Position numbers and translations under genes: made by a program. From an uncultured Veillonellaceae bacterium (GTDB lineage: Bacteria; Bacillota; Negativicutes; Veillonellales; Veillonellaceae), in NCBI GenBank assembly GCA_945867815.1, contig CAMBIX010000004.1, positions 124,001 to 188,000 on the forward strand: a stretch of DNA of 64,000 nt, given 5' to 3'. Of this stretch, positions 1 through 64,000 are shown piece after piece. Within the stretch, counting starts at the first letter, position 1; every line of letters begins with the position of its first letter. The notes under the pieces are model-generated. The model was not told the DNA's origin. It saw nothing but the letters and a program-made list of their open reading frames with translations, and searched no databases.

Positions 1-18
1 TCTATTTAACATACCTTA

Positions 19-777
19 TTATAACATAGATTGTAAAAAAGCTTGTGTTCGCGGCGACTGCGGATGGTCAAAGACCTCTTCTGGACGCCCCTCTTCTTGA
101 ATCAATCCATCCGCCATAAATAAAACCTTATCAGCTACTTGCTTAGCAAAAGCCATTTCATGGGTCACAATAATCATCGTCATATTTTCTTCTGCTAGTT
201 GTTGAATCGTCCGCAAAACTTCTCCTGTAAGTTCTGGATCCAATGCTGATGTAGGTTCATCAAATAGCATAATATCTGGATTCATGGCCAAAGCTCTCGC
301 TATGGCCACCCGTTGCTTTTGTCCACCAGATAAACGGGACGGATACTCGTCTCGTTTATCCCATAAACCGACTTTTTTTAATAACCGTTCAGCAATGGGC
401 AAGATATCTGCTTCTTTCATACCTTTTACCATCTTAGGAGCTATTAAAATATTCTCAAGGACCGTCATATGAGGAAAGAGATTAAATTGTTGAAAAACCA
501 TGCCCATACGAATCTGCAAAGCCCGCTGCGTCTTCTTATCTGCATAGACAGCCTTCCCATCAGCCCCTGTTTTAACCAAGCATAAGCCATCTACCATAAT
601 CGTACCCTTATCAATCGTTTCTAATTGGCCAAGGCAACGCAGAAAGGTAGACTTGCCTGAACCAGATGGACCAATAATAGAGATGACTTCCCCCTTATTT
701 ACTTCCAAGGACACATCTTTTAATACGACATTGCCCTTAAAGCTTTTTTCTATATGCTGCATACTAATAAAACTCAT
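19..777 (-). CDS. Amino-acid ABC transporter ATP-binding protein (GlnQ/HisP type)
   Basis: The ATPase subunit of a polar amino-acid importer, which powers uptake from the cytoplasmic face of the membrane. Visible motifs are Walker [10 protein letters not shown] near residue 37, the Q-loop MVFQQFNLF near 94, the signature LSGGQ at 150, Walker B MLFDEPTS at 171 and an H-loop His near 207. The length of about 252 aa is normal for the family. Two ATGs stand in tandem; the second (777) sits 7 nt after AGGAG and is preferred. It is the last gene of a three-gene unit with the permease and the binding lipoprotein. Substrate (Gln, Glu, Arg, His or Cys) cannot be told from the sequence. Confidence 0.95.
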
Positions 778-787
778 CATCTATCTC

Positions 788-1441
788 CTATTCATCATAA
801 ACAGCATACCGTTTTTCTAGATAGCTGAATACCCGCGTTAATACAAAGGTCATAAGCAAATAAAAAACACCGGCTACAAAGAAAGCTGACGTATCAAAAT
901 CACGCTGTACAATACCACGCATAATACGAAGAATATCATTCATAGCTAATACATAAACAAGAGAAGTATCCTTTAACAAATTAATTGTTTCATTAGCCAA
1001 AGGCGGCAATACGCATTTAATAACTTGCGGAATAATAATCTTCCGCATGGTCTGAAAATAAGTAAAGCCTAACACCTTAGCCCCTTCATACTGGCCTTTA
1101 GGAATGGACTGAATCCCTCCACGGAAGACTTCACACAAGTAAGCCGCATAATTCATAACAAAAGCGACAATCGCTGCCGTCGCATCATCAAATTGAATGC
1201 CAATATAAGGAATAAATGGCAGGCCATAATAAATAAATAGCAACTGTAACATCAGCGGTGTACCCCGCATAATGTACACATAAATAGCTACAATACGGGC
1301 TAACACTCGCAACTTAGACATACGAATCATAGCCAAAATCATACCGCCAGGTATAGATAAGACTAATACAACACAAAACAAAGAGACGGTTACCTTTAGG
1401 CCTTCGGCCATAACCGGAACAATTTGCGCTAAATACTCCAT
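788..1441 (-). CDS. Amino-acid ABC transporter permease (HisM/GlnP type)
   Basis: An inner-membrane permease of about 217 aa with several hydrophobic segments. The EAA-type cytoplasmic loop (GAKVLGFTYFQTMRKI, near residues 118-133) would dock with the ATPase encoded next door. The family usually works as a homodimer or heterodimer; only one permease gene is present here, so a homodimer is inferred. It ends just upstream of the ATPase start and begins 28 bp after the binding-protein gene, which fits one transcript. Confidence 0.93.
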   Translation of the reverse strand: MEYLAQIVPVMAEGLKVTVSLFCVVLVLSIPGGMILAMIRMSKLRVLARIVAIYVYIMRGTPLMLQLLFIYYGLPFIPYIGIQFDDATAAIVAFVMNYAAYLCEVFRGGIQSIPKGQYEGAKVLGFTYFQTMRKIIIPQVIKCVLPPLANETINLLKDTSLVYVLAMNDILRIMRGIVQRDFDTSAFFVAGVFYLLMTFVLTRVFSYLEKRYAVYDE

Positions 1442-1469
1442 TACTTATTGCCTCCCACAACATATATCG

Positions 1470-2297
1470 CTATTTACTAGCTGGCTCTTCAAAGGCCTTC
1501 TTATTAATTAAATCCGTACTACCAAACCATTTCATAGCCAAACGGTCAACTGTACCGTCCGCCATCATTTCTCGTAACACTTCATTAATCTTTTGCTGCA
1601 ATACAACATCATCCTTACGGAAACCAACCGCATCATAGTCACTGCCATACGTTTGTTTTAAGGCTCTAAAAACGCCTGGTTTCTTATTCATCGTGTATTG
1701 ACCTACAACGCCATCCACAACAAGGGCATCAATACGCCCTACCTCTAAATCCATAAAGCCATTAATAAAGTCACTGTACTTTTTAACTTCTTTAATCTTT
1801 TTCGTAAATGGATCTTTCTCTAAAACCGTTTCCCCCGTACTTCCCTGCTGGGTACCCACAATTTTACCTGCTAGCTGTGCCTTTGTCTGAATCGGCGAAT
1901 TGGCCCGCACAACAATCAATTGCTTATCATCCAAATAAGGAATAGAGAAGAGGATTTTCTTTTCTCGTTCTGGTGTAATAGTAAGACCATTCCACAGCAC
2001 ATCAATATGATGACCCATAAGTTCTAATTCTTTGCTGTCCCAGTCAATAGTCTTAAACTCTACGTCCATATGAGCACGACGAGCCGCCTCTCTCGCCATA
2101 TCTATATCAAAACCAATCAATTGACCTTTTTTATTCCTAAATCCCATAGGTGGAAAATTATCATCCAAGCCAATAATAATCTTACTTGGCAACTTGCTAT
2201 CTGCCTGCTTATCCGCTGCTACTGACCCACACCCTGATACAACAAAACAAAACAAAAGACCTAAGAGGCCTAGCAAGGCTAATCGTGCCCACTTCAT
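1470..2297 (-). CDS. Amino-acid ABC transporter substrate-binding lipoprotein
   Basis: An extracytoplasmic type II periplasmic-binding-fold protein of 275 aa that delivers a polar amino acid to the adjacent permease. The N-terminus is a lipoprotein signal with lipobox VVSGC (Cys23). The mature part carries the family hallmarks IGLDDNFPPMGF and GFDIDMAREAA near residues 42-72. It is the first gene of the operon, with a GAGGGGGA ribosome site and a good promoter at 2336-2364. The ligand is not evident. Confidence 0.93.
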   Translation of the reverse strand: MKWARLALLGLLGLLFCFVVSGCGSVAADKQADSKLPSKIIIGLDDNFPPMGFRNKKGQLIGFDIDMAREAARRAHMDVEFKTIDWDSKELELMGHHIDVLWNGLTITPEREKKILFSIPYLDDKQLIVVRANSPIQTKAQLAGKIVGTQQGSTGETVLEKDPFTKKIKEVKKYSDFINGFMDLEVGRIDALVVDGVVGQYTMNKKPGVFRALKQTYGSDYDAVGFRKDDVVLQQKINEVLREMMADGTVDRLAMKWFGSTDLINKKAFEEPASK

Positions 2298-2335
2298 ACA
2301 AATCCCCCTCTGTTGCTAACGTATGTATATGATGT

Positions 2336-2364
2336 ATTATACTTTATCATACTAAATTCGTAAA
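2336..2364 (-). promoter_or_regulatory. Promoter of the amino-acid ABC operon
   Basis: On the minus strand the sequence reads TTTACG, a 17-bp spacer, then TATAAT, about 40 bp upstream of the binding-protein start. The call rests on consensus match only. Confidence 0.7.
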
Positions 2365-2660
2365 GGACAAAAAGGGCACCCTTTTCCTTTTCCCTTCCTC
2401 CCAGTCATAAAATAACAGCATCTTTGACAACGCTATACACACATCAAAATGGGCCTGTCTGATCCCCAATATACACATACAAATGAAAAACGAGCACATG
2501 CAACCCATTAAAGAGCCTTACTACTGAAAAGACATGTTTCCTCATAGTCTGATACTATCGTAAGGCCTCCTACGTAAGTATTCCCTTTCCTCAACTAACC
2601 TCTCTCCTTACTTGTTATAAAATGAAAGCCTATACTACAATACATCTCTTCTAAATACAA
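2365..2660. other. Gene-free stretch between the ABC operon and the 2736-3203 gene
   Basis: No open frame with a ribosome site was found on either strand. There is a short AAAAGGG/CCCTTTT hairpin near 2370-2387. Otherwise I see nothing recognisable. Confidence 0.5.
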
Positions 2661-2663
2661 AAG

Positions 2664-2729
2664 CAGGGTGTCTATCTCTCACAGTGAGCCTTACGCTAGT
2701 ACCAGCTCACGAGGGAGATAGACACCCTG
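2664..2729 (-). terminator. Long hairpin downstream of the glmS-trpS transcript
   Basis: The arms 2664-2678 and 2715-2729 are perfect 15-bp complements, with an inner GTGAGC/GCTCAC pairing at 2684-2689 and 2705-2710. On the minus strand the stem is followed by CTTTTGTATTT. It sits directly after the 2736-3203 gene and probably ends that transcript, although the T-run is weak and the structure is larger than a usual terminator. Confidence 0.6.
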
Positions 2730-2735
2730 TCATCA

Positions 2736-4189
<1,454 letters not shown>

Positions 4190-4204
4190 CTATCCCTACC
4201 TCTT

Positions 4205-6034
4205 TTATTCAACAGTTACTGATTTGGCTAAATTTCTTGGTTTATCTACATCAGCCCCACGCGTAATAGCCGCATAATAAGCCAATAGTTGTAATGGTAT
4301 AACAGCTAAGATTGGTTCCGTAAAGGAATCCGCTGCTGGCACTAAAATGGTATGATCTACATACTTTTCTAATTCGGTATCCCCTTTAACACCAATACCG
4401 ATAACAATAGCGTCACGAGCCTTAACTTCCTTAACATTGCTCATCATTTTTTCACGCACATCATCTTGCGTAGCTAAGGCTATAACAGGTACGCCCTCTT
4501 CAATTAAGGCTAAAGTACCATGTTTTAACTCTCCGCCAGCATAGGCTTCTGCGTGAATATAGGAAATTTCCTTTAACTTCAAAGCTCCTTCCATAGCAAC
4601 GGCATAGTCGATGGAACGACCTAAGAAGAAGGCATCTTCCTTAAAGCCATAATGTTTAGCAAAAGCCTTAATATCATCAACAGTTTCAAAAATTTCATGA
4701 CATAAGGTTGGTAATTCCTTCAAATTTGTTAAAATGTGTTTTTCTACTTGACCGTCAAGACGACCATTCAACTGCCCTAAGTAATTAGCTAATAAAAGCA
4801 AAGCCACCAACTGAGTCGTATACGCCTTCGTCGAAGCGACAGCAATTTCTGGACCCGCCAAAGTATAAATAACTTGATCTGCTTCACGAGAAATAGACGA
4901 ACCAACTACATTAGTTACGGCTAAGGTTTTAGCACCTAGGCGTTTTGCTTCTTTTAATGCCGCCAAGGTATCACTTGTTTCACCCGATTGACTAATAACA
5001 ATCGCTAATGTATGTTCATCTGTCAAAGGATTACGATAACGATATTCTGATGCAATATCCACTTCAACAGGAATACGGGCTAATTTTTCAATATAATATT
5101 TAGCCACTAAACCTGCATGATAAGCGGTACCACAAGCGGTAATCAAAATACGATTGATATTTTTTATGGTATCTGGCGTCCAGTTTAATTCTTCATAAAC
5201 AACCTGACTATTATCATCGGTAATACGACCTGTTAAGGTATCACGAATAGCTTTTGGTTGTTCATAAATTTCCTTTAACATGAAATGTTCATAGCCGCCT
5301 TTTTCAGCAGCTTCTGCATTCCAAGATACATGAAAGACTTCCTTATTAACAGGATTACCGTCTCTATCTGTAATCGTTACCGAATCCTTCATTAAGACCG
5401 CCACTTCACCATCATTCATAATATAGGTGTCACGTGTATGATTAATAATAGCGGGTATATCTGAAGCAATAAAATTTTCACCCTTACCAAGACCAATAAC
5501 TAGCGGATTATCTTTTTTGGTACAAATCAAACGGTCTGGTGCTTCTGCACACATAATAACTAAAGAATATGACCCTTCTATACGATTTAGCATCCGCCGT
5601 ACCGTACCTTCAAAGTCACCATCATATAAATCAGCCAACAAGTGAGCCACCACTTCTGTATCGGTTTCTGATTTAAAGTGATAGCCTTTTTTCATCAATT
5701 CTTCTTTAATTGGCAAGTAATTTTCAATAATACCATTATGTACAACCGCAAATAAGCCCTTTTCATCTGTATGAGGATGAGCATTCATATCCGATGGACG
5801 CCCATGCGTAGCCCACCGCGTATGACCAATACCAATATGTCCCGGATTAGGATTTTCCTTAACAAGAGCTTCCAAATTGGCTAAGCGGCCAACTCGTTTT
5901 TGCACCTTAATCTTACCTGCATTCGCTACGGCAATCCCTGCTGAATCGTAGCCACGATATTCTAACTTAGACAAGCCTTCCATCATGAAGGTCGATGCGT
6001 CTTCAAAACCTATATATCCAACAATACCACACAT
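4205..6034 (-). CDS. glmS: Glutamine--fructose-6-phosphate aminotransferase
   Basis: Makes glucosamine-6-phosphate from fructose-6-phosphate and glutamine, the first committed step to UDP-GlcNAc and the cell wall. The correct start is the ATG at 6034, because the mature enzyme must begin MCGIVGY with Cys2 as the glutaminase nucleophile, and AAGGAGG lies just upstream; a longer frame to 6061 is not the start. N-terminal GATase 2 domain is followed by two SIS sugar-isomerase domains, and the protein ends DKPRNLAKSVTVE as the family does. About 609 aa. It is preceded by a glmS ribozyme. Confidence 0.98.
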   Translation of the reverse strand: MCGIVGYIGFEDASTFMMEGLSKLEYRGYDSAGIAVANAGKIKVQKRVGRLANLEALVKENPNPGHIGIGHTRWATHGRPSDMNAHPHTDEKGLFAVVHNGIIENYLPIKEELMKKGYHFKSETDTEVVAHLLADLYDGDFEGTVRRMLNRIEGSYSLVIMCAEAPDRLICTKKDNPLVIGLGKGENFIASDIPAIINHTRDTYIMNDGEVAVLMKDSVTITDRDGNPVNKEVFHVSWNAEAAEKGGYEHFMLKEIYEQPKAIRDTLTGRITDDNSQVVYEELNWTPDTIKNINRILITACGTAYHAGLVAKYYIEKLARIPVEVDIASEYRYRNPLTDEHTLAIVISQSGETSDTLAALKEAKRLGAKTLAVTNVVGSSISREADQVIYTLAGPEIAVASTKAYTTQLVALLLLANYLGQLNGRLDGQVEKHILTNLKELPTLCHEIFETVDDIKAFAKHYGFKEDAFFLGRSIDYAVAMEGALKLKEISYIHAEAYAGGELKHGTLALIEEGVPVIALATQDDVREKMMSNVKEVKARDAIVIGIGVKGDTELEKYVDHTILVPAADSFTEPILAVIPLQLLAYYAAITRGADVDKPRNLAKSVTVE

Positions 6035-6057
6035 TGAGGTATCCTCCTTATTCACTA

Positions 6058-6220
6058 ACAATCTAACCCCGTGTGATTCCCTTTGTCCCAGCCATCACTG
6101 TCTGTCTTTGTCAATCACTATCGATTCGGGTTAATCGGAAGGCATCCGCTGACAAACTCGATACTCCTTCACCTCGTCTACTGTCCCAAGAGCCTTTGGT
6201 CAGTACTTGCGCTATTCGCC
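6058..6220 (-). ncRNA. glmS ribozyme/riboswitch in the glmS leader
   Basis: The minus-strand leader shows the conserved glmS ribozyme core: AGCGC at the cleavage region (self-cleavage expected between A6213 and G6212), then GACGAGGTGAAGGAGTATCGA and GCGGATGCCUUCCG. A 3' GTGATT...AATCAC pairing follows just before the glmS ribosome site. The class senses glucosamine-6-phosphate and cleaves its own mRNA, which leads to mRNA decay, giving feedback control of glmS. Identified by eye against the known consensus; 3' domain limits are approximate. Confidence 0.93.
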
Positions 6221-6281
6221 TTTACGAATTAGGAAACTCCTTTCTATAGGTTACGGCTCATCTGAATTTTACACTCGACTT

Positions 6282-6311
6282 ATTATACTGAACTATAAGA
6301 AATTTTGTAAA
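6282..6311 (-). promoter_or_regulatory. Promoter of glmS
   Basis: TTTACA, 18-bp spacer, TATAAT on the minus strand. It would start transcription near 6275, about 60 nt ahead of the ribozyme cleavage site, so glmS has its own promoter separate from glmM. Confidence 0.75.
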
Positions 6312-6345
6312 GGCTTATCAGTAAAAAGACGCCTTTAAAAACAAA

Positions 6346-6446
6346 AGTTTATAAAAGTAAATAGAAAGAGACTCCCCTTAGCCACTTTACAAGCTTTCCC
6401 TAAAAGAAGTCCCCCTATAGTATTTACTTTCTCTCGTTTATAAACT
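6346..6446 (-). terminator. Terminator-like long inverted repeat after glmM
   Basis: AGTTTATAAAAGTAAATA at 6346-6363 is the imperfect complement of 6421-6446, and the minus strand continues into TTTGTTTTT. The roughly 55-nt loop is unusually long. It probably ends the cdaA-glmM transcript. Confidence 0.55.
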
Positions 6447-6449
6447 AGC

Positions 6450-7808
6450 TTACTCAACTAAGCCTTGCTCACGACCAATGCAATCAGCAACCGAGCGACA
6501 AATCCGTTCCAATTCACCTTGGTCACTACCTTCAGCCATAACACGAATTAATGGTTCTGTACCAGATGGACGAACAAGAATGCGTCCATTCTCCCCTAGT
6601 TCTGCTTCGGCTTCTGCAATGCTGGCTTTAATTAAGGCATTATCTTCCCAGCCCGCCTTAGTAACTACATGCACATTAATTAACACTTGCGGATATTTCA
6701 CCATTAAGGCAGCTAATTCGGATAAAGGCTGTTTCTTTTCCTTCATAATCGACGCCATCTGTACAGCTGTCACTAAGCCATCACCTGTACTATTATAATC
6801 AAGGAAAATAACATGACCTGACTGTTCACCACCAATAGAGTAATTCTTTTCACGCATACGTTCCAATACATAGCGGTCACCAACAGCTATTGTACAAGAT
6901 TCCATCCCTAACTCATGAATAGCCTTATGAAAACCAATATTACTCATAACAGTAGCTACTACCATGTTATCACGAAGACGACCCTGTTCTTTTAAATGAC
7001 GTGCACATAAAAGCATAATTTGGTCACCATCTAAAGCCTGTCCTTTTTCATCAACTAAAAGGCAGCGGTCAGCATCGCCATCATTAGCAATTCCTACATC
7101 AGCTCCATGAGCGACAACGGCAGCCTGCAAGCCTTCCAAATGCGTGGAACCAGCATTTTCATTAATATTAACCCCATCTGGATTTACATTAATTGGAATC
7201 ACTTCAGCCCCTAAACCACGCAACACTTCTGGTCCAACGATAGAAGCCGCTCCATTAGCACCATCATAAACAATTTTTAAGCCATCTAAAGAAATATCTG
7301 TTGTAGACTGTACAAATTGTGCATATTCATGAGCTAATTCAGCTTCCCATTTTATCCGACCAATATCAGCACCTGTTGGGCGTTTTAGTTCATTTTCGGC
7401 ACTCTTACGGCATAATTCTTCAATGCTATCTTCCACTGCATCTGGCAATTTAAATCCTTGCCCATCAAAGAATTTAATCCCATTATCTGGGAATTTATTA
7501 TGAGAAGCAGAGATAACAACACCGCCATCCCATTCATGTTTACGCACCAAATAAGCCACCGCCGGCGTAGGAATAACCCCAGCAATAACAACATCACCAC
7601 CAGCAGAACAAATACCTGAAGCAATAGAACTTTCTAACATTGCTCCGGAAATACGCGTATCCCGTCCTATTAAGAATACTGGGCGTTTTTTACCAGAAGC
7701 TTGCTGAATATAAGTCGCAGCGGCTCTACCTAAGTGATAAGCCAATTCTGGCGTTAAAAACTCATTAACAACCCCACGTACACCATCAGTTCCAAATAAA
7801 CGTTCCAT
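6450..7808 (-). CDS. glmM: Phosphoglucosamine mutase
   Basis: Interconverts glucosamine-6-phosphate and glucosamine-1-phosphate on the route to UDP-GlcNAc. The 452-aa protein has the phospho-acceptor loop SASHN with Ser102, the metal loop DGDADR at 243-248, the sugar-binding loop GEQSGH at 327-332 and the C-terminal phosphate loop RPSGTEPLIRV. It begins 2 bp after the FAD dehydrogenase gene with an AGGAAAGGA site. It belongs to the conserved cdaA-cdaR-glmM set; in other firmicutes GlmM binds and inhibits the diadenylate cyclase CdaA. Confidence 0.98.
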   Translation of the reverse strand: MERLFGTDGVRGVVNEFLTPELAYHLGRAAATYIQQASGKKRPVFLIGRDTRISGAMLESSIASGICSAGGDVVIAGVIPTPAVAYLVRKHEWDGGVVISASHNKFPDNGIKFFDGQGFKLPDAVEDSIEELCRKSAENELKRPTGADIGRIKWEAELAHEYAQFVQSTTDISLDGLKIVYDGANGAASIVGPEVLRGLGAEVIPINVNPDGVNINENAGSTHLEGLQAAVVAHGADVGIANDGDADRCLLVDEKGQALDGDQIMLLCARHLKEQGRLRDNMVVATVMSNIGFHKAIHELGMESCTIAVGDRYVLERMREKNYSIGGEQSGHVIFLDYNSTGDGLVTAVQMASIMKEKKQPLSELAALMVKYPQVLINVHVVTKAGWEDNALIKASIAEAEAELGENGRILVRPSGTEPLIRVMAEGSDQGELERICRSVADCIGREQGLVE

Positions 7809-7810
7809 TG

Positions 7811-9430
7811 TTACATTCCTTTCCTCTCCTGCAAGGGTGCATATTGTCGCATCATCTGCAAAGCCATTTCCGCACCATCTAATGCTGCACTCATTATACC
7901 ACCCGCATAGCCAGCCCCTTCACCCATAGGATATAAGCCCTTAGCACTAGGCGATACGCCTTGTTCATCACGCTTAATCCGAAGAGGGGCTGACGTCCGT
8001 GTTTCTATACCTGTCATACATACTTCAGGCCTATCAAAGCCCTTAATCTTACGACCAAAATAAGGAATAGCCTCCTCTAAGGTATCCGTAACATAACTAG
8101 GTAGGCATTGATGTAAATCAGCCCACACAACCTTAGGCCGATAGGTATATACTAGCGTTTCATCAGCATGATTCTTAACTATATGCGCTAAAAAATCACC
8201 AATCGTCTGTATAGGTGCTGCGTACGTTGCACCGCCCAATTGATAAGCTTTGGCTTCCCACTCTCGTTGAAAAGCCATACCGGCCAAGGGATGGTCACCA
8301 TAATCTTCTGGGCCAACTGTTACAACCAAAGCACTATTAGCCACACCACTATTTCTAGCATAAAGGCTCATACCATTCGTCACTACATGCCCCTCTTCAG
8401 AGGCGCTTGCCACCACTTGCCCACCAGGACACATACAAAAACTATAGACCGTTCGTTTTTTGTCTTTAGTGTGATAGACTAAGGCATAATCGGCCGCCCC
8501 TAAGCCTAGAGTTTCTCGATTATCGACTCCATATTGAGCCCTATCAATCATGGTCTGCTTATGTTCAATCCTTACGCCCACAGCAAACGATTTAGCTTCC
8601 ATAGCTATGTGCCGCTTATAAAGCATCTCATAGGTATCACGGGCACTATGACCTAAGCCTAAAAAGACCACACTCGCAGGAATCTGCTCTGTCCCATTAA
8701 TAACAAGCCCCATCACTTGCCCATTTTTGACTTCTATATCCGTTACCTTAGCTCCAAATCGGACCTCACCGCCCCAGGCAATAACCTGTTGCCGTAACTG
8801 CTTAACCATATGTCTAAGCACATCCGTTCCTACATGAGGCTTGTATTTATATAAGATTTCATGAGGGGCTCCAAAATCAACAAAATACTTAGTAATCTCA
8901 TGAAGGCGTGGATGCGTCACCCGCGTTGTCAACTTACCATCAGAAAAGGTGCCTGCACCGCCTTCTCCAAATTGTACATTAGATTCCGGCTTAAATTGAC
9001 CTGTCCGCCAAAAAGCTTCTACATCACTGGTCCTCGTATCTACATCTTGTCCCCGTTCCAACACAAGTGGCCGATAACCTTCGCGTGCCAAATACAAAGC
9101 CGCCAACATACCGGCTGGACCAAAGCCAACCACAACTGGCCGATGGGCTAACAGTTGATTCCCTATCTTTACCGCTTCTGGCTCTTGCGGAGAAAAATAA
9201 GATATATTTTTCTCTTTATCCACCCACTTAGCCAGCGCCTTTTCTTTTTCAACTTCTAGCAAGAGCGTATATACAAAAGTAATCTGCGGTTTACGCCTCG
9301 CATCTACCGCCTTACGAACAAGATGTATAGCTTGTATACGCTTATGCAGGCGCGGGTATTTTCGCTCTAGTATCTCCTTAAGCGAATGCTTGTTTTCTAC
9401 ATTCACTCGTAAATTAATGACTCTCAGCAT
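7811..9430 (-). CDS. FAD-dependent dehydrogenase of the COG2509 type
   Basis: A predicted flavoprotein of about 539 aa. An N-terminal basic domain of around 85 residues precedes a Rossmann FAD motif VVGFGPAGMLAALYLA near residue 102; further conserved segments are QFGEGGAGTFSDGKL and the C-terminal GEGAGYAGGIMSAALDG. This uncharacterised family is widespread in firmicutes and I know of no established substrate. ATG 9430 with AGGTG six bases upstream is preferred over the GTG at 9439. The gene overlaps the end of ybbR and abuts glmM, so it sits inside the c-di-AMP/glmM operon. Confidence 0.9.
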   Translation of the reverse strand: MLRVINLRVNVENKHSLKEILERKYPRLHKRIQAIHLVRKAVDARRKPQITFVYTLLLEVEKEKALAKWVDKEKNISYFSPQEPEAVKIGNQLLAHRPVVVGFGPAGMLAALYLAREGYRPLVLERGQDVDTRTSDVEAFWRTGQFKPESNVQFGEGGAGTFSDGKLTTRVTHPRLHEITKYFVDFGAPHEILYKYKPHVGTDVLRHMVKQLRQQVIAWGGEVRFGAKVTDIEVKNGQVMGLVINGTEQIPASVVFLGLGHSARDTYEMLYKRHIAMEAKSFAVGVRIEHKQTMIDRAQYGVDNRETLGLGAADYALVYHTKDKKRTVYSFCMCPGGQVVASASEEGHVVTNGMSLYARNSGVANSALVVTVGPEDYGDHPLAGMAFQREWEAKAYQLGGATYAAPIQTIGDFLAHIVKNHADETLVYTYRPKVVWADLHQCLPSYVTDTLEEAIPYFGRKIKGFDRPEVCMTGIETRTSAPLRIKRDEQGVSPSAKGLYPMGEGAGYAGGIMSAALDGAEMALQMMRQYAPLQERKGM

Positions 9431-10373
9431 TATCTGCACCTGTTAACTTCTTACTAATATCAATCTTAATATGCACTCGACTTGGGTTAGCTGTTATATC
9501 ATCACCTAAGACTAAACCATAATCACCTTCCAAAGACGATGTCAACCCCCATATAGGAATATCAATGGTCTTAATATCAGATAACCCTTTTATAGCTGAC
9601 TCTTTGCCACCTACACTGATTTGTGCTGGCGTTATAGTTACCTGTTTAACTTCATAGCCGTCAGCTACACTACCAACTAAATTAGGGGTAACCTGTAAGA
9701 GTTTAACAGCTCGTATTTTTTCTAAATCTAACTGCGCTTGCCCTTGATGCGGTGTTACCGTAACGCCTTCCACTTCATGCCCTCTGCTATCGACAGCAAT
9801 CAAAGTACCTGATGTACTAAAAGCTTCCGTATGATTCGTCATATTAACACGCAGCATAATATGCGCCACTTCATTCACTAAATGTTTAGCCCCGCTAATA
9901 GTAGCCACTTTAGGTACCAGATTAATATTCTTAACAGCTATATTATCTGGCGTTTTCCCTAACTGCATAACCTCCACTGGCATTTCCTTAACCTTAAAAT
10001 CATCCACGGTAATTGTTGCCGTATCTGGATCAATGGATTCAACCGCCATACCACTTGGTGGTGTAAAATGAATTGGTACATTCTGCTGCCCCGTTGACAC
10101 ATCAGCCAAATCAACATAGGCCTTCATTGTCGTTGGATTTAAGGATAAAACGGTATTTCTAGGTCCTTGTAAATGAACTTTTACCGTCTTAGGCATGTCT
10201 TCTATTACATACCTAGAGCTTAAATTCTGTACCTGTACGGGCACGGTATAAGTCACATCTGAAATCGGATTTTGTTCTTTCATAACAAAAAACCAAAGAA
10301 CAATAGCGCCTACAACGGATAGGATTTTAGCTGGCCAATGATTAAGTAGACTATGTATTAAACGCATTACCAT
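9414..10373 (-). CDS. cdaR: YbbR-domain protein, CdaA regulator
   Basis: A membrane-anchored extracytoplasmic protein of 319 aa. One N-terminal transmembrane helix (ILSVVGAIVLWFFVM, near residues 17-31) is followed by repeated beta-rich YbbR domains with motifs such as PVQVQNL, VKVHLQGP and VKVTLQG-like segments. In firmicutes CdaR (YbbR) binds and modulates the diadenylate cyclase encoded just upstream. Its ATG overlaps the cdaA stop (TAATG). A second in-frame ATG two codons later is an alternative start. Confidence 0.93.
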   Translation of the reverse strand: MVMRLIHSLLNHWPAKILSVVGAIVLWFFVMKEQNPISDVTYTVPVQVQNLSSRYVIEDMPKTVKVHLQGPRNTVLSLNPTTMKAYVDLADVSTGQQNVPIHFTPPSGMAVESIDPDTATITVDDFKVKEMPVEVMQLGKTPDNIAVKNINLVPKVATISGAKHLVNEVAHIMLRVNMTNHTEAFSTSGTLIAVDSRGHEVEGVTVTPHQGQAQLDLEKIRAVKLLQVTPNLVGSVADGYEVKQVTITPAQISVGGKESAIKGLSDIKTIDIPIWGLTSSLEGDYGLVLGDDITANPSRVHIKIDISKKLTGADNAESH

Positions 10374-11194
10374 TATCGTCTACCTCCGATTTTCCAAAAA
10401 CCAGCCCACATAGATTTTGGTTGCAATAAAAAGGCCCGCAACGAATCTCGCATTTGTTGTTCCGGTAATTCCCTATAAATATGACCACCATAGGTATAAG
10501 AAATCTTACCTGTTTCTTCACTAACAACCAAAACAACCGCATCAGCCTGTTCACTAAGACCAATCGCTGCACGGTGACGGGTACCTAACTCTGTACTTAA
10601 AGACCGGTTCTGCGTTAAGGGCAGCAAGCAACCAGCCGCCATGATACGACTCTTGCGTATAACAACGGCTCCATCATGAAGGGGGGTGTTAGGAATAAAA
10701 ATATTATTTAATAATTCCCTAGAAACAATACCATCAATCTGAATACCTGTATCGATAATATCGCCTAATCGCACATCTCGTTCAAATACAATCAAAGCCC
10801 CAATATGCGCCCGCGCCATAACCTTGCTGGCCGCCATAACTTCCGCAATCATGGCGTCTATATCTTTTTCAGGTGCCTCACTATTGCTGGAGAAAAAACT
10901 CCCCCGCCCAATTTGTTCCAGCCACCTCCTAAGTTCTGGCTGAAAAACAATAGGCAAGGCAACCATAATCATAGTCATGCCCTGTTGCAAAATCCAACTA
11001 ACCACATGTAGATTCAGCTCATGACTAACAATATCGATAATCCCCAAGATAATAAGGCCTTTAACAAGGGCAATAGCCCTCGTATTACGTATGGCTACAT
11101 AGGCCCAATACAACATAAAGGCAACCACAATAATATCTAATACATCTTCTGCATGAAATGTCTGTATTAGCCCTTGTAATTGCAAACCTAACAT
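10373..11194 (-). CDS. cdaA: Diadenylate cyclase CdaA (c-di-AMP synthase)
   Basis: Condenses two ATP to cyclic di-AMP at the membrane. Three N-terminal transmembrane helices are followed by a DAC domain with the catalytic LHDGAVVIR and the RHRAAIG nucleotide-binding motif. The start is set at 11194 (MLGLQLQGL), 6 nt after AAGGAG; the upstream extension to 11233 has no ribosome site and would overlap the preceding gene. Length 273 aa matches the family. Order cdaA-cdaR-(FAD)-glmM-glmS follows the firmicute arrangement. Confidence 0.97.
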   Translation of the reverse strand: MLGLQLQGLIQTFHAEDVLDIIVVAFMLYWAYVAIRNTRAIALVKGLIILGIIDIVSHELNLHVVSWILQQGMTMIMVALPIVFQPELRRWLEQIGRGSFFSSNSEAPEKDIDAMIAEVMAASKVMARAHIGALIVFERDVRLGDIIDTGIQIDGIVSRELLNNIFIPNTPLHDGAVVIRKSRIMAAGCLLPLTQNRSLSTELGTRHRAAIGLSEQADAVVLVVSEETGKISYTYGGHIYRELPEQQMRDSLRAFLLQPKSMWAGFWKIGGRR

Positions 11195-11208
11195 AAGCGA
11201 CTCCTTAC

Positions 11209-11523
11209 TTATATATTCTGTGTGCGTATCCACACATCCATATTACCACCACAGACCATGCCTTCTTTAACAGACACATCATCATTTAAATCAACAAAAA
11301 TGCGCCGAAAAGCTTCTTTCTTATCTAAGGCATCCATCGCACTAAGACGAATCTCATTTTCAGCACGGCCTCCTCCAATAGTACCAAAAATTTGCCCATT
11401 CGGATAGACCACCATACTGGTGCCTGCCTTACGAGGAGTGTGACCATGCGTTTGTAATATGGTTGCTACCGCTAATTTTTCACCTTCGCGCTGCTTTAAA
11501 TAATCAATAAATGCTCGTTCCAT
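11209..11523 (-). CDS. XdhC/CoxI N-terminal domain protein (separate small gene)
   Basis: A 104-aa protein made of the XdhC/CoxI N-terminal domain alone: KLAVATILQTHGHTPRKAG, then IFGTIGGGRAE and the conserved GMVCGG(N)MDVW near the end. XdhC-type proteins insert the sulfurated (or seleniated) molybdenum cofactor into hydroxylases. Here this domain is a separate gene placed after the Rossmann-domain gene, with the start overlapping the previous stop (TAATG). The two products probably act together. It is the last gene of the hydroxylase operon, 15 bp ahead of cdaA. Confidence 0.88.
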   Translation of the reverse strand: MERAFIDYLKQREGEKLAVATILQTHGHTPRKAGTSMVVYPNGQIFGTIGGGRAENEIRLSAMDALDKKEAFRRIFVDLNDDVSVKEGMVCGGNMDVWIRTQNI

Positions 11524-12251
11524 TATACTCCCTCTTCTCTCTTTTGTGACAAAAATCGCCCATCACGGCCACGTGTAGCCGCCAAATACTCCCCTACAAT
11601 CGATATAGCAATTTCCTCTGGTGTCTGCGCATCAATATCAAGCCCAATTGGCCCATGTATATAAGACAATTCTTTATCTGTCCAGCCTTCTTTTTTTAAT
11701 TGCTGAAAGGCATAATAAATTCGCTTCTGGCTACCCATAATCCCCATATAGGTTTGTCCTAACAAGGGGCGCAACTGTTTCAAACTAGTGCTATCAAATT
11801 CATGAGCTCTCGTAACAATAATAATGCCTTTATACGTATGCACAGGTAATTCCTGGCAAATCGCTTCAAAATCAATTTGCTTACGAGTCACTCGTTCATC
11901 AAAATACACTGGTTTTAAATACTCCGTTCTATCATCTGCGACGGTTACCTGACAGCCAATAAATACTAACAAGTCCGTAATACAGCGACTCACATGGCCA
12001 GCCCCTAAAACTAAAACAGCCGAATCCTTTTGTATAGGCTCTACAAAACACTCTATATCACCAGCTAATACCAAGGCATTAGCCATTTGCTGGTTAATTC
12101 TTAATCCCTCTATAACCTCTCCATAAACAACTTCATTGTCTGCCGTATAGATTGACGACTGTCCTGCCTTAGGTCCACTTAACTGAGTAACTAAAAAAGA
12201 AAGGCCATCGGCTTCTAATCGCCTAGCCATACTATCATACATAGTCTCCAT
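11523..12251 (-). CDS. XdhC C-terminal Rossmann-domain protein
   Basis: A 242-aa protein corresponding to the Rossmann half of XdhC: AVLVLGAGHVSRCITDLL near residue 78, VTVADDR near 101, then YMGIMGSQKR and the family ending PIGLDIDAQTPEEIAISI. It is predicted to be a molybdenum-cofactor chaperone for the hydroxylase at 14.6-18.1 kb. The start at 12251 has GGAGAG upstream and overlaps yqeB by 17 bp. A tandem TAATG junction joins it to the N-terminal-domain gene. Confidence 0.9.
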   Translation of the reverse strand: METMYDSMARRLEADGLSFLVTQLSGPKAGQSSIYTADNEVVYGEVIEGLRINQQMANALVLAGDIECFVEPIQKDSAVLVLGAGHVSRCITDLLVFIGCQVTVADDRTEYLKPVYFDERVTRKQIDFEAICQELPVHTYKGIIIVTRAHEFDSTSLKQLRPLLGQTYMGIMGSQKRIYYAFQQLKKEGWTDKELSYIHGPIGLDIDAQTPEEIAISIVGEYLAATRGRDGRFLSQKREEGV

Positions 12252-13065
12252 TTATACTCTCTCCTATAAATGCTAATGCGGCTTCTACAACACCGCCCCC
12301 AACAGCTAACGCCTTATCAGATATAGTAAAACAATGCGAATCCTTACAACGAGCATCCACATCACCTAACTTCATACCCTTAGTAACAAGCAAGCCTGAT
12401 GTAAGAACCCCTCTAAGCACACCTTTTATTTGTGATTTTACTGGCTTATCATCAACAAAACCAATGATTTCGCCCGTTTCTACATGCTCACCAATATAAC
12501 GTTTAGCTGTAAACAAACCAGCTTCAGGCGCATATAAGACACGTTCTTTTGTATAACCGCCTACATTACCAGGTACACCTGTATTAGGTAAAGCTGGCCC
12601 ATCATAAATACACCGGCCTAGCGTATGCCCCCGCATGGTCTCAACAACCACATCAACGTCTCTACCAGCTGTAAAGCCCGGTCCGCAAGCAATAACCAAA
12701 GGGGCATCATCCGTGTCTGTACCTAAATTATGTTTAGCCAAAATAGCATCAACTACAATAGTCGGCTGCACAATATCAAGAACTTTTTCATAATCTTCCG
12801 TCACAACAGGAATCGTCGCCAACTGTCGTCCTTCCTGTTGAGCAGACAATACTAATAAAGCCTCTTCTAAACTCATATAGCGAGCCGTATACCGTTCAAC
12901 TGTCATTTCCCCTTTATGAACAGCATTACCATAGGCGACTTCTGTACGCACCATCGTTGGAATTTTTATCTCGGTAACAACAACAGGAAAACCTGCCCGC
13001 CGAAGGCGATAAATACAGCCAGTTGCTATATCCCCGCCACCACGAACAAGGACAATTTTCTTCAT
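12235..13065 (-). CDS. yqeB: YqeB-type selenium-dependent molybdenum hydroxylase system protein
   Basis: About 276 aa with N-terminal IVLVRGGGDIATG and a VACGPGFTAGRDVDVVVETMRGH segment near residue 140, which place it in the EF2563/YqeB family. That family is found with SelD and molybdenum hydroxylases that carry labile selenium; its biochemical role is not settled. ATG 13065 (MKKIVLV) is preferred to the TTG at 13071. It overlaps the XdhC Rossmann gene downstream and lies 66 bp after mocA. Confidence 0.9.
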   Translation of the reverse strand: MKKIVLVRGGGDIATGCIYRLRRAGFPVVVTEIKIPTMVRTEVAYGNAVHKGEMTVERYTARYMSLEEALLVLSAQQEGRQLATIPVVTEDYEKVLDIVQPTIVVDAILAKHNLGTDTDDAPLVIACGPGFTAGRDVDVVVETMRGHTLGRCIYDGPALPNTGVPGNVGGYTKERVLYAPEAGLFTAKRYIGEHVETGEIIGFVDDKPVKSQIKGVLRGVLTSGLLVTKGMKLGDVDARCKDSHCFTISDKALAVGGGVVEAALAFIGESINGDYV

Positions 13066-13131
13066 AGTCAACCCTCTTATTCCATCTACTTTATCTAAGC
13101 ATGCTAAGTAGACCTTTCAAAACCGTTTATA

Positions 13132-13803
13132 CTAAGTATGCCTTCTACTTTGTCTCAATGAAAGCCAATACGTATAAGTAGCAGGACTATCTAAATCAAT
13201 ACCTTCTTCTGTCAGCCCTTGGCAATAGTGAATATAGGGAGCTCCTGCCTCTTGTAATAGATGCCGAGCCCCCTTATCTCCCTCTATTTGTTTCAAAAGG
13301 CTTTTCCAATAAACGCCCATAAGTAAGGGATGCCCTAGCTGCCTATCAGGTCCAAAAACAGAACGAATAATCGTTTTATTCGGTTCTTTATTTTTTCTTC
13401 GAACTCGCATAAAGTCCTGCACAGCTCTTGCTACTGTGAGACTTTGCAACATAGGTTGATCTGCTAATCCTATTAAAAAACCTACGGTCCCAGGAGTTGC
13501 TTCTTCTATAGCAAGACGCAGGGAGTAAGACTGTCCTAGGTCTATCTGCGTATTTAGTACTAGCTGATAGCCATAGGTCCCTGCTACTTTCTGAGCCTTC
13601 CTATCTCCTTGCGCTACAACAGCCACGTATTGAAACCGTACTGCTCTTTCCATAGTCTCCAAAGCCTTCTGACATCCCTCTTTATAAGTACACAAGGCCT
13701 GTTCCAAAAGCGTTCTCTGCCTCTGCCAGGGCAAATGAAGCTTATTCTGTCCCATACGCCGCGACTGACCAGCGGCTAAGATACAAACTCTTATGACTTC
13801 CAT
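13132..13803 (-). CDS. mocA: Molybdenum cofactor cytidylyltransferase (MocA-like)
   Basis: A nucleotidyltransferase of 223 aa with the signature ILAAGQSRRMGQNKL near residue 8, a later GLADQPML loop near 143 and GHPLLMG near 180. MocA-type enzymes attach CMP to molybdopterin to form the dinucleotide cofactor used by xanthine-dehydrogenase-type enzymes. The gene overlaps yqeC by 13 bp inside the hydroxylase operon, which supports a cofactor role rather than CDP-sugar synthesis. Confidence 0.88.
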   Translation of the reverse strand: MEVIRVCILAAGQSRRMGQNKLHLPWQRQRTLLEQALCTYKEGCQKALETMERAVRFQYVAVVAQGDRKAQKVAGTYGYQLVLNTQIDLGQSYSLRLAIEEATPGTVGFLIGLADQPMLQSLTVARAVQDFMRVRRKNKEPNKTIIRSVFGPDRQLGHPLLMGVYWKSLLKQIEGDKGARHLLQEAGAPYIHYCQGLTEEGIDLDSPATYTYWLSLRQSRRHT

Positions 13804-14552
13804 AGGAGACGCCGCCGAATTTCACAACTAGCCTTATAACCATCAGCCAAAAAGATTTCTTCTAAATCGGCCTGTTGCAATTCATCTAAAAAAGCTTCCA
13901 CATAATGAAGGGGTACCGTATTATACCCAGTACAAAACAATACTTTTTTGCCCTTACTATATTGGAAAAGCCCTTCTTTATGAAGAACCAATCGAGCCAA
14001 TAAGAAAGGCGTCATCATAGCCCCTTCTTCTCTTTCTAACAAATGACATACTTCTGGTAAATTATGTATATACATAGGTGATAAAGGCTTCGTAAGCATT
14101 TGTAAATTAAGCACCCCTATGGTTGTAGCTGTTAAACTTGGTATCACTGGTTCTGTCTTTTTTGGTGCCTTTAGCCATTTTTCTTTAGCTCCATCTGCTT
14201 CGACTAAAATCTGCCAATCAGGATGAACTTGAGCCATAGCCTCTATCTGTCTATCCGTAAGAGCCTGCACCTTAGTCCCTTCTATACCAGAGAACCAAGC
14301 ACTACAGCGGCCCCTTTGGATGGCCTGACTGCACCAATGATCGGCTTCATTAAAGTCATCTCCATAAAAAGGATTCCACTGGGCTACCTGTGTTTCATAC
14401 AAACGTGTCGTCGTGGTTACCAATAAAGGCTGACCACTATATTCACCATATTCTACTAGCTTCGTTAGCACTGTCGTCTTACCACCAGCGCCTACTAAAG
14501 CCGTAATACCTGGTCTTACTAATTGTTTCCAATAATCACGTTGTCTAATCAT
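13791..14552 (-). CDS. yqeC: YqeC-type selenium-dependent hydroxylase accessory protein
   Basis: A 253-aa P-loop protein: ALVGAGGKTTVLTKL near residue 18 is a Walker A, followed by LLVTTTTRLY and ILVEADGAKEKWLK near 115. These are the hallmarks of YqeC, a putative selenium-dependent hydroxylase accessory protein. It lies 31 bp after the molybdopterin-subunit gene and overlaps mocA. Exact biochemical activity is unknown. Confidence 0.9.
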   Translation of the reverse strand: MIRQRDYWKQLVRPGITALVGAGGKTTVLTKLVEYGEYSGQPLLVTTTTRLYETQVAQWNPFYGDDFNEADHWCSQAIQRGRCSAWFSGIEGTKVQALTDRQIEAMAQVHPDWQILVEADGAKEKWLKAPKKTEPVIPSLTATTIGVLNLQMLTKPLSPMYIHNLPEVCHLLEREEGAMMTPFLLARLVLHKEGLFQYSKGKKVLFCTGYNTVPLHYVEAFLDELQQADLEEIFLADGYKASCEIRRRLLWKS

Positions 14553-14583
14553 AAAGCACCCTCCTTATAGAAATACAAAGCCT

Positions 14584-16866
14584 CTACTTTTCTTGCATAG
14601 CCATAAATACTTCTTCTGGAATCATCGGTAAATTAGGTACTGAAGCACCTACTGCCTGGAGTATAGCATTATGTACAGCAGGGCAAGATGTATTAATAAC
14701 AACTTCTCCAATAGACTTCACACCAAAAGCGCCCGATGGCTCATAAGATTCTACAAAATCAACTGTAATCGGTCCAAAATCCTGCCGTGTTGGTACCTTA
14801 TAGTGCATAAAATTATTCGTTTCTAAACGGCCGGTTGAGGAATAGCGAACTTCCTCCGTTAAGGCCATACCTAAGCCTTGCGTAATACCACCTTCAGCCT
14901 GTACATGAGCCAACATAGGATTAACAAGAGTACCACAATCAACAACTGCATAAAAATGTGTAGGCACCACCTTGCCTGTCTCTGTATCAACCGATACTTC
15001 GGCAACACCTATCATAAAAGGCGGTGGCGATGTAGGACTACTCCACGTAGCGAAACCTGCTAATTGCTGACGATTGACACCACAAGTTTCCCTTTCAGCA
15101 AAGGCCTCTATAGATAAAACTTGACTGCCATCCCGCATACGCAGCTCTAACCCATCAAAGTCAATCCTATCAATGCTTGTTTCCCAACGTTTAGCCGCTA
15201 ATTCTATAATCTTCTTGCGCAAATCTTCCGCTGCTAATTTAGCTGCTGTCCCCGTCACATAGGTCGTACTTGATGCATAAGAACCAGGGTCAAAAGGCAC
15301 AACATCTGTATCCGCTTCATAAATATGCATGTTTGCCATAGGGCAACCCAAAACTTCACAAGCCATTTGCTGTAAGACCGTATTAGCCCCCATACCCATA
15401 TCGGTAGAGCCAGTATATAAAGTATACTGGCCTTCTTCTTGCAAACGAATTTCTACAGAAGCCACATCAATCTTAGCTACCCCGGACCCTTGAAAGGCCA
15501 TAGCTGCACCTAAACCGCCTCGATGGGTTTCATCAATCTGCCAGCTATGCGGTCGTTTATCCCAGCCAGACAGCTCTTTTACCCGCGCAATAGCCTCTGG
15601 AATGAGCCCCGACTCTAATCGTTCATCCTCCCCAAACACCAAGGCCCGTTCTCCTACACGTAAAACATTCTTCTCACGTAGTTCAATTTCATCCATATCT
15701 ATCTTCTTAGCTAATTCTGATACGGCATTCTCTAAGGGCCACAAGGCTTCTGTTGCCCCATAACCACGAAAGGCACCACCTGACGAATGATTGGTATAAA
15801 CGACATCCCCTTCATAGCGTACAGCCTTCAATTTACCATAAAGGCCGATTGACTTATGTTCACCTGCTGTCAAAGTCGTGAAAGCGTGATACCCATAAGC
15901 TCCCGCATCAGATAGGGTATACATGTCAATAACGCGTATAAATCCATCCTTTGTCGCACCAATACGAATGGTCCATTCTCTTGCATGCCGTGTCGTTGAA
16001 CACGTATTCGCTTCACTACGGTCATAAATAAGAACAGACGGCTTTTTTAATTTCCAAGTTACAAAGGCACAGGCCGGTTCTACACAAGCCGTCTGCTTAG
16101 ACCCAAAGCCACCACCAATGCGTGGTTTTATAAGACGAATTTTACTAGCCGAAATTCCTAAGGCTCGAGCTAGCTGACGACGTACATGAAAAGGAATCTG
16201 TGTGGAACTCGTTACCACTAAACGACCAAACTGATCAATAGTAGAAAAGCAACGAAAAGTCTCCATAGCGGACTGTACAGTGGCTTGGTCAAAATATTTG
16301 CCTTCATGTACATAATCACAGGCCGCTAATTCAACCTCTACATCACCAACGACATGCTTATAGGAACAAGCAATATTCCGTTTAGGGTCGCCACCTACAG
16401 GAAAGTTATAACTTAAATCTTCTTCATTGTGAATAATAGATGGATTATCTATCGCCTCATGTATATCAAGTATAGGCTTTTTTACGTCATACGTAACCTT
16501 TACAAGAGCTTCGGCTTTTAAAGCCGTTTCTTCATCAACAGCTACAACAAAGGCTACCGCATCACCTACATAGCGTACGACCTTATCTAAAATCAAAGTA
16601 TCGTAAGCTGATGCCTCCGGATAAGTCTGTCCAGCCAAAGTAAAGCGCGTTTGCGGCACATCCTTATAGGTAAATACAGCCTCCACTCCAGGTACTTTCA
16701 TAGCGGCACTAGTATCTATGGATACAATTTCCGCAAAGGGATGGGGGCTTCGTTTCACCTTTATAACCAAGGCATGGGCCGGCACAAAATCTTCTGTATA
16801 GGCAGCGCGGCCACTTAAGATGGTCTCCGCATCTACCTTCTTATATGACTGTCCTACGTGTTTCAT
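14584..16866 (-). CDS. Molybdenum hydroxylase, molybdopterin-binding large subunit
   Basis: The catalytic subunit (760 aa) of a xanthine-dehydrogenase-family enzyme. Visible features are the N-terminal aldehyde-oxidase/XDH hammerhead domain, the molybdopterin motifs GGGFGSKQ and FRGYGATEA, a GSTDMGMGAN loop and the active-site glutamate in GVKSIGE near the C-terminus. The start overlaps the 2Fe-2S gene by 4 bp. Substrate is unknown; purine or nicotinate-type heterocycles are the usual candidates. The yqeB/yqeC neighbours suggest a selenium-containing cofactor. Confidence 0.93.
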   Translation of the reverse strand: MKHVGQSYKKVDAETILSGRAAYTEDFVPAHALVIKVKRSPHPFAEIVSIDTSAAMKVPGVEAVFTYKDVPQTRFTLAGQTYPEASAYDTLILDKVVRYVGDAVAFVVAVDEETALKAEALVKVTYDVKKPILDIHEAIDNPSIIHNEEDLSYNFPVGGDPKRNIACSYKHVVGDVEVELAACDYVHEGKYFDQATVQSAMETFRCFSTIDQFGRLVVTSSTQIPFHVRRQLARALGISASKIRLIKPRIGGGFGSKQTACVEPACAFVTWKLKKPSVLIYDRSEANTCSTTRHAREWTIRIGATKDGFIRVIDMYTLSDAGAYGYHAFTTLTAGEHKSIGLYGKLKAVRYEGDVVYTNHSSGGAFRGYGATEALWPLENAVSELAKKIDMDEIELREKNVLRVGERALVFGEDERLESGLIPEAIARVKELSGWDKRPHSWQIDETHRGGLGAAMAFQGSGVAKIDVASVEIRLQEEGQYTLYTGSTDMGMGANTVLQQMACEVLGCPMANMHIYEADTDVVPFDPGSYASSTTYVTGTAAKLAAEDLRKKIIELAAKRWETSIDRIDFDGLELRMRDGSQVLSIEAFAERETCGVNRQQLAGFATWSSPTSPPPFMIGVAEVSVDTETGKVVPTHFYAVVDCGTLVNPMLAHVQAEGGITQGLGMALTEEVRYSSTGRLETNNFMHYKVPTRQDFGPITVDFVESYEPSGAFGVKSIGEVVINTSCPAVHNAILQAVGASVPNLPMIPEEVFMAMQEK

Positions 16867-17324
16867 TGTGCCATTGCCTCCAAGTACTTACGAATCCCTC
16901 TAAGTTGCGACTGATAACCTGTGCAACGGCATAAGTTCCCTACTAAAAAATCTTTTATTTCCTGGTCCGTAGGATGAGCTTTTTTACGTCGTAAGGCCAT
17001 TACGCTCATCATCATGCCTGTTGTGCAATAGCCACACTGATCCGCCCCTTCAGAAGCTAAACACTCACCTAAAAAGGCTGCTTCCTCTTTAAGACCTTCT
17101 AAAGTAGTAATCGTATGGCCTTGCGCACGCACTGTCAAATAAGCACAAGATAAAATGATTTCTCCATCAACCCATATCGTGCACAAGCCACAGTTCGTTG
17201 TATCACAACCACAACGCACACTATAAAGACCTAAGTTACGCAAGGTGGTCAGCAGCATTTCATCTGGTGCTGCCTGCACCGTGTAAAGTTGACCATTAAC
17301 GTTCAATTGTAAGGTAAGGCTCAT
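16863..17324 (-). CDS. Molybdenum hydroxylase, 2Fe-2S subunit
   Basis: A 153-aa electron-transfer subunit with two [2Fe-2S] clusters. The plant-ferredoxin-type cluster ligands are in CGCDTTNCGLC (near residue 38) and the distal Cys in ILSCAY. The second, helical cluster uses QCGYCTTGM and GNLCRCTGYQ. Length and motif order match the small subunit of XDH/CO-dehydrogenase enzymes. It overlaps both neighbours by 4 bp. Confidence 0.96.
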   Translation of the reverse strand: MSLTLQLNVNGQLYTVQAAPDEMLLTTLRNLGLYSVRCGCDTTNCGLCTIWVDGEIILSCAYLTVRAQGHTITTLEGLKEEAAFLGECLASEGADQCGYCTTGMMMSVMALRRKKAHPTDQEIKDFLVGNLCRCTGYQSQLRGIRKYLEAMAQ

Positions 17325-18103
17325 ACGTTTACCTCCTCTACTAAGCGTTTTACTAAGACAGCGGCCATTGCTTTTCTATAAGACTCTGATGCATGAGAAT
17401 TCGATTGAAAGGTAAGCTCTTCTTTCACCTTATCCATAGCCATAGGTAAACCATCTAGCCCTTCTTCTGCTACTATTTGACTAGTCGCTTGTGCTTTAGT
17501 CGCTATTCCTGGACGGCCTCCTATATATATTTCATACTTATGATTGTCTAATCGAATAGCACCTGTTATATAAGGAAAATCAGCATTTGATTTACGTAAA
17601 GCTAGGGAAGCCACTTTCGGCGCTGTTAAATCGAATCGAATCTCCTTAATTATATGTCTTTCCCTATAAGCAGCATATGATTCCGCAGACAAAACCGTAT
17701 TATCCGCTAAAACGACTTGTCCGTGCAGGGCTAAGAAAACCGGCCAGATATCCGAAAAGCCAAATCGGCCAGCTATCGAACCGCCTATAGTCGCCATATT
17801 ACGAAATTGAACGCCTAAAATAGCATGTATCGCTTTTACAAACGCCCCATCAGCTAGACTACGACAAACTTCATTTTCTTCTATTTGTCTCTGCGTAACC
17901 ATACTGCCTATACAAAGCTGACCCTCTTCCACTCGAATATAATCGAGTCCACATAAGGATAAATCAATTACAAGAGGCCACTTTCTTTTAGCCAACCGCA
18001 ACCAACAACCGGATCCTAAAAGCGGAGCCAACTTATTTCTCTTAGCTAAAGCATCGGCCTCTTCTAGGGTCTTTGGTTGTTCTAATCGTGTAAAACGTAA
18101 CAT
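17321..18103 (-). CDS. Molybdenum hydroxylase, FAD-binding subunit
   Basis: A 260-aa medium subunit of the CoxM/XdhB type. LAPLLGSGCWLRLAKR near residue 26 and ATIGGSIAGRFGFSD near 107 are the FAD-binding segments. It passes electrons from the iron-sulfur subunit to the final acceptor. It is the first gene of the hydroxylase operon, with AAAGGAGAG ahead of its ATG. The three subunit genes overlap end to end, indicating one coupled transcript of eight genes to 11209. Confidence 0.93.
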   Translation of the reverse strand: MLRFTRLEQPKTLEEADALAKRNKLAPLLGSGCWLRLAKRKWPLVIDLSLCGLDYIRVEEGQLCIGSMVTQRQIEENEVCRSLADGAFVKAIHAILGVQFRNMATIGGSIAGRFGFSDIWPVFLALHGQVVLADNTVLSAESYAAYRERHIIKEIRFDLTAPKVASLALRKSNADFPYITGAIRLDNHKYEIYIGGRPGIATKAQATSQIVAEEGLDGLPMAMDKVKEELTFQSNSHASESYRKAMAAVLVKRLVEEVNV

Positions 18104-18138
18104 AGACTCTCCTTTTCTCTTTCCTACTATATAGGTCT

Positions 18139-18147
18139 ATTATATCA
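18139..18147 (-). promoter_or_regulatory. Extended -10 promoter of the hydroxylase operon
   Basis: TGATATAAT on the minus strand, about 36 bp upstream of the first gene. There is no good -35, so the extended TGn motif is the main support. Confidence 0.5.
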
Positions 18148-18182
18148 TTTACAGGCTTATTCCCCTACACTATATAATACGA

Positions 18183-18225
18183 TAAAAAAAGATTAGCTCC
18201 TATCTATTCGATACAAGCTAATCTA
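18183..18225 (-). terminator. Second hairpin downstream of tRNA-Ser(GCU)
   Basis: AGATTAGCT pairs with AGCTAATCT, and the minus strand continues in a T7 run. It probably backs up the terminator at 18385-18416 and shields the hydroxylase promoter. Confidence 0.6.
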
Positions 18226-18384
18226 GTAAATATTTCTACATATAATTCTCTCATACACAATATTTATCTCTTATAGGATACTTTTATTCTATAACCTATA
18301 AGCCTAAATTACTGAATATATCGCCTCAACTCCCCCCATAACCTGCCCTATAACCTATAAGCCAGACATTATATATCCATGACA

Positions 18385-18416
18385 TACAAAAAAAGAGACG
18401 AGCTAAGCTCGTCTCT
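18385..18416 (-). terminator. Terminator of tRNA-Ser(GCU)
   Basis: A perfect AGAGACGAGC/GCTCGTCTCT stem with a 3-nt loop, followed on the minus strand by a T7 run, just after the tRNA 3' end. Confidence 0.85.
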
Positions 18417-18422
18417 GCTGTA

Positions 18423-18515
18423 TGGCGGAGGATTAGGGATTCGAACCCTAGCGACGAAATGACTCGTCCTAACGATTTAGCAAACCGTCCTCTTCAGCCT
18501 CTTGAGTAATCCTCC
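18423..18515 (-). tRNA. tRNA-Ser(GCU)
   Basis: Minus-strand GGAGGAT acceptor pairs with ATCCTCC, and CCA is encoded. The anticodon loop TTGCTAA gives GCU (codons AGC/AGU). A long variable arm is present as expected for serine. 93 nt. Confidence 0.97.
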
Positions 18516-18579
18516 ATACGCTACTCGGATATAATAGCATACAAGCCCTACAACCGTCAATAAGTAAAGTTAAAGTTTT

Positions 18580-19923
18580 CTAAATCGACTGCTTACTTAC
18601 TTTTGCCTTTAAGAGGCGTTTTAACTTTGGGACAAAACGAAAAACCATCTGGTAAATCGCAAAACCAATAGCCACTACAATAGCCCCACTAATAGCTAAG
18701 GCTTCACCACAAGAGTAAATCGCATAGAAGCAATAGACAATAGCTACACCCGTCATAAAGTACATAGCCAAACGCAAACGGCTGGATGCACCTTCTCGTT
18801 TCAACATAAAATGAACGCCAATACAGCACATAATATAAGGTACTACATTAGTAACAACAGCTAAATTAACTAAATTTTCAAATTGCTTATATAAAGATTC
18901 ATCTGTTGTCATAAGCGCCATACCTGTCTGGATAAGCAAAATAATGACAATCCCCCGTACTGGTGAATCCGTCTTATTTACGCGAGCAAACACCTTAGGA
19001 AATAGGCCATTTTCGGCACAGCTTTTAAATACGCGAGACAAGGTAAATTGCCAGCAAAGAATGGCGCCGCAGCAAGAAATAACCATGGCCGCCATAACTG
19101 CATGTCCAATCGTATCATTAAACATATAAGCAAAAGCCAATCCAAAAGGCGCTGTGGAATGCAATAAATCAAGATTCGGTACAATGCCTGCCATAATATT
19201 AGTAGACAATACATAAATCACCGCTACCGCTAGTGTACCAAAGAATGTAGCAATCGGTACATTTCGTTTTGGATTTTCTACGGCATCCATATTAGCTGCT
19301 GCTGATTCAAAACCAAGAAAGCCCCACAAGGTTAAGGCAATAGAATCACTGACTGCATCAAAAAAAGGCAAATGTTGTGGATTCCAAACCGAAATGTATA
19401 AATCAGGACTAAACCAATACCAACCAGCTACGCTGATAAAAAGTACTGGTAAAATAGTCCCCCAAACTGTAATATTACCAATTTGCCCCGTCTTATTGCT
19501 GCCACCAAAATTAAGGACGGCTGCCATCCATAAGAGAGCTATCGTCGCCATACTAACTTGTACAGGCGTTAAGGTAATATCAAATAAAACAGCTGCATAA
19601 CCAACGGCCGAAATAGCAATGGCCACATTGGCAATAACTAGCGAAATGGCATAAGAATAATTTGCCATAAAATGTCCAGTCCTACCAAATGCATATTCGG
19701 AATAACCGCCCATGCCCCCAGTCTTCTGCGTAAACACACCACACTGTGCGAAAATATACGCTAAAATCAACGATCCAAACGCTGTAATTAACCAAGATAA
19801 AACAGAAACGGTACCTACCTCTGCTAATTTGGAAGGTAACATAATAATTCCAGCCCCCATCATATTGGCTGCAACCAATGTGGTTAACTGAAATACTGAC
19901 ATTTTCTTAGCGGTGGTTTTCAT
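18580..19923 (-). CDS. potE: Putrescine/ornithine-type antiporter (PotE-like APC permease)
   Basis: A 12-helix amino acid/polyamine antiporter of 447 aa. The start region (QLTTLVAANMMGAGIIMLP), the GGMGGYSEYAFG loop and IANVAIAISAVGY closely follow the E. coli PotE sequence that I recall, more than CadB or ArcD. PotE exchanges putrescine for ornithine across the inner membrane. No ornithine decarboxylase gene is next to it, so the true substrate pair (ornithine/putrescine or lysine/cadaverine) is inferred. The leader carries two copies of a TACAGTCTGT motif. Confidence 0.82.
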   Translation of the reverse strand: MKTTAKKMSVFQLTTLVAANMMGAGIIMLPSKLAEVGTVSVLSWLITAFGSLILAYIFAQCGVFTQKTGGMGGYSEYAFGRTGHFMANYSYAISLVIANVAIAISAVGYAAVLFDITLTPVQVSMATIALLWMAAVLNFGGSNKTGQIGNITVWGTILPVLFISVAGWYWFSPDLYISVWNPQHLPFFDAVSDSIALTLWGFLGFESAAANMDAVENPKRNVPIATFFGTLAVAVIYVLSTNIMAGIVPNLDLLHSTAPFGLAFAYMFNDTIGHAVMAAMVISCCGAILCWQFTLSRVFKSCAENGLFPKVFARVNKTDSPVRGIVIILLIQTGMALMTTDESLYKQFENLVNLAVVTNVVPYIMCCIGVHFMLKREGASSRLRLAMYFMTGVAIVYCFYAIYSCGEALAISGAIVVAIGFAIYQMVFRFVPKLKRLLKAKVSKQSI

Positions 19924-19942
19924 GTATCAAGCCCCTTTCTTC

Positions 19943-19987
19943 TACAGTCTGTACGCACTCAATTCTCATCATTTTTGTACAGTCTGT
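19943..19987 (-). promoter_or_regulatory. Repeated near-palindromic motif in the potE leader
   Basis: The 10-mer TACAGTCTGT occurs at 19943-19952 and again at 19978-19987, same orientation, 35 bp apart. Each contains the dyad ACAGnCTGT. They lie between the likely promoter and the potE start. A dimeric regulator site or paired RNA elements are possible. Confidence 0.45.
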
Positions 19988-20116
19988 TCATCGTAATGTA
20001 ACCGCCAACAGGCCACCAGTCCGAGCGGGATGTGCTCTGATGTGGTGCCTTGTATTTAATTATGCCTTATTCTACCATTGATTTTTTCAATTGAAAAGCA
20101 AAAATCCAGCAAAAAT

Positions 20117-20163
20117 AAAAGTCCTGCCAATCCAATTACTTACTGGTTTGACAAGACTTTTTT
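20117..20163 (-). terminator. Second hairpin after argH
   Basis: On the minus strand AAAAGTCTTGTCAA pairs fully (with G-U pairs) with TTGGCAGGACTTTT and continues into ATTTTT. It separates argGH from potE. Confidence 0.65.
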
Positions 20164-20212
20164 CATAAGCGCCTCAAAACGTCCGTTATCACTATGTTTT
20201 TGTCTTTATAAA

Positions 20213-20240
20213 ATAAAAACCCGCTCTATTCCTAGAGCGA
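20213..20240 (-). terminator. Terminator of argGH
   Basis: CGCTCTA/TAGAGCG stem with a 4-nt loop, followed on the minus strand by GGTTTTTATTTT. Confidence 0.75.
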
Positions 20241-20322
20241 ATTTTTACACATATTGTTAATATTCTATACTTACAAATATTCTCAGGTCTACTAAAGCGA
20301 CATCTGACAAGCTAAGACTAGC

Positions 20323-21744
20323 TTACAGCATATGAAGCTGCTCAGCCCAAGCATGAAGCTGTTTTTCCTGCACCTCTATGCTAGCCTTACCATGTACTCG
20401 CTGCCGTTCTACACATTCTGGTGCGGTGCCACTATAATTCTTCCGGCCTGCAATACACGCCGGAATAGAAATCGCATTAAATATATCTTCTTCGAAATAA
20501 GGCGAAATGCCTTTAAAATCCTCTAAAGATAAATCTAACAACACGCAACCTTTTTCAATACAATGCTGTACCGCAGCGCCAACAATAGCATGAGCTTCCC
20601 TAAAAGGTACACCTTTCTTAGCCAAATAATCTGCCATATCCGTTGCATTAGAAAAGTCGTCATCTAGGACTTTACGCATATGGTCACCATTTACCTTCAT
20701 ATGCCGAAGCATATCTGCCGTAATGGATAAACCAAAATGTAAGGTATCAACGGCATCAAATAAACCTTCCTTATCTTCTTGCATATCCTTATCATAAGTT
20801 AATGGCAGCCCCTTCATCATAGTTAAAAGCCCCATTAAATGGCCATAAATACGACCCGTCTTACCACGTACTAATTCACACACATCAGGGTTCTTCTTCT
20901 GTGGCATAATACTAGAACCCGTACAGTGAGCATCATCTAATTCAATAAAATTAAATTCATTAGTAGACCAAATAATGAGTTCTTCACTAAGACGACTCAA
21001 ATGCATCATAACCATAGAAGCAAAGTGTAAGAATTCCAATACATAATCCCTATCACTAACTGCATCCATGCTGTTTTCATAAATAGAAGAAAAATGTAAT
21101 AAATCTTGAGTAATGGTCTGGTCTATCGGATACGTCGTTCCTGCCAAAGCCCCAGCTCCTAGAGGCATAACATCAGCATAATCAAAAATAAGACCTAAGC
21201 GTTTAAAGTCCCGATTAAACATAGAGAAATAAGCCATCATATGATGAGCAAACAAAACCGGCTGCGCCCGCTGCATATGCGTATAACCAGGCATAATCAC
21301 CTCTTTATACTTTTCAGACACTTCTAGCAGGGCTTTTTCCATATCAATAAGGAGCTCACCCATATGAAGAACCGATTTGCGCACGTACATATGCAGGTCA
21401 ACAGCACATTGGTCATTACGACTCCGCCCCGTATGCAAACGGCCACCCGCTTCACCAATGGCATCTGTTAAGCGTTTTTCAATATTCATATGAATATCCT
21501 CTAAGGCTACGGAAAAATCAAAAGTGCCTGCATCAATTTGTTTTTCTATTGCATCAAGTCCCTTAATAATAGCCTTAGCATCGATACCCGAAATAATCCC
21601 CTGCTTAGCTAACATAGTCGCATGCGCCTTACTACCGGCAATATCTTCTTTATACATACGGGAATCAAAAGCGATAGAAGATGTAAAATCCTCTACCGCT
21701 TTATCTGTCCCTTTGGTGAATCGTCCGCCCCAAAGTTTTGCCAT
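20323..21744 (-). CDS. argH: Argininosuccinate lyase
   Basis: Cleaves argininosuccinate to arginine and fumarate, the last step of arginine synthesis. The 473-aa protein shows the N-terminal [23 protein letters not shown] near residue 108, TYPIDQ and the fumarase-family signature GSSIMPQKKNPD near 280. Its ATG overlaps the argG stop (TAATG), so the two are translated together. Confidence 0.98.
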   Translation of the reverse strand: MAKLWGGRFTKGTDKAVEDFTSSIAFDSRMYKEDIAGSKAHATMLAKQGIISGIDAKAIIKGLDAIEKQIDAGTFDFSVALEDIHMNIEKRLTDAIGEAGGRLHTGRSRNDQCAVDLHMYVRKSVLHMGELLIDMEKALLEVSEKYKEVIMPGYTHMQRAQPVLFAHHMMAYFSMFNRDFKRLGLIFDYADVMPLGAGALAGTTYPIDQTITQDLLHFSSIYENSMDAVSDRDYVLEFLHFASMVMMHLSRLSEELIIWSTNEFNFIELDDAHCTGSSIMPQKKNPDVCELVRGKTGRIYGHLMGLLTMMKGLPLTYDKDMQEDKEGLFDAVDTLHFGLSITADMLRHMKVNGDHMRKVLDDDFSNATDMADYLAKKGVPFREAHAIVGAAVQHCIEKGCVLLDLSLEDFKGISPYFEEDIFNAISIPACIAGRKNYSGTAPECVERQRVHGKASIEVQEKQLHAWAEQLHML

Positions 21745-22955
21745 TATAAACCTGCCTTTTCCTTCATCAATGCATTAATCTTAAGTGGCAAGCCGAACAA
21801 GTTAATAAACCCTTCTGCATCAGCCTGATTATATACATCATCTTCTTCAAATGTTACAAATTCTTGACTATACAAGGAATAAGGAGACGTAGCTCCAGCA
21901 CTAATAATATTCCCCTTATATAATTTCAAAGTCACTTGTCCAGTTACTGTTTTTTGCGTATTATCAACAAATGCTTGCAAAGCATCCATTAAAGGAGAGA
22001 ACCACATACCATCATAAACAAGTTCTGCAAATTTATTAGCTACCATTTCTTTGAAGTGGTAAGTCGCCCGATCTAAGCATAAATATTCCATTTCCCGATG
22101 GGCATACATAATAATCGCTCCGCCTGGATTTTCATAAACACCACGAGACTTCATGCCTACCAACCGATTTTCTACAATATCAACAATACCAATACCATTA
22201 GCAGCCCCCAATTCATTTAGGGTTGTTAATAATTCCAATGGTGTGCCTGTCTTGCCATTAACCGCTACTGGTACGCCTTCCTTGAAGTCGATAGTTACCG
22301 TCGTATCTTTATCCGGTGCGTCTTCTGGTTTTTTAGTTACCAAATATACATCGTCTTTTGGTGCGTTCTTAGGATCTTCTAAATCGCCACCTTCATGGGA
22401 TAAATGCCATACATTCTGATCCATACTGTAAGGATGAGATTTAGTGGCAACAACAGGAATGTTATGTTTGGCTGCAAATTCCATACAGTCTTCCCGCGAT
22501 TTTAAATCCCATTCCCGCCAAGGAGCAATAATCTTTGTATTCGGAGCTAACGCCTTAATGGCTAATTCAAAACGTACTTGGTCATTGCCTTTACCTGTAG
22601 CACCGTGAGCAATCGCATCAGCACCTTCTTGCTTGGCAATTTCTACTAATTTTTTAGCAATTAATGGACGAGCAAAAGAAGTACCTAATAAATATTTACC
22701 TTCATATACAGCACCCGCTTTTACTGTTGGCCAAATATAATCAGCTACAAATTCTTCTTGTACATCTAAGATAAAGGCTTTAGATGCACCGGATGCAATA
22801 GCTTTCTTTTCTACGGCTGGATAATCTTCCGGCTGGCCTAAATTACAGCAAACAGCAATAACTTCACAACCATAATTTTCTTTTAACCAAGGAATAATAA
22901 CTGATGTATCTAATCCACCAGAATAGGCTAATACAACTTTCTTAATCTGACTCAT
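21744..22955 (-). CDS. argG: Argininosuccinate synthase
   Basis: Condenses citrulline and aspartate with ATP to argininosuccinate. The start is the ATG at 22955 ([18 protein letters not shown]), which puts the PP-loop [10 protein letters not shown] near the N-terminus and has GAGAGGTG upstream; the longer frame to 23045 runs into the promoter. 403 aa, normal length. [15 protein letters not shown]-type segment is present ([14 protein letters not shown]). First gene of the argGH operon. Confidence 0.98.
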
Positions 22956-23010
22956 ACGTAACACCTCTCGCACTATTATGTATCTATAAAACAAAACGTT
23001 TATTTCTATG

Positions 23011-23045
23011 CGTTTTATTATACATACAGTTGTATAATAATGCAA
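23011..23045 (-). promoter_or_regulatory. argG promoter with overlapping palindromic operator
   Basis: Minus strand TTGCAT, 17-bp spacer, TATAAT. A perfect 10-bp inverted repeat (TTATTATACA, 6-bp centre, TGTATAATAA, 23015-23040) covers the spacer and -10, which is where a repressor would act. ArgR is the natural candidate, but the sites do not match the ARG-box consensus cleanly. Confidence 0.65.
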
Positions 23046-23050
23046 GCTTT

Positions 23051-23863
23051 TTACTTATTTTCTTTTGTTACATAATGTAAAAGTCCCATACGCTGATTTT
23101 CTATTTCTGTATACATATGCATTGTAAGGTCAGCCCGACTTTGGCTAGCGGCTCCAATAAGTAGAGCGGCTACCCGCCCTACGTACTCATCGGCTGATTG
23201 ATAACCAATTTCCTGCAAATAGCTAAGTTCCTTATCGGCCAAGGCCTGCATAAGCAATGTATTCTGCTCAATAGATACATCTTCACGATTGATAGTTCGC
23301 GTCGGCAATAAATTACCAGCCCCTATAATAGCTACTCGCCGTGATGTATCTTGACTAGCCGATACCAATACACAACCTAATGTATATAAATCCTCGTAAG
23401 AAATGCGCCCTACGGTTAACCGTACAATCTGTTTAGCACCGATGCCAGCTTCTTTTAAAAAATATAAAGGAATAAGTGCCGTTGGATGTAATAAATAATC
23501 AGACACAGATAAGGTCGGCATCTGTTCTAAGATATTCATTAAAGGTACACCAAACAACCGGCTCTTGCTAATAATTCTATTTAAAAGAATACTATCCGTT
23601 TCCATCCCTAATGATGCCATCGTGTCATTATCTACCGTTAATTCGCCTCGAAGCCGCGGCTGCGGGCTGTATCCGACTGCATCAGGCAACATATATTGAT
23701 AACGACTAAAAACAACTACCGTCTGTGGTTTTGTCGCCTTAACAGCTTTAGCTAAGAGACGCATCTGTTGAATCAAGGTTCCATAAGCCTGACTATCCTT
23801 CTGACTACTCCCTAAATTCGGAACGGGCCAAAATGATACACTAACTACTTGTCCTGCTTTCAT
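23051..23863 (-). CDS. LigB/class III extradiol dioxygenase-like protein, possibly degenerate
   Basis: A 270-aa protein whose layout recalls the LigB/MEMO family: a [15 protein letters not shown] strand where the family has a SPHG-type metal-binding loop, a [11 protein letters not shown] segment near residue 127, and a strand/loop [14 protein letters not shown] where the family has SGDLSH. The usual metal-binding histidines in the first and last motifs seem to be replaced, so it may not be a dioxygenase. It ends 5 bp before the argG promoter region and is transcribed the same way. Function unknown; assignment tentative. Confidence 0.5.
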
Positions 23864-24130
23864 ACTTGTTACTCCAACTTCTTTTTTCTACATCCGTTTT
23901 ATTTAGCTGGTACACATACTCCTGTGTAAGCTTTTATCTATGCTTATTATACTATGATTTCTATCCAATTTAGACAGCATTTAATCACACGCTCAAGAAA
24001 TCCTATAACGATTTTTCATACCCCATGCATCAAATGCATAAGACCCCAAAAACACCAGTAGGCAAAAAGGCAAAAAGCGAAGCCATCTTTAAGAAAGCTT
24101 CGCTCAAATTAGACTATTTTATTTTTCACC

Positions 24131-24946
24131 TTACTCCTCAGAGGTCTTACGCAAGTGCAGACTTTCATGGGCATACTTTTCCACACTGTCCTTAGGAATA
24201 TAGCCTTGTTCCGCCATCAGCCCAAGAACAATACGCTGGCGATTCTTGGCTTCTCGTAAATTAGTAAACGGATTATAGTAGGTGGGAGCCTGTGGCAAAC
24301 CAGCCAACAAAGCCGCCTGTGGAATCGTTAGTTCTGCTGGTGTCGTATCAAAATACCCCTTAGCTGCCGCTTTAATACCATAGTAATTATTTCCATAATA
24401 AATGGAATTTAAATACATAGTAATGATTTCATCTTTGCTATAATCATGTTCCATCAAAAAGGCTAATAGAACCTCTTCCATTTTACGAGAAAGAATACGC
24501 TTAGATGATAAAAATAAGTTTTTCACTAGCTGCTGGGTTATGGTACTACCACCTTCCATAGTCTGACCAGCCACCACATTCGTATACAAGGCTCTTACAA
24601 TGCCAAAAGTATCAATGGCGCCATGTTCATAAAAACGCTTATCTTCGGTAGCTACTAAGGCATCCTTCATAGATTGTGCTATGCCCTTACTTGTCACTTG
24701 CTGTGATGGTGGCACCCGTTTATCTAAGGCCTCACTAACCGCCTGTCTAAAATGAAATAAACGAGCAATACGCTGACTCCGCGTCATCTGATCTTCGCTA
24801 GATTCTATATGCTGTTCAATTGCCGTCTGTGGCGCTTTCGTATCTATCCCCTTATCTACATGATAACCCGAAAACATATACAAACTGCCTAATATGACTA
24901 CAATTGGTACTGCTATTTTCCCTAAAGTCTTTATTAATCGTATCAT
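24131..24946 (-). CDS. Monofunctional peptidoglycan transglycosylase (GT51)
   Basis: Polymerises lipid II into glycan strands on the outer face of the cytoplasmic membrane. One N-terminal transmembrane helix (residues 10-26), then the GT51 motifs: ATEDKRFYEHGAID with Glu101, GGSTITQQLVKNL near 132, RKMEEVLLAF with the second Glu near 157 and LNSIYYGNNYYGI. The 271-aa length leaves no room for a transpeptidase domain. I see no clear Shine-Dalgarno before the ATG. Confidence 0.93.
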   Translation of the reverse strand: MIRLIKTLGKIAVPIVVILGSLYMFSGYHVDKGIDTKAPQTAIEQHIESSEDQMTRSQRIARLFHFRQAVSEALDKRVPPSQQVTSKGIAQSMKDALVATEDKRFYEHGAIDTFGIVRALYTNVVAGQTMEGGSTITQQLVKNLFLSSKRILSRKMEEVLLAFLMEHDYSKDEIITMYLNSIYYGNNYYGIKAAAKGYFDTTPAELTIPQAALLAGLPQAPTYYNPFTNLREAKNRQRIVLGLMAEQGYIPKDSVEKYAHESLHLRKTSEE

Positions 24947-24994
24947 AGTTGTATATTATCATGTATTCAAACTTTAGACCACATCTTTTAAAAC

Positions 24995-25049
24995 AAAAGA
25001 CACATAAACTCTTCTTACCCACTGGTATTTACAAGTCTATGTGCCTTTT
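24995..25049 (-). terminator. Terminator downstream of ptsHI
   Basis: On the minus strand AAAAGGCACATA pairs with TATGTGTCTTTT (one G-U) and is followed by a short T-rich stretch. Confidence 0.55.
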
Positions 25050-25104
25050 ACTATTATCTTTAAAACCGTGTATTTATGCCAAATAACATCCAGCCACTTT
25101 TGAG

Positions 25105-25297
25105 GATTAAGGGTGCTCCTAAGAGCGCCTTGCTTAATCGTCTAGCCCAAACTTACACCTTGCCCTTATTATCCTATTGGAGTCGTATGGTTATTCCCGC
25201 AGACGCTTATGCTAAGTAACATTCATACAAATTCGAGGATTTTTTTTTGGTACTCCTGAGAGCGACTTGCGTAAGAACGGAGTCTCGAAGGAGTGCC
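25105..25297. repeat. Pair of related hairpins downstream of ptsH
   Basis: Two hairpins, 25105-25139 (GATTAAG.../...CTTAATC) and 25249-25297 (GGTACTCC.../...GGAGTGCC), share a similar inner string: GGTGCTCCTAAGAGCGCCTT in the first and GGTACTCCTGAGAGCGACTT in the second. About 110 bp without a gene lie between. They look like two diverged copies of one small repeat. Confidence 0.5.
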
Positions 25298-25307
25298 CCA
25301 ATCCGCA

Positions 25308-25568
25308 TTAATCATGTTCTGTCGTCAAAAATTCTTTCAAAACCTTCAATGCGTCTGCTTCATCAGGGCCATCAGCTGTCAAGAGTACTTCTGTTCCCTT
25401 TGTAGCGCCTAAAGTCAATACGGTCAAAATAGACTTAGCATCAGCCTTTTTATCACCACATTCCAAAGAAATCTTAGACTGATACTTAGCTGCTAGTTGT
25501 GTAAAAGCGGTTGCTGGACGCGCATGTAAACCTGATTCGTTTGTAATGACTACTTTTTCCTGTACCAT
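25308..25568 (-). CDS. ptsH: Phosphocarrier protein HPr
   Basis: Carries phosphate from enzyme I to sugar-specific PTS enzymes. 86 aa with the active-site His15 in NESGLHARPAT and Ser46 in DAKSILTVL, the site phosphorylated by HPr kinase in firmicutes. It follows ptsI by 29 bp. It would serve the fructose IIABC encoded at 29.9-31.9 kb. Confidence 0.98.
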   Translation of the reverse strand: MVQEKVVITNESGLHARPATAFTQLAAKYQSKISLECGDKKADAKSILTVLTLGATKGTEVLLTADGPDEADALKVLKEFLTTEHD

Positions 25569-25597
25569 AATAACTTCTCCTTTTATATACTATAAAC

Positions 25598-27328
25598 TTA
25601 TAAATTAAGACCACGTTTTTCTAATTCTGTTTTTGCTAAATTCAATACCGACTCAGCCGTATCCATGAACAAAGCTAGGCTCGCAATTTTCTGGCATTCT
25701 TGTAAGGTAACTGATCGAATAATATGTTTAACCATAGGAATAGATGCTGCATTCATACTAAACTCATCTAACCCTAAGCCTAATAAAATCATCGTTGTTA
25801 CTGGATCGCCTGCCATCTCGCCGCACATACCTGTTATCTTATTATATTTATGAGAGGCATCAATGGTATTTTTTATCAAGTGCAATACGGATGGGTGTAA
25901 TGGCTGATATAAATGACTAATCCGTTCATTCATACGGTCTACCGCTAAGGTATACTGGCACAAATCGTTAGTACCGATGCTAAAGAAATCTACATAAGGA
26001 ACAAAATACTCTGCTGAAATAGCCACAGCTGGAATTTCTACCATAATACCTACTGGTAATTGATCATCAAAAGGCGTTCCTTCTTGACGAAGTTCTTCCT
26101 TCATTTCATTCAAAATAGCATTTGCTGCCTTGACTTCTTCTACACTAGAAATCATAGGGTACATGACCGACAGTTTACCATAAGCACTAGCTTTTAATAC
26201 AGCCTTTAATTGGGTGCGTAAAATGTCTGGATGGCGCAAGCAGATACGAATAGCCCGATAACCTAAGAAGGGATTCATTTCCTTAGGTAGATTCAAACAC
26301 TTTAACTCTTTATCGCCACCAATATCCATGGTACGAATAACCACTGGTTGACCTTCCATTGCCTCTGCGGCCTGCTTATAGGTAGCAAACTGTTTATCCA
26401 GCGATGGCAATTCATCATTTTCCATATACAGGAATTCCGTACGGAACAAGCCAACACCAGTGCCTCCCACCTGTTTAATTCGCTCTATATCCCGTACCTT
26501 ACCCATATTGCCATATAACAAAACAGCATGTCCATCCTTTGTTACCGCCTCTAATTTAGCTGTGTTCTTAAGCTCTTGCACCTGTCTTTGGTAATTATCA
26601 GCTTTTACTGCATATTCTTGCCATTCTGTCTCTGTTGGATCTAACAGAACTTCCCCTTCAGAACCTTTAACAATGGCTCTTGCACCGTCTGTAAAAGAAT
26701 CAATATAGCCAACGCCCATAACAGCTGGAATCTCTAAGGTACGAGCCATGATAGCCGCATGGCTGGTTGGTCCACCACAAGCCGTTACGATCCCTTTTAC
26801 TAATCTTTTATCTAAAGAAGCTGTATCTGATGGCGTCAAATCATTAGCTACCAAAATCACTTCTTCCGTTAGGTGGGACAAACCTAGCGGCGTCATTCCC
26901 AGCACATTACGTAACAAGCGATCACCAATATCTTTAATATCAGCGCCACGAGCTCGCATATACTCATCATCCATAGCCGAAAACACAGCCGCAAACTGTT
27001 CTACAGTCCGACTAACTGCTTCCGCTGCCGTACATTGTTCACTAGCCACTAGATTCTTAGCCTCATCAATAAGAGCTGGATCCTGTGCTATCAAAATATG
27101 CGCATCAAAGATAGCACTTTCCTTTTTCCCCATTGTCTGTGCCGTTTTATCTCGAATGGCCTCTAATTGGGCTACGGTCTTATCCAGTGCTGCCATAATT
27201 TGAGCTTGTTCGTCCGCAACAGCTGACTCTTCAATCTTATCCTTTGGTATAACTACATCCTCATGAGTATATACATACACCTTACCAAGGCCAATACCAC
27301 GCGCTCCTGATATACCACGTACAATCAT
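25598..27328 (-). CDS. ptsI: PTS enzyme I
   Basis: Takes phosphate from PEP and passes it to HPr. The 576-aa protein has the phospho-His190 in GGPTSHAAIMA, the PEP-binding GVGLFRTEFLYM near 290 and the C-terminal signatures FFSIGTNDLCQYTL and GMCGEMAGDP. It precedes ptsH here (ptsI-ptsH order), the reverse of the usual order in enteric bacteria and bacilli. Confidence 0.98.
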   Translation of the reverse strand: MIVRGISGARGIGLGKVYVYTHEDVVIPKDKIEESAVADEQAQIMAALDKTVAQLEAIRDKTAQTMGKKESAIFDAHILIAQDPALIDEAKNLVASEQCTAAEAVSRTVEQFAAVFSAMDDEYMRARGADIKDIGDRLLRNVLGMTPLGLSHLTEEVILVANDLTPSDTASLDKRLVKGIVTACGGPTSHAAIMARTLEIPAVMGVGYIDSFTDGARAIVKGSEGEVLLDPTETEWQEYAVKADNYQRQVQELKNTAKLEAVTKDGHAVLLYGNMGKVRDIERIKQVGGTGVGLFRTEFLYMENDELPSLDKQFATYKQAAEAMEGQPVVIRTMDIGGDKELKCLNLPKEMNPFLGYRAIRICLRHPDILRTQLKAVLKASAYGKLSVMYPMISSVEEVKAANAILNEMKEELRQEGTPFDDQLPVGIMVEIPAVAISAEYFVPYVDFFSIGTNDLCQYTLAVDRMNERISHLYQPLHPSVLHLIKNTIDASHKYNKITGMCGEMAGDPVTTMILLGLGLDEFSMNAASIPMVKHIIRSVTLQECQKIASLALFMDTAESVLNLAKTELEKRGLNL

Positions 27329-27471
27329 TATCGTCCCACCTTTCTCTTACTTTCTTATAAATCACAACTTTATTTATTCTTTATAATCTAAGCCTAATGC
27401 TTACTTATCTCTACTAAATAGCTAAATACATAAGTATCTGCTATAAGTTGCCTTAATTCAAATTCAAATAC

Positions 27472-28311
27472 CTATAAATCAATATCTGTTTCAAACACAA
27501 TGACTGCTGGCCCTGTCATTAACACCGTACCATCTTCCTTGTATTCAATATGTAAAGTTCCTAAATAGAGTTCTACGTCAACATTTCTATCAGTATACCC
27601 ATTTTCATAAGACATAACTGCTGAACCACAAGACCCTGTCCCGCAAGCCAAGGTAGCGCCAGCCCCTCGTTCCCAAGTGCGAATCTTAATATGATTCTTG
27701 TCTACTACTTCTACAAAATTAACATTTGTCCCTTTGGGAAAAGCCTTGTATTTTTCAATTTTAGGACCCATTTGCGTAACATCAATAGTCGATACATCAT
27801 CTACATAAACTTCTGTATGCGGAACACCCATAAGAACAGAACTGACCAATAGCTTTTGTCCATCAATAGTAATCGGATACTGTTTTACCTTATCCATTGG
27901 CTGTTCTGTCAGCATAGGAATCTCTTTTGGTGCAAAAAAAGGTTTACCCATGTCAACAGTAACCTGTGTAACAAGGCCATTTTCTACGGTCAAGGTTGGT
28001 TTCATAATGCCAGCTAAGGTTTCAATAGTAAAAGAAGTCCCCTTAACTTCGCCCTGTTCATAGGCATATTTAGCAAAGCATCGAATACCATTACCACACA
28101 TTTCCGCTTCACTGCCATCGGCATTAATAATACGCATACGCACATCAGCCACGTCTGATGTAGTAATAATAATCAAGCCATCAGCACCAATACCCGTATG
28201 GCGGTCACACCACTTTCTTGCCGCTGCCGCATAATCTTTGGTCTGACCTTCTACCTTATCTGTAAAAACAATAAAATCATTGCCTAGTCCATGCATCTTT
28301 GTTACTTTCAT
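27472..28311 (-). CDS. dapF: Diaminopimelate epimerase
   Basis: Converts LL- to meso-diaminopimelate for lysine and peptidoglycan. The two catalytic cysteines are Cys72 in EMCGNGIRC and Cys223 in ACGTGSCGS. 279 aa, and the start MKVTKMHGLGND is right for the family. Its Shine-Dalgarno AAGGAGG is 24 nt upstream, too far unless the hairpin at 28320-28335 folds and brings it close. Confidence 0.97.
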   Translation of the reverse strand: MKVTKMHGLGNDFIVFTDKVEGQTKDYAAAARKWCDRHTGIGADGLIIITTSDVADVRMRIINADGSEAEMCGNGIRCFAKYAYEQGEVKGTSFTIETLAGIMKPTLTVENGLVTQVTVDMGKPFFAPKEIPMLTEQPMDKVKQYPITIDGQKLLVSSVLMGVPHTEVYVDDVSTIDVTQMGPKIEKYKAFPKGTNVNFVEVVDKNHIKIRTWERGAGATLACGTGSCGSAVMSYENGYTDRNVDVELYLGTLHIEYKEDGTVLMTGPAVIVFETDIDL

Positions 28312-28342
28312 ATGATTTACTGCCTTTGTAGGCAGCCTCCTT
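28312..28342 (-). promoter_or_regulatory. Hairpin between Shine-Dalgarno and start codon of dapF
   Basis: On the minus strand AAGGAGG (28336-28342) is followed directly by CTGCC-TACAAA-GGCAG (28320-28335), then 8 nt to the ATG. Folding the stem would shorten the effective spacing from 24 to 8 nt. An alternative, weaker site is AAAGG inside the hairpin, 11 nt from the ATG. Confidence 0.6.
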
Positions 28343-28379
28343 ATTGTAATACATATATAAAATCACATATATTATAGCA

Positions 28380-28820
28380 TATGCTCCCTCAATTCTAACT
28401 GTCTTACTAAGACTTAACTAACCTCTTATTATAACCTAGTAAGCCTACTTCTCCTTTAATAGATATATAGCCTAAAGCAAGGACAACTTATAGGCCAAAA
28501 TAGTCTTTCAAATATTGCAAGGTTATTTTAGCTTATCCCTATAAGACATTTTTTGTCCCTGTAACGATAAGTCACTAGTGCCTCATTTTCTATAAGCATA
28601 ACACACTTATCTGTATATTTCATAGCTATTATATATTTTTGATATAATTCCTAAAAAGCATATTGACTATATAGACTTTTCATACTATAGTCAAATCAGA
28701 TAAGCCTTCCACTAAAGACAGCGTCCTATTTTTCTATCTACAATAGGCGTAGTACACCCCCTATGGGACAAGAATTGACACCACTGGTCGATTCGTTTCT
28801 TTACTAACAGACCCCAGCAA
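28380..28820. other. Gene-free divergent spacer between dapF and fruK
   Basis: AT-rich, with no open frame that I would call. A TATAAT near 28371-28376 (minus) probably serves dapF. TTGACT at 28663 followed by TACTAT is spaced too closely to be convincing. Confidence 0.4.
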
Positions 28821-28824
28821 GGTG

Positions 28825-28854
28825 TTGACCCTACTTATTTATCCCTTGTATAGT
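28825..28854 (+). promoter_or_regulatory. Promoter of fruK-fruA
   Basis: TTGACC, 18-bp spacer, TATAGT, 45 bp upstream of the fruK start. No clear operator or cre site was recognised around it. Confidence 0.7.
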
Positions 28855-28898
28855 TAAACATAGTTATAACCTCTATTAAGAACAAATAGGAGTTTCTC

Positions 28899-29819
28899 AT
28901 GATTTATACGCTAACAATGAATCCATCATTGGACTACTTAATGGATGTACCTCAACTACAAGTCGGTGCTATTAATCGCTCGCAAGACGAACAAACATTA
29001 GTTGGTGGCAAAGGCATCAACGTATCCTTACTCGTTAGCCGCTTAGGTCTTCCTACGTGTGCACTTGGTTACATTGCCGGTTTTACTGGGCAAGAAATTG
29101 TTCGTCAACTAGATGCCTATCAATGCCCGCATCAATTCATTACCCTAGATAAGGGTTTTTCTCGCATTAATGTAAAAGTGGCTGGTCAAACGGAAACAGC
29201 CATCAATGGTAATGGGCCTATCATTACGGAGGAAGATTTAAATCAACTACTAACTCATATAAAAAGCTTAACAGCCGAAGACACACTTATTCTCTCTGGA
29301 AGTATTCCTTCCTCCCTGCCTAAGACTCTATATGCTTCTTTGGCAGCTATCAGTCAAGAAAAAGGAGTTAAACTTATTGTGGATGCTACAGGCCAGCTTT
29401 TACAAGACACCTTACCTTATGGGCCTTTCCTAATTAAACCTAATGATGAGGAACTAGCCGAATTATCTGGTCAGCCTTGTCAAACACAAGAAAGTATTTT
29501 ATCAGCTGCCCAAGCTCTACAAAAGCAAGGCGCTCAAAATATTCTTGTATCCCGTGGCAACAAAGGCGCTATACTAATTACTAAAGATGGCGGTATCTTC
29601 TCTATGGGTGTCCCAAAAGGCCAGCTTGTTAGCTCTGTTGGTGCTGGCGACTCCATGGTAGCTGGTTTTATAACTGGCTATTACCTATCTCACGGTGATT
29701 GGAAGACAGCTCTACAATACGGAACAGCCGCTGGAGCTGCTACCGCTTTTACCGCTCATATTGCAACTAAAGAACAATTTCATAACCTACTATCTATTGT
29801 ACAAAAAGATTTGTCTTAA
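28899..29819 (+). CDS. fruK: 1-phosphofructokinase
   Basis: Phosphorylates fructose-1-phosphate (the product of the fructose PTS) to fructose-1,6-bisphosphate. A PfkB-family protein of 306 aa: MIYTLTMNPSLDYLMD start, GGKGINVS near residue 37, and the C-terminal active-site GAGDSMVAGF near 251. AGGAG stands before the ATG. First gene of a two-gene operon with fruA; no fruR-type regulator is adjacent. Confidence 0.97.
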   Translation: MIYTLTMNPSLDYLMDVPQLQVGAINRSQDEQTLVGGKGINVSLLVSRLGLPTCALGYIAGFTGQEIVRQLDAYQCPHQFITLDKGFSRINVKVAGQTETAINGNGPIITEEDLNQLLTHIKSLTAEDTLILSGSIPSSLPKTLYASLAAISQEKGVKLIVDATGQLLQDTLPYGPFLIKPNDEELAELSGQPCQTQESILSAAQALQKQGAQNILVSRGNKGAILITKDGGIFSMGVPKGQLVSSVGAGDSMVAGFITGYYLSHGDWKTALQYGTAAGAATAFTAHIATKEQFHNLLSIVQKDLS

Positions 29820-29884
29820 GTAGCTTACTCATTCTATTTATTCATTAGCTACCTTTTTATACTTACTAAACAAAGGAGTGTATT

Positions 29885-31945
29885 ATGCGCATTACTGATT
29901 TATTACCTAAATCGGCCATTGAACTCGGCCTTAAACCGATGTCCAAAGAAGAGGCTATCCGCCATCTAGCTGATTTAATGGAAAAAGCAGGCAATCTATC
30001 TGATACAGAGCAATATTTATCAGACGTATTAGCTCGTGAAGCATCTGGCACAACCGGCCTTGGTATGGGCATTGCTACGCCACACGCTAAAAGTAAAGGC
30101 GTCAAAGCCGCTGGTCTAGCCGCTATGACAGTACCTGAAGGACTCGATTTTGAAAGTCTCGACGGAGCGCCTTCCCAATTATTCTTTATGATTGCCGCTC
30201 CTGAAGGGGCTGCGGATACACATGTAGAACTATTAAGTCGCCTAGCAACCCTCCTTATCGATCCCGATTTTAAAGAAGCCCTATTACAAGCTAAAACAGC
30301 TGACGATTTTCTCCAGCTTATCGACGATAAGGAAAATGATCGATTTACAGCACCAGTTGCTAAGGAAGAGCGCACGGAAGTTCCGCAAGAAGTTCCCCCT
30401 TCTGACACAGATGTTAATACAAGCATAGCCAAAGATGTAACAGACAATCTAAAAGATGAAACTAAACAGAGCGAATCACCTGTTCAAAAATCATCGACTC
30501 CATCTAAATACCCACGTATTTTAGCTGTTACCGCTTGTCCTACAGGCATTGCTCACACCTATATGGCCGCCGAATCTTTAGAACGAACAGCTAAAGCCAT
30601 GGGCATTAACATCAAGGTCGAAAAAAATGGATCCAGTGGCATTAAGGATAAATTAACAGCTGAAGAAATCGCCCACGCTGAATGTATTATTGTTGCTGCA
30701 GATAAACAAGTAGCTATGGCTCGCTTTAACGGCAAGCCTATGATTCAAGTTCCCGTAGCTGCCGGTATTAATAAGGCTAAAGAATTATTAACCAAAGCTA
30801 TATCTGAGGACACTAAAGTCTACCATGCTGCGGGAGCTGATGGCTCTGACGATATAAGTAGTGCAGAAGAAATGGCTAGCGATCCCATTATCCGGCAAAT
30901 CTACAAGCACCTTATGAATGGTGTTTCTCATATGTTACCATTTATTATTGGTGGCGGTATCTTAATGGCCATTGCCTTCTTAATTGATCCATTTAACCCT
31001 GCGGATCCCGCTGCCTTTGGTACAGGTACCCCACTAGCCAAAATGTTTATGACCATTGGTAAAGCGTCCTTCCAATTCATGTTACCTGTCTTATCAGGCT
31101 TCATCGCCATGAGTATTGGTGACCGTCCAGCCTTGGCTGCTGGTTTTGTTGGTGGCTACTTAACCAACGAAGGCGGAGCCGGCTTCCTCGGCGCCTTATT
31201 AACTGGTTTTATTGCTGGCTATTTAATGCTAGGCCTCAAAAAAGCCTTTTCTCGTATGCCTAAGACATTAGAAGGTATTAAGCCTGTTCTTATCTATCCA
31301 GTATTAGGCGTACTTATTATGGGCATTATCACACTCTACTGTATCAACCCACCTGTTGGTGCCTTAAATGCTTGGTTAATTCATAGCCTAAGCCACCTAA
31401 ATATGGGCAGTCGTATCTTAATTGGCGCTGTTATGGGCGGTATGATGTCCGTTGATATGGGGGGACCTGTTAACAAAGCTGCTTATGTTATTGCTACCGG
31501 TTTATTAGCTAGCGGGCAATACGATATTATGGCCTCCGTTATGGCTGGCGGCATGGTACCTCCGTTAGCTATCGCCCTTTGTACAACCTTCTTCAAAAAT
31601 CGTTTTACCAACGAAGAATGCAAAGCCGGTCTCTCTTGCTATGCTATGGGCTTATCCTTCATCACTGAAGGGGCTATTCCTTTCGCAGCATCTGACCCTA
31701 TCCGTGTTATTCCATCCTGTATTATAGGTTCCGCTGTGGCTGGCGGACTTTCTATGGCCTTCAATTGTGGTCTTCCTGCCCCACATGGTGGCATCTTCGT
31801 TGTACCTATCGTACAAAATCCTTGGATGTATCTAATAGCCATTGCTGTTGGTTCCGTTGTTTCCTGCTTGGCTTTGGCCTTAGCTAAAAAACCACTACCT
31901 GCTGAACTACGCAACAAGAAGAGTACTGGCCCTCAATTATTCTAA
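29885..31945 (+). CDS. fruA: PTS fructose transporter, IIABC
   Basis: Imports fructose with phosphorylation at C1. The 686-aa protein has IIA (residues 1-150, phospho-His67 in GIATPHAKS), a linker rich in Glu/Thr/Ser, IIB (Cys218 in VTACPTGIAHTYMA) and a membrane IIC domain from about 335. The ribosome site is AAAGGAG. Enzyme I and HPr come from the ptsI-ptsH pair at 25.3-27.3 kb, so the route to fructose-1,6-bisphosphate is complete here. Confidence 0.97.
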   Translation: MRITDLLPKSAIELGLKPMSKEEAIRHLADLMEKAGNLSDTEQYLSDVLAREASGTTGLGMGIATPHAKSKGVKAAGLAAMTVPEGLDFESLDGAPSQLFFMIAAPEGAADTHVELLSRLATLLIDPDFKEALLQAKTADDFLQLIDDKENDRFTAPVAKEERTEVPQEVPPSDTDVNTSIAKDVTDNLKDETKQSESPVQKSSTPSKYPRILAVTACPTGIAHTYMAAESLERTAKAMGINIKVEKNGSSGIKDKLTAEEIAHAECIIVAADKQVAMARFNGKPMIQVPVAAGINKAKELLTKAISEDTKVYHAAGADGSDDISSAEEMASDPIIRQIYKHLMNGVSHMLPFIIGGGILMAIAFLIDPFNPADPAAFGTGTPLAKMFMTIGKASFQFMLPVLSGFIAMSIGDRPALAAGFVGGYLTNEGGAGFLGALLTGFIAGYLMLGLKKAFSRMPKTLEGIKPVLIYPVLGVLIMGIITLYCINPPVGALNAWLIHSLSHLNMGSRILIGAVMGGMMSVDMGGPVNKAAYVIATGLLASGQYDIMASVMAGGMVPPLAIALCTTFFKNRFTNEECKAGLSCYAMGLSFITEGAIPFAASDPIRVIPSCIIGSAVAGGLSMAFNCGLPAPHGGIFVVPIVQNPWMYLIAIAVGSVVSCLALALAKKPLPAELRNKKSTGPQLF

Positions 31946-32000
31946 CGATACATTCTATTAGTAAGACAAACTATTAACATTTTCCATTAAAACCTTAAAC

Positions 32001-32050
32001 AAAGACTCGTAAGAATGGCTTACCTACCTAGCCATCCTACGAGTCTTTTG
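32001..32050 (+). terminator. Terminator of fruKA
   Basis: AAAGACTCGTAAGAATGGCT pairs with AGCCATCCTACGAGTCTTTT (one mismatch), 9-nt loop, T-rich end. Confidence 0.85.
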
Positions 32051-32154
32051 TATATCCAAAATAAATTTCTTTATATTTAAATTTATGTTAGTTCTCATTA
32101 TCTAAAATGCTATAATGTAACTAAGAATATTCATATCGGCAAAGGAGAGAGCTC

Positions 32155-33378
32155 ATGAAACCCAATCAAAATGTACTACTGGCAGCCATCCTATTATTAT
32201 CAGCCAATATGCGAATACCTATTCTTGTCGTATCTCCCTTACTGCCTTTAATTAATCAAACCTATCACCTAACTAACAGTGAATCAGGCTTATTAACATC
32301 TATTCCCCTATTAGTCTTCGGCCTCCTGTCCATGGCTGTTCCTAATGCCTCTAAAAGACTAGGTCTAGGCCGCTTTATCATCTTAGCAATTATCGCCATT
32401 GGTGGTGGTGAATTTCTCCGCTATCTACCATCACCTTCTATGCTATTTACCGGCACCCTTTTATTAGCCCTAGGCATTACTGTTGGCAACGTTATGATAC
32501 CGGCTATGATTCGTGGTTTCTTTCCTAACAAAGTAAATGCAGCAACAGCTTACTACACAGCTCTTATGCAGGGTATGACAACACTAGCACTCTTACTGGT
32601 TGTACCTATGACCCAGCTACTAGGCTGGCGAATTACTATCGTCTCTTTTGGTATTTTAAGTATATTTACCTTACTATTATGGCTGCGCTTTTATAACTTG
32701 CGCATTGCAGACAGCCTACCTTCCGCTACAGCTTCCCCTCTAACGACAGCCCCCAAGCCAATAACTGGTAAACCATCCACTACTAGTCATCCGACTATCA
32801 AAAGCGTCTTTTCGCAACGTCTAGCTTGGGATGTCTCCCTTTTTATGGGCGTTCAATCCCTTGTTTTTTATACACTTTCTACATGGATACCGACGGCCGT
32901 TCTCTCCCACCATTTATCCCTAACTTTTGCTGGACAGATGGCCTCTCTTTTTCAATTTATCGCCGTTATTGCTAGTCTACTAGTACCTTTTTGGCTAAAA
33001 AAACACACCGTTCAATCTTGGCCTGCTGTTTGGTTAACCATGTGCTACCTTATTGCTTCTATAGGCTTCTTTTGGGGCTCTGGGCAAGCCATTATGATAC
33101 TCTCCTCCATTATTGGTGGTATCGGTTCCGGTGGCACTTTTGCGGTTGCCTTACTCTTCTTTTCTCTCCGTACCCAGTCAGCTGAGTCCAGTGCTATCAT
33201 ATCCGGCACCGGCCAATCCATTGGCTATTTACTAGCTGCCATTGGACCATCAGCCATTGGTTATCTATATGATAGCTTCAATGGTTGGAGCATGGTCTCG
33301 CTTACTATGATTATCTTTTGTCTGCTCTTTGCCTACTTTGGCTATCGATCAGGTAAAAACACCTATATAAATGAATAA
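32155..33378 (+). CDS. MFS transporter, CynX/NimT type
   Basis: A 407-aa, 12-helix major facilitator. The first helix ILLLSANMRIPILVVSPLLP and the segment GLLTSIPLLVFGLLS are typical of the CynX/NimT (cyanate/2-nitroimidazole) group. A hydrophilic Ser/Thr/Pro-rich loop near residues 190-215 separates the two six-helix halves. Substrate unknown. AAGGAGAG precedes the ATG. It ends 4 bp before the convergent esterase gene. Confidence 0.85.
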   Translation: MKPNQNVLLAAILLLSANMRIPILVVSPLLPLINQTYHLTNSESGLLTSIPLLVFGLLSMAVPNASKRLGLGRFIILAIIAIGGGEFLRYLPSPSMLFTGTLLLALGITVGNVMIPAMIRGFFPNKVNAATAYYTALMQGMTTLALLLVVPMTQLLGWRITIVSFGILSIFTLLLWLRFYNLRIADSLPSATASPLTTAPKPITGKPSTTSHPTIKSVFSQRLAWDVSLFMGVQSLVFYTLSTWIPTAVLSHHLSLTFAGQMASLFQFIAVIASLLVPFWLKKHTVQSWPAVWLTMCYLIASIGFFWGSGQAIMILSSIIGGIGSGGTFAVALLFFSLRTQSAESSAIISGTGQSIGYLLAAIGPSAIGYLYDSFNGWSMVSLTMIIFCLLFAYFGYRSGKNTYINE

Positions 33379-33382
33379 AGAC

Positions 33383-35074
33383 CTAGTCTTCCTCAATTTC
33401 ATTTCTAGCTAACCACTGATTAACTCGCTCCACATCTGACCAACGCCAAATAGGCTGGCACTTAGGCTGCGATTGTATACAATACTCAATTGGCTTTTTA
33501 CTATCAAAAGGTGCCCAACCATCCACACACCCGCCATTCGGGTTACCTGTTTTAATAAACTGAACCCAAGCTGTCTGTGTTATTCTTCCTACGTAAGCAG
33601 CCTCTTGTGAGCCCATCCAATCTTCTGGATGGGCTTGAAATATATAGGGCAGTTCTGATGCATGCCGTACACCGACATCATCGATCAAGAAAGGATCCTT
33701 AAAATTAAACTGATAAGCATAAACAGCCTGCCCTTTAGCAGCTACCGCTTTCACATATTCGTATATACCTGACCTTAAAGTTGCTAATCCACCTATATAA
33801 ATATAGATAGTCTTAATCATAAGGTCTTCCACAGTCTTATGATTAAGGTCTATCTCTTTTTCAACAGCCGCCAAGGCCCAACCACCAGTTAAACTCATAA
33901 AAGTAGGCCCTTCTAGGCCTTCCTGCTGGCACTTAGCCAATAACGCCTCTACATGGGTCCAAGCCTCCTGTTTAGCATGAGGAAATAAACTAGCTACTAA
34001 TTTTCTTAGCATCTCTTTAGTTACTTTTGACGGTGTATAAGCTTCCAGCTCCGTTGTCGTATAACCAACTAACAAAGGTACGTTATTCACTTGACCTTGC
34101 TGTAACCTATGCATCAGTTGACGAGGTATTAACGCATCATCCGCTAAAGGCCAAAAATGAGCTTCATTTAAGGGATAGGGATATTCCTTTATATGAGGTA
34201 TGGCTTTTTCTATCTCTTCTAGAGATAAAGATCGCATCTTAGCTAGCCCCTCTTTCGAATCTGTTACACCCAGTTTATCCATAAAAGACTTCCTAAAAAC
34301 TTCCGTTTTTTCAAAAGACCAAGTGGAACTGGCCGTCATAATAGGAGAATGGACCAAACTGCCACTTTCCAATATGCATTGTTGAAAAAGCCCTTTCGCC
34401 TGAGGGCAAGTTAATAAGGCACTCGCCATAAAGGCCCCAGCGGACTGTCCCCCTATAGTCACTCGCTTAGGGTCACCACCAAAAACGGCTATGTTTTTCT
34501 GCACCCAGCGAAGAAGGGTCAAACAATCCCATAGACCCCAATTACCATAAGTCCCGCTTTCTGTATATGTCTCTTTTGAGGGAAAAAAGCCAAGCGCATT
34601 CAAACGATAATTAAAGGTTACTAGGATAAGACCTTGTTTAGCTAAGGCTGTTCCTTCATAACAAGACTCACTACCACTGCCAAAAGCCATGGCTCCTCCA
34701 TGAATAAATACATAAACAGGGAGTCCCTTCTCTTCACTGGAGAGACTAGGTGTCCATATATTTAGACACAAGGAATCTTCACTCATAGACCGTCTGCGAC
34801 TAATGGCCTGTGGCTGAATAGACCCATAAGTCTTCGCCTCATATAGACCTGTCCATGGCTGTTTTAACTGAGACGGTCTCCACCGCCTTTGACCTACAGG
34901 CGCTACTGCATAAGGAATCCCACGAAATATATGAATACCTTCATGAACAACACCTTGTACAAGCCCGCTAGACGTTTTTATCACAGGGCCATCCACTTCA
35001 TCAAGCCAGAGCTTAGCGCTTTCTCCAACCGGTCCATGAGCCTGCCACTGAGCCAATTTACTTACCTTTTTCAT
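33383..35074 (-). CDS. Type B carboxylesterase
   Basis: An alpha/beta hydrolase of 563 aa in the carboxylesterase/lipase type B family. The oxyanion-hole motif VYVFIHGGAM is near residue 120, SEDSLCLNIWTP near 98, and the nucleophile Ser211 is in GGQSAGAF (GQSAG instead of the usual GESAG). No signal peptide is visible. Its ATG overlaps the stop of a 31-codon frame (ATGA), which suggests translational coupling. Natural substrate unknown. Confidence 0.92.
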   Translation of the reverse strand: MKKVSKLAQWQAHGPVGESAKLWLDEVDGPVIKTSSGLVQGVVHEGIHIFRGIPYAVAPVGQRRWRPSQLKQPWTGLYEAKTYGSIQPQAISRRRSMSEDSLCLNIWTPSLSSEEKGLPVYVFIHGGAMAFGSGSESCYEGTALAKQGLILVTFNYRLNALGFFPSKETYTESGTYGNWGLWDCLTLLRWVQKNIAVFGGDPKRVTIGGQSAGAFMASALLTCPQAKGLFQQCILESGSLVHSPIMTASSTWSFEKTEVFRKSFMDKLGVTDSKEGLAKMRSLSLEEIEKAIPHIKEYPYPLNEAHFWPLADDALIPRQLMHRLQQGQVNNVPLLVGYTTTELEAYTPSKVTKEMLRKLVASLFPHAKQEAWTHVEALLAKCQQEGLEGPTFMSLTGGWALAAVEKEIDLNHKTVEDLMIKTIYIYIGGLATLRSGIYEYVKAVAAKGQAVYAYQFNFKDPFLIDDVGVRHASELPYIFQAHPEDWMGSQEAAYVGRITQTAWVQFIKTGNPNGGCVDGWAPFDSKKPIEYCIQSQPKCQPIWRWSDVERVNQWLARNEIEED

Positions 35075-35166
35075 CGTCTTAGGCGCATCAGGTCCTTCTG
35101 GGGCACTTCATTTTCATGTTGTGCCATCAATAAGCGCTTTGCATAATCGGTCAACTGCGAACTCAT
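35071..35166 (-). CDS. Short 31-aa ORF coupled to the carboxylesterase
   Basis: A small frame beginning MSSQLTDYAKRLLMAQHENE and ending RLRR. It has a strong ribosome site (AAAAGGAGA, 6 nt spacing) and its TGA overlaps the esterase ATG. I recognise no family. It may be a real small protein, a leader peptide for the esterase, or what is left of a longer gene in this damaged locus. Confidence 0.45.
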   Translation of the reverse strand: MSSQLTDYAKRLLMAQHENEVPQKDLMRLRR

Positions 35167-35198
35167 GTACAATCTCCTTTTATTACTTTTTATTCTTC

Positions 35199-36328
35199 TT
35201 ATGCTTCTATTAAATATTTTTCGACAACCTTTGTATAAATCTGCACTGCTTCATGCACCATAGGCAGTTCTACATATTCATCACGTTGGTGAGCCATTTC
35301 CATCCGCCCAGGTCCACACACAATAAGCGGAATGCCTGTTCTTGGCCGATATACAGAAGCATCCGTATAACCCGTTAAACTCTTAGGCTGCGCCTGTGCA
35401 AAAATCGACGCATCTGTATAACTTAACCCCATATGTGTCAAATCAAAACCTCGCGCCTTCACCAAATAAGTCGGCAGCCAAGATAAAAAGCCCCAAAGGG
35501 TAATATCAAAAAAGAAAAAACATAGAAAGGTCTGCCATACAGCAGGAATAGCTAAAATCTGCCAAAAGCTTTGCTTTTCCTTCTTCCCAATCTCTTGTAC
35601 TACTGCCCCTTGATGAAGCTTAACCTTCTCTAATGAACGAACCTTTTCTTGGCACTGATCAGATAGCCTACGTTCATCTTTTCCAAGGTCATCAGTCCCT
35701 TCAATTTCAGCTAACTCCTCTGATGTAATAGACTGACTCTCTCTCGGATGATCGGGAATATACTTCCAAATTAACCAGCACATAAAAAGACCAGGCATAA
35801 ACAAACTAATAAAAACCATGTGCCAGCCCCAAGACGCCATAATAGCTACCACAAACAAAGGTGCTAAAGCCGGCCCAAAGGAATTAGATGACATCATGCT
35901 CCCTGTAGCTAGCCCCCGCTCTTTCTTGGGAAACCAATTACACAAGGCTCGATAGGAGGCCGACTGAAAAATGCCTTCCCCTACCCCAAATAAAACGCGA
36001 ATAACAAGCAAACTAACCAAAGATGTGGCAAAGCCTGTTAACACGGTAAAAACAGACCAGCAAGCAACACCTAATAGCATGACCTTCCGGCTACCAAAGC
36101 GGTCGCCAATATACCTCCCGGTATCTGACACAGGGCATACCCAATAAAGAAAGCACTCATAACCACACCCATAGTTACCGGCTTAAGCCCAAAATCATCA
36201 GCCATGTAAGGTATAGCTGTAGCCATAACCATACGATCTAAATAGGAAGTTACCCACACTAAAAATAATACGCTCACTACTGCATAACGTTGCCGCCACC
36301 AAGTCATAGACATTCGTCCCTCTCTCAT
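35199..36328 (-). pseudogene. Broken MFS transporter fused to the tail of an M20 peptidase
   Basis: The first part (36328 to about 36108) encodes helices 1-2 of an MFS carrier ending ALCQIPGGILA. The reading then continues in another frame with DRFGSRKVMLLG; one base missing in the codon after TTG explains the shift. The MFS sequence runs to the seventh or eighth helix (LPTYLVKARGFDLTHMGLS). It then switches to the C-terminus of an M20 metallopeptidase (KSLTGYTDASVY, GIPLIVCGPG, MAHQRDEYVEL). An internal deletion that joined two genes fits best. Confidence 0.85.
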
Positions 36329-36418
36329 TATACATACTTATTAATTAGATGCTTTCTATCATATCATCAATTAATATATTTGTCTATCAAAAAAGACAAA
36401 CGTCTTTTTGTATCTTTC

Positions 36419-36937
36419 TTACTTGCCTCTAATCAAAAATCGTGCCATTCCCTTATATACAGCTATAAAGGTAATTACTTCTACAAAATACCAACATATA
36501 TTTTTAATCAAACGCGACATAAATATAGCCGAGGCTGCCTTATTATAAAATAAAACCAACCACAAGGTATTAAGTCCTAAATGAATAACAATATCAACCA
36601 GCAAAAAGGCTAAGCCCACTCGCAGCCAATTAGCTTGCCGTCCATATAAAAACCAACCATAAATAAAGCCAGTTAAAAAATCAGACAACAAAAAGCCTGG
36701 AAAAAAGATGCCCTGCCCAAAAACGGTGGTGGCTAAAAAAGTCGTTACCGCCGCCATGACACCAGCTCGCCACGGGCCAAACAGAGCTGCATAAATAGCC
36801 ACTGATAAATACCCAAAATTAACATGTACGAAGGTCGTCTTTATAGCAAATACATATTGTAAGAGAATCGTAAGGGCTATAAACAAGCCTGTGTAGACGA
36901 CCATCTGCGTTGACGAATACCTTTTTACTTTCTTCAT
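36419..36937 (-). CDS. ECF transporter S component, folate-type (FolT-like)
   Basis: A 172-aa integral membrane substrate-binding component of an energy-coupling-factor vitamin transporter. The segments AALFGPWRAGVMAA, GIFFPGFLLSDFLTGFIYGW and a C-terminal amphipathic end resemble FolT. ATG 36937 has GGAGG eight bases upstream; the frame's earlier GTG is not preferred. No EcfA or EcfT gene is in the window, so it would share a module encoded elsewhere. Confidence 0.78.
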   Translation of the reverse strand: MKKVKRYSSTQMVVYTGLFIALTILLQYVFAIKTTFVHVNFGYLSVAIYAALFGPWRAGVMAAVTTFLATTVFGQGIFFPGFLLSDFLTGFIYGWFLYGRQANWLRVGLAFLLVDIVIHLGLNTLWLVLFYNKAASAIFMSRLIKNICWYFVEVITFIAVYKGMARFLIRGK

Positions 36938-36979
36938 AGCTAGGACCTCCCTAATCACTCTTCCTCAAAAAGTAAAATT

Positions 36980-37008
36980 ATTATAGCCGATTCCTAACAG
37001 TCATTCAA
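36980..37008 (-). promoter_or_regulatory. Promoter of the ECF S-component gene
   Basis: TTGAAT, 17-bp spacer, TATAAT on the minus strand. Confidence 0.7.
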
Positions 37009-37016
37009 TCCTAACT

Positions 37017-37060
37017 ACAAAAAAGACCATTTACAAAGAAATAACTCTTTGTAAATGGTC
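37017..37060 (-). terminator. Terminator of tRNA-Gly(CCC)
   Basis: GACCATTTACAAAG/CTTTGTAAATGGTC, a perfect 14-bp stem, followed on the minus strand by a T6 run. Confidence 0.88.
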
Positions 37061-37074
37061 TAACTCTCTATAAT

Positions 37075-37148
37075 TGGAGCGGGCAAAGGGAATCGAACCC
37101 TCCTCTCAAGCTTGGGAAGCTTGCATTCTACCGATGAACTATGCCCGC
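37075..37148 (-). tRNA. tRNA-Gly(CCC)
   Basis: GCGGGCA acceptor pairs with TGCCCGC, CCA encoded; anticodon loop TTCCCAA gives CCC (codon GGG). 74 nt. Confidence 0.96.
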
Positions 37149-37229
37149 ACAAGCTACTTGTATAGTGTATCAAAATTCATAGAACCTGTAAACCTTTAAA
37201 TAAAGAGGTTCCACTTATATAAAAATAAA

Positions 37230-37278
37230 AGGCATTTACCTAGAAAAGCAATAAAGCTCAACCTCCATATAAATGCCT
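37230..37278 (-). terminator. Terminator of alr
   Basis: AGGCATTTA/TAAATGCCT stem with a long loop; the minus strand continues TTTATTTTTAT. Confidence 0.6.
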
Positions 37279-37303
37279 CTATCTTATAATTCGCCACGCC
37301 TAA

Positions 37304-38416
37304 TCACACATAGATTCTTGGCACTCGTTCCGAAATATCGCAGAAAATCTCATAAGGAATAGTGCCAACTAATGTTGCTAATTCTAAAGCAGTAATACTT
37401 TCATTCTCTTGCTTACCTAAAAGAATAACCGCATCACCAGGCTGTACATCCACACCTTCTGGCATGGCTACCATGAGCTGATCCATGCAGACACGTCCGA
37501 CAATAGAACAACGTTTCCCATGAATAAGTACAGAGCCTCGATTAGATAAACTCCGTGGATAACCATCAGCATAGCCAACAGGAATAGTCGCTATAGTCAT
37601 CGGTCGGTCTGTTACATAAGTACTACCATACCCAATAGCTTCACCGACAGCCAAATGCTGCACATGAACCACTTTACTATGGAAACTCAAGGCTGGTTTC
37701 AAGCCCAAACGATTCGGTACATCCAAAGATGGCATAATACCATATTGAATAATCCCTGGCCGTGCATCTGTAAACAAACTATCTCTAACCACTAATAGGC
37801 CCGCACTATTTGCCATGGAAAAACGGAAATGTCGTTCTGGATAGGCTGCTTTTACCGATTCTACCATCTGACGAAAACGTTCAATCTGCCCCTTAGCATG
37901 CGTTTGGTCTGCCGCATCAGCATTGGCCATATGAGAGAAGAATCCATTCACCTTGAGATGTGGATAGGATTCAATTTCCTTTACAAAGGCTACCGCCTCT
38001 TCTGGGGCAATCCCAATCCGATGCATACCCGTATCAATAGCAATGGCACATTCGACAATCTGATCATGCCGTGTAGCACATTCCTCCAAAGCTTGAAACT
38101 CCGTAGAATGTGCTACCGCTGGAATTGACCTCGTTTCCAAGACCAAGTCAAAAGATTGAGGCAAGGTAATACCTAATAGATAAATAGGCACCATAATACC
38201 AGCCGCCCTAAGCGGCATGGCTTCTTCTGGAAAAGCCACCGCCAAGGACTCATACCCTTCTTCTACGGCAATACGACCTACCATAACACTGCCATGACCA
38301 TAAGCATTCGCCTTAATAACCGCTGTACTGGTACTCCATTCTGGCAAACTATCTTTTATTTTACGTAAATTCTCACGAATCTGCGCTGTATCTATCTCTA
38401 CATGTGTCGGTCTCAT
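37304..38416 (-). CDS. alr: Alanine racemase
   Basis: A PLP enzyme that makes D-alanine for peptidoglycan. The PLP lysine is in AVIKANAYGHG (Lys35) and the second catalytic Tyr in AIGYGSTYVTD; the C-terminal RVCMDQLMV segment is typical. ATG 38416 follows AAGGGG by 8 nt and is preferred to the GTG at 38425. About 370 aa, the normal length. Confidence 0.97.
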   Translation of the reverse strand: MRPTHVEIDTAQIRENLRKIKDSLPEWSTSTAVIKANAYGHGSVMVGRIAVEEGYESLAVAFPEEAMPLRAAGIMVPIYLLGITLPQSFDLVLETRSIPAVAHSTEFQALEECATRHDQIVECAIAIDTGMHRIGIAPEEAVAFVKEIESYPHLKVNGFFSHMANADAADQTHAKGQIERFRQMVESVKAAYPERHFRFSMANSAGLLVVRDSLFTDARPGIIQYGIMPSLDVPNRLGLKPALSFHSKVVHVQHLAVGEAIGYGSTYVTDRPMTIATIPVGYADGYPRSLSNRGSVLIHGKRCSIVGRVCMDQLMVAMPEGVDVQPGDAVILLGKQENESITALELATLVGTIPYEIFCDISERVPRIYV

Positions 38417-38503
38417 CAACGCCACCCCTTGCTTTAGTATCAGTCTTATTTTATACCTCTTATAAACCTTTTACAATAAGCAAGATAGGCTATCTGTAAA
38501 GTC

Positions 38504-38782
38504 TTATAAGGCCTTATCAAATACTGCCTTGATAAAGGCTTTTGTCTGATCGTACGTTTCACCTGGTTTTGCTTCATACTGCAAGTCCGTATCAAACCAC
38601 ATGCAAGGTACATAATTATATGGATGTGTCTTGTAGAGTTCTGCTGCTGTCGCATCGTCATGCCATGTTAAGGGAATATCTTTATACTTAGGATTTTCTA
38701 CATATAATTCTTCAATGGCCTTACGAGCATTCGCACAATACGGGCAGCCTTGCATATAAAAAGCTGTAATCGCTTTCATCAT
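38504..38782 (-). CDS. Glutaredoxin-like thioredoxin-fold protein
   Basis: A 92-aa protein starting MMKAITAFYMQGCPYCANA. CPYC near residue 13 is the dithiol active site of glutaredoxins. The conserved cis-Pro is in YNYVPCMW near 57, where VP is followed by an extra cysteine. Probably a cytosolic thiol-disulfide oxidoreductase. It lies between alr and the DUF1858 gene. Confidence 0.85.
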   Translation of the reverse strand: MMKAITAFYMQGCPYCANARKAIEELYVENPKYKDIPLTWHDDATAAELYKTHPYNYVPCMWFDTDLQYEAKPGETYDQTKAFIKAVFDKAL

Positions 38783-39000
38783 CTATCATCCTTTCTAAAA
38801 CATTTAGGAACCACTACTAAACACAGTATAGCCTTTCCACTACACTGCTCTATAAGTATTATACACAGGCCTAGGTCCATCCCCTAGTGCTTTCGCAACG
38901 CTTATAATACCCCCTTGTATAGAGTCACCTTTTTCTGTGCTATAATAATCACATAGGGATATAATCCCAGAGATAATATATATTTAGGAGGTTCCTTACT

Positions 39001-39198
39001 ATGGCAATCACAAAAGATATGAGCATTCTTGAAGTTGTTCAAACATACCCTGATACAGCTGACGTTTTCATTAGTTCTGGTATGGGCTGTCTTGGCTGTG
39101 CGGCTTCTCACTTTGAAAACATCGAACAAGGCGCTAGTGCCCACGGCATTAATGTTGACCAGCTTATTAAAGACTTAAACGCTGCCATCGACAAATAA
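39001..39198 (+). CDS. DUF1858 domain protein
   Basis: A 65-aa protein that is essentially one DUF1858 domain: DMSILEVVQTYPDTADVF, then SGMGCLGCAAS with paired cysteines (CLGCA) and HGINVDQLIKDLN. The domain is often fused to hybrid-cluster or ScdA/RIC-type proteins, where the cysteines are thought to be redox-active or metal-binding. Here it stands alone with AGGAGG before the ATG and its own terminator. Function unknown. Confidence 0.88.
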   Translation: MAITKDMSILEVVQTYPDTADVFISSGMGCLGCAASHFENIEQGASAHGINVDQLIKDLNAAIDK

Positions 39199-39236
39199 AA
39201 TTCACATTACAGACACTTGCTGTGAATAAATCTCTA

Positions 39237-39271
39237 AGTCGACGTCCTTTTCTGGGGCGTCGGCTTTTTTC
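39237..39271 (+). terminator. Terminator of the DUF1858 gene
   Basis: AGTCGACGTCC pairs with GGGGCGTCGGCT (two G-U) and is followed by T6. Confidence 0.88.
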
Positions 39272-39448
39272 ATTATTTTTATAAAACTAGACCCTTAACT
39301 CCTTACCATTTTCACTTATTCATAAATTAACATGTATTTTTCAAGTACTAAGATATTAAAATATGGCGATTACCACTTGTTTTTTACTTATAAAAATTTT
39401 ATTATAAATTTATCAAATATCAAAATAAGCGAAAAAGGAGGCTCTTTT

Positions 39449-40600
39449 ATGTTAGCTCACGTAGCGCATTTCTTCAAAACGCAAGTTGTACTATCTGTCT
39501 CTGGGATTCTTGCTATTATCTCCTGCTTCATCGTACCACCTAATCCCAACTATGCATCCTATGTCGATTATCGCACCATTTTATTGTTATTTTCCTTTAT
39601 GTGCGTTATCTCTGGCCTGCAAAGGCTAGGCAGTTTCGACAAATTAAGTTCTTACCTCTTATCCAAGGCCCGAACGGAAAAAGATATTGCCATCGTGCTT
39701 GTCGTTATGTGTTTTTTCCTAGCCATGTTTATAACCAACGACATTACCTTAATTACGCTGGTTCCACTAACCCTAATTATCTTTTCTTCTGGTAAAGCGC
39801 CCCTAACCAAGCGACGCATGCACCTACTCGTTATTACGCTCGTACTAGAATCCCTATCCGCCAACTTCGGTGGCATGATGATGCCTTTTGGCAGCCCACA
39901 GAATATCTATCTGTACTCCTTCTTTAACATGACCATGTTAACCTTCTTTACGACCATGTTACCCTTTGCTGTATCAGGTATTATCGTCTTACTATTTATT
40001 ATGCATTTTATTAAATACGATGACACCATTAGTCATGCCGACCAAACCTCTGACATAGCCATTAAAGAACCGATTTCTCATGGCTCAGAAAAATTAATCA
40101 TCTTTATGTTTCTCTTTGCCCTAGCCATTGCCAGTGTCGCTCATGTCCTAGATTACCGCTTAGTTACACTAATTATTCTCGTTGCCACTATCCTTCTAGA
40201 TTGGAAGGTACTAAAAAAAGTAAACTACGTCTTACTCTTTACCTTTATTTTCTTCTTTATCTTTGTCGGCAATATAGGCACACTACCTATTCTTGAAGAT
40301 TCCCTTCGTGCTTACATAGACGGTCACGAAGTCTTACTATCCATCTTAACAAGTCAAGTAACTAGTAACGTACCAGCTGCCATTCTCCTATCTAAATTTA
40401 CTAACTATGGTGAAGGTATCCTTATTGGTACTAACATCGGCGGCATGGGCACACTTATTGCCTCCATGGCCAGCCTCATTACCTACCAGCTGCTAGGTGC
40501 CAAATATCCTCATGCTAAATTGCCTTTCTTAAAATGGTTCTCCATTTATAACTTCGGTCTCTTGATTATTTACTTTGGATTTTATTTAGTCATTCGGTAA
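39449..40600 (+). CDS. SLC13/ArsB-type anion permease
   Basis: A 383-aa membrane carrier with about ten hydrophobic segments. The two repeated halves each have family motifs: FITNDITLITLVPL and NFGGMMMPFGSPQNIYLY in the first, TSNVPAAILLSKFT and GTNIGGMGTLIASMASL in the second. These are typical of the ion-transporter clan (SLC13, CitM, ArsB). ATG 39449 follows AAAGGAGG; the upstream extension has no ribosome site and an unlikely composition. Substrate may be a di/tricarboxylate or an inorganic anion. Confidence 0.85.
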   Translation: MLAHVAHFFKTQVVLSVSGILAIISCFIVPPNPNYASYVDYRTILLLFSFMCVISGLQRLGSFDKLSSYLLSKARTEKDIAIVLVVMCFFLAMFITNDITLITLVPLTLIIFSSGKAPLTKRRMHLLVITLVLESLSANFGGMMMPFGSPQNIYLYSFFNMTMLTFFTTMLPFAVSGIIVLLFIMHFIKYDDTISHADQTSDIAIKEPISHGSEKLIIFMFLFALAIASVAHVLDYRLVTLIILVATILLDWKVLKKVNYVLLFTFIFFFIFVGNIGTLPILEDSLRAYIDGHEVLLSILTSQVTSNVPAAILLSKFTNYGEGILIGTNIGGMGTLIASMASLITYQLLGAKYPHAKLPFLKWFSIYNFGLLIIYFGFYLVIR

Positions 40601-40633
40601 TAACCACACTAATACTAATCTATAAGCAAAGCC

Positions 40634-40662
40634 TTATAATACTAATATTTCCAGTATTATAA
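40634..40662. repeat. Short AT-rich hairpin
   Basis: TTATAATACT and AGTATTATAA, perfect 10-bp arms with a 9-nt loop, 31 bp after the permease stop. May be a weak terminator. Confidence 0.55.
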
Positions 40663-40677
40663 TCACCCATCATTTAG

Positions 40678-40729
40678 TAAACTACTCGTAATTAGACTAC
40701 TCATGAGTAGTCTAATTACGAGTAGTTTA
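40678..40729. repeat. Perfect 52-bp palindrome with no spacer
   Basis: Left arm 40678-40703 and right arm 40704-40729 are exact 26-bp complements with no loop, centred on ACTCA/TGAGT. It is neither GC-rich nor followed by a T-run, so it does not look like an ordinary terminator. Confidence 0.85.
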
Positions 40730-40771
40730 TCTAATATTATCTATATACTAATAACAGCTTTATAAATGCTA

Positions 40772-40823
40772 AAAAGAGCACATACATAGACAATCCAAAC
40801 TAAGTCTATGTATGTGCTCTTTT
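40772..40823. terminator. Bidirectional terminator between the anion permease and xth
   Basis: AAAAGAGCACATACATAGAC pairs perfectly with GTCTATGTATGTGCTCTTTT (20 bp, 12-nt loop), with A-runs and T-runs suited to both strands. The flanking genes converge on it. Confidence 0.9.
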
Positions 40824-40835
40824 GTTCTACTAACC

Positions 40836-41666
40836 TCATATATCTAACTCTAATACAATAGGCGTATGATCCTGACGAGGCCCAGAATCCACCATGTCAG
40901 AGGCTATAATATCTTGCTTTATACGGTCTGATACAAGAAAATAATCAATCCGCCACCCCGAATTATTAATCTTACTTGTCTTAACCCGCTGAGCAAACCA
41001 AGAATATTTACCTTCAACGGCCCCATGTACTTGCCGGAATGTATCTACAAACCCTTTCGCAAGCAGATTAGTAAATCCTTCTCGTTCTTGATCGGTAAAA
41101 CCGGCCGACATATGATTAGCTGCCGGATTGGCTAAATCAATTTCTTCATGCGCCACATTAAAATCGCCAGTAGCAATAACTGGTTTCGCCTTATCTAATT
41201 GGGCTAAATAATCAGCATAACATATATCCCAAGCTTGGCGATCAGCTAAGCGAGATAGACCATCACCAGCATTTGGTGTATACACGGTCGTGAAAAAGAA
41301 CGTATCAAATTCAAGCGTGGTAATACGTCCTTCTTGGTCCATAGTTGATGGCGCCCCTATCTCTGGATGCGTCACTACTGGACTGTAATCTTTCTTATAC
41401 AAAACCATAGTCCCTGCATAGCCCTTACGCGCCGGTTCATGCGAAGATACCCAGGCATAATCATAATCGGGGAAATAGGTAGCAAGTACTTCCTTATGTT
41501 TCTTAGATGGCCCACCTATAGGCAGTTTAGTCTCCTGTATAGCTATAACATCCGCATCCATACCTTGAATTGTAACAATCACATCACGAGACATCTGCGC
41601 CCGTGTCGACTCACTTGTTAAAGCTGCATTTAAAGAGTCAATATTCCAAGAAATAAATTTCATCAT
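40836..41666 (-). CDS. xth: Exodeoxyribonuclease III-type AP endonuclease
   Basis: A DNA-repair nuclease (EEP fold) of 276 aa that cleaves at abasic sites. It shows MKFISWNIDSLNAAL at the start, IQETKLP near residue 60, the ATGDFNVAHEEIDLANP segment near 165, and a C-terminal WRIDYFLVSD with the final DHTPIVLEL containing the catalytic Asp-His. The start is one of two tandem ATGs. Confidence 0.95.
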   Translation of the reverse strand: MMKFISWNIDSLNAALTSESTRAQMSRDVIVTIQGMDADVIAIQETKLPIGGPSKKHKEVLATYFPDYDYAWVSSHEPARKGYAGTMVLYKKDYSPVVTHPEIGAPSTMDQEGRITTLEFDTFFFTTVYTPNAGDGLSRLADRQAWDICYADYLAQLDKAKPVIATGDFNVAHEEIDLANPAANHMSAGFTDQEREGFTNLLAKGFVDTFRQVHGAVEGKYSWFAQRVKTSKINNSGWRIDYFLVSDRIKQDIIASDMVDSGPRQDHTPIVLELDI

Positions 41667-41934
41667 GTTTGACAGTTCCTATCTCAAATAAGTACACTAG
41701 AAAACTATGGCCTAAGTATATACTAAAACCATACAATGAACAACAGGTTTACCTCTATACTGTCACTCAATAAAAAATAGTTCAAATTTAAAAACATCAT
41801 ATTCTACAACTGTCCAACTCATACAGTACATAAAAAAGTATTGAGTCTTTCGATGAAATCAGATGAAATCAAATGATTATATTCAAAATGAAATAATATA
41901 TCTCTTTATTCCTTTTACCGATCATTAAAAACTC
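41667..41934. other. AT-rich spacer upstream of xth
   Basis: No gene is visible. The stretch is noticeably AT-rich and marks the left border of the accessory patch at 41.9-45 kb. Confidence 0.4.
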
Positions 41935-42927
41935 TTAATCAGATATAAAATTCCCACCATCCTTTTCTAAAAACAACCTACTTATGCAGTTACTGTTATT
42001 TTTTACTGCTACCTGAGCCATCTGTTTTAATATATCAATCGCCTTAGATCGACTCGAAAAATGATCTGTCATAACTACCATAATAACTGACTGCCTCTTA
42101 TCATAAATAATGCCGCCATCATCATAAAGTCCATCTAATTCGCCGGTCTTATGTGCAATAACAACACCCGGTAAGGCTGCCGGAAAACATTCTTTATCAG
42201 TTTGTCCCTTAAAATAAGAAAGCATAATCCCATCCAATTCAGGAGATACTAATTTATTATTATACAACCTAACAAAAAATGTCCCCAAATCTTTAACAGA
42301 TGTATAATTTTCCCGCCCTTCCTGTACGGCAACATTATCCATCATTTTCCTAGCTAAATAAGTATCTGTATATCCATTTTCCTTACAGTATGCATTAATT
42401 GCATTCATACCTAGTAAATCAATCATCATATTAGTCGCTGTGTTATCACTTTCTGTGCTCATTAATCGCATAATCGTATCTAGCGATAATTGTTTACCTG
42501 TAGGATAATCTTGCAAAACACCAGCACCACCTACTTTATCTGATGCTTTTAAAGAAACTGTTTGCTTTAGTGATAACGTTCCAGTTTTTACACGTTCCAT
42601 GGCTGTAGCCAAGATGAAAACTTTGATCATACTCGCTGATCTCATAGGCTTCGAATGATATAAATATGCCTCATTAAATTGCTTAGGATATGCTACAAAC
42701 ACAGCATACTGTGTTCCCTGATCTTTTTTTGTTAAAGCCAAAATCCCCGCAGCTAAATTACTATTTACAGATTTATACGTCGTTAAACTATTCACCTGCT
42801 CTTTACGATTCTCTCCCATTACTGAGTTCGTCATTCCAAATACTAACTTGTTTTCTACTCCTACACAAGCCGCAAGCATAATAACAATACAAAGTAATAA
42901 CGCCACCAACCATCCTTTCTTTCGCAT
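41935..42927 (-). CDS. Class A beta-lactamase-family serine hydrolase, lipoprotein
   Basis: A penicillin-binding/serine-beta-lactamase-fold protein of 330 aa. Lipobox IMLAAC (Cys21) anchors it to the membrane. The three catalytic motifs are present: SMIK (Ser99, Lys102), SDN (160-162) and KTG (260-262). The omega-loop region has GRENYTS rather than the ExxLN of true class A beta-lactamases, so resistance activity cannot be assumed; a cell-wall hydrolase role is possible. It lies 26 bp downstream of the broken zinc-ribbon/DUF805 gene. Confidence 0.85.
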   Translation of the reverse strand: MRKKGWLVALLLCIVIMLAACVGVENKLVFGMTNSVMGENRKEQVNSLTTYKSVNSNLAAGILALTKKDQGTQYAVFVAYPKQFNEAYLYHSKPMRSASMIKVFILATAMERVKTGTLSLKQTVSLKASDKVGGAGVLQDYPTGKQLSLDTIMRLMSTESDNTATNMMIDLLGMNAINAYCKENGYTDTYLARKMMDNVAVQEGRENYTSVKDLGTFFVRLYNNKLVSPELDGIMLSYFKGQTDKECFPAALPGVVIAHKTGELDGLYDDGGIIYDKRQSVIMVVMTDHFSSRSKAIDILKQMAQVAVKNNSNCISRLFLEKDGGNFISD

Positions 42928-42953
42928 GACTAAACTCCCATATAATTCAACTA

Positions 42954-44201
42954 TTATTTATACGTTTGATTAAAACTAGCATTAGCGGAATCAAAAGCAT
43001 ACGAAGCTTGCGTACCATCTTTAAACCCTAACGAATAATCTCCACCATTAGAATTATCAACCATTCCTTTATATAACCCATGAATTCGATCAATTTCTAA
43101 TTGAAAAAGATTAGCCAATGCTGCCCTTTCCGCTTCATTTCCTGAAAGCCGTTCTGTCCTTGCTTTTGCATTGCGTGCACGTTCTTCCAATACTACTGCC
43201 CGAGATTTTAATTCTGATGCATTTTGAAAAGAACTATGTGTTGTTAAGTAACCATTAATTGCACTCGCCGTTTCTCCAATTTGTGTATCAAGACTATCTT
43301 TCTCAGATATCAAACTAGCAAAATTCTCCTCCGAGCTTTCTATTGTAGATTCTGATGTCTTTTCAGTTGGTATCTACATATCTTTATTTATATCCGATTT
43401 CACAGTATGCGCAGTCGGCACATCTTCTGTGAATTCAGAAAGAGAACCTACTAGTCCTGCTGCACTAAAACAACCAGTCAAACCTGATAAAATCAATGCA
43501 CCTACAATAAGTCCTATAGTCACAATACTCCCAGAAGTCGCTTTAGCTCCCACCACTTTTTCTTCTTCCTTCCTTACATCTACCGTATGCACCACTTCAC
43601 CATATTCATTACTTCCTTCTTGACCTTTTTGACACAATAATACTAATAACCAAATAGACCCAACAAGAGGTATAAGAGGAAGAAATAAAAAACCAGCCGG
43701 TTTCTCCCACATCATGTAAGCGTCGTATAGAAATCGCAAGTGATGGAACAAATATAGCTAAACTATATAAACCTATGAACACATACATTACAATTAAAGC
43801 TGCAATACCACTTTTTGTAAGCATACCTATAAAAGCAACAAAACAAGAAAATGCTGTCAAAACAAACCACTGAAACAATGAAAAACGCCAATACTCACCA
43901 CGAGTAGCCCGTCCCGAAAACTTTGCATATTGGTTACATAAACAATATAAAAAATTATCAATATACCCTAATGTATATTTTTCATCTTGATACGTATTCG
44001 TCAATGGTATTCGTATCATACCTGTCGGTGTAGCATTCGCTACTGCAGACTGACTTGCAGAAAGAGATGTTATAATTGCTGTACTAGGATTTACTCCATT
44101 TCCCACATTTTGTATTTTTTTACACCCTGTAAAGAACACCCACAATCAGAGCAAAATTGTGCCGTATCCGGCAACTGCTTTCCACAATTAGGACAAAACA
44201 A
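42954..44201 (-). pseudogene. Zinc-ribbon/DUF805 protein gene with two frameshifts and a stop
   Basis: An N-terminal zinc ribbon (FCPNCGKQLP, FCSDCGC) starts at a TTG near 44201. A first frame change falls in a T7 run at 44115-44121, after which a linker and a DUF805 membrane domain follow (SGRATRGEYWRFSLF, AISIRRLHDVGETGW). A second change in an A6 run at 43687-43692 restores FLFLPLIPLVGSIWLLVLLCQKG. The frame continues through a TAG at 43374-43376 into a helical C-terminal region ending FNQTYK. The 3' part might be made separately from a TTG at 43313, which has GGAGGAG 12 nt upstream. Confidence 0.8.
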
Positions 44202-44243
44202 TTACACTTATCTATCAAAACACTCGTACCCGAACTCATACAA

Positions 44244-44275
44244 AAAAGGGAAGAGTTCTATCACTCTTCCCTTTT
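44244..44275 (-). terminator. Terminator after the AEC remnant
   Basis: AAAAGGGAAGAGT/ACTCTTCCCTTTT stem with a 6-nt loop; the minus strand continues with T6. Confidence 0.8.
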
Positions 44276-44304
44276 CACTAGTGTACAAACCGGCTAAGCT
44301 ATCA

Positions 44305-44540
44305 TTAATAAATTGTCAGCAACCACATAATAATAGGTACAACAATGACAAAGAGTGTCGACGTCGACACCACAATATCTGTCGCAAATTTCACATCACA
44401 ATGATACTGGTCAGCCAATATAGGTAATACGGCAAACGCCGGTGTGGCCGCCTGAATAACTAACGTATGACTGAATAAAGAAACAAGATGCACACCCATA
44501 CCCATCACCCCTGTCTTCATTAATAAAAAAAAATAATGCT
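44305..44540 (-). pseudogene. C-terminal fragment of an AEC-family transporter
   Basis: About 71-78 codons matching the last two or three helices of auxin-efflux-carrier-type transporters (HTLVIQAATPAFAVLP, then VSTSTLFVIVVPIIMW). A full AEC protein is about 300 aa, so the N-terminal three quarters are missing. The homology stops close to an IS30-type remnant, which probably caused the loss. Confidence 0.82.
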
Positions 44541-44665
44541 ACAGTACTGCCTTTATTAATTGTTTGATAAACAATGTTATATATCCTTTTTAGATATGAG
44601 TATTTTATATATTTCTTAATAATACGAACTATTATTTAAATAGCCTTACAAAGAATACTCCTATA

Positions 44666-44953
44666 GGTGAATTAGCTTCGGATTCATTACATATCTATTT
44701 TACACATCCTTATTCTTCCTGGGAACGAGGTTCTAATGAACGTCATAATGGATTGCTTAGAAGGTTCATTTCTAAGGGAACTCCTATCTGTAGCGTACCA
44801 GACGGTTTAATTAAAAGAGCTATGCACCAATGTAACAACTTATCCCGTAAAATACTGGGGTATAAAACACCTTTAGAAGCTTTCTTAACGGAAGTTAGAC
44901 CCTTACTGTAATTTATGGAAGTATAAAAGTGTTCAACTTCGATTTGCAATTTA
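44666..44953 (+). mobile_element. IS30-family transposase 3' remnant
   Basis: The plus strand encodes the last 80 or so residues of an IS30-type DDE transposase, including YFTHPYSSWERGSNERHNG and the ending LEAFLTEVRPLL before TAA at 44909. The rest of the transposase is absent. GTGTTCAACTTCGATTTGCA at about 44928-44947 resembles the terminal inverted repeat of this family. Non-functional. Confidence 0.88.
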
Positions 44954-45011
44954 GGAAATGAATTTACTCACACCAACCAGCATATTTTAAATTTTAGTTC
45001 TCATACATAAC

Positions 45012-46322
45012 TTATGCCTGATTTTTATTCATCATAATGTGTAAAATCTCCCGATCTGTCTCTTGCATACCCTTAGAAGCAAGCTTACCTACATTCCGTA
45101 GACTTTCATCCGCACTATTCGCTACTAAACCATCTGTCCCTTTAACACGAATCCCCTGTAAAGCCAACATTACCGCTTTATACGCAGCTGCTACAGCTGA
45201 CGACACTTTCATAGCACAGCTATCAGCGGCTCCGTCGCAAACCATACCTGCCAAATCACCAGTCATGGACGCAATGGCAAATTCAATAGTATGTTCCTCT
45301 TTATTTTTATCTAACAACCAAGCCATACCTGCCGCAACACCCATGGCTGCCGTAACCGTTGCACAAAAAGCAGATAATTTAGGTAAAAATCCATGTGCAT
45401 AAATAGCCATGAGCCCTGCCAAGGCTAATGCACGAATACGCTCTTCCTCTGTTACCTGTAAATAATCCGCTACTACCGTCACCGGAACGGATGCTACTAT
45501 ACCTTGATTACCCGAACCAGAATTTATCATGGCCGGCAGCACCGCACCGCCCATGCGTGCATCAGATGCCGCCACTGTACGGATCATAATCTCCGTACCT
45601 AAGTCAGGTCCCAAAAAATTCTTCTCTCTCTGTTTGCTCATGGCATAACCAACACCAAGGCCATACTTTCCCGTTAATCCCGCTTTAGATAACGCCTTAT
45701 TTAAAAGCTCAGCTTCTTTCATAAAACGAATATCATCTAATGGAACCGATTCTGCAAAATCTACGATTTCTTTAATACTAAGAGACTGTAAGAAAGTCTG
45801 TTTTTCTTCGTAATCTTTATTAACTTTTATACTTTTAGAAAAAACTTCTTCCCCGTCTTTTTCAATATAAACAATATTATCATGACTATCTGTAATAATT
45901 GCTTTAGCTGAATGATGCCGGCTAAAGACTTCAGCTTCTGCATACAATACATGATCGGTAGCTTCATTAACAGCTACGCTTACATGCCCCGACTGAATTA
46001 ATGTTTCTGCCGTACCGACTTGATCGGCTGTTAGCGTATGCAAGACTTGTAAGCCGGCCTTTTCATCACCGCCAATGGCCCCCACTGCAACAGCAATGAC
46101 TAAACCGTATTTTCCTGTACCCGGCACCATAACCCCCATACCGTTTTTCATTAAATTAGCCGATACACGGGCATTAACTGATATAACAGGCTCCGTTAAA
46201 TAACTTGCAGCCGTAGCAGCCGCTAAAGCCAGCGCAATCGGTTCTGTACAGCCGGTGGCAGGGATAATATCTGTTTTCATAATAGAAAGCATTTGTTTCC
46301 AACGTTGATTTTGTTTCATCAT
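45012..46322 (-). CDS. CyuA/YhaM (UPF0597) family L-cysteine desulfidase-type protein
   Basis: A 436-aa protein of the serine-dehydratase-alpha-like family. The N-terminal motif DIIPATGCTEPIALALAAA supplies a likely iron-sulfur Cys, and further cysteines lie in ICDGAKDSC-like (VCDGAADSCAMK) near residue 360 and AFCATVTAAMGVAAGMAW. E. coli CyuA (YhaM) releases sulfide from cysteine; that activity is inferred here. It is transcribed toward the IS30 scar, 245 bp downstream of a tRNA-cluster terminator. Confidence 0.88.
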   Translation of the reverse strand: MMKQNQRWKQMLSIMKTDIIPATGCTEPIALALAAATAASYLTEPVISVNARVSANLMKNGMGVMVPGTGKYGLVIAVAVGAIGGDEKAGLQVLHTLTADQVGTAETLIQSGHVSVAVNEATDHVLYAEAEVFSRHHSAKAIITDSHDNIVYIEKDGEEVFSKSIKVNKDYEEKQTFLQSLSIKEIVDFAESVPLDDIRFMKEAELLNKALSKAGLTGKYGLGVGYAMSKQREKNFLGPDLGTEIMIRTVAASDARMGGAVLPAMINSGSGNQGIVASVPVTVVADYLQVTEEERIRALALAGLMAIYAHGFLPKLSAFCATVTAAMGVAAGMAWLLDKNKEEHTIEFAIASMTGDLAGMVCDGAADSCAMKVSSAVAAAYKAVMLALQGIRVKGTDGLVANSADESLRNVGKLASKGMQETDREILHIMMNKNQA

Positions 46323-46547
46323 AATCCCTTCTCCTAATGAGCATCAAATTTTGAATTATCGTCTGCCCAATAACAATCACTTCGCACTGACTCTAAAAAG
46401 GTCAAGTAGTTTTACCATCTCTGACACGGTGACTTCTGTAATTAACAAGTTATCTCCTATTAAATTTTATCACTTATTCCAAATGAATGTCGATAAACTT
46501 GTTTTGTATTATAACATAGCCTACCTACTGAAATAGCTTCCAAAGTT

Positions 46548-46590
46548 TACAAAAAAAGCAGACAGCTCATCTCGAACTATCCGCTTTTTT
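46548..46590 (-). terminator. Distal terminator of the tRNA cluster
   Basis: Minus-strand AAAAAGCGGATAG pairs (with G-U) with CTGTCTGCTTTTT and ends in T7. Confidence 0.7.
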
Positions 46591-46594
46591 ACTA

Positions 46595-46717
46595 TGGTGA
46601 TCCAGGAGGGATAGCGGTAAGCTTAGTACTCTAGGAGCCTTGTGACGCAGAGTACTTAGCGTGAGCATCCCTCCCCTACACAAAAAGGATACTACTAAAG
46701 TAGCATCCTAACTTAAT
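46595..46717 (-). repeat. 123-bp unit bounded by a duplicated tRNA-Arg 3' tail
   Basis: TGGTGATCCAGGAGGGAT, the 3' end of tRNA-Arg(UCU) including CCA, is repeated exactly at 46595-46612, 123 bp from the real tail at 46718-46735. Between lie a large hairpin (46605-46674, arms GGAGGGAT/ATCCCTCC and TTAGTACTCT/AGAGTACTTA) and a terminator. It is either an attachment-site-like scar or the tail of a deleted second tRNA gene. Confidence 0.75.
46682..46708 (-). terminator. Terminator directly after tRNA-Arg(UCU)
   Basis: Minus-strand GGATGCTAC, 4-nt loop, GTAGTATCC, then T5. Confidence 0.8.
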
Positions 46718-46794
<77 letters not shown>

Positions 46795-46884
46795 ATATGT
46801 AATTATTTTTGTTTTTATGGTAATATGAAATTATGAGTAATCAGCAGGCGTCTAATTACTCATAATTTCCTCCATATAAAAAAA

Positions 46885-46958
46885 TGGAGCGGGTGAAGGG
46901 AATCGAACCCTCGTGACCAGCTTGGAAGGCTGGGGCTCTACCATTGAGCTACACCCGC
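46885..46958 (-). tRNA. tRNA-Gly(UCC)
   Basis: GCGGGTG acceptor pairs with CACCCGC, CCA encoded; anticodon loop CTTCCAA gives UCC. 74 nt. Confidence 0.97.
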
Positions 46959-46962
46959 AGTA

Positions 46963-47039
46963 TGGTCGGAGCAGCAGGACTTGAACCTGCGACCCCCTGG
47001 TCCCAAGCCAGGTGCGCTACCAAACTGCGCTATGCCCCG
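46963..47039 (-). tRNA. tRNA-Pro(UGG)
   Basis: CGGGGCA acceptor with CCA encoded; anticodon loop CTTGGGA gives UGG. 77 nt, 4 bp from tRNA-Gly. Confidence 0.97.
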
Positions 47040-47076
47040 ATGTATAAAATTATTTGTTGCCGGCCCGAATCTATAT

Positions 47077-47153
47077 TGGTCGGGACGACAGGATTTGAAC
47101 CTGCGACCCCCTAGTCCCGAACCAGGTGCGCTACCAAACTGCGCTACGTCCCG
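47077..47153 (-). tRNA. tRNA-Pro(CGG)
   Basis: CGGGACG acceptor pairs with CGTCCCG, CCA encoded; anticodon loop TTCGGGA gives CGG (codon CCG). The body is nearly the same as the neighbouring tRNA-Pro(UGG), which suggests a tandem duplication that diverged. Confidence 0.97.
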
Positions 47154-47320
47154 CAACATTGATAGTGTATCATACCGTTTCAAAAAGCACAAGTACTTTT
47201 TAAGAGATATTTTTACCTTCATGTTAGTAACTCTTCCACACCTTTTATCAGATGTTTCTAAGCCTTGAACGCTAACGGTTCAGTTTGTTCAATCCAACTG
47301 CGAATTTACCGCATGTGAGC

Positions 47321-47329
47321 ATTATACCA
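47321..47329 (-). promoter_or_regulatory. Extended -10 promoter upstream of the Pro-Pro-Gly-Arg tRNAs
   Basis: TGGTATAAT on the minus strand (TGnTATAAT), within the 215-bp gap between tRNA-Ser and tRNA-Pro(CGG). No good -35. Confidence 0.45.
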
Positions 47330-47368
47330 CACAAAAATATATCCGCCTAGCCCTAAAAAGAAAAAATA

Positions 47369-47461
47369 TGGCGGAGAAGGAGAGATTTGAACTCTCGCGC
47401 CAGCATTCACTGACCTACCGCATTTCGAGTGCGGACCCTTCAGCCACTTGGGTACTTCTCC
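47369..47461 (-). tRNA. tRNA-Ser(CGA)
   Basis: GGAGAAG acceptor pairs with CTTCTCC, CCA encoded, long variable arm; anticodon loop CTCGAAA gives CGA (codon UCG). 93 nt. It begins 31 bp after the tadA stop and may be cotranscribed with tadA. Confidence 0.97.
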
Positions 47462-47492
47462 ACATATAAAGAAAACACTAGAAAACAATCAA

Positions 47493-47984
47493 CTATGAAT
47501 GCGCTTCCGTATTCTCTCTTTTCTTAGTCTTACGTGCTTGACGACGCTCTTTAAAGAAATCTTTCATAATCTGACTACATTCATCCGCTAATACGCCAGC
47601 TCGAATCTCTGGTTCATGATTTAACTGTGGATGAGTCAATACATTAAATAAAGACTCTACTGCACCGCCCTTATAATCGCTGCTACCATAAACAAGACGA
47701 TCAATCCGACTATTCATAATAGCACCCGCGCACATTGGACACGGCTCTATGGTAACATAAAGTGTACAGCCGGTCAACCGCCAACGAGCAAGCAATTGAC
47801 AAGCCTCACGAATAACTAGCATTTCGGCATGAGCTGTCGCATCCTTATCAAGCTCTCTACGATTATGATGACGAGAGATAATTTTTCCCTTGTGCACAAG
47901 TACAGCGCCTATAGGAATCTCTCCTTCAGCATAAGCCTGCTTTGCCTCCTCTAAGGCCTCTCTCATATACGCTTCATCTGTCAT
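47493..47984 (-). CDS. tadA: tRNA adenosine(34) deaminase
   Basis: Deaminates A34 of tRNA-Arg(ACG) to inosine. The zinc site is visible as HAEMLVI and PCPMCAGAIM. ATG 47984 (MTDEAYMREAL) has AGGA 8 nt upstream and is preferred to the ATG at 48002, which lies too close to a terminator stem. About 163 aa. It is followed closely by tRNA-Ser(CGA). Confidence 0.95.
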   Translation of the reverse strand: MTDEAYMREALEEAKQAYAEGEIPIGAVLVHKGKIISRHHNRRELDKDATAHAEMLVIREACQLLARWRLTGCTLYVTIEPCPMCAGAIMNSRIDRLVYGSSDYKGGAVESLFNVLTHPQLNHEPEIRAGVLADECSQIMKDFFKERRQARKTKKRENTEAHS

Positions 47985-48009
47985 CGTCTCATTCCTATCC
48001 ATCACATAA

Positions 48010-48055
48010 AAAACTACCAGAGACTATTCATTTCACCATAATCTCTGGTAGTTTT
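48010..48055 (-). terminator. Hairpin terminator between ridA and tadA
   Basis: AAAACTACCAGAGA pairs perfectly with TCTCTGGTAGTTTT, 18-nt loop. Confidence 0.8.
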
Positions 48056-48168
48056 GTTAAAAATAGTAACAAAGATAAGCCTAGCTCTTACTTATGGTAT
48101 CAGCTTATACTGCACATTCTTAAATAAGCTTACCACAAATAAACTAACACAAAATATCCGCTTATCCA

Positions 48169-48576
48169 TTAAACCCCATAATCACCTAAGGAGAAATTTT
48201 CATGGCCATAAGCCAAAGCTACCACTTCCACTTCAGCAAGCATACCTGCAGGTAATTCTTTAACAGCGACACAACTACGAGCCGGTTTACCAACAAAATA
48301 CTGGCCATAAATCTTATTGAAAGCTTCAAAATCTGACATGTTAGCTAAGAAGCAAGTTGTCTTAACAACCTTATGTACATCTGTACCCGCTTCCGTTAAA
48401 ATAGCATCAATATTTTGCATAATCTGCTGGGTCTGTTCTTCAATAGTAGTACCAGCCTTACCTGTTGCTGGATCAATTCCAATTTGACCAGATAAGTAAA
48501 TAATCCCGTTTGTCTGAATCGCTTGTGAATAAGGACCTAATGCCTTCGGCGCTTTATCTGTATGAATAACTTTCAT
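48169..48576 (-). CDS. ridA: RidA family reactive-intermediate deaminase
   Basis: Hydrolyses reactive enamine/imine products of PLP enzymes such as threonine dehydratase. The 135-aa protein shows GPYSQAI near residue 15, LSGQIGIDPATG near 29, and the substrate-binding arginine in ARSCVAVKELP near 105 with the final EVEVVALA. Standalone gene with its own terminator. Confidence 0.95.
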   Translation of the reverse strand: MKVIHTDKAPKALGPYSQAIQTNGIIYLSGQIGIDPATGKAGTTIEEQTQQIMQNIDAILTEAGTDVHKVVKTTCFLANMSDFEAFNKIYGQYFVGKPARSCVAVKELPAGMLAEVEVVALAYGHENFSLGDYGV

Positions 48577-48719
48577 AATGTGCCTCCTTATATAACAGAA
48601 ATCTCTCTTTTTTTATTATATACTATTTTTGATAAATACATAACACTTACTACTTATATTATGCAACAAAATCAATAAATTTATATTTCCATACTACAAG
48701 TAAAACGGAGGTTCCTCTC

Positions 48720-49247
48720 ATGGCAATAAGCAACTTATACAAAACAAGCTTTTCTATCCCTACTCTAGGCCTTCTACATGCCTTCAGCAACGGTCTAGCC
48801 TTAACAGGGCTTGCCTTTCCCAGCCAGCTAGATAAAAACAAAGACTATAATACCTACACGAGTATAGCCTACCAAGACCTACCTGTATTCGCAAGCACCT
48901 ACCACTGGTTAGTCACCTATGCCAAAGGCTTAGAACCCCAATTCTTACCACCTCTTGATTACTCTTCTGGTACAGCTTTTCGTAAAGCTGTTTGGTCAGC
49001 TCTATTAGCTATTCCTTACGGACAGACTCGCACCTATGGGCAATTAGCCCAGCAAGTGTACGGGCAAACGCCCAAAGGATTCATGGCACGTGCCATTGGT
49101 AGTGCAGTGGGACATAACCCGATTGCCATTATTATCCCTTGTCACCGCATTATCGGTGCAGACCATTCATTAACAGGTTATACTGGTGGCATCACTATTA
49201 AGCGTCAGCTTCTTGCGCTCGAAGGAAGTTATCCTTTTTCAAAATAA
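48720..49247 (+). CDS. ogt: Methylated-DNA--protein-cysteine methyltransferase
   Basis: Removes methyl groups from O6-methylguanine in DNA by transfer to its own cysteine. The acceptor Cys141 is in IIIPCHRIIG, the helix-turn-helix arginine finger is in YGQLAQQVYG and the Asn hinge in VGHNPIA. 175 aa with a short N-terminal domain, typical of Ogt. GGAGG precedes the ATG by 8 nt. Confidence 0.95.
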   Translation: MAISNLYKTSFSIPTLGLLHAFSNGLALTGLAFPSQLDKNKDYNTYTSIAYQDLPVFASTYHWLVTYAKGLEPQFLPPLDYSSGTAFRKAVWSALLAIPYGQTRTYGQLAQQVYGQTPKGFMARAIGSAVGHNPIAIIIPCHRIIGADHSLTGYTGGITIKRQLLALEGSYPFSK

Positions 49248-49265
49248 GCAATTTTCTATTTAAAG

Positions 49266-50465
49266 CTACTTAAAGCTGCTAATCATAGAATTAAATACAG
49301 GTGTAAAGTAGCCGCGTTCTGTATCAGAAGTTACAAACACATACATAGTCGGCTGCGGTGCCGTTATAATGCCTGCCATTTTAACAAAGAAAGGCATTTC
49401 AAAGCCATTTACATTCGCAATGACACGAGTACCACAAGTAATTGTTTGATAAGCCGTATTTGGCACAACAACAACAGGTTCCAAATCAATTAACTGTACC
49501 TTAGCTTGGATCTGATTACCTGGGCGACTTTCCATACGAGCAATGGCTTGATTAATCGTATCTTGCAATTTAGGCATCTGGTCATTCATAAAAGCCGTCA
49601 TAAATTTCAACTGCATCTGATTAATACCCTGTGGCTGCTGTTTAAAATTCTTAATTTCTTTTGACTTAGCGAACAAAGAAGCATGTACTGGCATACCTGG
49701 CGCCATCATCGGAAAGGCTGGCAACTGAAAAGCAAATACACTAGCTGTATTATAACCAGTAGCTGTCTTACCCGTTAATTCATAATAATCATATTTTGTA
49801 CCAAATTGACCAATCAAATCTTTCATGAAAGCCGCCCCATTCATTGGGTCCATGAAATGGCGATTATGGAACTGACCTTGTTTATGACCTACCCGATTCG
49901 CATGGTCTTTGTGATACTTATAAGCCCCCATATGTTTCTTGTGGTGCTTTTGCTGATCCGCTGGTGCTTTTACATTTAATAGTTGCTTACCATCAATCTT
50001 TTCCACTGGTCCTACTGGTCCTAACGGTCCCATACCTGGTATTGGTTCAATACGATTCAACTGTTCTGAATGGCCTGCCTTATCCGATGGTGCTTGTGTA
50101 TGAATTAATGTTTTTCCATTAATCTTTTCCACTGGTCCCACGGGGCCTAGGCCTTTTGGAAAATGGTGCTTAACTTCTTTACCATCTTTTTTCTGAGCTT
50201 CCTGCGCATAGCGATCAGCACTAATCATAGCTGAATCTTTTAAATACTGTCCAGTTGCCGTTTTAGAAAAGTTCGTTAAAATAACACCTGCTGGCACCTG
50301 CATAGTACCACCAACAACAGTCGCTGTATTACCTTCTGTCGTTGCTATCTGATTAACAATAATTGGTGTTGTCACTGTATTCACTGATGCCGCTTGTGCA
50401 GGCACACTCAAGCCCATAGTTACTGCTGTTGCTGCCATAACAGCCATTGTCTTCCACGATTTCAT
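49266..50465 (-). CDS. Exported His-rich protein with GPVGPVEKI repeats, unknown function
   Basis: A roughly 399-aa secreted protein. ATG 50465 gives a clean Sec signal peptide ending VPAQAA. The mature protein has an N-terminal beta-rich part (GTMQVPAGVILTNFS), then two copies of a repeat of about 45 residues built on GPVGPVEKI-G-K and AP-D, and a histidine-rich segment (HHKKHMGAYKYHKDHA). The C-terminal domain ends ERGYFTPVFNSMISSFK, like PsbP/DUF1795-type exported domains. It shares N-terminal layout with the protein encoded just upstream. No family recognised with confidence. Confidence 0.75.
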   Translation of the reverse strand: MKSWKTMAVMAATAVTMGLSVPAQAASVNTVTTPIIVNQIATTEGNTATVVGGTMQVPAGVILTNFSKTATGQYLKDSAMISADRYAQEAQKKDGKEVKHHFPKGLGPVGPVEKINGKTLIHTQAPSDKAGHSEQLNRIEPIPGMGPLGPVGPVEKIDGKQLLNVKAPADQQKHHKKHMGAYKYHKDHANRVGHKQGQFHNRHFMDPMNGAAFMKDLIGQFGTKYDYYELTGKTATGYNTASVFAFQLPAFPMMAPGMPVHASLFAKSKEIKNFKQQPQGINQMQLKFMTAFMNDQMPKLQDTINQAIARMESRPGNQIQAKVQLIDLEPVVVVPNTAYQTITCGTRVIANVNGFEMPFFVKMAGIITAPQPTMYVFVTSDTERGYFTPVFNSMISSFK

Positions 50466-50485
50466 ATATCTAGTTACCTCCACTC

Positions 50486-51301
50486 TTATTGAATACCCCA
50501 TGCTGTTTTTACCACATTATACCAGTAAGCATAGTCATGTTGATTTGTATCAACAACTGTAATCACACGCCCTGTATTGGTCTGTTGTTGTAAAACAATA
50601 AGAGCTACTGGCGAATATAAACCATCTTTAATCTTCGTCACACGCACGGTACTAATATAGACAGGCCCTACATTCGACTGCACTTTTTTAGATGGGCTAT
50701 ATTCACTAATATCATAAGAAACATCTTTGCCCATGGCATCATAATACTTACTAAGTAAATCTTGCTGTTCCTTCATGGATTGAGGATCATAAGTCGCACT
50801 ACGCTGTAAAAAGCTGCCAACTAAGCCGTCGCTAATTCGATTAAAGGTGTCCAACTGTTTTTGTAGCTCTTTAGCATTCGTTGCGCCACCAATATCTTTT
50901 GGCTGCCCTGTTGCCGATGTATCTTTTAAGGTATAGACCATAGCTGTTGTATGGCCTTCATTTGTAACGCCCTGCAATTGATAAATATTTAACGTATCTA
51001 TTACTTTTTGTGCCTTATCGACGCCAGCAATCGCATTTTTTACCTGCTGTGCCGTTAAACTTGGAGTGACTTGCATTTGTGCTGTTGATAAACTCTTATT
51101 AACACTTTCACGAATACGCTTCATCAAATCAACCGATCCCTGTGGGGTTTCTACCTGTTCTGCATTAAAAACGGTAATGCCTGTAGGCATATTCACTGTC
51201 TGATTACCTGCTGTCGTTACCGAATCAGCCCATACCGGTGTAGCCAATACACAGGCAGCCGCTGCGGTTACCAAGCCTTTACGCAAACTCTGTAGTTTCA
51301 T
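50486..51301 (-). CDS. Exported protein paired with the His-rich protein, unknown function
   Basis: A 271-aa protein with a Sec signal peptide cut after TPVWA. The mature N-terminus (NQTVNMPTGITVFNAEQ) is similar to that of the downstream protein (GTMQVPAGVILTNF), so the two may be paralogues. The C-terminal half has beta strands (VYISTVRVTKIKDGLYSP, LIVLQQQTNTGRVITVVD). AGGAGG precedes the ATG. The two genes are 20 bp apart and surely cotranscribed. Probably periplasmic or envelope-located. Confidence 0.75.
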   Translation of the reverse strand: MKLQSLRKGLVTAAAACVLATPVWADSVTTAGNQTVNMPTGITVFNAEQVETPQGSVDLMKRIRESVNKSLSTAQMQVTPSLTAQQVKNAIAGVDKAQKVIDTLNIYQLQGVTNEGHTTAMVYTLKDTSATGQPKDIGGATNAKELQKQLDTFNRISDGLVGSFLQRSATYDPQSMKEQQDLLSKYYDAMGKDVSYDISEYSPSKKVQSNVGPVYISTVRVTKIKDGLYSPVALIVLQQQTNTGRVITVVDTNQHDYAYWYNVVKTAWGIQ

Positions 51302-51622
51302 AGTCTTCCTCCTAACACTCTTCTCTTATAAAGAAAACAAGCCCTATGTTATAATACATTTCGTAACTACCTACTAGATTCTATATTCTTATAATTAATT
51401 CCTACTAATTTATAAGTCTCATTGCCGGTTACTATAAACTGACTATATTAATATTTCATGAAGAACTATCCGTAGTTAGTCGTCTCTCCACCTTGGATTT
51501 TCAATTTATATACTGTACAAAGGCTGTCTTTTCACTATATTTCTTTCTTGAAAATGAACAGTTTTATTGTATCTAATCTACATTAATTTTTCTTAAACAA
51601 ATCAACTAAAAGAGGTTATCCT
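51302..51622. other. Divergent gene-free spacer before menA
   Basis: AT-rich. No gene was found on either strand. Promoters for both directions must lie here, but I could not assign convincing -35/-10 pairs. Confidence 0.4.
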
Positions 51623-52522
51623 ATGAACACCATTCAATTTATCCGTCTAACCCGTCCACGAACCCTAGCCGCCAGCCTAGGTCCCGTTATCTTAGGAGCT
51701 GCTTTTGGGGCCAGCCAATTTCCCCTCGCACAAAATATAGCCTTATCTTTCCTTTATACCTTGGCCATCCTCACCTGTGTTATGTGTGCCCAAATTGCTG
51801 CCAATATATGGAATGAATATTTTGACTACAAATCCGGTCTTGACTTAAAACAAGCTGCGGGCAACAGCGGTTCTATTGTTCGTGACGGCCTATCCCCCGC
51901 CTTAATAAAAAAATTGGGTCTATACGTTTCTATTATCCCCCTCATCATTGGCTTCTTCCTATCAGCAGCCATCACTTGGTGGTACCTGCCTATAGGCGCC
52001 TTTTGTATTCTGATTAGCATTATTTATTCAGCTGGTCCCTATCCCCTGTCTAGAACGCCCTTTGGCGAACTGGCTTCCGGTCTTGCTATGGGCTTTGCCA
52101 TTGTATGCATTACCATCTACGCTTGGGCTGGCATCTTAACCGCAACCTACCTTATCCCTGCTATTCCTTCCATGCTACTGGTAGGCGCTATTATGACAAC
52201 AAATAATCTAAGAGACTATGCAAATGACCTTGCTCATGGTCGACATACCTTAGTCATATTGCTTGGTGAAAGCAAAGGGCTGTGCTTCCTAGGCAGCCTC
52301 TTTATCTTCTCCTGTTTATGGCTTAGTGCCTTTATTGCCCTTGCTCACCTATCCCTATGGACTCTACTTGCCTGGATAAGCTTACTACCTGCTTATAAGT
52401 CCATTCATATTCTTAACCAATACGCTGACAGTCTAATGATGAATCAAGCCATGAAATTCACATCCATAGCGACCATGCTCTATCATATTCTATTCGCCAT
52501 AGGTTTACTGCTTGGCCTTTAA
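51623..52522 (+). CDS. menA: 1,4-dihydroxy-2-naphthoate prenyltransferase
   Basis: A UbiA-family membrane prenyltransferase of 299 aa that attaches the isoprenoid tail in menaquinone synthesis. The first Asp-rich site is NIWNEYFDYKSGLD near residue 62 and the second is NNLRDYANDLAHGRHT near 193, with about eight membrane helices. TRPRTLAASLGPVILG at the start is typical of MenA. No other men genes are in the window. Confidence 0.9.
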   Translation: MNTIQFIRLTRPRTLAASLGPVILGAAFGASQFPLAQNIALSFLYTLAILTCVMCAQIAANIWNEYFDYKSGLDLKQAAGNSGSIVRDGLSPALIKKLGLYVSIIPLIIGFFLSAAITWWYLPIGAFCILISIIYSAGPYPLSRTPFGELASGLAMGFAIVCITIYAWAGILTATYLIPAIPSMLLVGAIMTTNNLRDYANDLAHGRHTLVILLGESKGLCFLGSLFIFSCLWLSAFIALAHLSLWTLLAWISLLPAYKSIHILNQYADSLMMNQAMKFTSIATMLYHILFAIGLLLGL

Positions 52523-52560
52523 TATTTGTCTACTCATATTAAACTTTTTTACATTTGCGC

Positions 52561-52589
52561 TTTACACGATAAAGCAAACCTGTTATACT
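52561..52589 (+). promoter_or_regulatory. Promoter of the SAM riboswitch/metQ unit
   Basis: TTTACA, 17-bp spacer, TATACT, about 20 bp ahead of the riboswitch. Confidence 0.8.
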
Positions 52590-52607
52590 GTAAAAAATCA
52601 AATAACT

Positions 52608-52697
52608 CATTATCAAGAGTGATTGAGGGACGGGCCCTATGAAATCCAGCAACCATACGATGGTGCTAATTCCCGCGGTGTGTAGCCGGCAGATAAT
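52608..52697 (+). ncRNA. SAM-I (S-box) riboswitch
   Basis: Conserved core is visible: TTATCAAGAG...GAGGGACGGGCCC, then TGAAATCCAGCAACC, GGTGCTAATTCC and closing AGATAA pairing with TTATC. SAM binding is expected to favour the terminator just downstream and shut off metQ. Confidence 0.95.
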
Positions 52698-52698
52698 A

Positions 52699-52738
52699 CT
52701 AAAAGCGACGCACGCAGGGCGCCGCTTTTTTTATTTTT
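52699..52738 (+). terminator. Riboswitch-controlled intrinsic terminator
   Basis: AAAAGCGACGC/GGCGCCGCTTTT stem followed by a T-rich run, between the SAM-I aptamer and metQ. Confidence 0.85.
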
Positions 52739-52762
52739 CTATTATTTTGAGGGAGGACACAT

Positions 52763-53575
52763 ATGAAAAAACTCTGGTTAGCAGCTTGCACCGCTATTTT
52801 AGGTGCCGCCTTATTAGTAGCTGGTTGTGGCAACAGCAGCTCCGGTTCATCTGGCGATAAAGTATTAAAAGTAGGAGCTACTGCTGTACCCCATGCAGAA
52901 ATCTTACAACAAGTAAAACCTATCTTAGCTAAGGAAGGTATTAAATTAGATATTGTTGAATTTAGCGACTATGTTCAACCTAACCAAGCCTTAGCTGATA
53001 AAGATTTAGATGCTAATTTCTTCCAGCACAAACCATACTTAGATGAATTTAACAAGACGCATGGTACAGACTTAGTCATTGCTGGTAAGGTTCACATCGA
53101 ACCAATGGGCATCTATTCTAAATCCATTAAAAACATTAAAGATGTGCCTAACGGCGCTAAAGTAGCCATTCCTAACGACCCAACTAACGGGGGGCGCGCT
53201 CTTCTATTGTTGCAAAAAGCTGGCTTAATTACTCTTAAACCAGGCACAGGTACCAATGCAACAAAAGCAGATATTGCTAGTAATCCAAAGAATTTACAAA
53301 TTATCGAATTGGATGCACCACAATTGCCTCGTAGCCTAGACGATGCTGCCTTAGCTATTATCAATACAAACTATGCCTTGCAGGCTGGTTTAAATCCAAC
53401 TAAGGACGCTTTAGTTATTGAAGATAAAAGTTCACCATACGCTAACGTAGTTGTTGTTCGTAATGGCGAACAAAACAATCCGGAAATTAAAAAGTTAATT
53501 GAAGCTTTGAATTCTCCACAAATTAAACAATTTATTGAAGAACATTATAAAGGGGCTATTGTACCAGCCTTCTAA
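52763..53575 (+). CDS. metQ: Methionine ABC transporter substrate-binding lipoprotein
   Basis: An NLPA/MetQ family lipoprotein of 270 aa that binds methionine for the MetNI importer. Lipobox LLVAGC (Cys22). Family motifs are KVGATAVPHAEIL, DANFFQHKPYLDEF near residue 90 and IPNDPTNGGRAL near 137. GGGAGGAC precedes the ATG. It is the only gene under the SAM-I riboswitch here; metN and metI are not in the window. Confidence 0.96.
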   Translation: MKKLWLAACTAILGAALLVAGCGNSSSGSSGDKVLKVGATAVPHAEILQQVKPILAKEGIKLDIVEFSDYVQPNQALADKDLDANFFQHKPYLDEFNKTHGTDLVIAGKVHIEPMGIYSKSIKNIKDVPNGAKVAIPNDPTNGGRALLLLQKAGLITLKPGTGTNATKADIASNPKNLQIIELDAPQLPRSLDDAALAIINTNYALQAGLNPTKDALVIEDKSSPYANVVVVRNGEQNNPEIKKLIEALNSPQIKQFIEEHYKGAIVPAF

Positions 53576-53579
53576 AGAA

Positions 53580-53612
53580 AAAGGAGTTGTCTAAAAAGAC
53601 AGCTCCTTTATT
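53580..53612 (+). terminator. Terminator of metQ
   Basis: AAAGGAGTTGTCT pairs with AGACAGCTCCTTT (one G-U), 4-nt loop, T-rich end. Confidence 0.88.
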
Positions 53613-53729
53613 TTATATACCTATATAACTATTACAACTACGCCTTCTCGCGCTAGTATGTATTTTTTGCAGCAAGTATTAGCCACAAATAAAGTATTTC
53701 ATTTATTATGAATCGACTCTACTCTTTAT

Positions 53730-54350
53730 CTAAAAGAAAGACAGTTGTTCCCCTGCCCCCTTCGCCTCCTGCTTACGCCGCTGTTCATCCGTCAAAAAAG
53801 CATCCGATTTCACACCAATTTGAGATAATAAATCAGGCAGAGAGTCAACTGCTTCTTTTTTAGCCGCATCAATAGCAATACGAGCGCACGTCTCCGCATC
53901 ATCTAAGGCATAATGATGTTTAAATTCTATGCCCAAATAAGCTCCCACCGTATTAAGCTTATGATTAGCAAGATCCGGCCATACCTTACGAGATATTTTA
54001 ACAGTACAAGCATAGGTTAACTCTGGCCAATCCAAATGATAATACGATAAGGTCGAGCGCAAGACGCCTATATCAAAGCGCGCATTATGAGCCAAAACTA
54101 TATGTCCTTTTAAATAGTTTTCATAAATAGACGGCCATAATTTATCAAAGGTTGGTTTATCCGCCACTTCTTTTGGTTGTATACCATGGATGGCTGTACA
54201 CCCCGCATCAAACTGCATAAAGGGTGGATGAATCAAACTATAACCCTTCTTTACAATATCCCCGTCCTTAACTACGACCGCAGCCAAAGAAATGGCACTA
54301 TTAGGATACTTATTGGCCGTTTCAAAATCTATCGCTACAAAATCTAACAT
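53730..54350 (-). CDS. DEDDh 3'-5' exonuclease (DnaQ-like)
   Basis: A 206-aa single-domain exonuclease. The DEDDh residues lie in VAIDFETANK (near residue 5), VLAHNARFDIGVL (near 95) and HYALDDAETCA (near 145, with the final His). This group resembles the exonuclease domain of Pol III epsilon/PolC but stands alone. Likely in DNA or RNA trimming and repair; partner unknown. A short linker and a basic C-terminus follow the domain. Confidence 0.88.
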   Translation of the reverse strand: MLDFVAIDFETANKYPNSAISLAAVVVKDGDIVKKGYSLIHPPFMQFDAGCTAIHGIQPKEVADKPTFDKLWPSIYENYLKGHIVLAHNARFDIGVLRSTLSYYHLDWPELTYACTVKISRKVWPDLANHKLNTVGAYLGIEFKHHYALDDAETCARIAIDAAKKEAVDSLPDLLSQIGVKSDAFLTDEQRRKQEAKGAGEQLSFF

Positions 54351-54571
54351 ATATACCTCAATTCCCTTATATCAAAAGCATTCTTTTTACTAGGAACAAG
54401 CGCCTTATCTTTACACAGGTGCTTTCTTCCTATCCATGAGCTTTCAGCTGGATACCTATATAACTAAGGTCCACCTTTTCATTCATCTCAGCTAATTTAT
54501 TATACTATTCTATCTTGACTTTATAAATTCCTTTATGCAACAATAAACTGATAAGAAAAGGAGAGGATGTC

Positions 54572-55291
54572 ATGTCAGATAATCGACTTATTGTCGCTCT
54601 TGATGTACATTGCATGGACGACATGAAACAAATAGTAAACACACTCGGTTCTAGTGTATCTTTTTATAAAGTAGGCATGGAACTTTTCTATGCTGCTGGC
54701 GAACAAACTGTCACCTACTTACAAAAAGCTGGCAAATCTGTATTCTTAGATTTAAAATTACACGATATTCCTAATACAGTAGCCCAAGGCGTACGCTCAT
54801 TAACTCGCCTAGGTGCCAATCTAATTACCATACATGGTCAAGGTGGTCCTGTTATGATGCAAGCCGCTGCTGATGCCGCTCGTGACGAAGCCGCTAAGCT
54901 TGGTATCGACCGCCCCAAATTATTAGCTATTACTGTATTAACTAGCTTCGATGATAGTTCTTGGACCTCAATTGGCGGTCAGCTACCTATCCAGGATCAG
55001 GTGGTACGCCTAGCTAAACTAGCTAAGGCTAACCATATTGATGGTGTTGTCGCCTCGCCTTTAGAAGCTAAGGCCATAAAGGACGCATGCGGCTCCGATT
55101 TTCTCATTGTAACCCCTGGCATACGTCCGTCATTCGCTGCAACGAATGACCAAAAGCGAATTGCCTCACCAGCCAGTGCACTTGCTGACGGTGCTAAAAA
55201 GTTAGTTATCGGCCGTCCTATTACTAAGGCTGCTGATCCTATAGATGCTGTTCAACGTATTATTAAAGAAATGGAGTCTGTTCAACTATGA
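54572..55291 (+). CDS. pyrF: Orotidine 5'-phosphate decarboxylase
   Basis: Decarboxylates OMP to UMP, the last step of de novo pyrimidine synthesis. 239 aa, with the catalytic DLKLHDIPNTV near residue 61 and the phosphate-binding VTPGIRPS near 190 and VIGRPITKAADP near 217. AAAAGGAGAGG precedes the ATG. Its stop overlaps pyrE by 4 bp. Confidence 0.98.
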   Translation: MSDNRLIVALDVHCMDDMKQIVNTLGSSVSFYKVGMELFYAAGEQTVTYLQKAGKSVFLDLKLHDIPNTVAQGVRSLTRLGANLITIHGQGGPVMMQAAADAARDEAAKLGIDRPKLLAITVLTSFDDSSWTSIGGQLPIQDQVVRLAKLAKANHIDGVVASPLEAKAIKDACGSDFLIVTPGIRPSFAATNDQKRIASPASALADGAKKLVIGRPITKAADPIDAVQRIIKEMESVQL

Positions 55292-55875
55292 TGAAAGAAG
55301 AGGAAGTTAAACAATTATTACTTGATACCAAGGCTATCCTTGAAGGTCATTTTCTATTAACATCTGGCTTACATAGCCCTATGTATGTAGAAAAATTCAA
55401 TGTTTTGCAACATCCTAAATACACAGAAAAACTATGTCAAGAACTAGCAGAACGATTTAAAGATCAGAAGGTAGAACTAGTCATCGGCCCTATGACTGGT
55501 GGTATCTTACTTGCTCACGAAGTAGGCAAGGCACTGGGTACACGAGCTATCTTTACTGAACGTGAAAAAGGCGTTATGACCCTTCGCCGTGGGTTCCGTA
55601 TCGAACCAGGTACACGCGTGCTTATTGTCGAAGATATTGTAACAACTGGTGGCTCTGTTCGTGAAGTCGTAGACGTAGTAAAACAAAGCGGTGGCGAAAT
55701 TGTTGGTGTCGGCTTACTCGTTGACCGTAGCGGTGGCAAAGCTGAATTCGGCATTCCAAAAGACAAGGTACAAGCCTTATTGCACTTAACCGTCCCTACC
55801 TATCAGCCAGATGACTGCCCTCTTTGCAAAGAAGGCGTACCTATGACTGAACGAGGCAGTAAACACATTAAATAA
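55288..55875 (+). CDS. pyrE: Orotate phosphoribosyltransferase
   Basis: Joins orotate to PRPP to give OMP, the step before pyrF. The PRPP-binding signature VLIVEDIVTTGGSV is near residue 112. The 195-aa protein has a Cys-containing C-terminal tail (PDDCPLCKEGVP), as in the longer PyrE group of firmicutes. ATGATG overlap with pyrF means coupled translation. Confidence 0.97.
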   Translation: MMKEEEVKQLLLDTKAILEGHFLLTSGLHSPMYVEKFNVLQHPKYTEKLCQELAERFKDQKVELVIGPMTGGILLAHEVGKALGTRAIFTEREKGVMTLRRGFRIEPGTRVLIVEDIVTTGGSVREVVDVVKQSGGEIVGVGLLVDRSGGKAEFGIPKDKVQALLHLTVPTYQPDDCPLCKEGVPMTERGSKHIK

Positions 55876-55877
55876 TA

Positions 55878-55933
55878 AACCAATATAATAAAAAGGACAC
55901 AGCCTAGGCTGTGTCCTTTTTATTATATTGGTT
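55878..55933. terminator. Perfect 56-bp palindrome between pyrE and the carboxyltransferase gene
   Basis: Arms 55878-55905 and 55906-55933 are exact 28-bp complements with no loop in the DNA (centre AGCCT/AGGCT). GGACACAGCC/GGCTGTGTCC followed by T5 works as a terminator on both strands for the convergent genes. Confidence 0.9.
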
Positions 55934-55942
55934 ACCTAATTA

Positions 55943-57355
55943 TTATTTTGCTGCGCTATGACCCAAGTCTTTCTGCATAACTTGTTGTGCATGTTTTTCA
56001 AAGAACTGAAGAGCAACTTCTGGGAACAATGCATAAGACAATACGTCTTCTTCACTGAAACCAACAAATCCTTTTGCTTCCAAATCTTTACGATAAGCTT
56101 CCATACCTTCTGGTTTGATAGCATCAACAGGACGGCAAGTAATTGGTTTTTCGTCGCCAACAACTTTCTTCTGTACTTCAGGATCAACTTTTGCAGGTAA
56201 ACGACCATATTTACCAAGAATCAAGTCTTTAACTTCCTGAGGAGCCATCTGGTAACGATCCATACCATTAGCTTTGAAGTTTACGTTCATCATAGCCATA
56301 GTACCAACGATTTGGCTAGTCGGTGTTACCAATGGAGGATAACCTAATTCTTTACGTACGCGAGGCATTTCTTCCATTACATCGAAGAATTTATCAGCCA
56401 TACCCATTTCTTTCAACTGGTTCTGCGTGTTGGACAACATACCACCAGGAATCTGGTATTTACGAACTTCTGGCAATACCTGAGAAGCAGCTTTAATACC
56501 AAATTCATTTTCAATTTCAGAACGAACACCACGGAAGTATTCAGCTAATTCACGCAATTTATCTCCGTCAAGACCTGTATCATATTCAGTGCCTTTGAAG
56601 ATTTCAACCATAGTTTCTGTAGCTGGTTGAGAACTTGCATGACCGAATGGACTAAGTGCTGTATCAATAATATCAACACCAGCTTCTACGGCTTTCAAAT
56701 AAGTAGCACTAGCTAAACCGCAAGTGAAATGGCTGTGTAAATCGATAGGAATATCTGGACCCATAGCTTTCTTCAAGTCTTGTACCAAGTTGTAAGCATC
56801 ATATGGAGCCAACAAACCGGACATATCTTTCAAGCATAGGGAGTTAATACCCATTTCTTTTAATTCTTTAGCTACTTTTACGAACATTTCATTCGTATGT
56901 ACTGGGCTGATAGTATATACCATAGTCCCTTGTACATGTACGCCATATTTATTACAAGATTTAATAGCTTGTTCCAAGTTACGAGGGTCATTCAATGCAT
57001 CGAATACACGAATACGATCGATACCATTTTCAGCAGATTTTTTAACGAATGCATCAACAACATCATCTGCATAATGTTTGTAACCTAAAATATTCTGACC
57101 ACGGAACAACATCTGTAACGGTGTGTTTTTAAGATGTGCTTTTAACGTACGAAGACGTTCCCAAGGATCTTCATCCAAGAAACGTAGGCAGCTATCAAAT
57201 GTAGCACCGCCCCAGCATTCCAATGCATCATAACCGATTGCATCTAATTGTTCTAATGCTGGAACCATCTGGCTTGTACGCATACGCGTAGCCAACAAAG
57301 ACTGATGACCATCGCGAAGAACTGTTTCCATGATTCTTACTTTTTTCTTGCTCAT
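55943..57355 (-). CDS. Oxaloacetate decarboxylase alpha/pyruvate carboxylase B carboxyltransferase subunit
   Basis: A TIM-barrel carboxyltransferase of 470 aa. ETVLRDGHQSLLATRM near residue 10 and the carboxylated/active-site lysine region SLCLKDMSGLL near 180 are clear, as is DLHSHFTCGLA near 205 with metal-binding histidines. It moves carboxyl between biotin and pyruvate/oxaloacetate. The usual C-terminal biotinyl domain is missing, so a separate biotin carrier encoded elsewhere is required. GGAGGAG precedes the ATG. Confidence 0.92.
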   Translation of the reverse strand: MSKKKVRIMETVLRDGHQSLLATRMRTSQMVPALEQLDAIGYDALECWGGATFDSCLRFLDEDPWERLRTLKAHLKNTPLQMLFRGQNILGYKHYADDVVDAFVKKSAENGIDRIRVFDALNDPRNLEQAIKSCNKYGVHVQGTMVYTISPVHTNEMFVKVAKELKEMGINSLCLKDMSGLLAPYDAYNLVQDLKKAMGPDIPIDLHSHFTCGLASATYLKAVEAGVDIIDTALSPFGHASSQPATETMVEIFKGTEYDTGLDGDKLRELAEYFRGVRSEIENEFGIKAASQVLPEVRKYQIPGGMLSNTQNQLKEMGMADKFFDVMEEMPRVRKELGYPPLVTPTSQIVGTMAMMNVNFKANGMDRYQMAPQEVKDLILGKYGRLPAKVDPEVQKKVVGDEKPITCRPVDAIKPEGMEAYRKDLEAKGFVGFSEEDVLSYALFPEVALQFFEKHAQQVMQKDLGHSAAK

Positions 57356-57520
57356 TAAACCGTCTCCTCCATTATTTTCCCTAAATCAATTTCTCTCAAT
57401 CCCTATTAAGAGCATTAACATAATCGATTCGGGTCATAAATTTTGTTGCATAGTGACATGCCCTATACCTAAAATTATCGATATAAACCTAGACAGCACG
57501 CACTTTTATGCTATGACTCT

Positions 57521-57549
57521 ATTAGACTACTTATACTTTTACTTGTCAA
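57521..57549 (-). promoter_or_regulatory. Promoter of the carboxyltransferase gene
   Basis: TTGACA, 17-bp spacer, TCTAAT on the minus strand, with a leader of about 155 nt. No known riboswitch was recognised in the leader. Confidence 0.7.
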
Positions 57550-57601
57550 TAAATTTTTGTTGCCGAATAGTCATGACACAAAAAGCTTTTTATCGTTTTT
57601 T

Positions 57602-57928
57602 TTATTTTCTCTTTTTAGGTGCTGTTTCAAGCACTATATTCATACCATCTCGTTTTACCTGAATAGAAAAATCACCATAGCCATCTTTAAAATAATCCAT
57701 TTTAACAGCTAACAATAATTTACCAATTTGACTTTCCATTTTTTCAGTAAAAAACTCCCGATAAAAGGCATCTTTTGTTACGCCCTCTGCCTTTACTCGT
57801 CCTGTTTTTACCGAGCGTGTCACTTCCCCTTCATGACCAGCCATCATTTTATCAGCAAAGGTTTCTTCCTTATAGCCCTTTAACATATCCGCATCTGTTA
57901 AATCTTTTTTTATTTTAAATTTTGCCAT
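57602..57928 (-). CDS. Small basic protein, unknown function
   Basis: A 108-aa protein starting MAKFKIKKDLTDADMLKGY, rich in Lys and Glu, with a C-terminal strand pair (DFSIQVKRDGMNIVLE) and no membrane segment or signal peptide. I do not recognise the family. ATG 57928 has AAAGGAG 9 nt upstream. It stands alone between two terminators or promoters. Confidence 0.75.
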   Translation of the reverse strand: MAKFKIKKDLTDADMLKGYKEETFADKMMAGHEGEVTRSVKTGRVKAEGVTKDAFYREFFTEKMESQIGKLLLAVKMDYFKDGYGDFSIQVKRDGMNIVLETAPKKRK

Positions 57929-57960
57929 ATATATCACTCCTTTACTTGTATCATAAAAGA

Positions 57961-57990
57961 AGACTTGCCCTCTGGCAAGTCTCCTCTTTT
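57961..57990 (-). terminator. Hairpin terminator after the envelope operon
   Basis: AGACTTGCC/GGCAAGTCT stem with a 4-nt loop. T-rich sequence flanks it on both strands, so it ends the operon at 58.0-60.7 kb. Confidence 0.75.
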
Positions 57991-58032
57991 TTTATTATGC
58001 AATTTTATCATATCTATTGATAAGCGCCTAAT

Positions 58033-58938
58033 TTACTTATCAGAATCATTGCTGTTTCCATTATCTTTCATCGATTTTTCTACTGATGCAACCGTTACCT
58101 CTGATAAATCCGTTGGCGTATCAAACGTTTCAACAACCTTAAATCCTACACCTAACTTACCTCGACTCACAGAAACAACCTTTTCATCATCATTCATCTT
58201 AGCAATATAAATGTTCTGATCTTTATCAACCCCAACTAGACGATAGGCTCCTGGTGGATTAATAACCCGCCAACCTCCTTCTTCTCCGTTAAACATAAAG
58301 ACATCATTCGTCCGCGCATTATCATAGAAGAATAAATCCTTATCATAGAAGACAGCTATCCGCCCTATATCAGAGGCCTGCATATACACACGGCGTGTAT
58401 CATAGTTTGCATCTGTCCGATAAATACGATACTTATCATCGCCGACTTTAATCTTCATATAGACAACATTCGTTGCTGTTGAATAAGCCACATCATCAAT
58501 TTCACTGCCTTCTGGCAAATCAGAAATCGTCGTATCCGCTTCATGATCTGGATTTTGTGGATCTACTCGGGCCAAAACAACATCATCAGAATCGCCACCA
58601 TAAAGCCCCATAATAGCAATATCTCGGTCAGGCATCCATTCAAAGTAACTAACTTCCCGCCCCTTCAAATCAATTTGTATAGGCTTATCACTGCCAGCTG
58701 TATAAATATTAACAGATGTCTTAGTCACAAGTGCCATATAGGTCTTATCATAAGAATAATAGCGCTGCCCTTCTCCTTTTATACTATCAAAAGCACTCGT
58801 ATCTCCATCATCAGAAGTGCCACTTACGGTAAAATCAGACGTTGGTGCTAAATAGTAATGATCCAAATAAAAGTAAACACCACCCTGCAAGGCTACGCCA
58901 AGAACAAAGGCCGTGGCCACTCTGCTAAATGTATTCAT
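58033..58938 (-). CDS. Exported protein with probable propeller-like repeats, unknown function
   Basis: A 301-aa protein with one N-terminal membrane segment (VATAFVLGVALQGGVYFY, residues 7-24) that serves as an anchor or uncleaved signal. The rest is a series of short beta-strand units (TYMALVTKTSVNIYTAG, DIAIMGLYGGDSDDVVLARV, IGRIAVFYDKDLFFYD, YRLVGVDKDQNIYIAK) that read like blades of a propeller. Family not recognised. It is the last gene of an operon with a deacetylase and a phosphodiester glycosidase, so an envelope glycan role is inferred. Confidence 0.75.
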   Translation of the reverse strand: MNTFSRVATAFVLGVALQGGVYFYLDHYYLAPTSDFTVSGTSDDGDTSAFDSIKGEGQRYYSYDKTYMALVTKTSVNIYTAGSDKPIQIDLKGREVSYFEWMPDRDIAIMGLYGGDSDDVVLARVDPQNPDHEADTTISDLPEGSEIDDVAYSTATNVVYMKIKVGDDKYRIYRTDANYDTRRVYMQASDIGRIAVFYDKDLFFYDNARTNDVFMFNGEEGGWRVINPPGAYRLVGVDKDQNIYIAKMNDDEKVVSVSRGKLGVGFKVVETFDTPTDLSEVTVASVEKSMKDNGNSNDSDK

Positions 58939-58946
58939 GGATCCTC

Positions 58947-59894
58947 CTATTTTACAATAAACGCTGTTGGAATCATGCGTTCACCTAACAAATCGGCCGG
59001 TTTATTCACGACTTTACCATTATAATACAAGGTTGAACTAGAACCACCATCTAAGTTGGCAGCAATAACGCAACCTTCTTCATACAAAATATCTTGTACG
59101 TCACGTAACGTAGCTCCTGTCGAATAGCCAGGCTGACGACCATCAATAACTAAGAAAATAACCGTGCCATCTTTTTTCTGCCCAATGGCTGTCCGCGGTC
59201 CAATGCCCCAGCCGCCATCGCCATCGGTAATCATTTTTTTACCATTAACAATAAGTGGCGGTCCAAATGTAACGCCCCACATAGCATCCATATCTTTTAA
59301 CTCTGTCTTGTCATAAGAACCAGCAATTAAGTTACCACTCTTAGTAAAGCCAATAAAGTCAACCGATTCAGAAGGCCCTACATCCTGCCCCAAGGTATAC
59401 TTACCATCCTGCAAAATAAAACCATAAGGAAGACGCCCTGTACCTGTACCATTAGGATCATAAAAGCCGCCTGCATTAATAGCAGCAATAGCATGATTTG
59501 CCTTAGCAATATTGCTCGTCGTATCTCCTTTTTCTTGGATATCCGGTGCCGTTGCTACTTGTATCATCTTTGGATTAGGGATTTCAAGCAAATAACCTAC
59601 ATAACGAGTCGAATGAATCTGTCGTAAGGTTAACTTCGTATCTGATTTAGCTGTAAAATCAAATAATTCCTGCGCATCGGTGGTGCCAACCGTACCTAGC
59701 ATTTTCTGTATCTCTGCTGGTGTAAACAACCACGTAATAAACTGCGGGTGTCTAGACCGCACAATAGCCCCTACAACCGTCCGCCGTATATTCGCGAAAG
59801 GGCCAAACAATATAACAATAGGCGACGTCACTATGGTAAATGCTATCATAAGAATAATAAATTTTACCCACGTCTTTCGCAAGAATGCTCTCAT
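58947..59894 (-). CDS. Phosphodiester glycosidase family protein (NAGPA domain)
   Basis: A membrane-anchored protein of 315 aa. A first helix (FIILMIAFTIVTSPIVILFG) is followed by the NAGPA/DUF2233 domain: AINAGGFYDPNG near residue 143, TFGPPLIVNGK near 215, GPRTAIGQKKDG and the hallmark AANLDGGSSSTLYYNG near 285. Family members cleave GlcNAc-1-phosphodiester bonds or act in exopolysaccharide and cell-wall polymer metabolism. It lies between the deacetylase and propeller genes, a few bp from each. Confidence 0.88.
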   Translation of the reverse strand: MRAFLRKTWVKFIILMIAFTIVTSPIVILFGPFANIRRTVVGAIVRSRHPQFITWLFTPAEIQKMLGTVGTTDAQELFDFTAKSDTKLTLRQIHSTRYVGYLLEIPNPKMIQVATAPDIQEKGDTTSNIAKANHAIAAINAGGFYDPNGTGTGRLPYGFILQDGKYTLGQDVGPSESVDFIGFTKSGNLIAGSYDKTELKDMDAMWGVTFGPPLIVNGKKMITDGDGGWGIGPRTAIGQKKDGTVIFLVIDGRQPGYSTGATLRDVQDILYEEGCVIAANLDGGSSSTLYYNGKVVNKPADLLGERMIPTAFIVK

Positions 59895-59914
59895 TCCGTA
59901 ATCCTCTCTACCTT

Positions 59915-60748
59915 CTATAAGTCTGTATAGTGTTCTGTCGTAATTCGTTCTCTAAAATGATTTAAATCCACTGCATTACCTATCCAAATTCTATGTAAGG
60001 TATATGGATTATCACCTACATGAACCCAGCCCGGATTCATAGATAAAGCCGCCTTAATATTATTCGCCTTACAAGCTTCTTCCGAATACGTATTAAAGCT
60101 GCCATAAGGATAACAGAACCAAACATTGCTAATACCTAATTTATCTTTTAAAGCTTCCTGCCCTTTTTGAATATTTTCAACCTGCTGGGCATTTGTTAAC
60201 TCTTTCATATGAATATGTTGGTAGCCATGGTTAGCAATTGTATACCCTGCTTCTTTCATTTCCTTTAATTGAGCCCATGTCATACGCTGACCTACATCAC
60301 CTGGATTAACAAAGAAAGTCGCATCAAAGCCATATTCCTTTAATACAGGAAATACAATGCTATAAGTATCAGCATAACCATCATCAAAAGTTAGCACCAC
60401 TGGTTTTACTGGTACGGGTGTCCCTTTAGTCACATAATCATATAACTGCTGCATAGAAATTGGATGAAAGCCTTCTTCTTTTAGCAGTTTCATTTGCTTT
60501 TTAAAGAGCTCTTCACTAATAACCGCATCATTATCTTTATCGGGTCCAATTTTATGGTACATCAGCACAGGAATTCCCTTAGGTACAGCTGTTGGCACAT
60601 TCACATCTGGTGTAATAACAGAGGCCGTTTTCTTCGGCGCATCTGATGTAGAACTTCCTTCTCGGCCTTGTAAACTGCAACCACTAAGAAGCAATAAAAG
60701 AGCACTGCAAAACACAGTTAACAAGGCTATAAGTATATTACGTTTCAT
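59915..60748 (-). CDS. Polysaccharide deacetylase lipoprotein (NodB domain)
   Basis: A carbohydrate esterase 4 protein of 277 aa. Lipobox LLSGC (Cys24) makes it a lipoprotein. The NodB motifs are VLTFDDGYADTY near residue 119 (catalytic Asp pair) and NHGYQHIHM near 193 (metal His-x-x-x-His style). Such enzymes remove acetyl groups from GlcNAc in exopolysaccharide (PgaB/IcaB) or peptidoglycan. First gene of the three-gene envelope operon. Confidence 0.92.
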   Translation of the reverse strand: MKRNILIALLTVFCSALLLLLSGCSLQGREGSSTSDAPKKTASVITPDVNVPTAVPKGIPVLMYHKIGPDKDNDAVISEELFKKQMKLLKEEGFHPISMQQLYDYVTKGTPVPVKPVVLTFDDGYADTYSIVFPVLKEYGFDATFFVNPGDVGQRMTWAQLKEMKEAGYTIANHGYQHIHMKELTNAQQVENIQKGQEALKDKLGISNVWFCYPYGSFNTYSEEACKANNIKAALSMNPGWVHVGDNPYTLHRIWIGNAVDLNHFRERITTEHYTDL

Positions 60749-60945
60749 TTATATCCCTTCAATCCTCATACACGGAGTTATTTTACCATTTTTTAGCCAT
60801 TTCTGCGAATTTAATTTATAAAATTTCTACTTCTAAGAGCCTATAAACAATTCTCTTCAGCAAAACTATCTACTACCTGTCTAAGTCTTATAAGTAAAAA
60901 AACAGCCTATTCATTCCCCATCACCATGCTTTCTAATATATACGC

Positions 60946-60975
60946 TTGAGGTAGTTAACTCACTTCTCGTATAAT
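60946..60975 (+). promoter_or_regulatory. Promoter of the nitrilase gene
   Basis: TTGAGG, 18-bp spacer, TATAAT, about 60 bp before the ATG. Confidence 0.7.
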
Positions 60976-61036
60976 AAAAATAGAGCTTATAAAATAGCAT
61001 ATTCCCTATATACACATCTGGAGGTCATATACGCCT

Positions 61037-61828
61037 ATGAAAAAAATAATTACCTGCTTGCAATATGATTCCTTTATTGGCCAAGTAGACACCAATTTCA
61101 CCAACATGGAGCATCTCATAAAAAAAACGCTTCAAGGCCATCCAAATACAGATATCCTAGTCCTCCCCGAAACATGGAACACCGGTTTTTATCCATCCCC
61201 ACAACTAGCCCAAGCAGCCGATCCAGATGGCAAACGAACCCAGGCACTTATGGGCCAATTAGCGGCTGAGTTTCAAGTAAATATTGTAGCTGGATCCGTC
61301 TCTACTTTACGAGACAACAAAGTCTATAACACTCTATATGTTTTTAATCGTCAAGGCAGTGTCATTGCTAATTTTGATAAAATACATGGCTTTTCACCTG
61401 CCCATGAGCAAGAGTTCTATACCGGTGGCCAATCGATTCCTCTTTTTAAGCTCGACGAATTATCCTGTTCCGCTGCCATTTGTTATGATTTACGCTTTCC
61501 TGAACTCATCCGCAAAGAAGCTCTGCAGGGTATCGACATACTCTTTTTACCCGCTCAATGGCCAAGTAAGCGCCTCCATCATTGGCGCACACTAACCATG
61601 GCAAGGGCTATTGAAAACCAATGCTTCGTCTGTGCCGTAAATGCAGTCGGCGCCATTAAACATACACCCCTAGCCGGCCATTCGCTTGTCATTGATCCAT
61701 GGGGTGAAATTCTCTTAGAAATGGATGATAAAGTTGGTTCTGCTTCAGTGGTTATTGATACAAGCATACTCGATCCAATACGCCAAAAAATTAATGTTTT
61801 TAAGGACCGCCGCCCCGACATCTACTAA
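61037..61828 (+). CDS. Carbon-nitrogen hydrolase (omega-amidase/YafV type)
   Basis: A nitrilase-superfamily amidase of 263 aa. The catalytic triad is visible: Glu45 in LVLPETWNTGF, Lys115 in NFDKIHGFSP and Cys149 in AAICYDLRFPE. Family members hydrolyse alpha-ketoglutaramate or alpha-ketosuccinamate, clearing by-products of methionine salvage and Gln transamination. The FSPAHEQEFYTGG segment fits the YafV/omega-amidase group. A single gene. Confidence 0.9.
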   Translation: MKKIITCLQYDSFIGQVDTNFTNMEHLIKKTLQGHPNTDILVLPETWNTGFYPSPQLAQAADPDGKRTQALMGQLAAEFQVNIVAGSVSTLRDNKVYNTLYVFNRQGSVIANFDKIHGFSPAHEQEFYTGGQSIPLFKLDELSCSAAICYDLRFPELIRKEALQGIDILFLPAQWPSKRLHHWRTLTMARAIENQCFVCAVNAVGAIKHTPLAGHSLVIDPWGEILLEMDDKVGSASVVIDTSILDPIRQKINVFKDRRPDIY

Positions 61829-61865
61829 CCTTTTATCAATGCCCTCCTATACCTATACCCCCATA

Positions 61866-61893
61866 TTGACTCTTCCTATTCACACGTTATACT
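61866..61893 (+). promoter_or_regulatory. Promoter of the small His/Tyr-rich protein gene
   Basis: TTGACT, 16-bp spacer, TATACT, 30 bp before the ATG. Confidence 0.75.
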
Positions 61894-61923
61894 AAAGGTA
61901 TAAAAAGCAAAGGAGATTTTACT

Positions 61924-62217
61924 ATGAAACGTGTATTAACCGTATTAGGTATACTAGCTATTGGTGCTATTTTTACTTGTTTTGTTTATGCCGCCGGTGA
62001 TGGCGGTTGGTGGTGTGGTGGTTACGGCTACTACGATCGGTATAATCCAAGTTACACAACCAGCCAATCAGTAGCTCCGACTAAAGACGCCCCTACACAA
62101 CAAGTAGCTGCTCAAAATCAGGCAAAACAAACTCAATCCTACACTAACGATGACGATGATTACTGGCATGGTCATGGCATGATGCATCATCACCGCTACT
62201 ATTGTGGCATGTATTAA
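61924..62217 (+). CDS. Small exported Gly/Tyr/His-rich protein, unknown function
   Basis: A 97-aa protein with a Sec signal peptide (residues 1-23, ending CFVYAA). The mature part starts with a Gly/Trp/Tyr stretch (GDGGWWCGGYGYYDRY). A Gln/Thr-rich middle (APTQQVAAQNQAKQT) follows, then an Asp run and a histidine-rich end (WHGHGMMHHHRYYCGMY). The paired cysteines and His cluster suggest metal binding or surface adhesion; that is inference. AAAGGAG ribosome site and its own promoter and terminator show it is a real gene. Confidence 0.8.
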   Translation: MKRVLTVLGILAIGAIFTCFVYAAGDGGWWCGGYGYYDRYNPSYTTSQSVAPTKDAPTQQVAAQNQAKQTQSYTNDDDDYWHGHGMMHHHRYYCGMY

Positions 62218-62291
62218 TAAATAAAGCCCCTTATAAAAGTATACGGTTTTCCCTATTATAAGCATGCAAAATTAACTAGACAGAAGAATCA

Positions 62292-62340
62292 ATAAAACCG
62301 CTACAGCACTAATATCAATCTAATGCTGTAGCGGTTTTAT
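62292..62340. terminator. Bidirectional terminator between the small exported protein gene and pckA
   Basis: ATAAAACCGCTACAGCA pairs perfectly with TGCTGTAGCGGTTTTAT, 15-nt loop. Confidence 0.9.
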
Positions 62341-62492
62341 TTGTTTCTAGCCTTTCAACAAATCTAAGCCAACAAGGCAAAAATTAACTTTTTTGCCTAT
62401 AGCGGTCACGTATCTGCTAGTATTTCTATCCTTACAACTATACGAACTTATCTATACATTACATTTTCTCAAGAAAGCAACCTCACTATTCG

Positions 62493-64000
62493 CTAGATTA
62501 AATCAGATAAGGCCTTAAGAACTTCATCAGGTAATTCATTCTTTTTACCAATCTGATTTACTACAAATTGATGTCTAAAACCAAAGGCTTTAACTAAGGC
62601 TTTCTTATAGCTTTCTGTAAAAGTAACAGGAAAGCCTTTAATCGGTGCGTATTCCATATGCTTATAATTACCAAATGGCTCAAAATGTAATCGCCCATTA
62701 ACCATGTCTTCCAAAATACCTAAGGTTACTTCTTTAGGTATCTTCTTATCACCGAAGAAACCTGTATTTAAGATATAGCAGTCCACGCCAGCTGTAGCAA
62801 AGAGCTTTTTATAACTTTCATAGTCACGAACTAAAGGATAAGTACGGAATGGGTTGGCATACGGTTCAATAACCAAAGCATTCCGATCAACGTCGGCATC
62901 TAATTTTTCTGCCGTCGACCGTTTTGTAGCCAACGTCGCCCCCATAGTTGCTGCTAGGCACGGATCAGTAATCCGCATCACTGGCGGCAAAGTTTCATCC
63001 TTCATAAGCCAAGCAATCGCATTGACTGATTCTGGCATAAACTGTACTCGGTTATCTGTCCAGAACATGGACTTAATAGCTCGGCCATTCGAATTACGTA
63101 CATCTTCTGCCAATACGACCTTATGCCCTTCTTCGTCTACCGTAACGCCTACATTCATCAAAGTTAATAAATACTTATTAGCCGGATGGGTAATCGGGTA
63201 ATCCTGCATTTTATCAAAATAGGTCGGTTCCATCGCTTCCGATGAACCATCTTTCGTATTAATAATATATGCATCATCATGAAGGACAGAAATAGCATAC
63301 CGACCTTCATGTTTTTCATGCGTCAATGTCGATTTTCCTGAGCCTGATAAACCAAAAACACCTAGTGTAAACTTATTGCCATCAGCTAAGATATACTGCT
63401 TTAATCCACCATGACAAGCTACATAACCTTGCCTATTAGCTACTGACCAGCCCAAGGTTAAGGTACCTTTCTTATGTTCCCCAAAATAGCGCATACCCAA
63501 AATCATAGCACAATTATGGTCTGGATCAAACAAGGCCAAGCCCCCAGGACGACCTTCCACCTTATAGTCTGGGTCTGAATAGATATAAATATCTCCTTCA
63601 GGTATAACCTTACTATTTTCATAAAAGTTCTTTAAATCATCGCTATAAAAGCGGAAATTTAAAATCCAAGAATACAAGATAGACGCATGGTCTTTGGGAA
63701 TCATCAAATGGGCCCGAATCGTAAAATGGTCATCCATACCAACTAAAACTTGGGCATGTAACCATTCCTTATTACGGCTATCATAAACGGCTTCACGAGC
63801 AATACCACAGTAATAATCTTCATCTACGCCTTCATCACCAATAATTTCACGGGCTTTAGCATAGCGGCCTGTCGTACGACCATCATTGGTTACCAATACA
63901 CAAGCCCCATAAGGGAGTCCTTGATCCTCAGGCTTATACACAGGCATATCTAAGGCTATAACACCTGGTTCCTCTTTAGCCAACTGATAGGCTTCCGCTT
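62493..64000 (-). CDS. pckA: Phosphoenolpyruvate carboxykinase (ATP type), 5' end outside the window
   Basis: Interconverts oxaloacetate and PEP. At least 500 residues are in the window and the frame stays open to the right edge, so the N-terminus is missing. The P-loop FGLSGSGKSTLTHEKHEG near the middle and the following DDAYIINTKDGSS match the ATP-dependent family. The C-terminus ends PDEVLKALSDLI. In an organic-acid fermenter it would supply PEP from lactate/malate-derived oxaloacetate. Confidence 0.93.
   Translation of the reverse strand, partial: AEAYQLAKEEPGVIALDMPVYKPEDQGLPYGACVLVTNDGRTTGRYAKAREIIGDEGVDEDYYCGIAREAVYDSRNKEWLHAQVLVGMDDHFTIRAHLMIPKDHASILYSWILNFRFYSDDLKNFYENSKVIPEGDIYIYSDPDYKVEGRPGGLALFDPDHNCAMILGMRYFGEHKKGTLTLGWSVANRQGYVACHGGLKQYILADGNKFTLGVFGLSGSGKSTLTHEKHEGRYAISVLHDDAYIINTKDGSSEAMEPTYFDKMQDYPITHPANKYLLTLMNVGVTVDEEGHKVVLAEDVRNSNGRAIKSMFWTDNRVQFMPESVNAIAWLMKDETLPPVMRITDPCLAATMGATLATKRSTAEKLDADVDRNALVIEPYANPFRTYPLVRDYESYKKLFATAGVDCYILNTGFFGDKKIPKEVTLGILEDMVNGRLHFEPFGNYKHMEYAPIKGFPVTFTESYKKALVKAFGFRHQFVVNQIGKKNELPDEVLKALSDLI

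Follow-up and report, generated by a model that had tools for sequence, protein, structure and literature searches.

A Gene Pair for Predicted Exported Proteins with a Likely Mog1p/PsbP-Like Fold in Veillonella and Its Relatives

Genes and Features of the Locus

The window, that is, the whole stretch of DNA that was analyzed, comprises 64,000 nucleotides from an uncultured Veillonellaceae bacterium. Two adjacent genes on its minus strand, here called A and B, are the subject of this report (Table 1). A previous sequence-only reading had described them as a pair of exported proteins. Both open reading frames (ORFs) are indeed present, and in both an N-terminal hydrophobic stretch is followed by an AxA site, which by crude rules makes these segments Sec-type signal peptides. 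The same rules found no lipobox in A or B of the window. A loose lipobox pattern occurs in 3 of 44 family rows, at positions that are not conserved in the other rows.

Table 1. Features of the A/B Locus, Numbered along the Window
Feature	Position	Strand	Remarks
O6-methylguanine-DNA methyltransferase (ogt)	48720-49247	plus	PF01035, E 2.8e-30; convergent with B; synteny anchor, outside the A/B system
Gene B	49266-50465	minus	399 aa, putatively exported protein; predicted fold as in A plus long insert
Insert of B	49851-50183	minus	residues 95-205; seen in this species only; predicted disordered
His cluster of B	49857-49946	minus	residues 174-203; 8 His by visual count
Repeat copy 2, LGPVGPVEKIDGKQLLNVKAPADQ region	49953-50023	minus	76% identical to copy 1 in DNA
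Repeat copy 1, GLGPVGPVEKINGKTLIHTQAPSDK region	50079-50149	minus	from DNA self-comparison
Signal peptide of B (predicted)	50391-50465	minus	approximately residues 1-25, ...VPAQA|AS; sequence and crude rule check
A-B gap	50466-50485	minus	20 bp; GGAGG ribosome-binding site for B
Gene A	50486-51301	minus	271 aa, putatively exported protein; predicted Mog1p/PsbP-like fold; V. parvula orthologue (coordinate matching): Vpar_0412
Signal peptide of A (predicted)	51227-51301	minus	approximately residues 1-25, ...TPVWA|DS; sequence and crude rule check
UbiA-family prenyltransferase (menA-like)	51623-52522	plus	PF01040, E 4.9e-23; conserved synteny anchor, outside the A/B system

The longest ORF for B starts at 50501, codes for 411 aa, and overlaps A. 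The best reading of the sequence places the start at the ATG at 50465 instead (399 aa), because a GGAGG Shine-Dalgarno motif lies in the 20-bp gap and the putative signal peptide begins right there. Since we found no terminator-like site in the gap between the stop codon of A and this ATG, it is plausible that A and B are made from one transcript. B could also be transcribed from a promoter-like site of its own just upstream (50543-50516; 10/12 match, TG preceding the second hexamer). Such sites are a poor guide, since the region contains 14 of them compared to 8.2 ± 3.2 in shuffled sequences, a modest excess. Rfam models at gathering thresholds gave no match between 49200 and 51700.

The most conspicuous segment of B is its insert. 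The GPVGPVEKI repeats that had been noticed before are confirmed as two copies, starting at residues 107 and 149. In the DNA they correspond to a 71-nt duplication with 76% identity (54/71) and a spacing of 126 nt (42 codons); 100 dinucleotide shuffles of the B gene produced at most 42/71 matches. The previously described histidine cluster is also real: 12 of the 13 histidines of B fall within residues 95-205, eight of them within the cluster. In the alignment, nothing corresponds to the repeat/His sequence in the other 22 B-type rows; three of these rows, from the genus g3, contain a different stretch of approximately 33 residues at the position of the insert. A search of 60 genomes with the insert alone returned only itself as a credible match, the next best hit (E 0.011) being a frame with stops. 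In the AlphaFold2 model, the insert has pLDDT values mostly below 50 and is predicted to be disordered. As far as sampled, the repeat/His insert is a species-specific elaboration of one loop. Since it was found in this species only, it cannot carry the function that is conserved in 25 genomes (see below).

Pairing, Synteny, and Divergence

In Veillonella and its relatives, A and B are retained as a pair or lost as a pair. Within the family Veillonellaceae, 25 of 28 genomes contain both genes, 3 contain neither, and none (0/28) contains only one. The absence from 3/28 genomes shows that the pair is dispensable. One of these genomes (G016) has merely 106 bp left between pncB and ogt where the pair is missing. 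The other two lack the pair around menA (G026 and G023), but in G023 menA lies near the start of a contig, which makes the loss less sure than in G016.

A profile built from a 26-member family alignment with A and B types mixed (A4) has matches in 66 of the 380 genomes from the class of the window, spread over 30 of 102 genera, where some of the 66 genomes had themselves supplied rows to the profile. In a phylum-wide sample of 398 genomes, A4 matches two, namely, the genome of the window and, partially, another member of the class; none of the approximately 384 genomes that by their listing belong to other classes gave a match. The restriction to the class holds at this sensitivity, and a class-trained profile may miss remote relatives elsewhere. 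The earlier description of the system as lineage-specific is in line with these data, as family matches are confined to the class of the window in the samples searched.

The genomic surroundings of the pair are well preserved. In all 24 loci examined from relatives with the pair it adjoins menA or pncB, and in 11 of these 24 pncB is immediately upstream. Among 17 more distant loci, five (L071, L072, L080, L084, and L087) have pncB adjacent to the array or in its vicinity. The pattern search for neighbors missed menA of L051 and pncB of L087, both of which were seen otherwise. Throughout the window and the 24 relatives, the neighbors are menA, pncB, ogt, ridA, tadA, or metQ; these genes are housekeeping-like, and the names pncB, ridA, tadA, and metQ are those which we presume from their sequences. 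We recognized no gene for a functional partner, client, effector, or toxin beside the pair in the window and the 24 relatives.

The architecture of the locus varies most among the seven genomes of the genus g3. Three of them encode A and B fused in one ORF of approximately 700 aa (L044, at 5598-7682, L047, and L050), two contain the array A-B-A-B (L040 and L041), one contains A-B-B (L042), and one the simple A-B arrangement (L059). Elsewhere, the ORF for B in G010 (L055) is devoid of the N-terminal part, for which a separate frame gives the match.

The A/B locus diverges faster than its neighbor genes. The best matching pieces of the relatives, covering about half of each protein, have a median identity to the window of 29.0% for A (14/24 loci, E < 1e-3) and 26.2% for B (24/24 loci, E < 1e-3). 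The corresponding values for the neighbors, taken over nearly the whole length, are 52.4% for menA (23/24 loci), 64.7% for metQ (17/24), 46.2% for ogt (12/24), 61.8% for ridA (23/24), and 79.6% for tadA (16/24).

Sequence Families and Paralogy of A and B

Neither protein could be named by comparison with Pfam, NCBIfam, PADLOC, or the sequences in the PDB, which returned nothing or weak, unrelated matches; the earlier reading had likewise recognized no family. PHROGs produced one marginal match for A (phrog_30718, unknown function, E 0.001, residues 30-86). Profile A4 found nothing better than E 0.47 among all PDB sequences, and at E ≤ 0.05 no Pfam model matches more than one of the 26 members of A4. 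The families that are of interest for structural reasons (see below) are also missing at this level. The DcrB family (PF08786, DUF1795) passes the cutoff in 0 of 60 genomes, with five weak matches at E ≤ 0.1, none of them at A/B loci. LpqN is absent from the A4 search of all PDB sequences at E ≤ 10 and likewise from the searches with single sequences, and the PsbP family gave no sequence match in Pfam or in PDB sequences. Judged by these searches, the A/B pair appears to belong to no named sequence family.

A direct comparison of A and B by BLASTP is not significant (E 0.078). A different picture emerges from two profiles that were built separately, one from 21 A-type rows (A1) and one from 23 B-type rows (A2). 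hhalign aligns them with a probability of 98.9% and an E-value of 1.3e-17 over 259 columns, with the mature N-termini and the C-terminal halves both paired. The B profile, built without A, retrieves A of the window with an E-value of 2.0e-6 (profile positions 7-120). Common to both proteins are a hairpin that starts with YQLQG in A and YELTG in B and a C-terminal block with a conserved aromatic pair near the end (YW in A, YF in B). By this profile evidence, A and B are full-length paralogues and form an ancient pair. The similarity of the mature N-termini, pointed out before, thus reflects homology despite the insignificant BLASTP score. The accompanying claim that the two proteins have separate C-terminal domains is wrong, since the C-terminal halves align and the predicted fold is common to both. 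A two-protein set with unrelated C-termini is ruled out by the paralogy and the shared predicted fold.

A maximum-likelihood tree was computed for 61 proteins, leaving out the fused A-B proteins. All 21 A rows fall on one side of a branch with support values of 94/81, just under the star given by the program, and all 23 B rows fall on one side of another branch (99/98). Within both clades, the duplicates of g3 group as sisters, with support of 93/80 in A, where the program warns of a possible long-branch join, and of 100/99 in B. This topology agrees with the A-B unit having been duplicated there as one block. Also on the B side (92/89) are four downstream proteins from other families, as are the single-copy proteins of families that are more distant. 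Placement inside a clade is unsure owing to long branches, which include those of both window proteins; possible long-branch artifacts are indicated by the program for the A-copy joins in g3 and for the joins of some distant rows.

Predicted Fold

AlphaFold2 models were built on 21 sequences for A and 23 for B and reached mean pLDDT values of 71 and 62, respectively. In model A, most 10-residue blocks from residue 201 on score above 90. In model B, the blocks that form strands score approximately 79-96 and some loop or helix blocks 50-73. Both models are predicted to have the element order of Mog1p/PsbP-like proteins, with an antiparallel β-sheet flanked by helices and a C-terminal helix as the last element. 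The structure prediction for the C-terminal regions therefore returned one shared fold and not the separate domains expected from the earlier reading.

Structural comparison led to the same group of proteins for both models. Foldseek ranks EagT6 first (probability 1.00) and DcrB second (0.99) for model A; the top six also include 5wsy, 5xmg, and 3b18, rows with other descriptions (probability 0.44-0.75). The top rows for model B are EagT6 (probability 1.00, E 1.6e-3), PsbP, and SciW. No Foldseek match of either model reaches E ≤ 0.001. VIA aligns model A best with DcrB (6e8a, Z 8.4, rmsd 3.0, 111 aligned), followed by 1tu1 (Z 8.2, rmsd 3.2, 116 aligned), EagT6 (Z 8.0, rmsd 5.8, 129 aligned), 3lyd (Z 8.0, rmsd 3.5, 133 aligned), SciW (Z 7.5), LpqN (6e5d, Z 7.0, rmsd 3.6, 130 aligned), and PsbP and Mog1 (Z 6.8-7.0). 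START domains come next at Z 5.5-4.8, without a sharp step. For model B, the best VIA match is CyanoP/PsbP (2xb3, Z 8.8, rmsd 3.9, 150 aligned); the following rows are mostly chains of PsbP, EagT6, DcrB, LpqN, Apa, MTC28, and Mog1 with a few proteins of unknown function, down to a step from Z 4.8 at rank 40 to Z 4.0 at rank 41. The best scores of Z 8.4-8.8 are modest, barely above the level that is often reached by models without a clear match. EagT6, LpqN, PsbP, and most of the other named rows above the step for model B are members of the Mog1p/PsbP group. DcrB is placed in this group in a published study (PMC7716261). Because two separately built models agree on one fold, it is likely, if not certain, that A and B share the Mog1p/PsbP/DcrB/Eag fold. 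Fold and pairing of A and B are well supported.

Localization and Possible Function

A published proteomic study on V. parvula provides information about the location of A. This source gives an LPS-modification cluster, Vpar_0391-0394, as CP001820.1:477425-481382 (PMC5491611). In genome G018, the fourth corresponding ORF ends exactly at 481382. Counting ORFs onward from there, with one overlapping ORF of 66 aa left out, assigns MetQ to Vpar_0410, menA to Vpar_0411, A to Vpar_0412, and B to Vpar_0413. In Table 1 of that paper, Vpar_0410 is a periplasmic binding protein and predicted lipoprotein, and Vpar_0412 is an uncharacterized protein in whole-cell, outer-membrane, and surface extracts; Vpar_0413 is not among the 78 outer-membrane proteins tabled there (PMC5491611). 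By the authors' own account, the extracts contained many false positives (PMC5491611). The tags Vpar_0411-0413 were not found outside this paper in the literature searched. An envelope location, as the sequence-only reading had proposed, is supported by these extracts for one of the two orthologues, Vpar_0412.

What might such a pair do? From their sequences, A and B would leave the cytoplasm by the Sec pathway and be processed by signal peptidase I, and each is predicted to fold as a single-domain α/β sandwich. Strict co-occurrence, block duplication, and the natural A-B fusions suggest that the two proteins most likely assemble together. The location of the resulting complex would be periplasmic or at the outer membrane. 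Most proteins with a Mog1p/PsbP-like fold that have been studied are binding proteins, and the A/B complex probably is one as well. If a single guess is to be made, we favor an adaptor or holdase: the complex may be a soluble periplasmic factor for an envelope client, for example, a lipidic segment or a protein of the outer membrane or the cell surface, with the repeat/His insert of B as a species-specific decoration of a loop. That a dispensable periplasmic A/B complex is the adaptor or chaperone of an envelope client is a proposal which, in our judgment, could equally well turn out right or wrong. The loss of the pair in three genomes speaks against a central role in the envelope. A more detailed version of the proposal seems rather unlikely: a hitherto undescribed heteromeric periplasmic chaperone or adaptor confined to Negativicutes, in which A and B, present as one chain in some species, jointly escort proteins of the outer membrane or surface in this unusual envelope, the clients vary fast between species, and B of the present species carries a metal-responsive arm.

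Proteins of the Mog1p/PsbP-like fold also include immunity, lipid-binding, and scaffold proteins, and the function of A/B can therefore not be read from the fold. A and B may be periplasmic immunity proteins that bind and block toxins of neighboring bacteria, as TplEi/Tli4 (5h7y, Z 7.4, rmsd 4.2, 140 aligned) and Tsi3 (Z 5.6) among the matches of model A could indicate. Tandem duplication, dispensability, and the low identity of the pair (26-29%, compared to 46-80% for five neighbors) would fit an arms race. Nevertheless, we consider this role unlikely, with no toxin-like gene recognized beside the locus in the window and 24 relatives, no match in PADLOC, and a locus that keeps one place and stays strictly paired. 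We judge it no more probable that in the periplasm A and B bind a lipid or another small hydrophobic ligand and pass it on, the role proposed for LpqN. This protein matches both models (6e5d, Z 7.0 for A and 7.4 for B) and is described as a partner of MmpL3 that was studied with a lipid mimic (PMC7458404). The START lipid-transfer domains further down the list reach Z 4.8-5.5 for A but only 3.6-3.7 for B, and the sole linked lipid gene, menA, is transcribed separately and divergently in the window.

The sequence-only reading itself had suggested a lineage-specific envelope system, perhaps with metal or a host ligand as its target. Taken as a surface system in which the repeats and histidines of B do the binding, this explanation fares worse. 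The clustering of nearly all histidines in the insert and the in-frame duplication that built the repeat are what would be expected of such a system, but with the repeat/His sequence missing from the other 22 B-type rows and from the other genomes among the 60, the conserved system must work without the insert, which is moreover predicted to be disordered. We therefore regard this explanation as very unlikely and see no support for metal or host-ligand binding as the central function, since the insert is not conserved.

The Negativicutes are diderm Firmicutes; they possess an outer membrane, and for many proteins of their envelope no function has been assigned. By assigning a fold, a partner, and a family to this orphan pair, the present analysis turns two uncharacterized proteins into one testable complex, of which the natural A-B fusion is a version suited to structural work. 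The V. parvula laboratory isolate SKV38 is naturally transformable (PMC7549365). The conspicuous His/repeat segment is decoration and not a conserved function. A/B would represent a paired variant of a known fold, new and restricted to the class.

Comparison with Known Systems

The best VIA match of model A, DcrB, is a lipoprotein of E. coli and Salmonella and, as is predicted for A and B, an envelope protein with a Mog1p/PsbP-like fold. It is described as acting with YciB in membrane fluidity (PMC9487459). In contrast to DcrB, A and B of the window lack a lipid anchor and form a strict paralogous pair, and PF08786 is unmatched at their loci. Another parallel is PA1624 of Pseudomonas aeruginosa, an orphan protein that is periplasmic and contains an N-terminal domain that resembles DcrB without sequence similarity (PMC7716261). 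Unlike A and B, PA1624 has a second, OmpA-like domain and is monomeric, and the accessible text reports no paralogous pair (PMC7716261).

PsbP/CyanoP and Mog1p have the fold that is predicted for A and B, and 2xb3 is the best VIA match of model B. However, no sequence similarity was found between them and A/B, and their photosystem and Ran roles are inapplicable. The mycobacterial proteins LpqN, MTC28, and Apa share with A/B both the fold and the export across the inner membrane, but they occur in other bacteria and have no detectable sequence similarity to A/B. The T6SS immunity proteins TplEi/Tli4 and Tsi3, which are periplasmic, are structural matches of model A; they differ in that no cognate toxin gene was recognized beside A/B in the window and 24 relatives.

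The Eag chaperones EagT6 and SciW, which serve effectors of T6SS, resemble A/B in fold, with Foldseek probabilities of up to 1.00. They are cytoplasmic, occur with prePAAR effectors of T6SS, and form dimers of one protein, whereas A and B are two putatively exported paralogues without such neighbors. An Eag-type protein would be expected in the cytoplasm and beside a T6SS effector with transmembrane domains; A and B carry signal peptides and lie among housekeeping-like genes. As described in a structural study, SciW and EagT6 are domain-swapped dimers that grip transmembrane helices (PMC7773334). These dimers may serve as a model for an A/B holdase.

Related Loci in Other Genomes

Larger arrays lie next to the gene named pncB from its sequence in other families of the order. 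Two such loci illustrate this: each contains four exported ORFs, of which all four (L087, 5340-9537) or three (L080, 2590-5519) are matched by A4, the profile built from A- and B-type members. In one relative (genome G010) the B gene is read in two frames that separate the N-terminal part from the remainder (positions 5514-6197 of its A/B locus, L055; G010:C2:166196-166414), and A is intact. This B gene may be broken or missequenced.

Other Features of the Window

Further features on the same contig stretch are collected in the table.

Further features of the window
Feature	Window position	Strand	Basis
Presumed molybdenum hydroxylase-like cluster	11523-18103	(-)	gene names assigned from sequence
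MFS transporter and M20 peptidase C-terminal end in one ORF	35199-36131	(-)	Pfam
Five tRNA genes (Arg, Gly, Pro, Pro, Ser)	46718-47461	(-)	
Polysaccharide-deacetylase-like lipoprotein and second and third exported proteins	58033-60748	(-)	

The first of these resembles a molybdenum hydroxylase operon, with what we take to be xanthine dehydrogenase-like subunits and XdhC-, YqeB- and YqeC-like maturation genes. Residues 7-246 of the hybrid ORF match MFS profile PF07690 (E 2.2e-40), with the start and end of the profile missing, and residues 249-304 match PF01546 (E 6.7e-5), falling slightly short of that profile's cut-off; by its sequence, the ORF looks as if two genes had been joined, as by deletion. 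The three ORFs that lie across the tRNA genes (46938-47222, 46981-47268 and 47306-47488) appear to be spurious readings of these genes.

The third exported protein of the three-gene run has no Pfam match at E 0.01. Compared by eye, the gene order of this run is similar to that of Vpar_0391-0393, in the LPS-modification cluster of V. parvula, of which Vpar_0393 appears as an outer-membrane protein in the list of PMC5491611.
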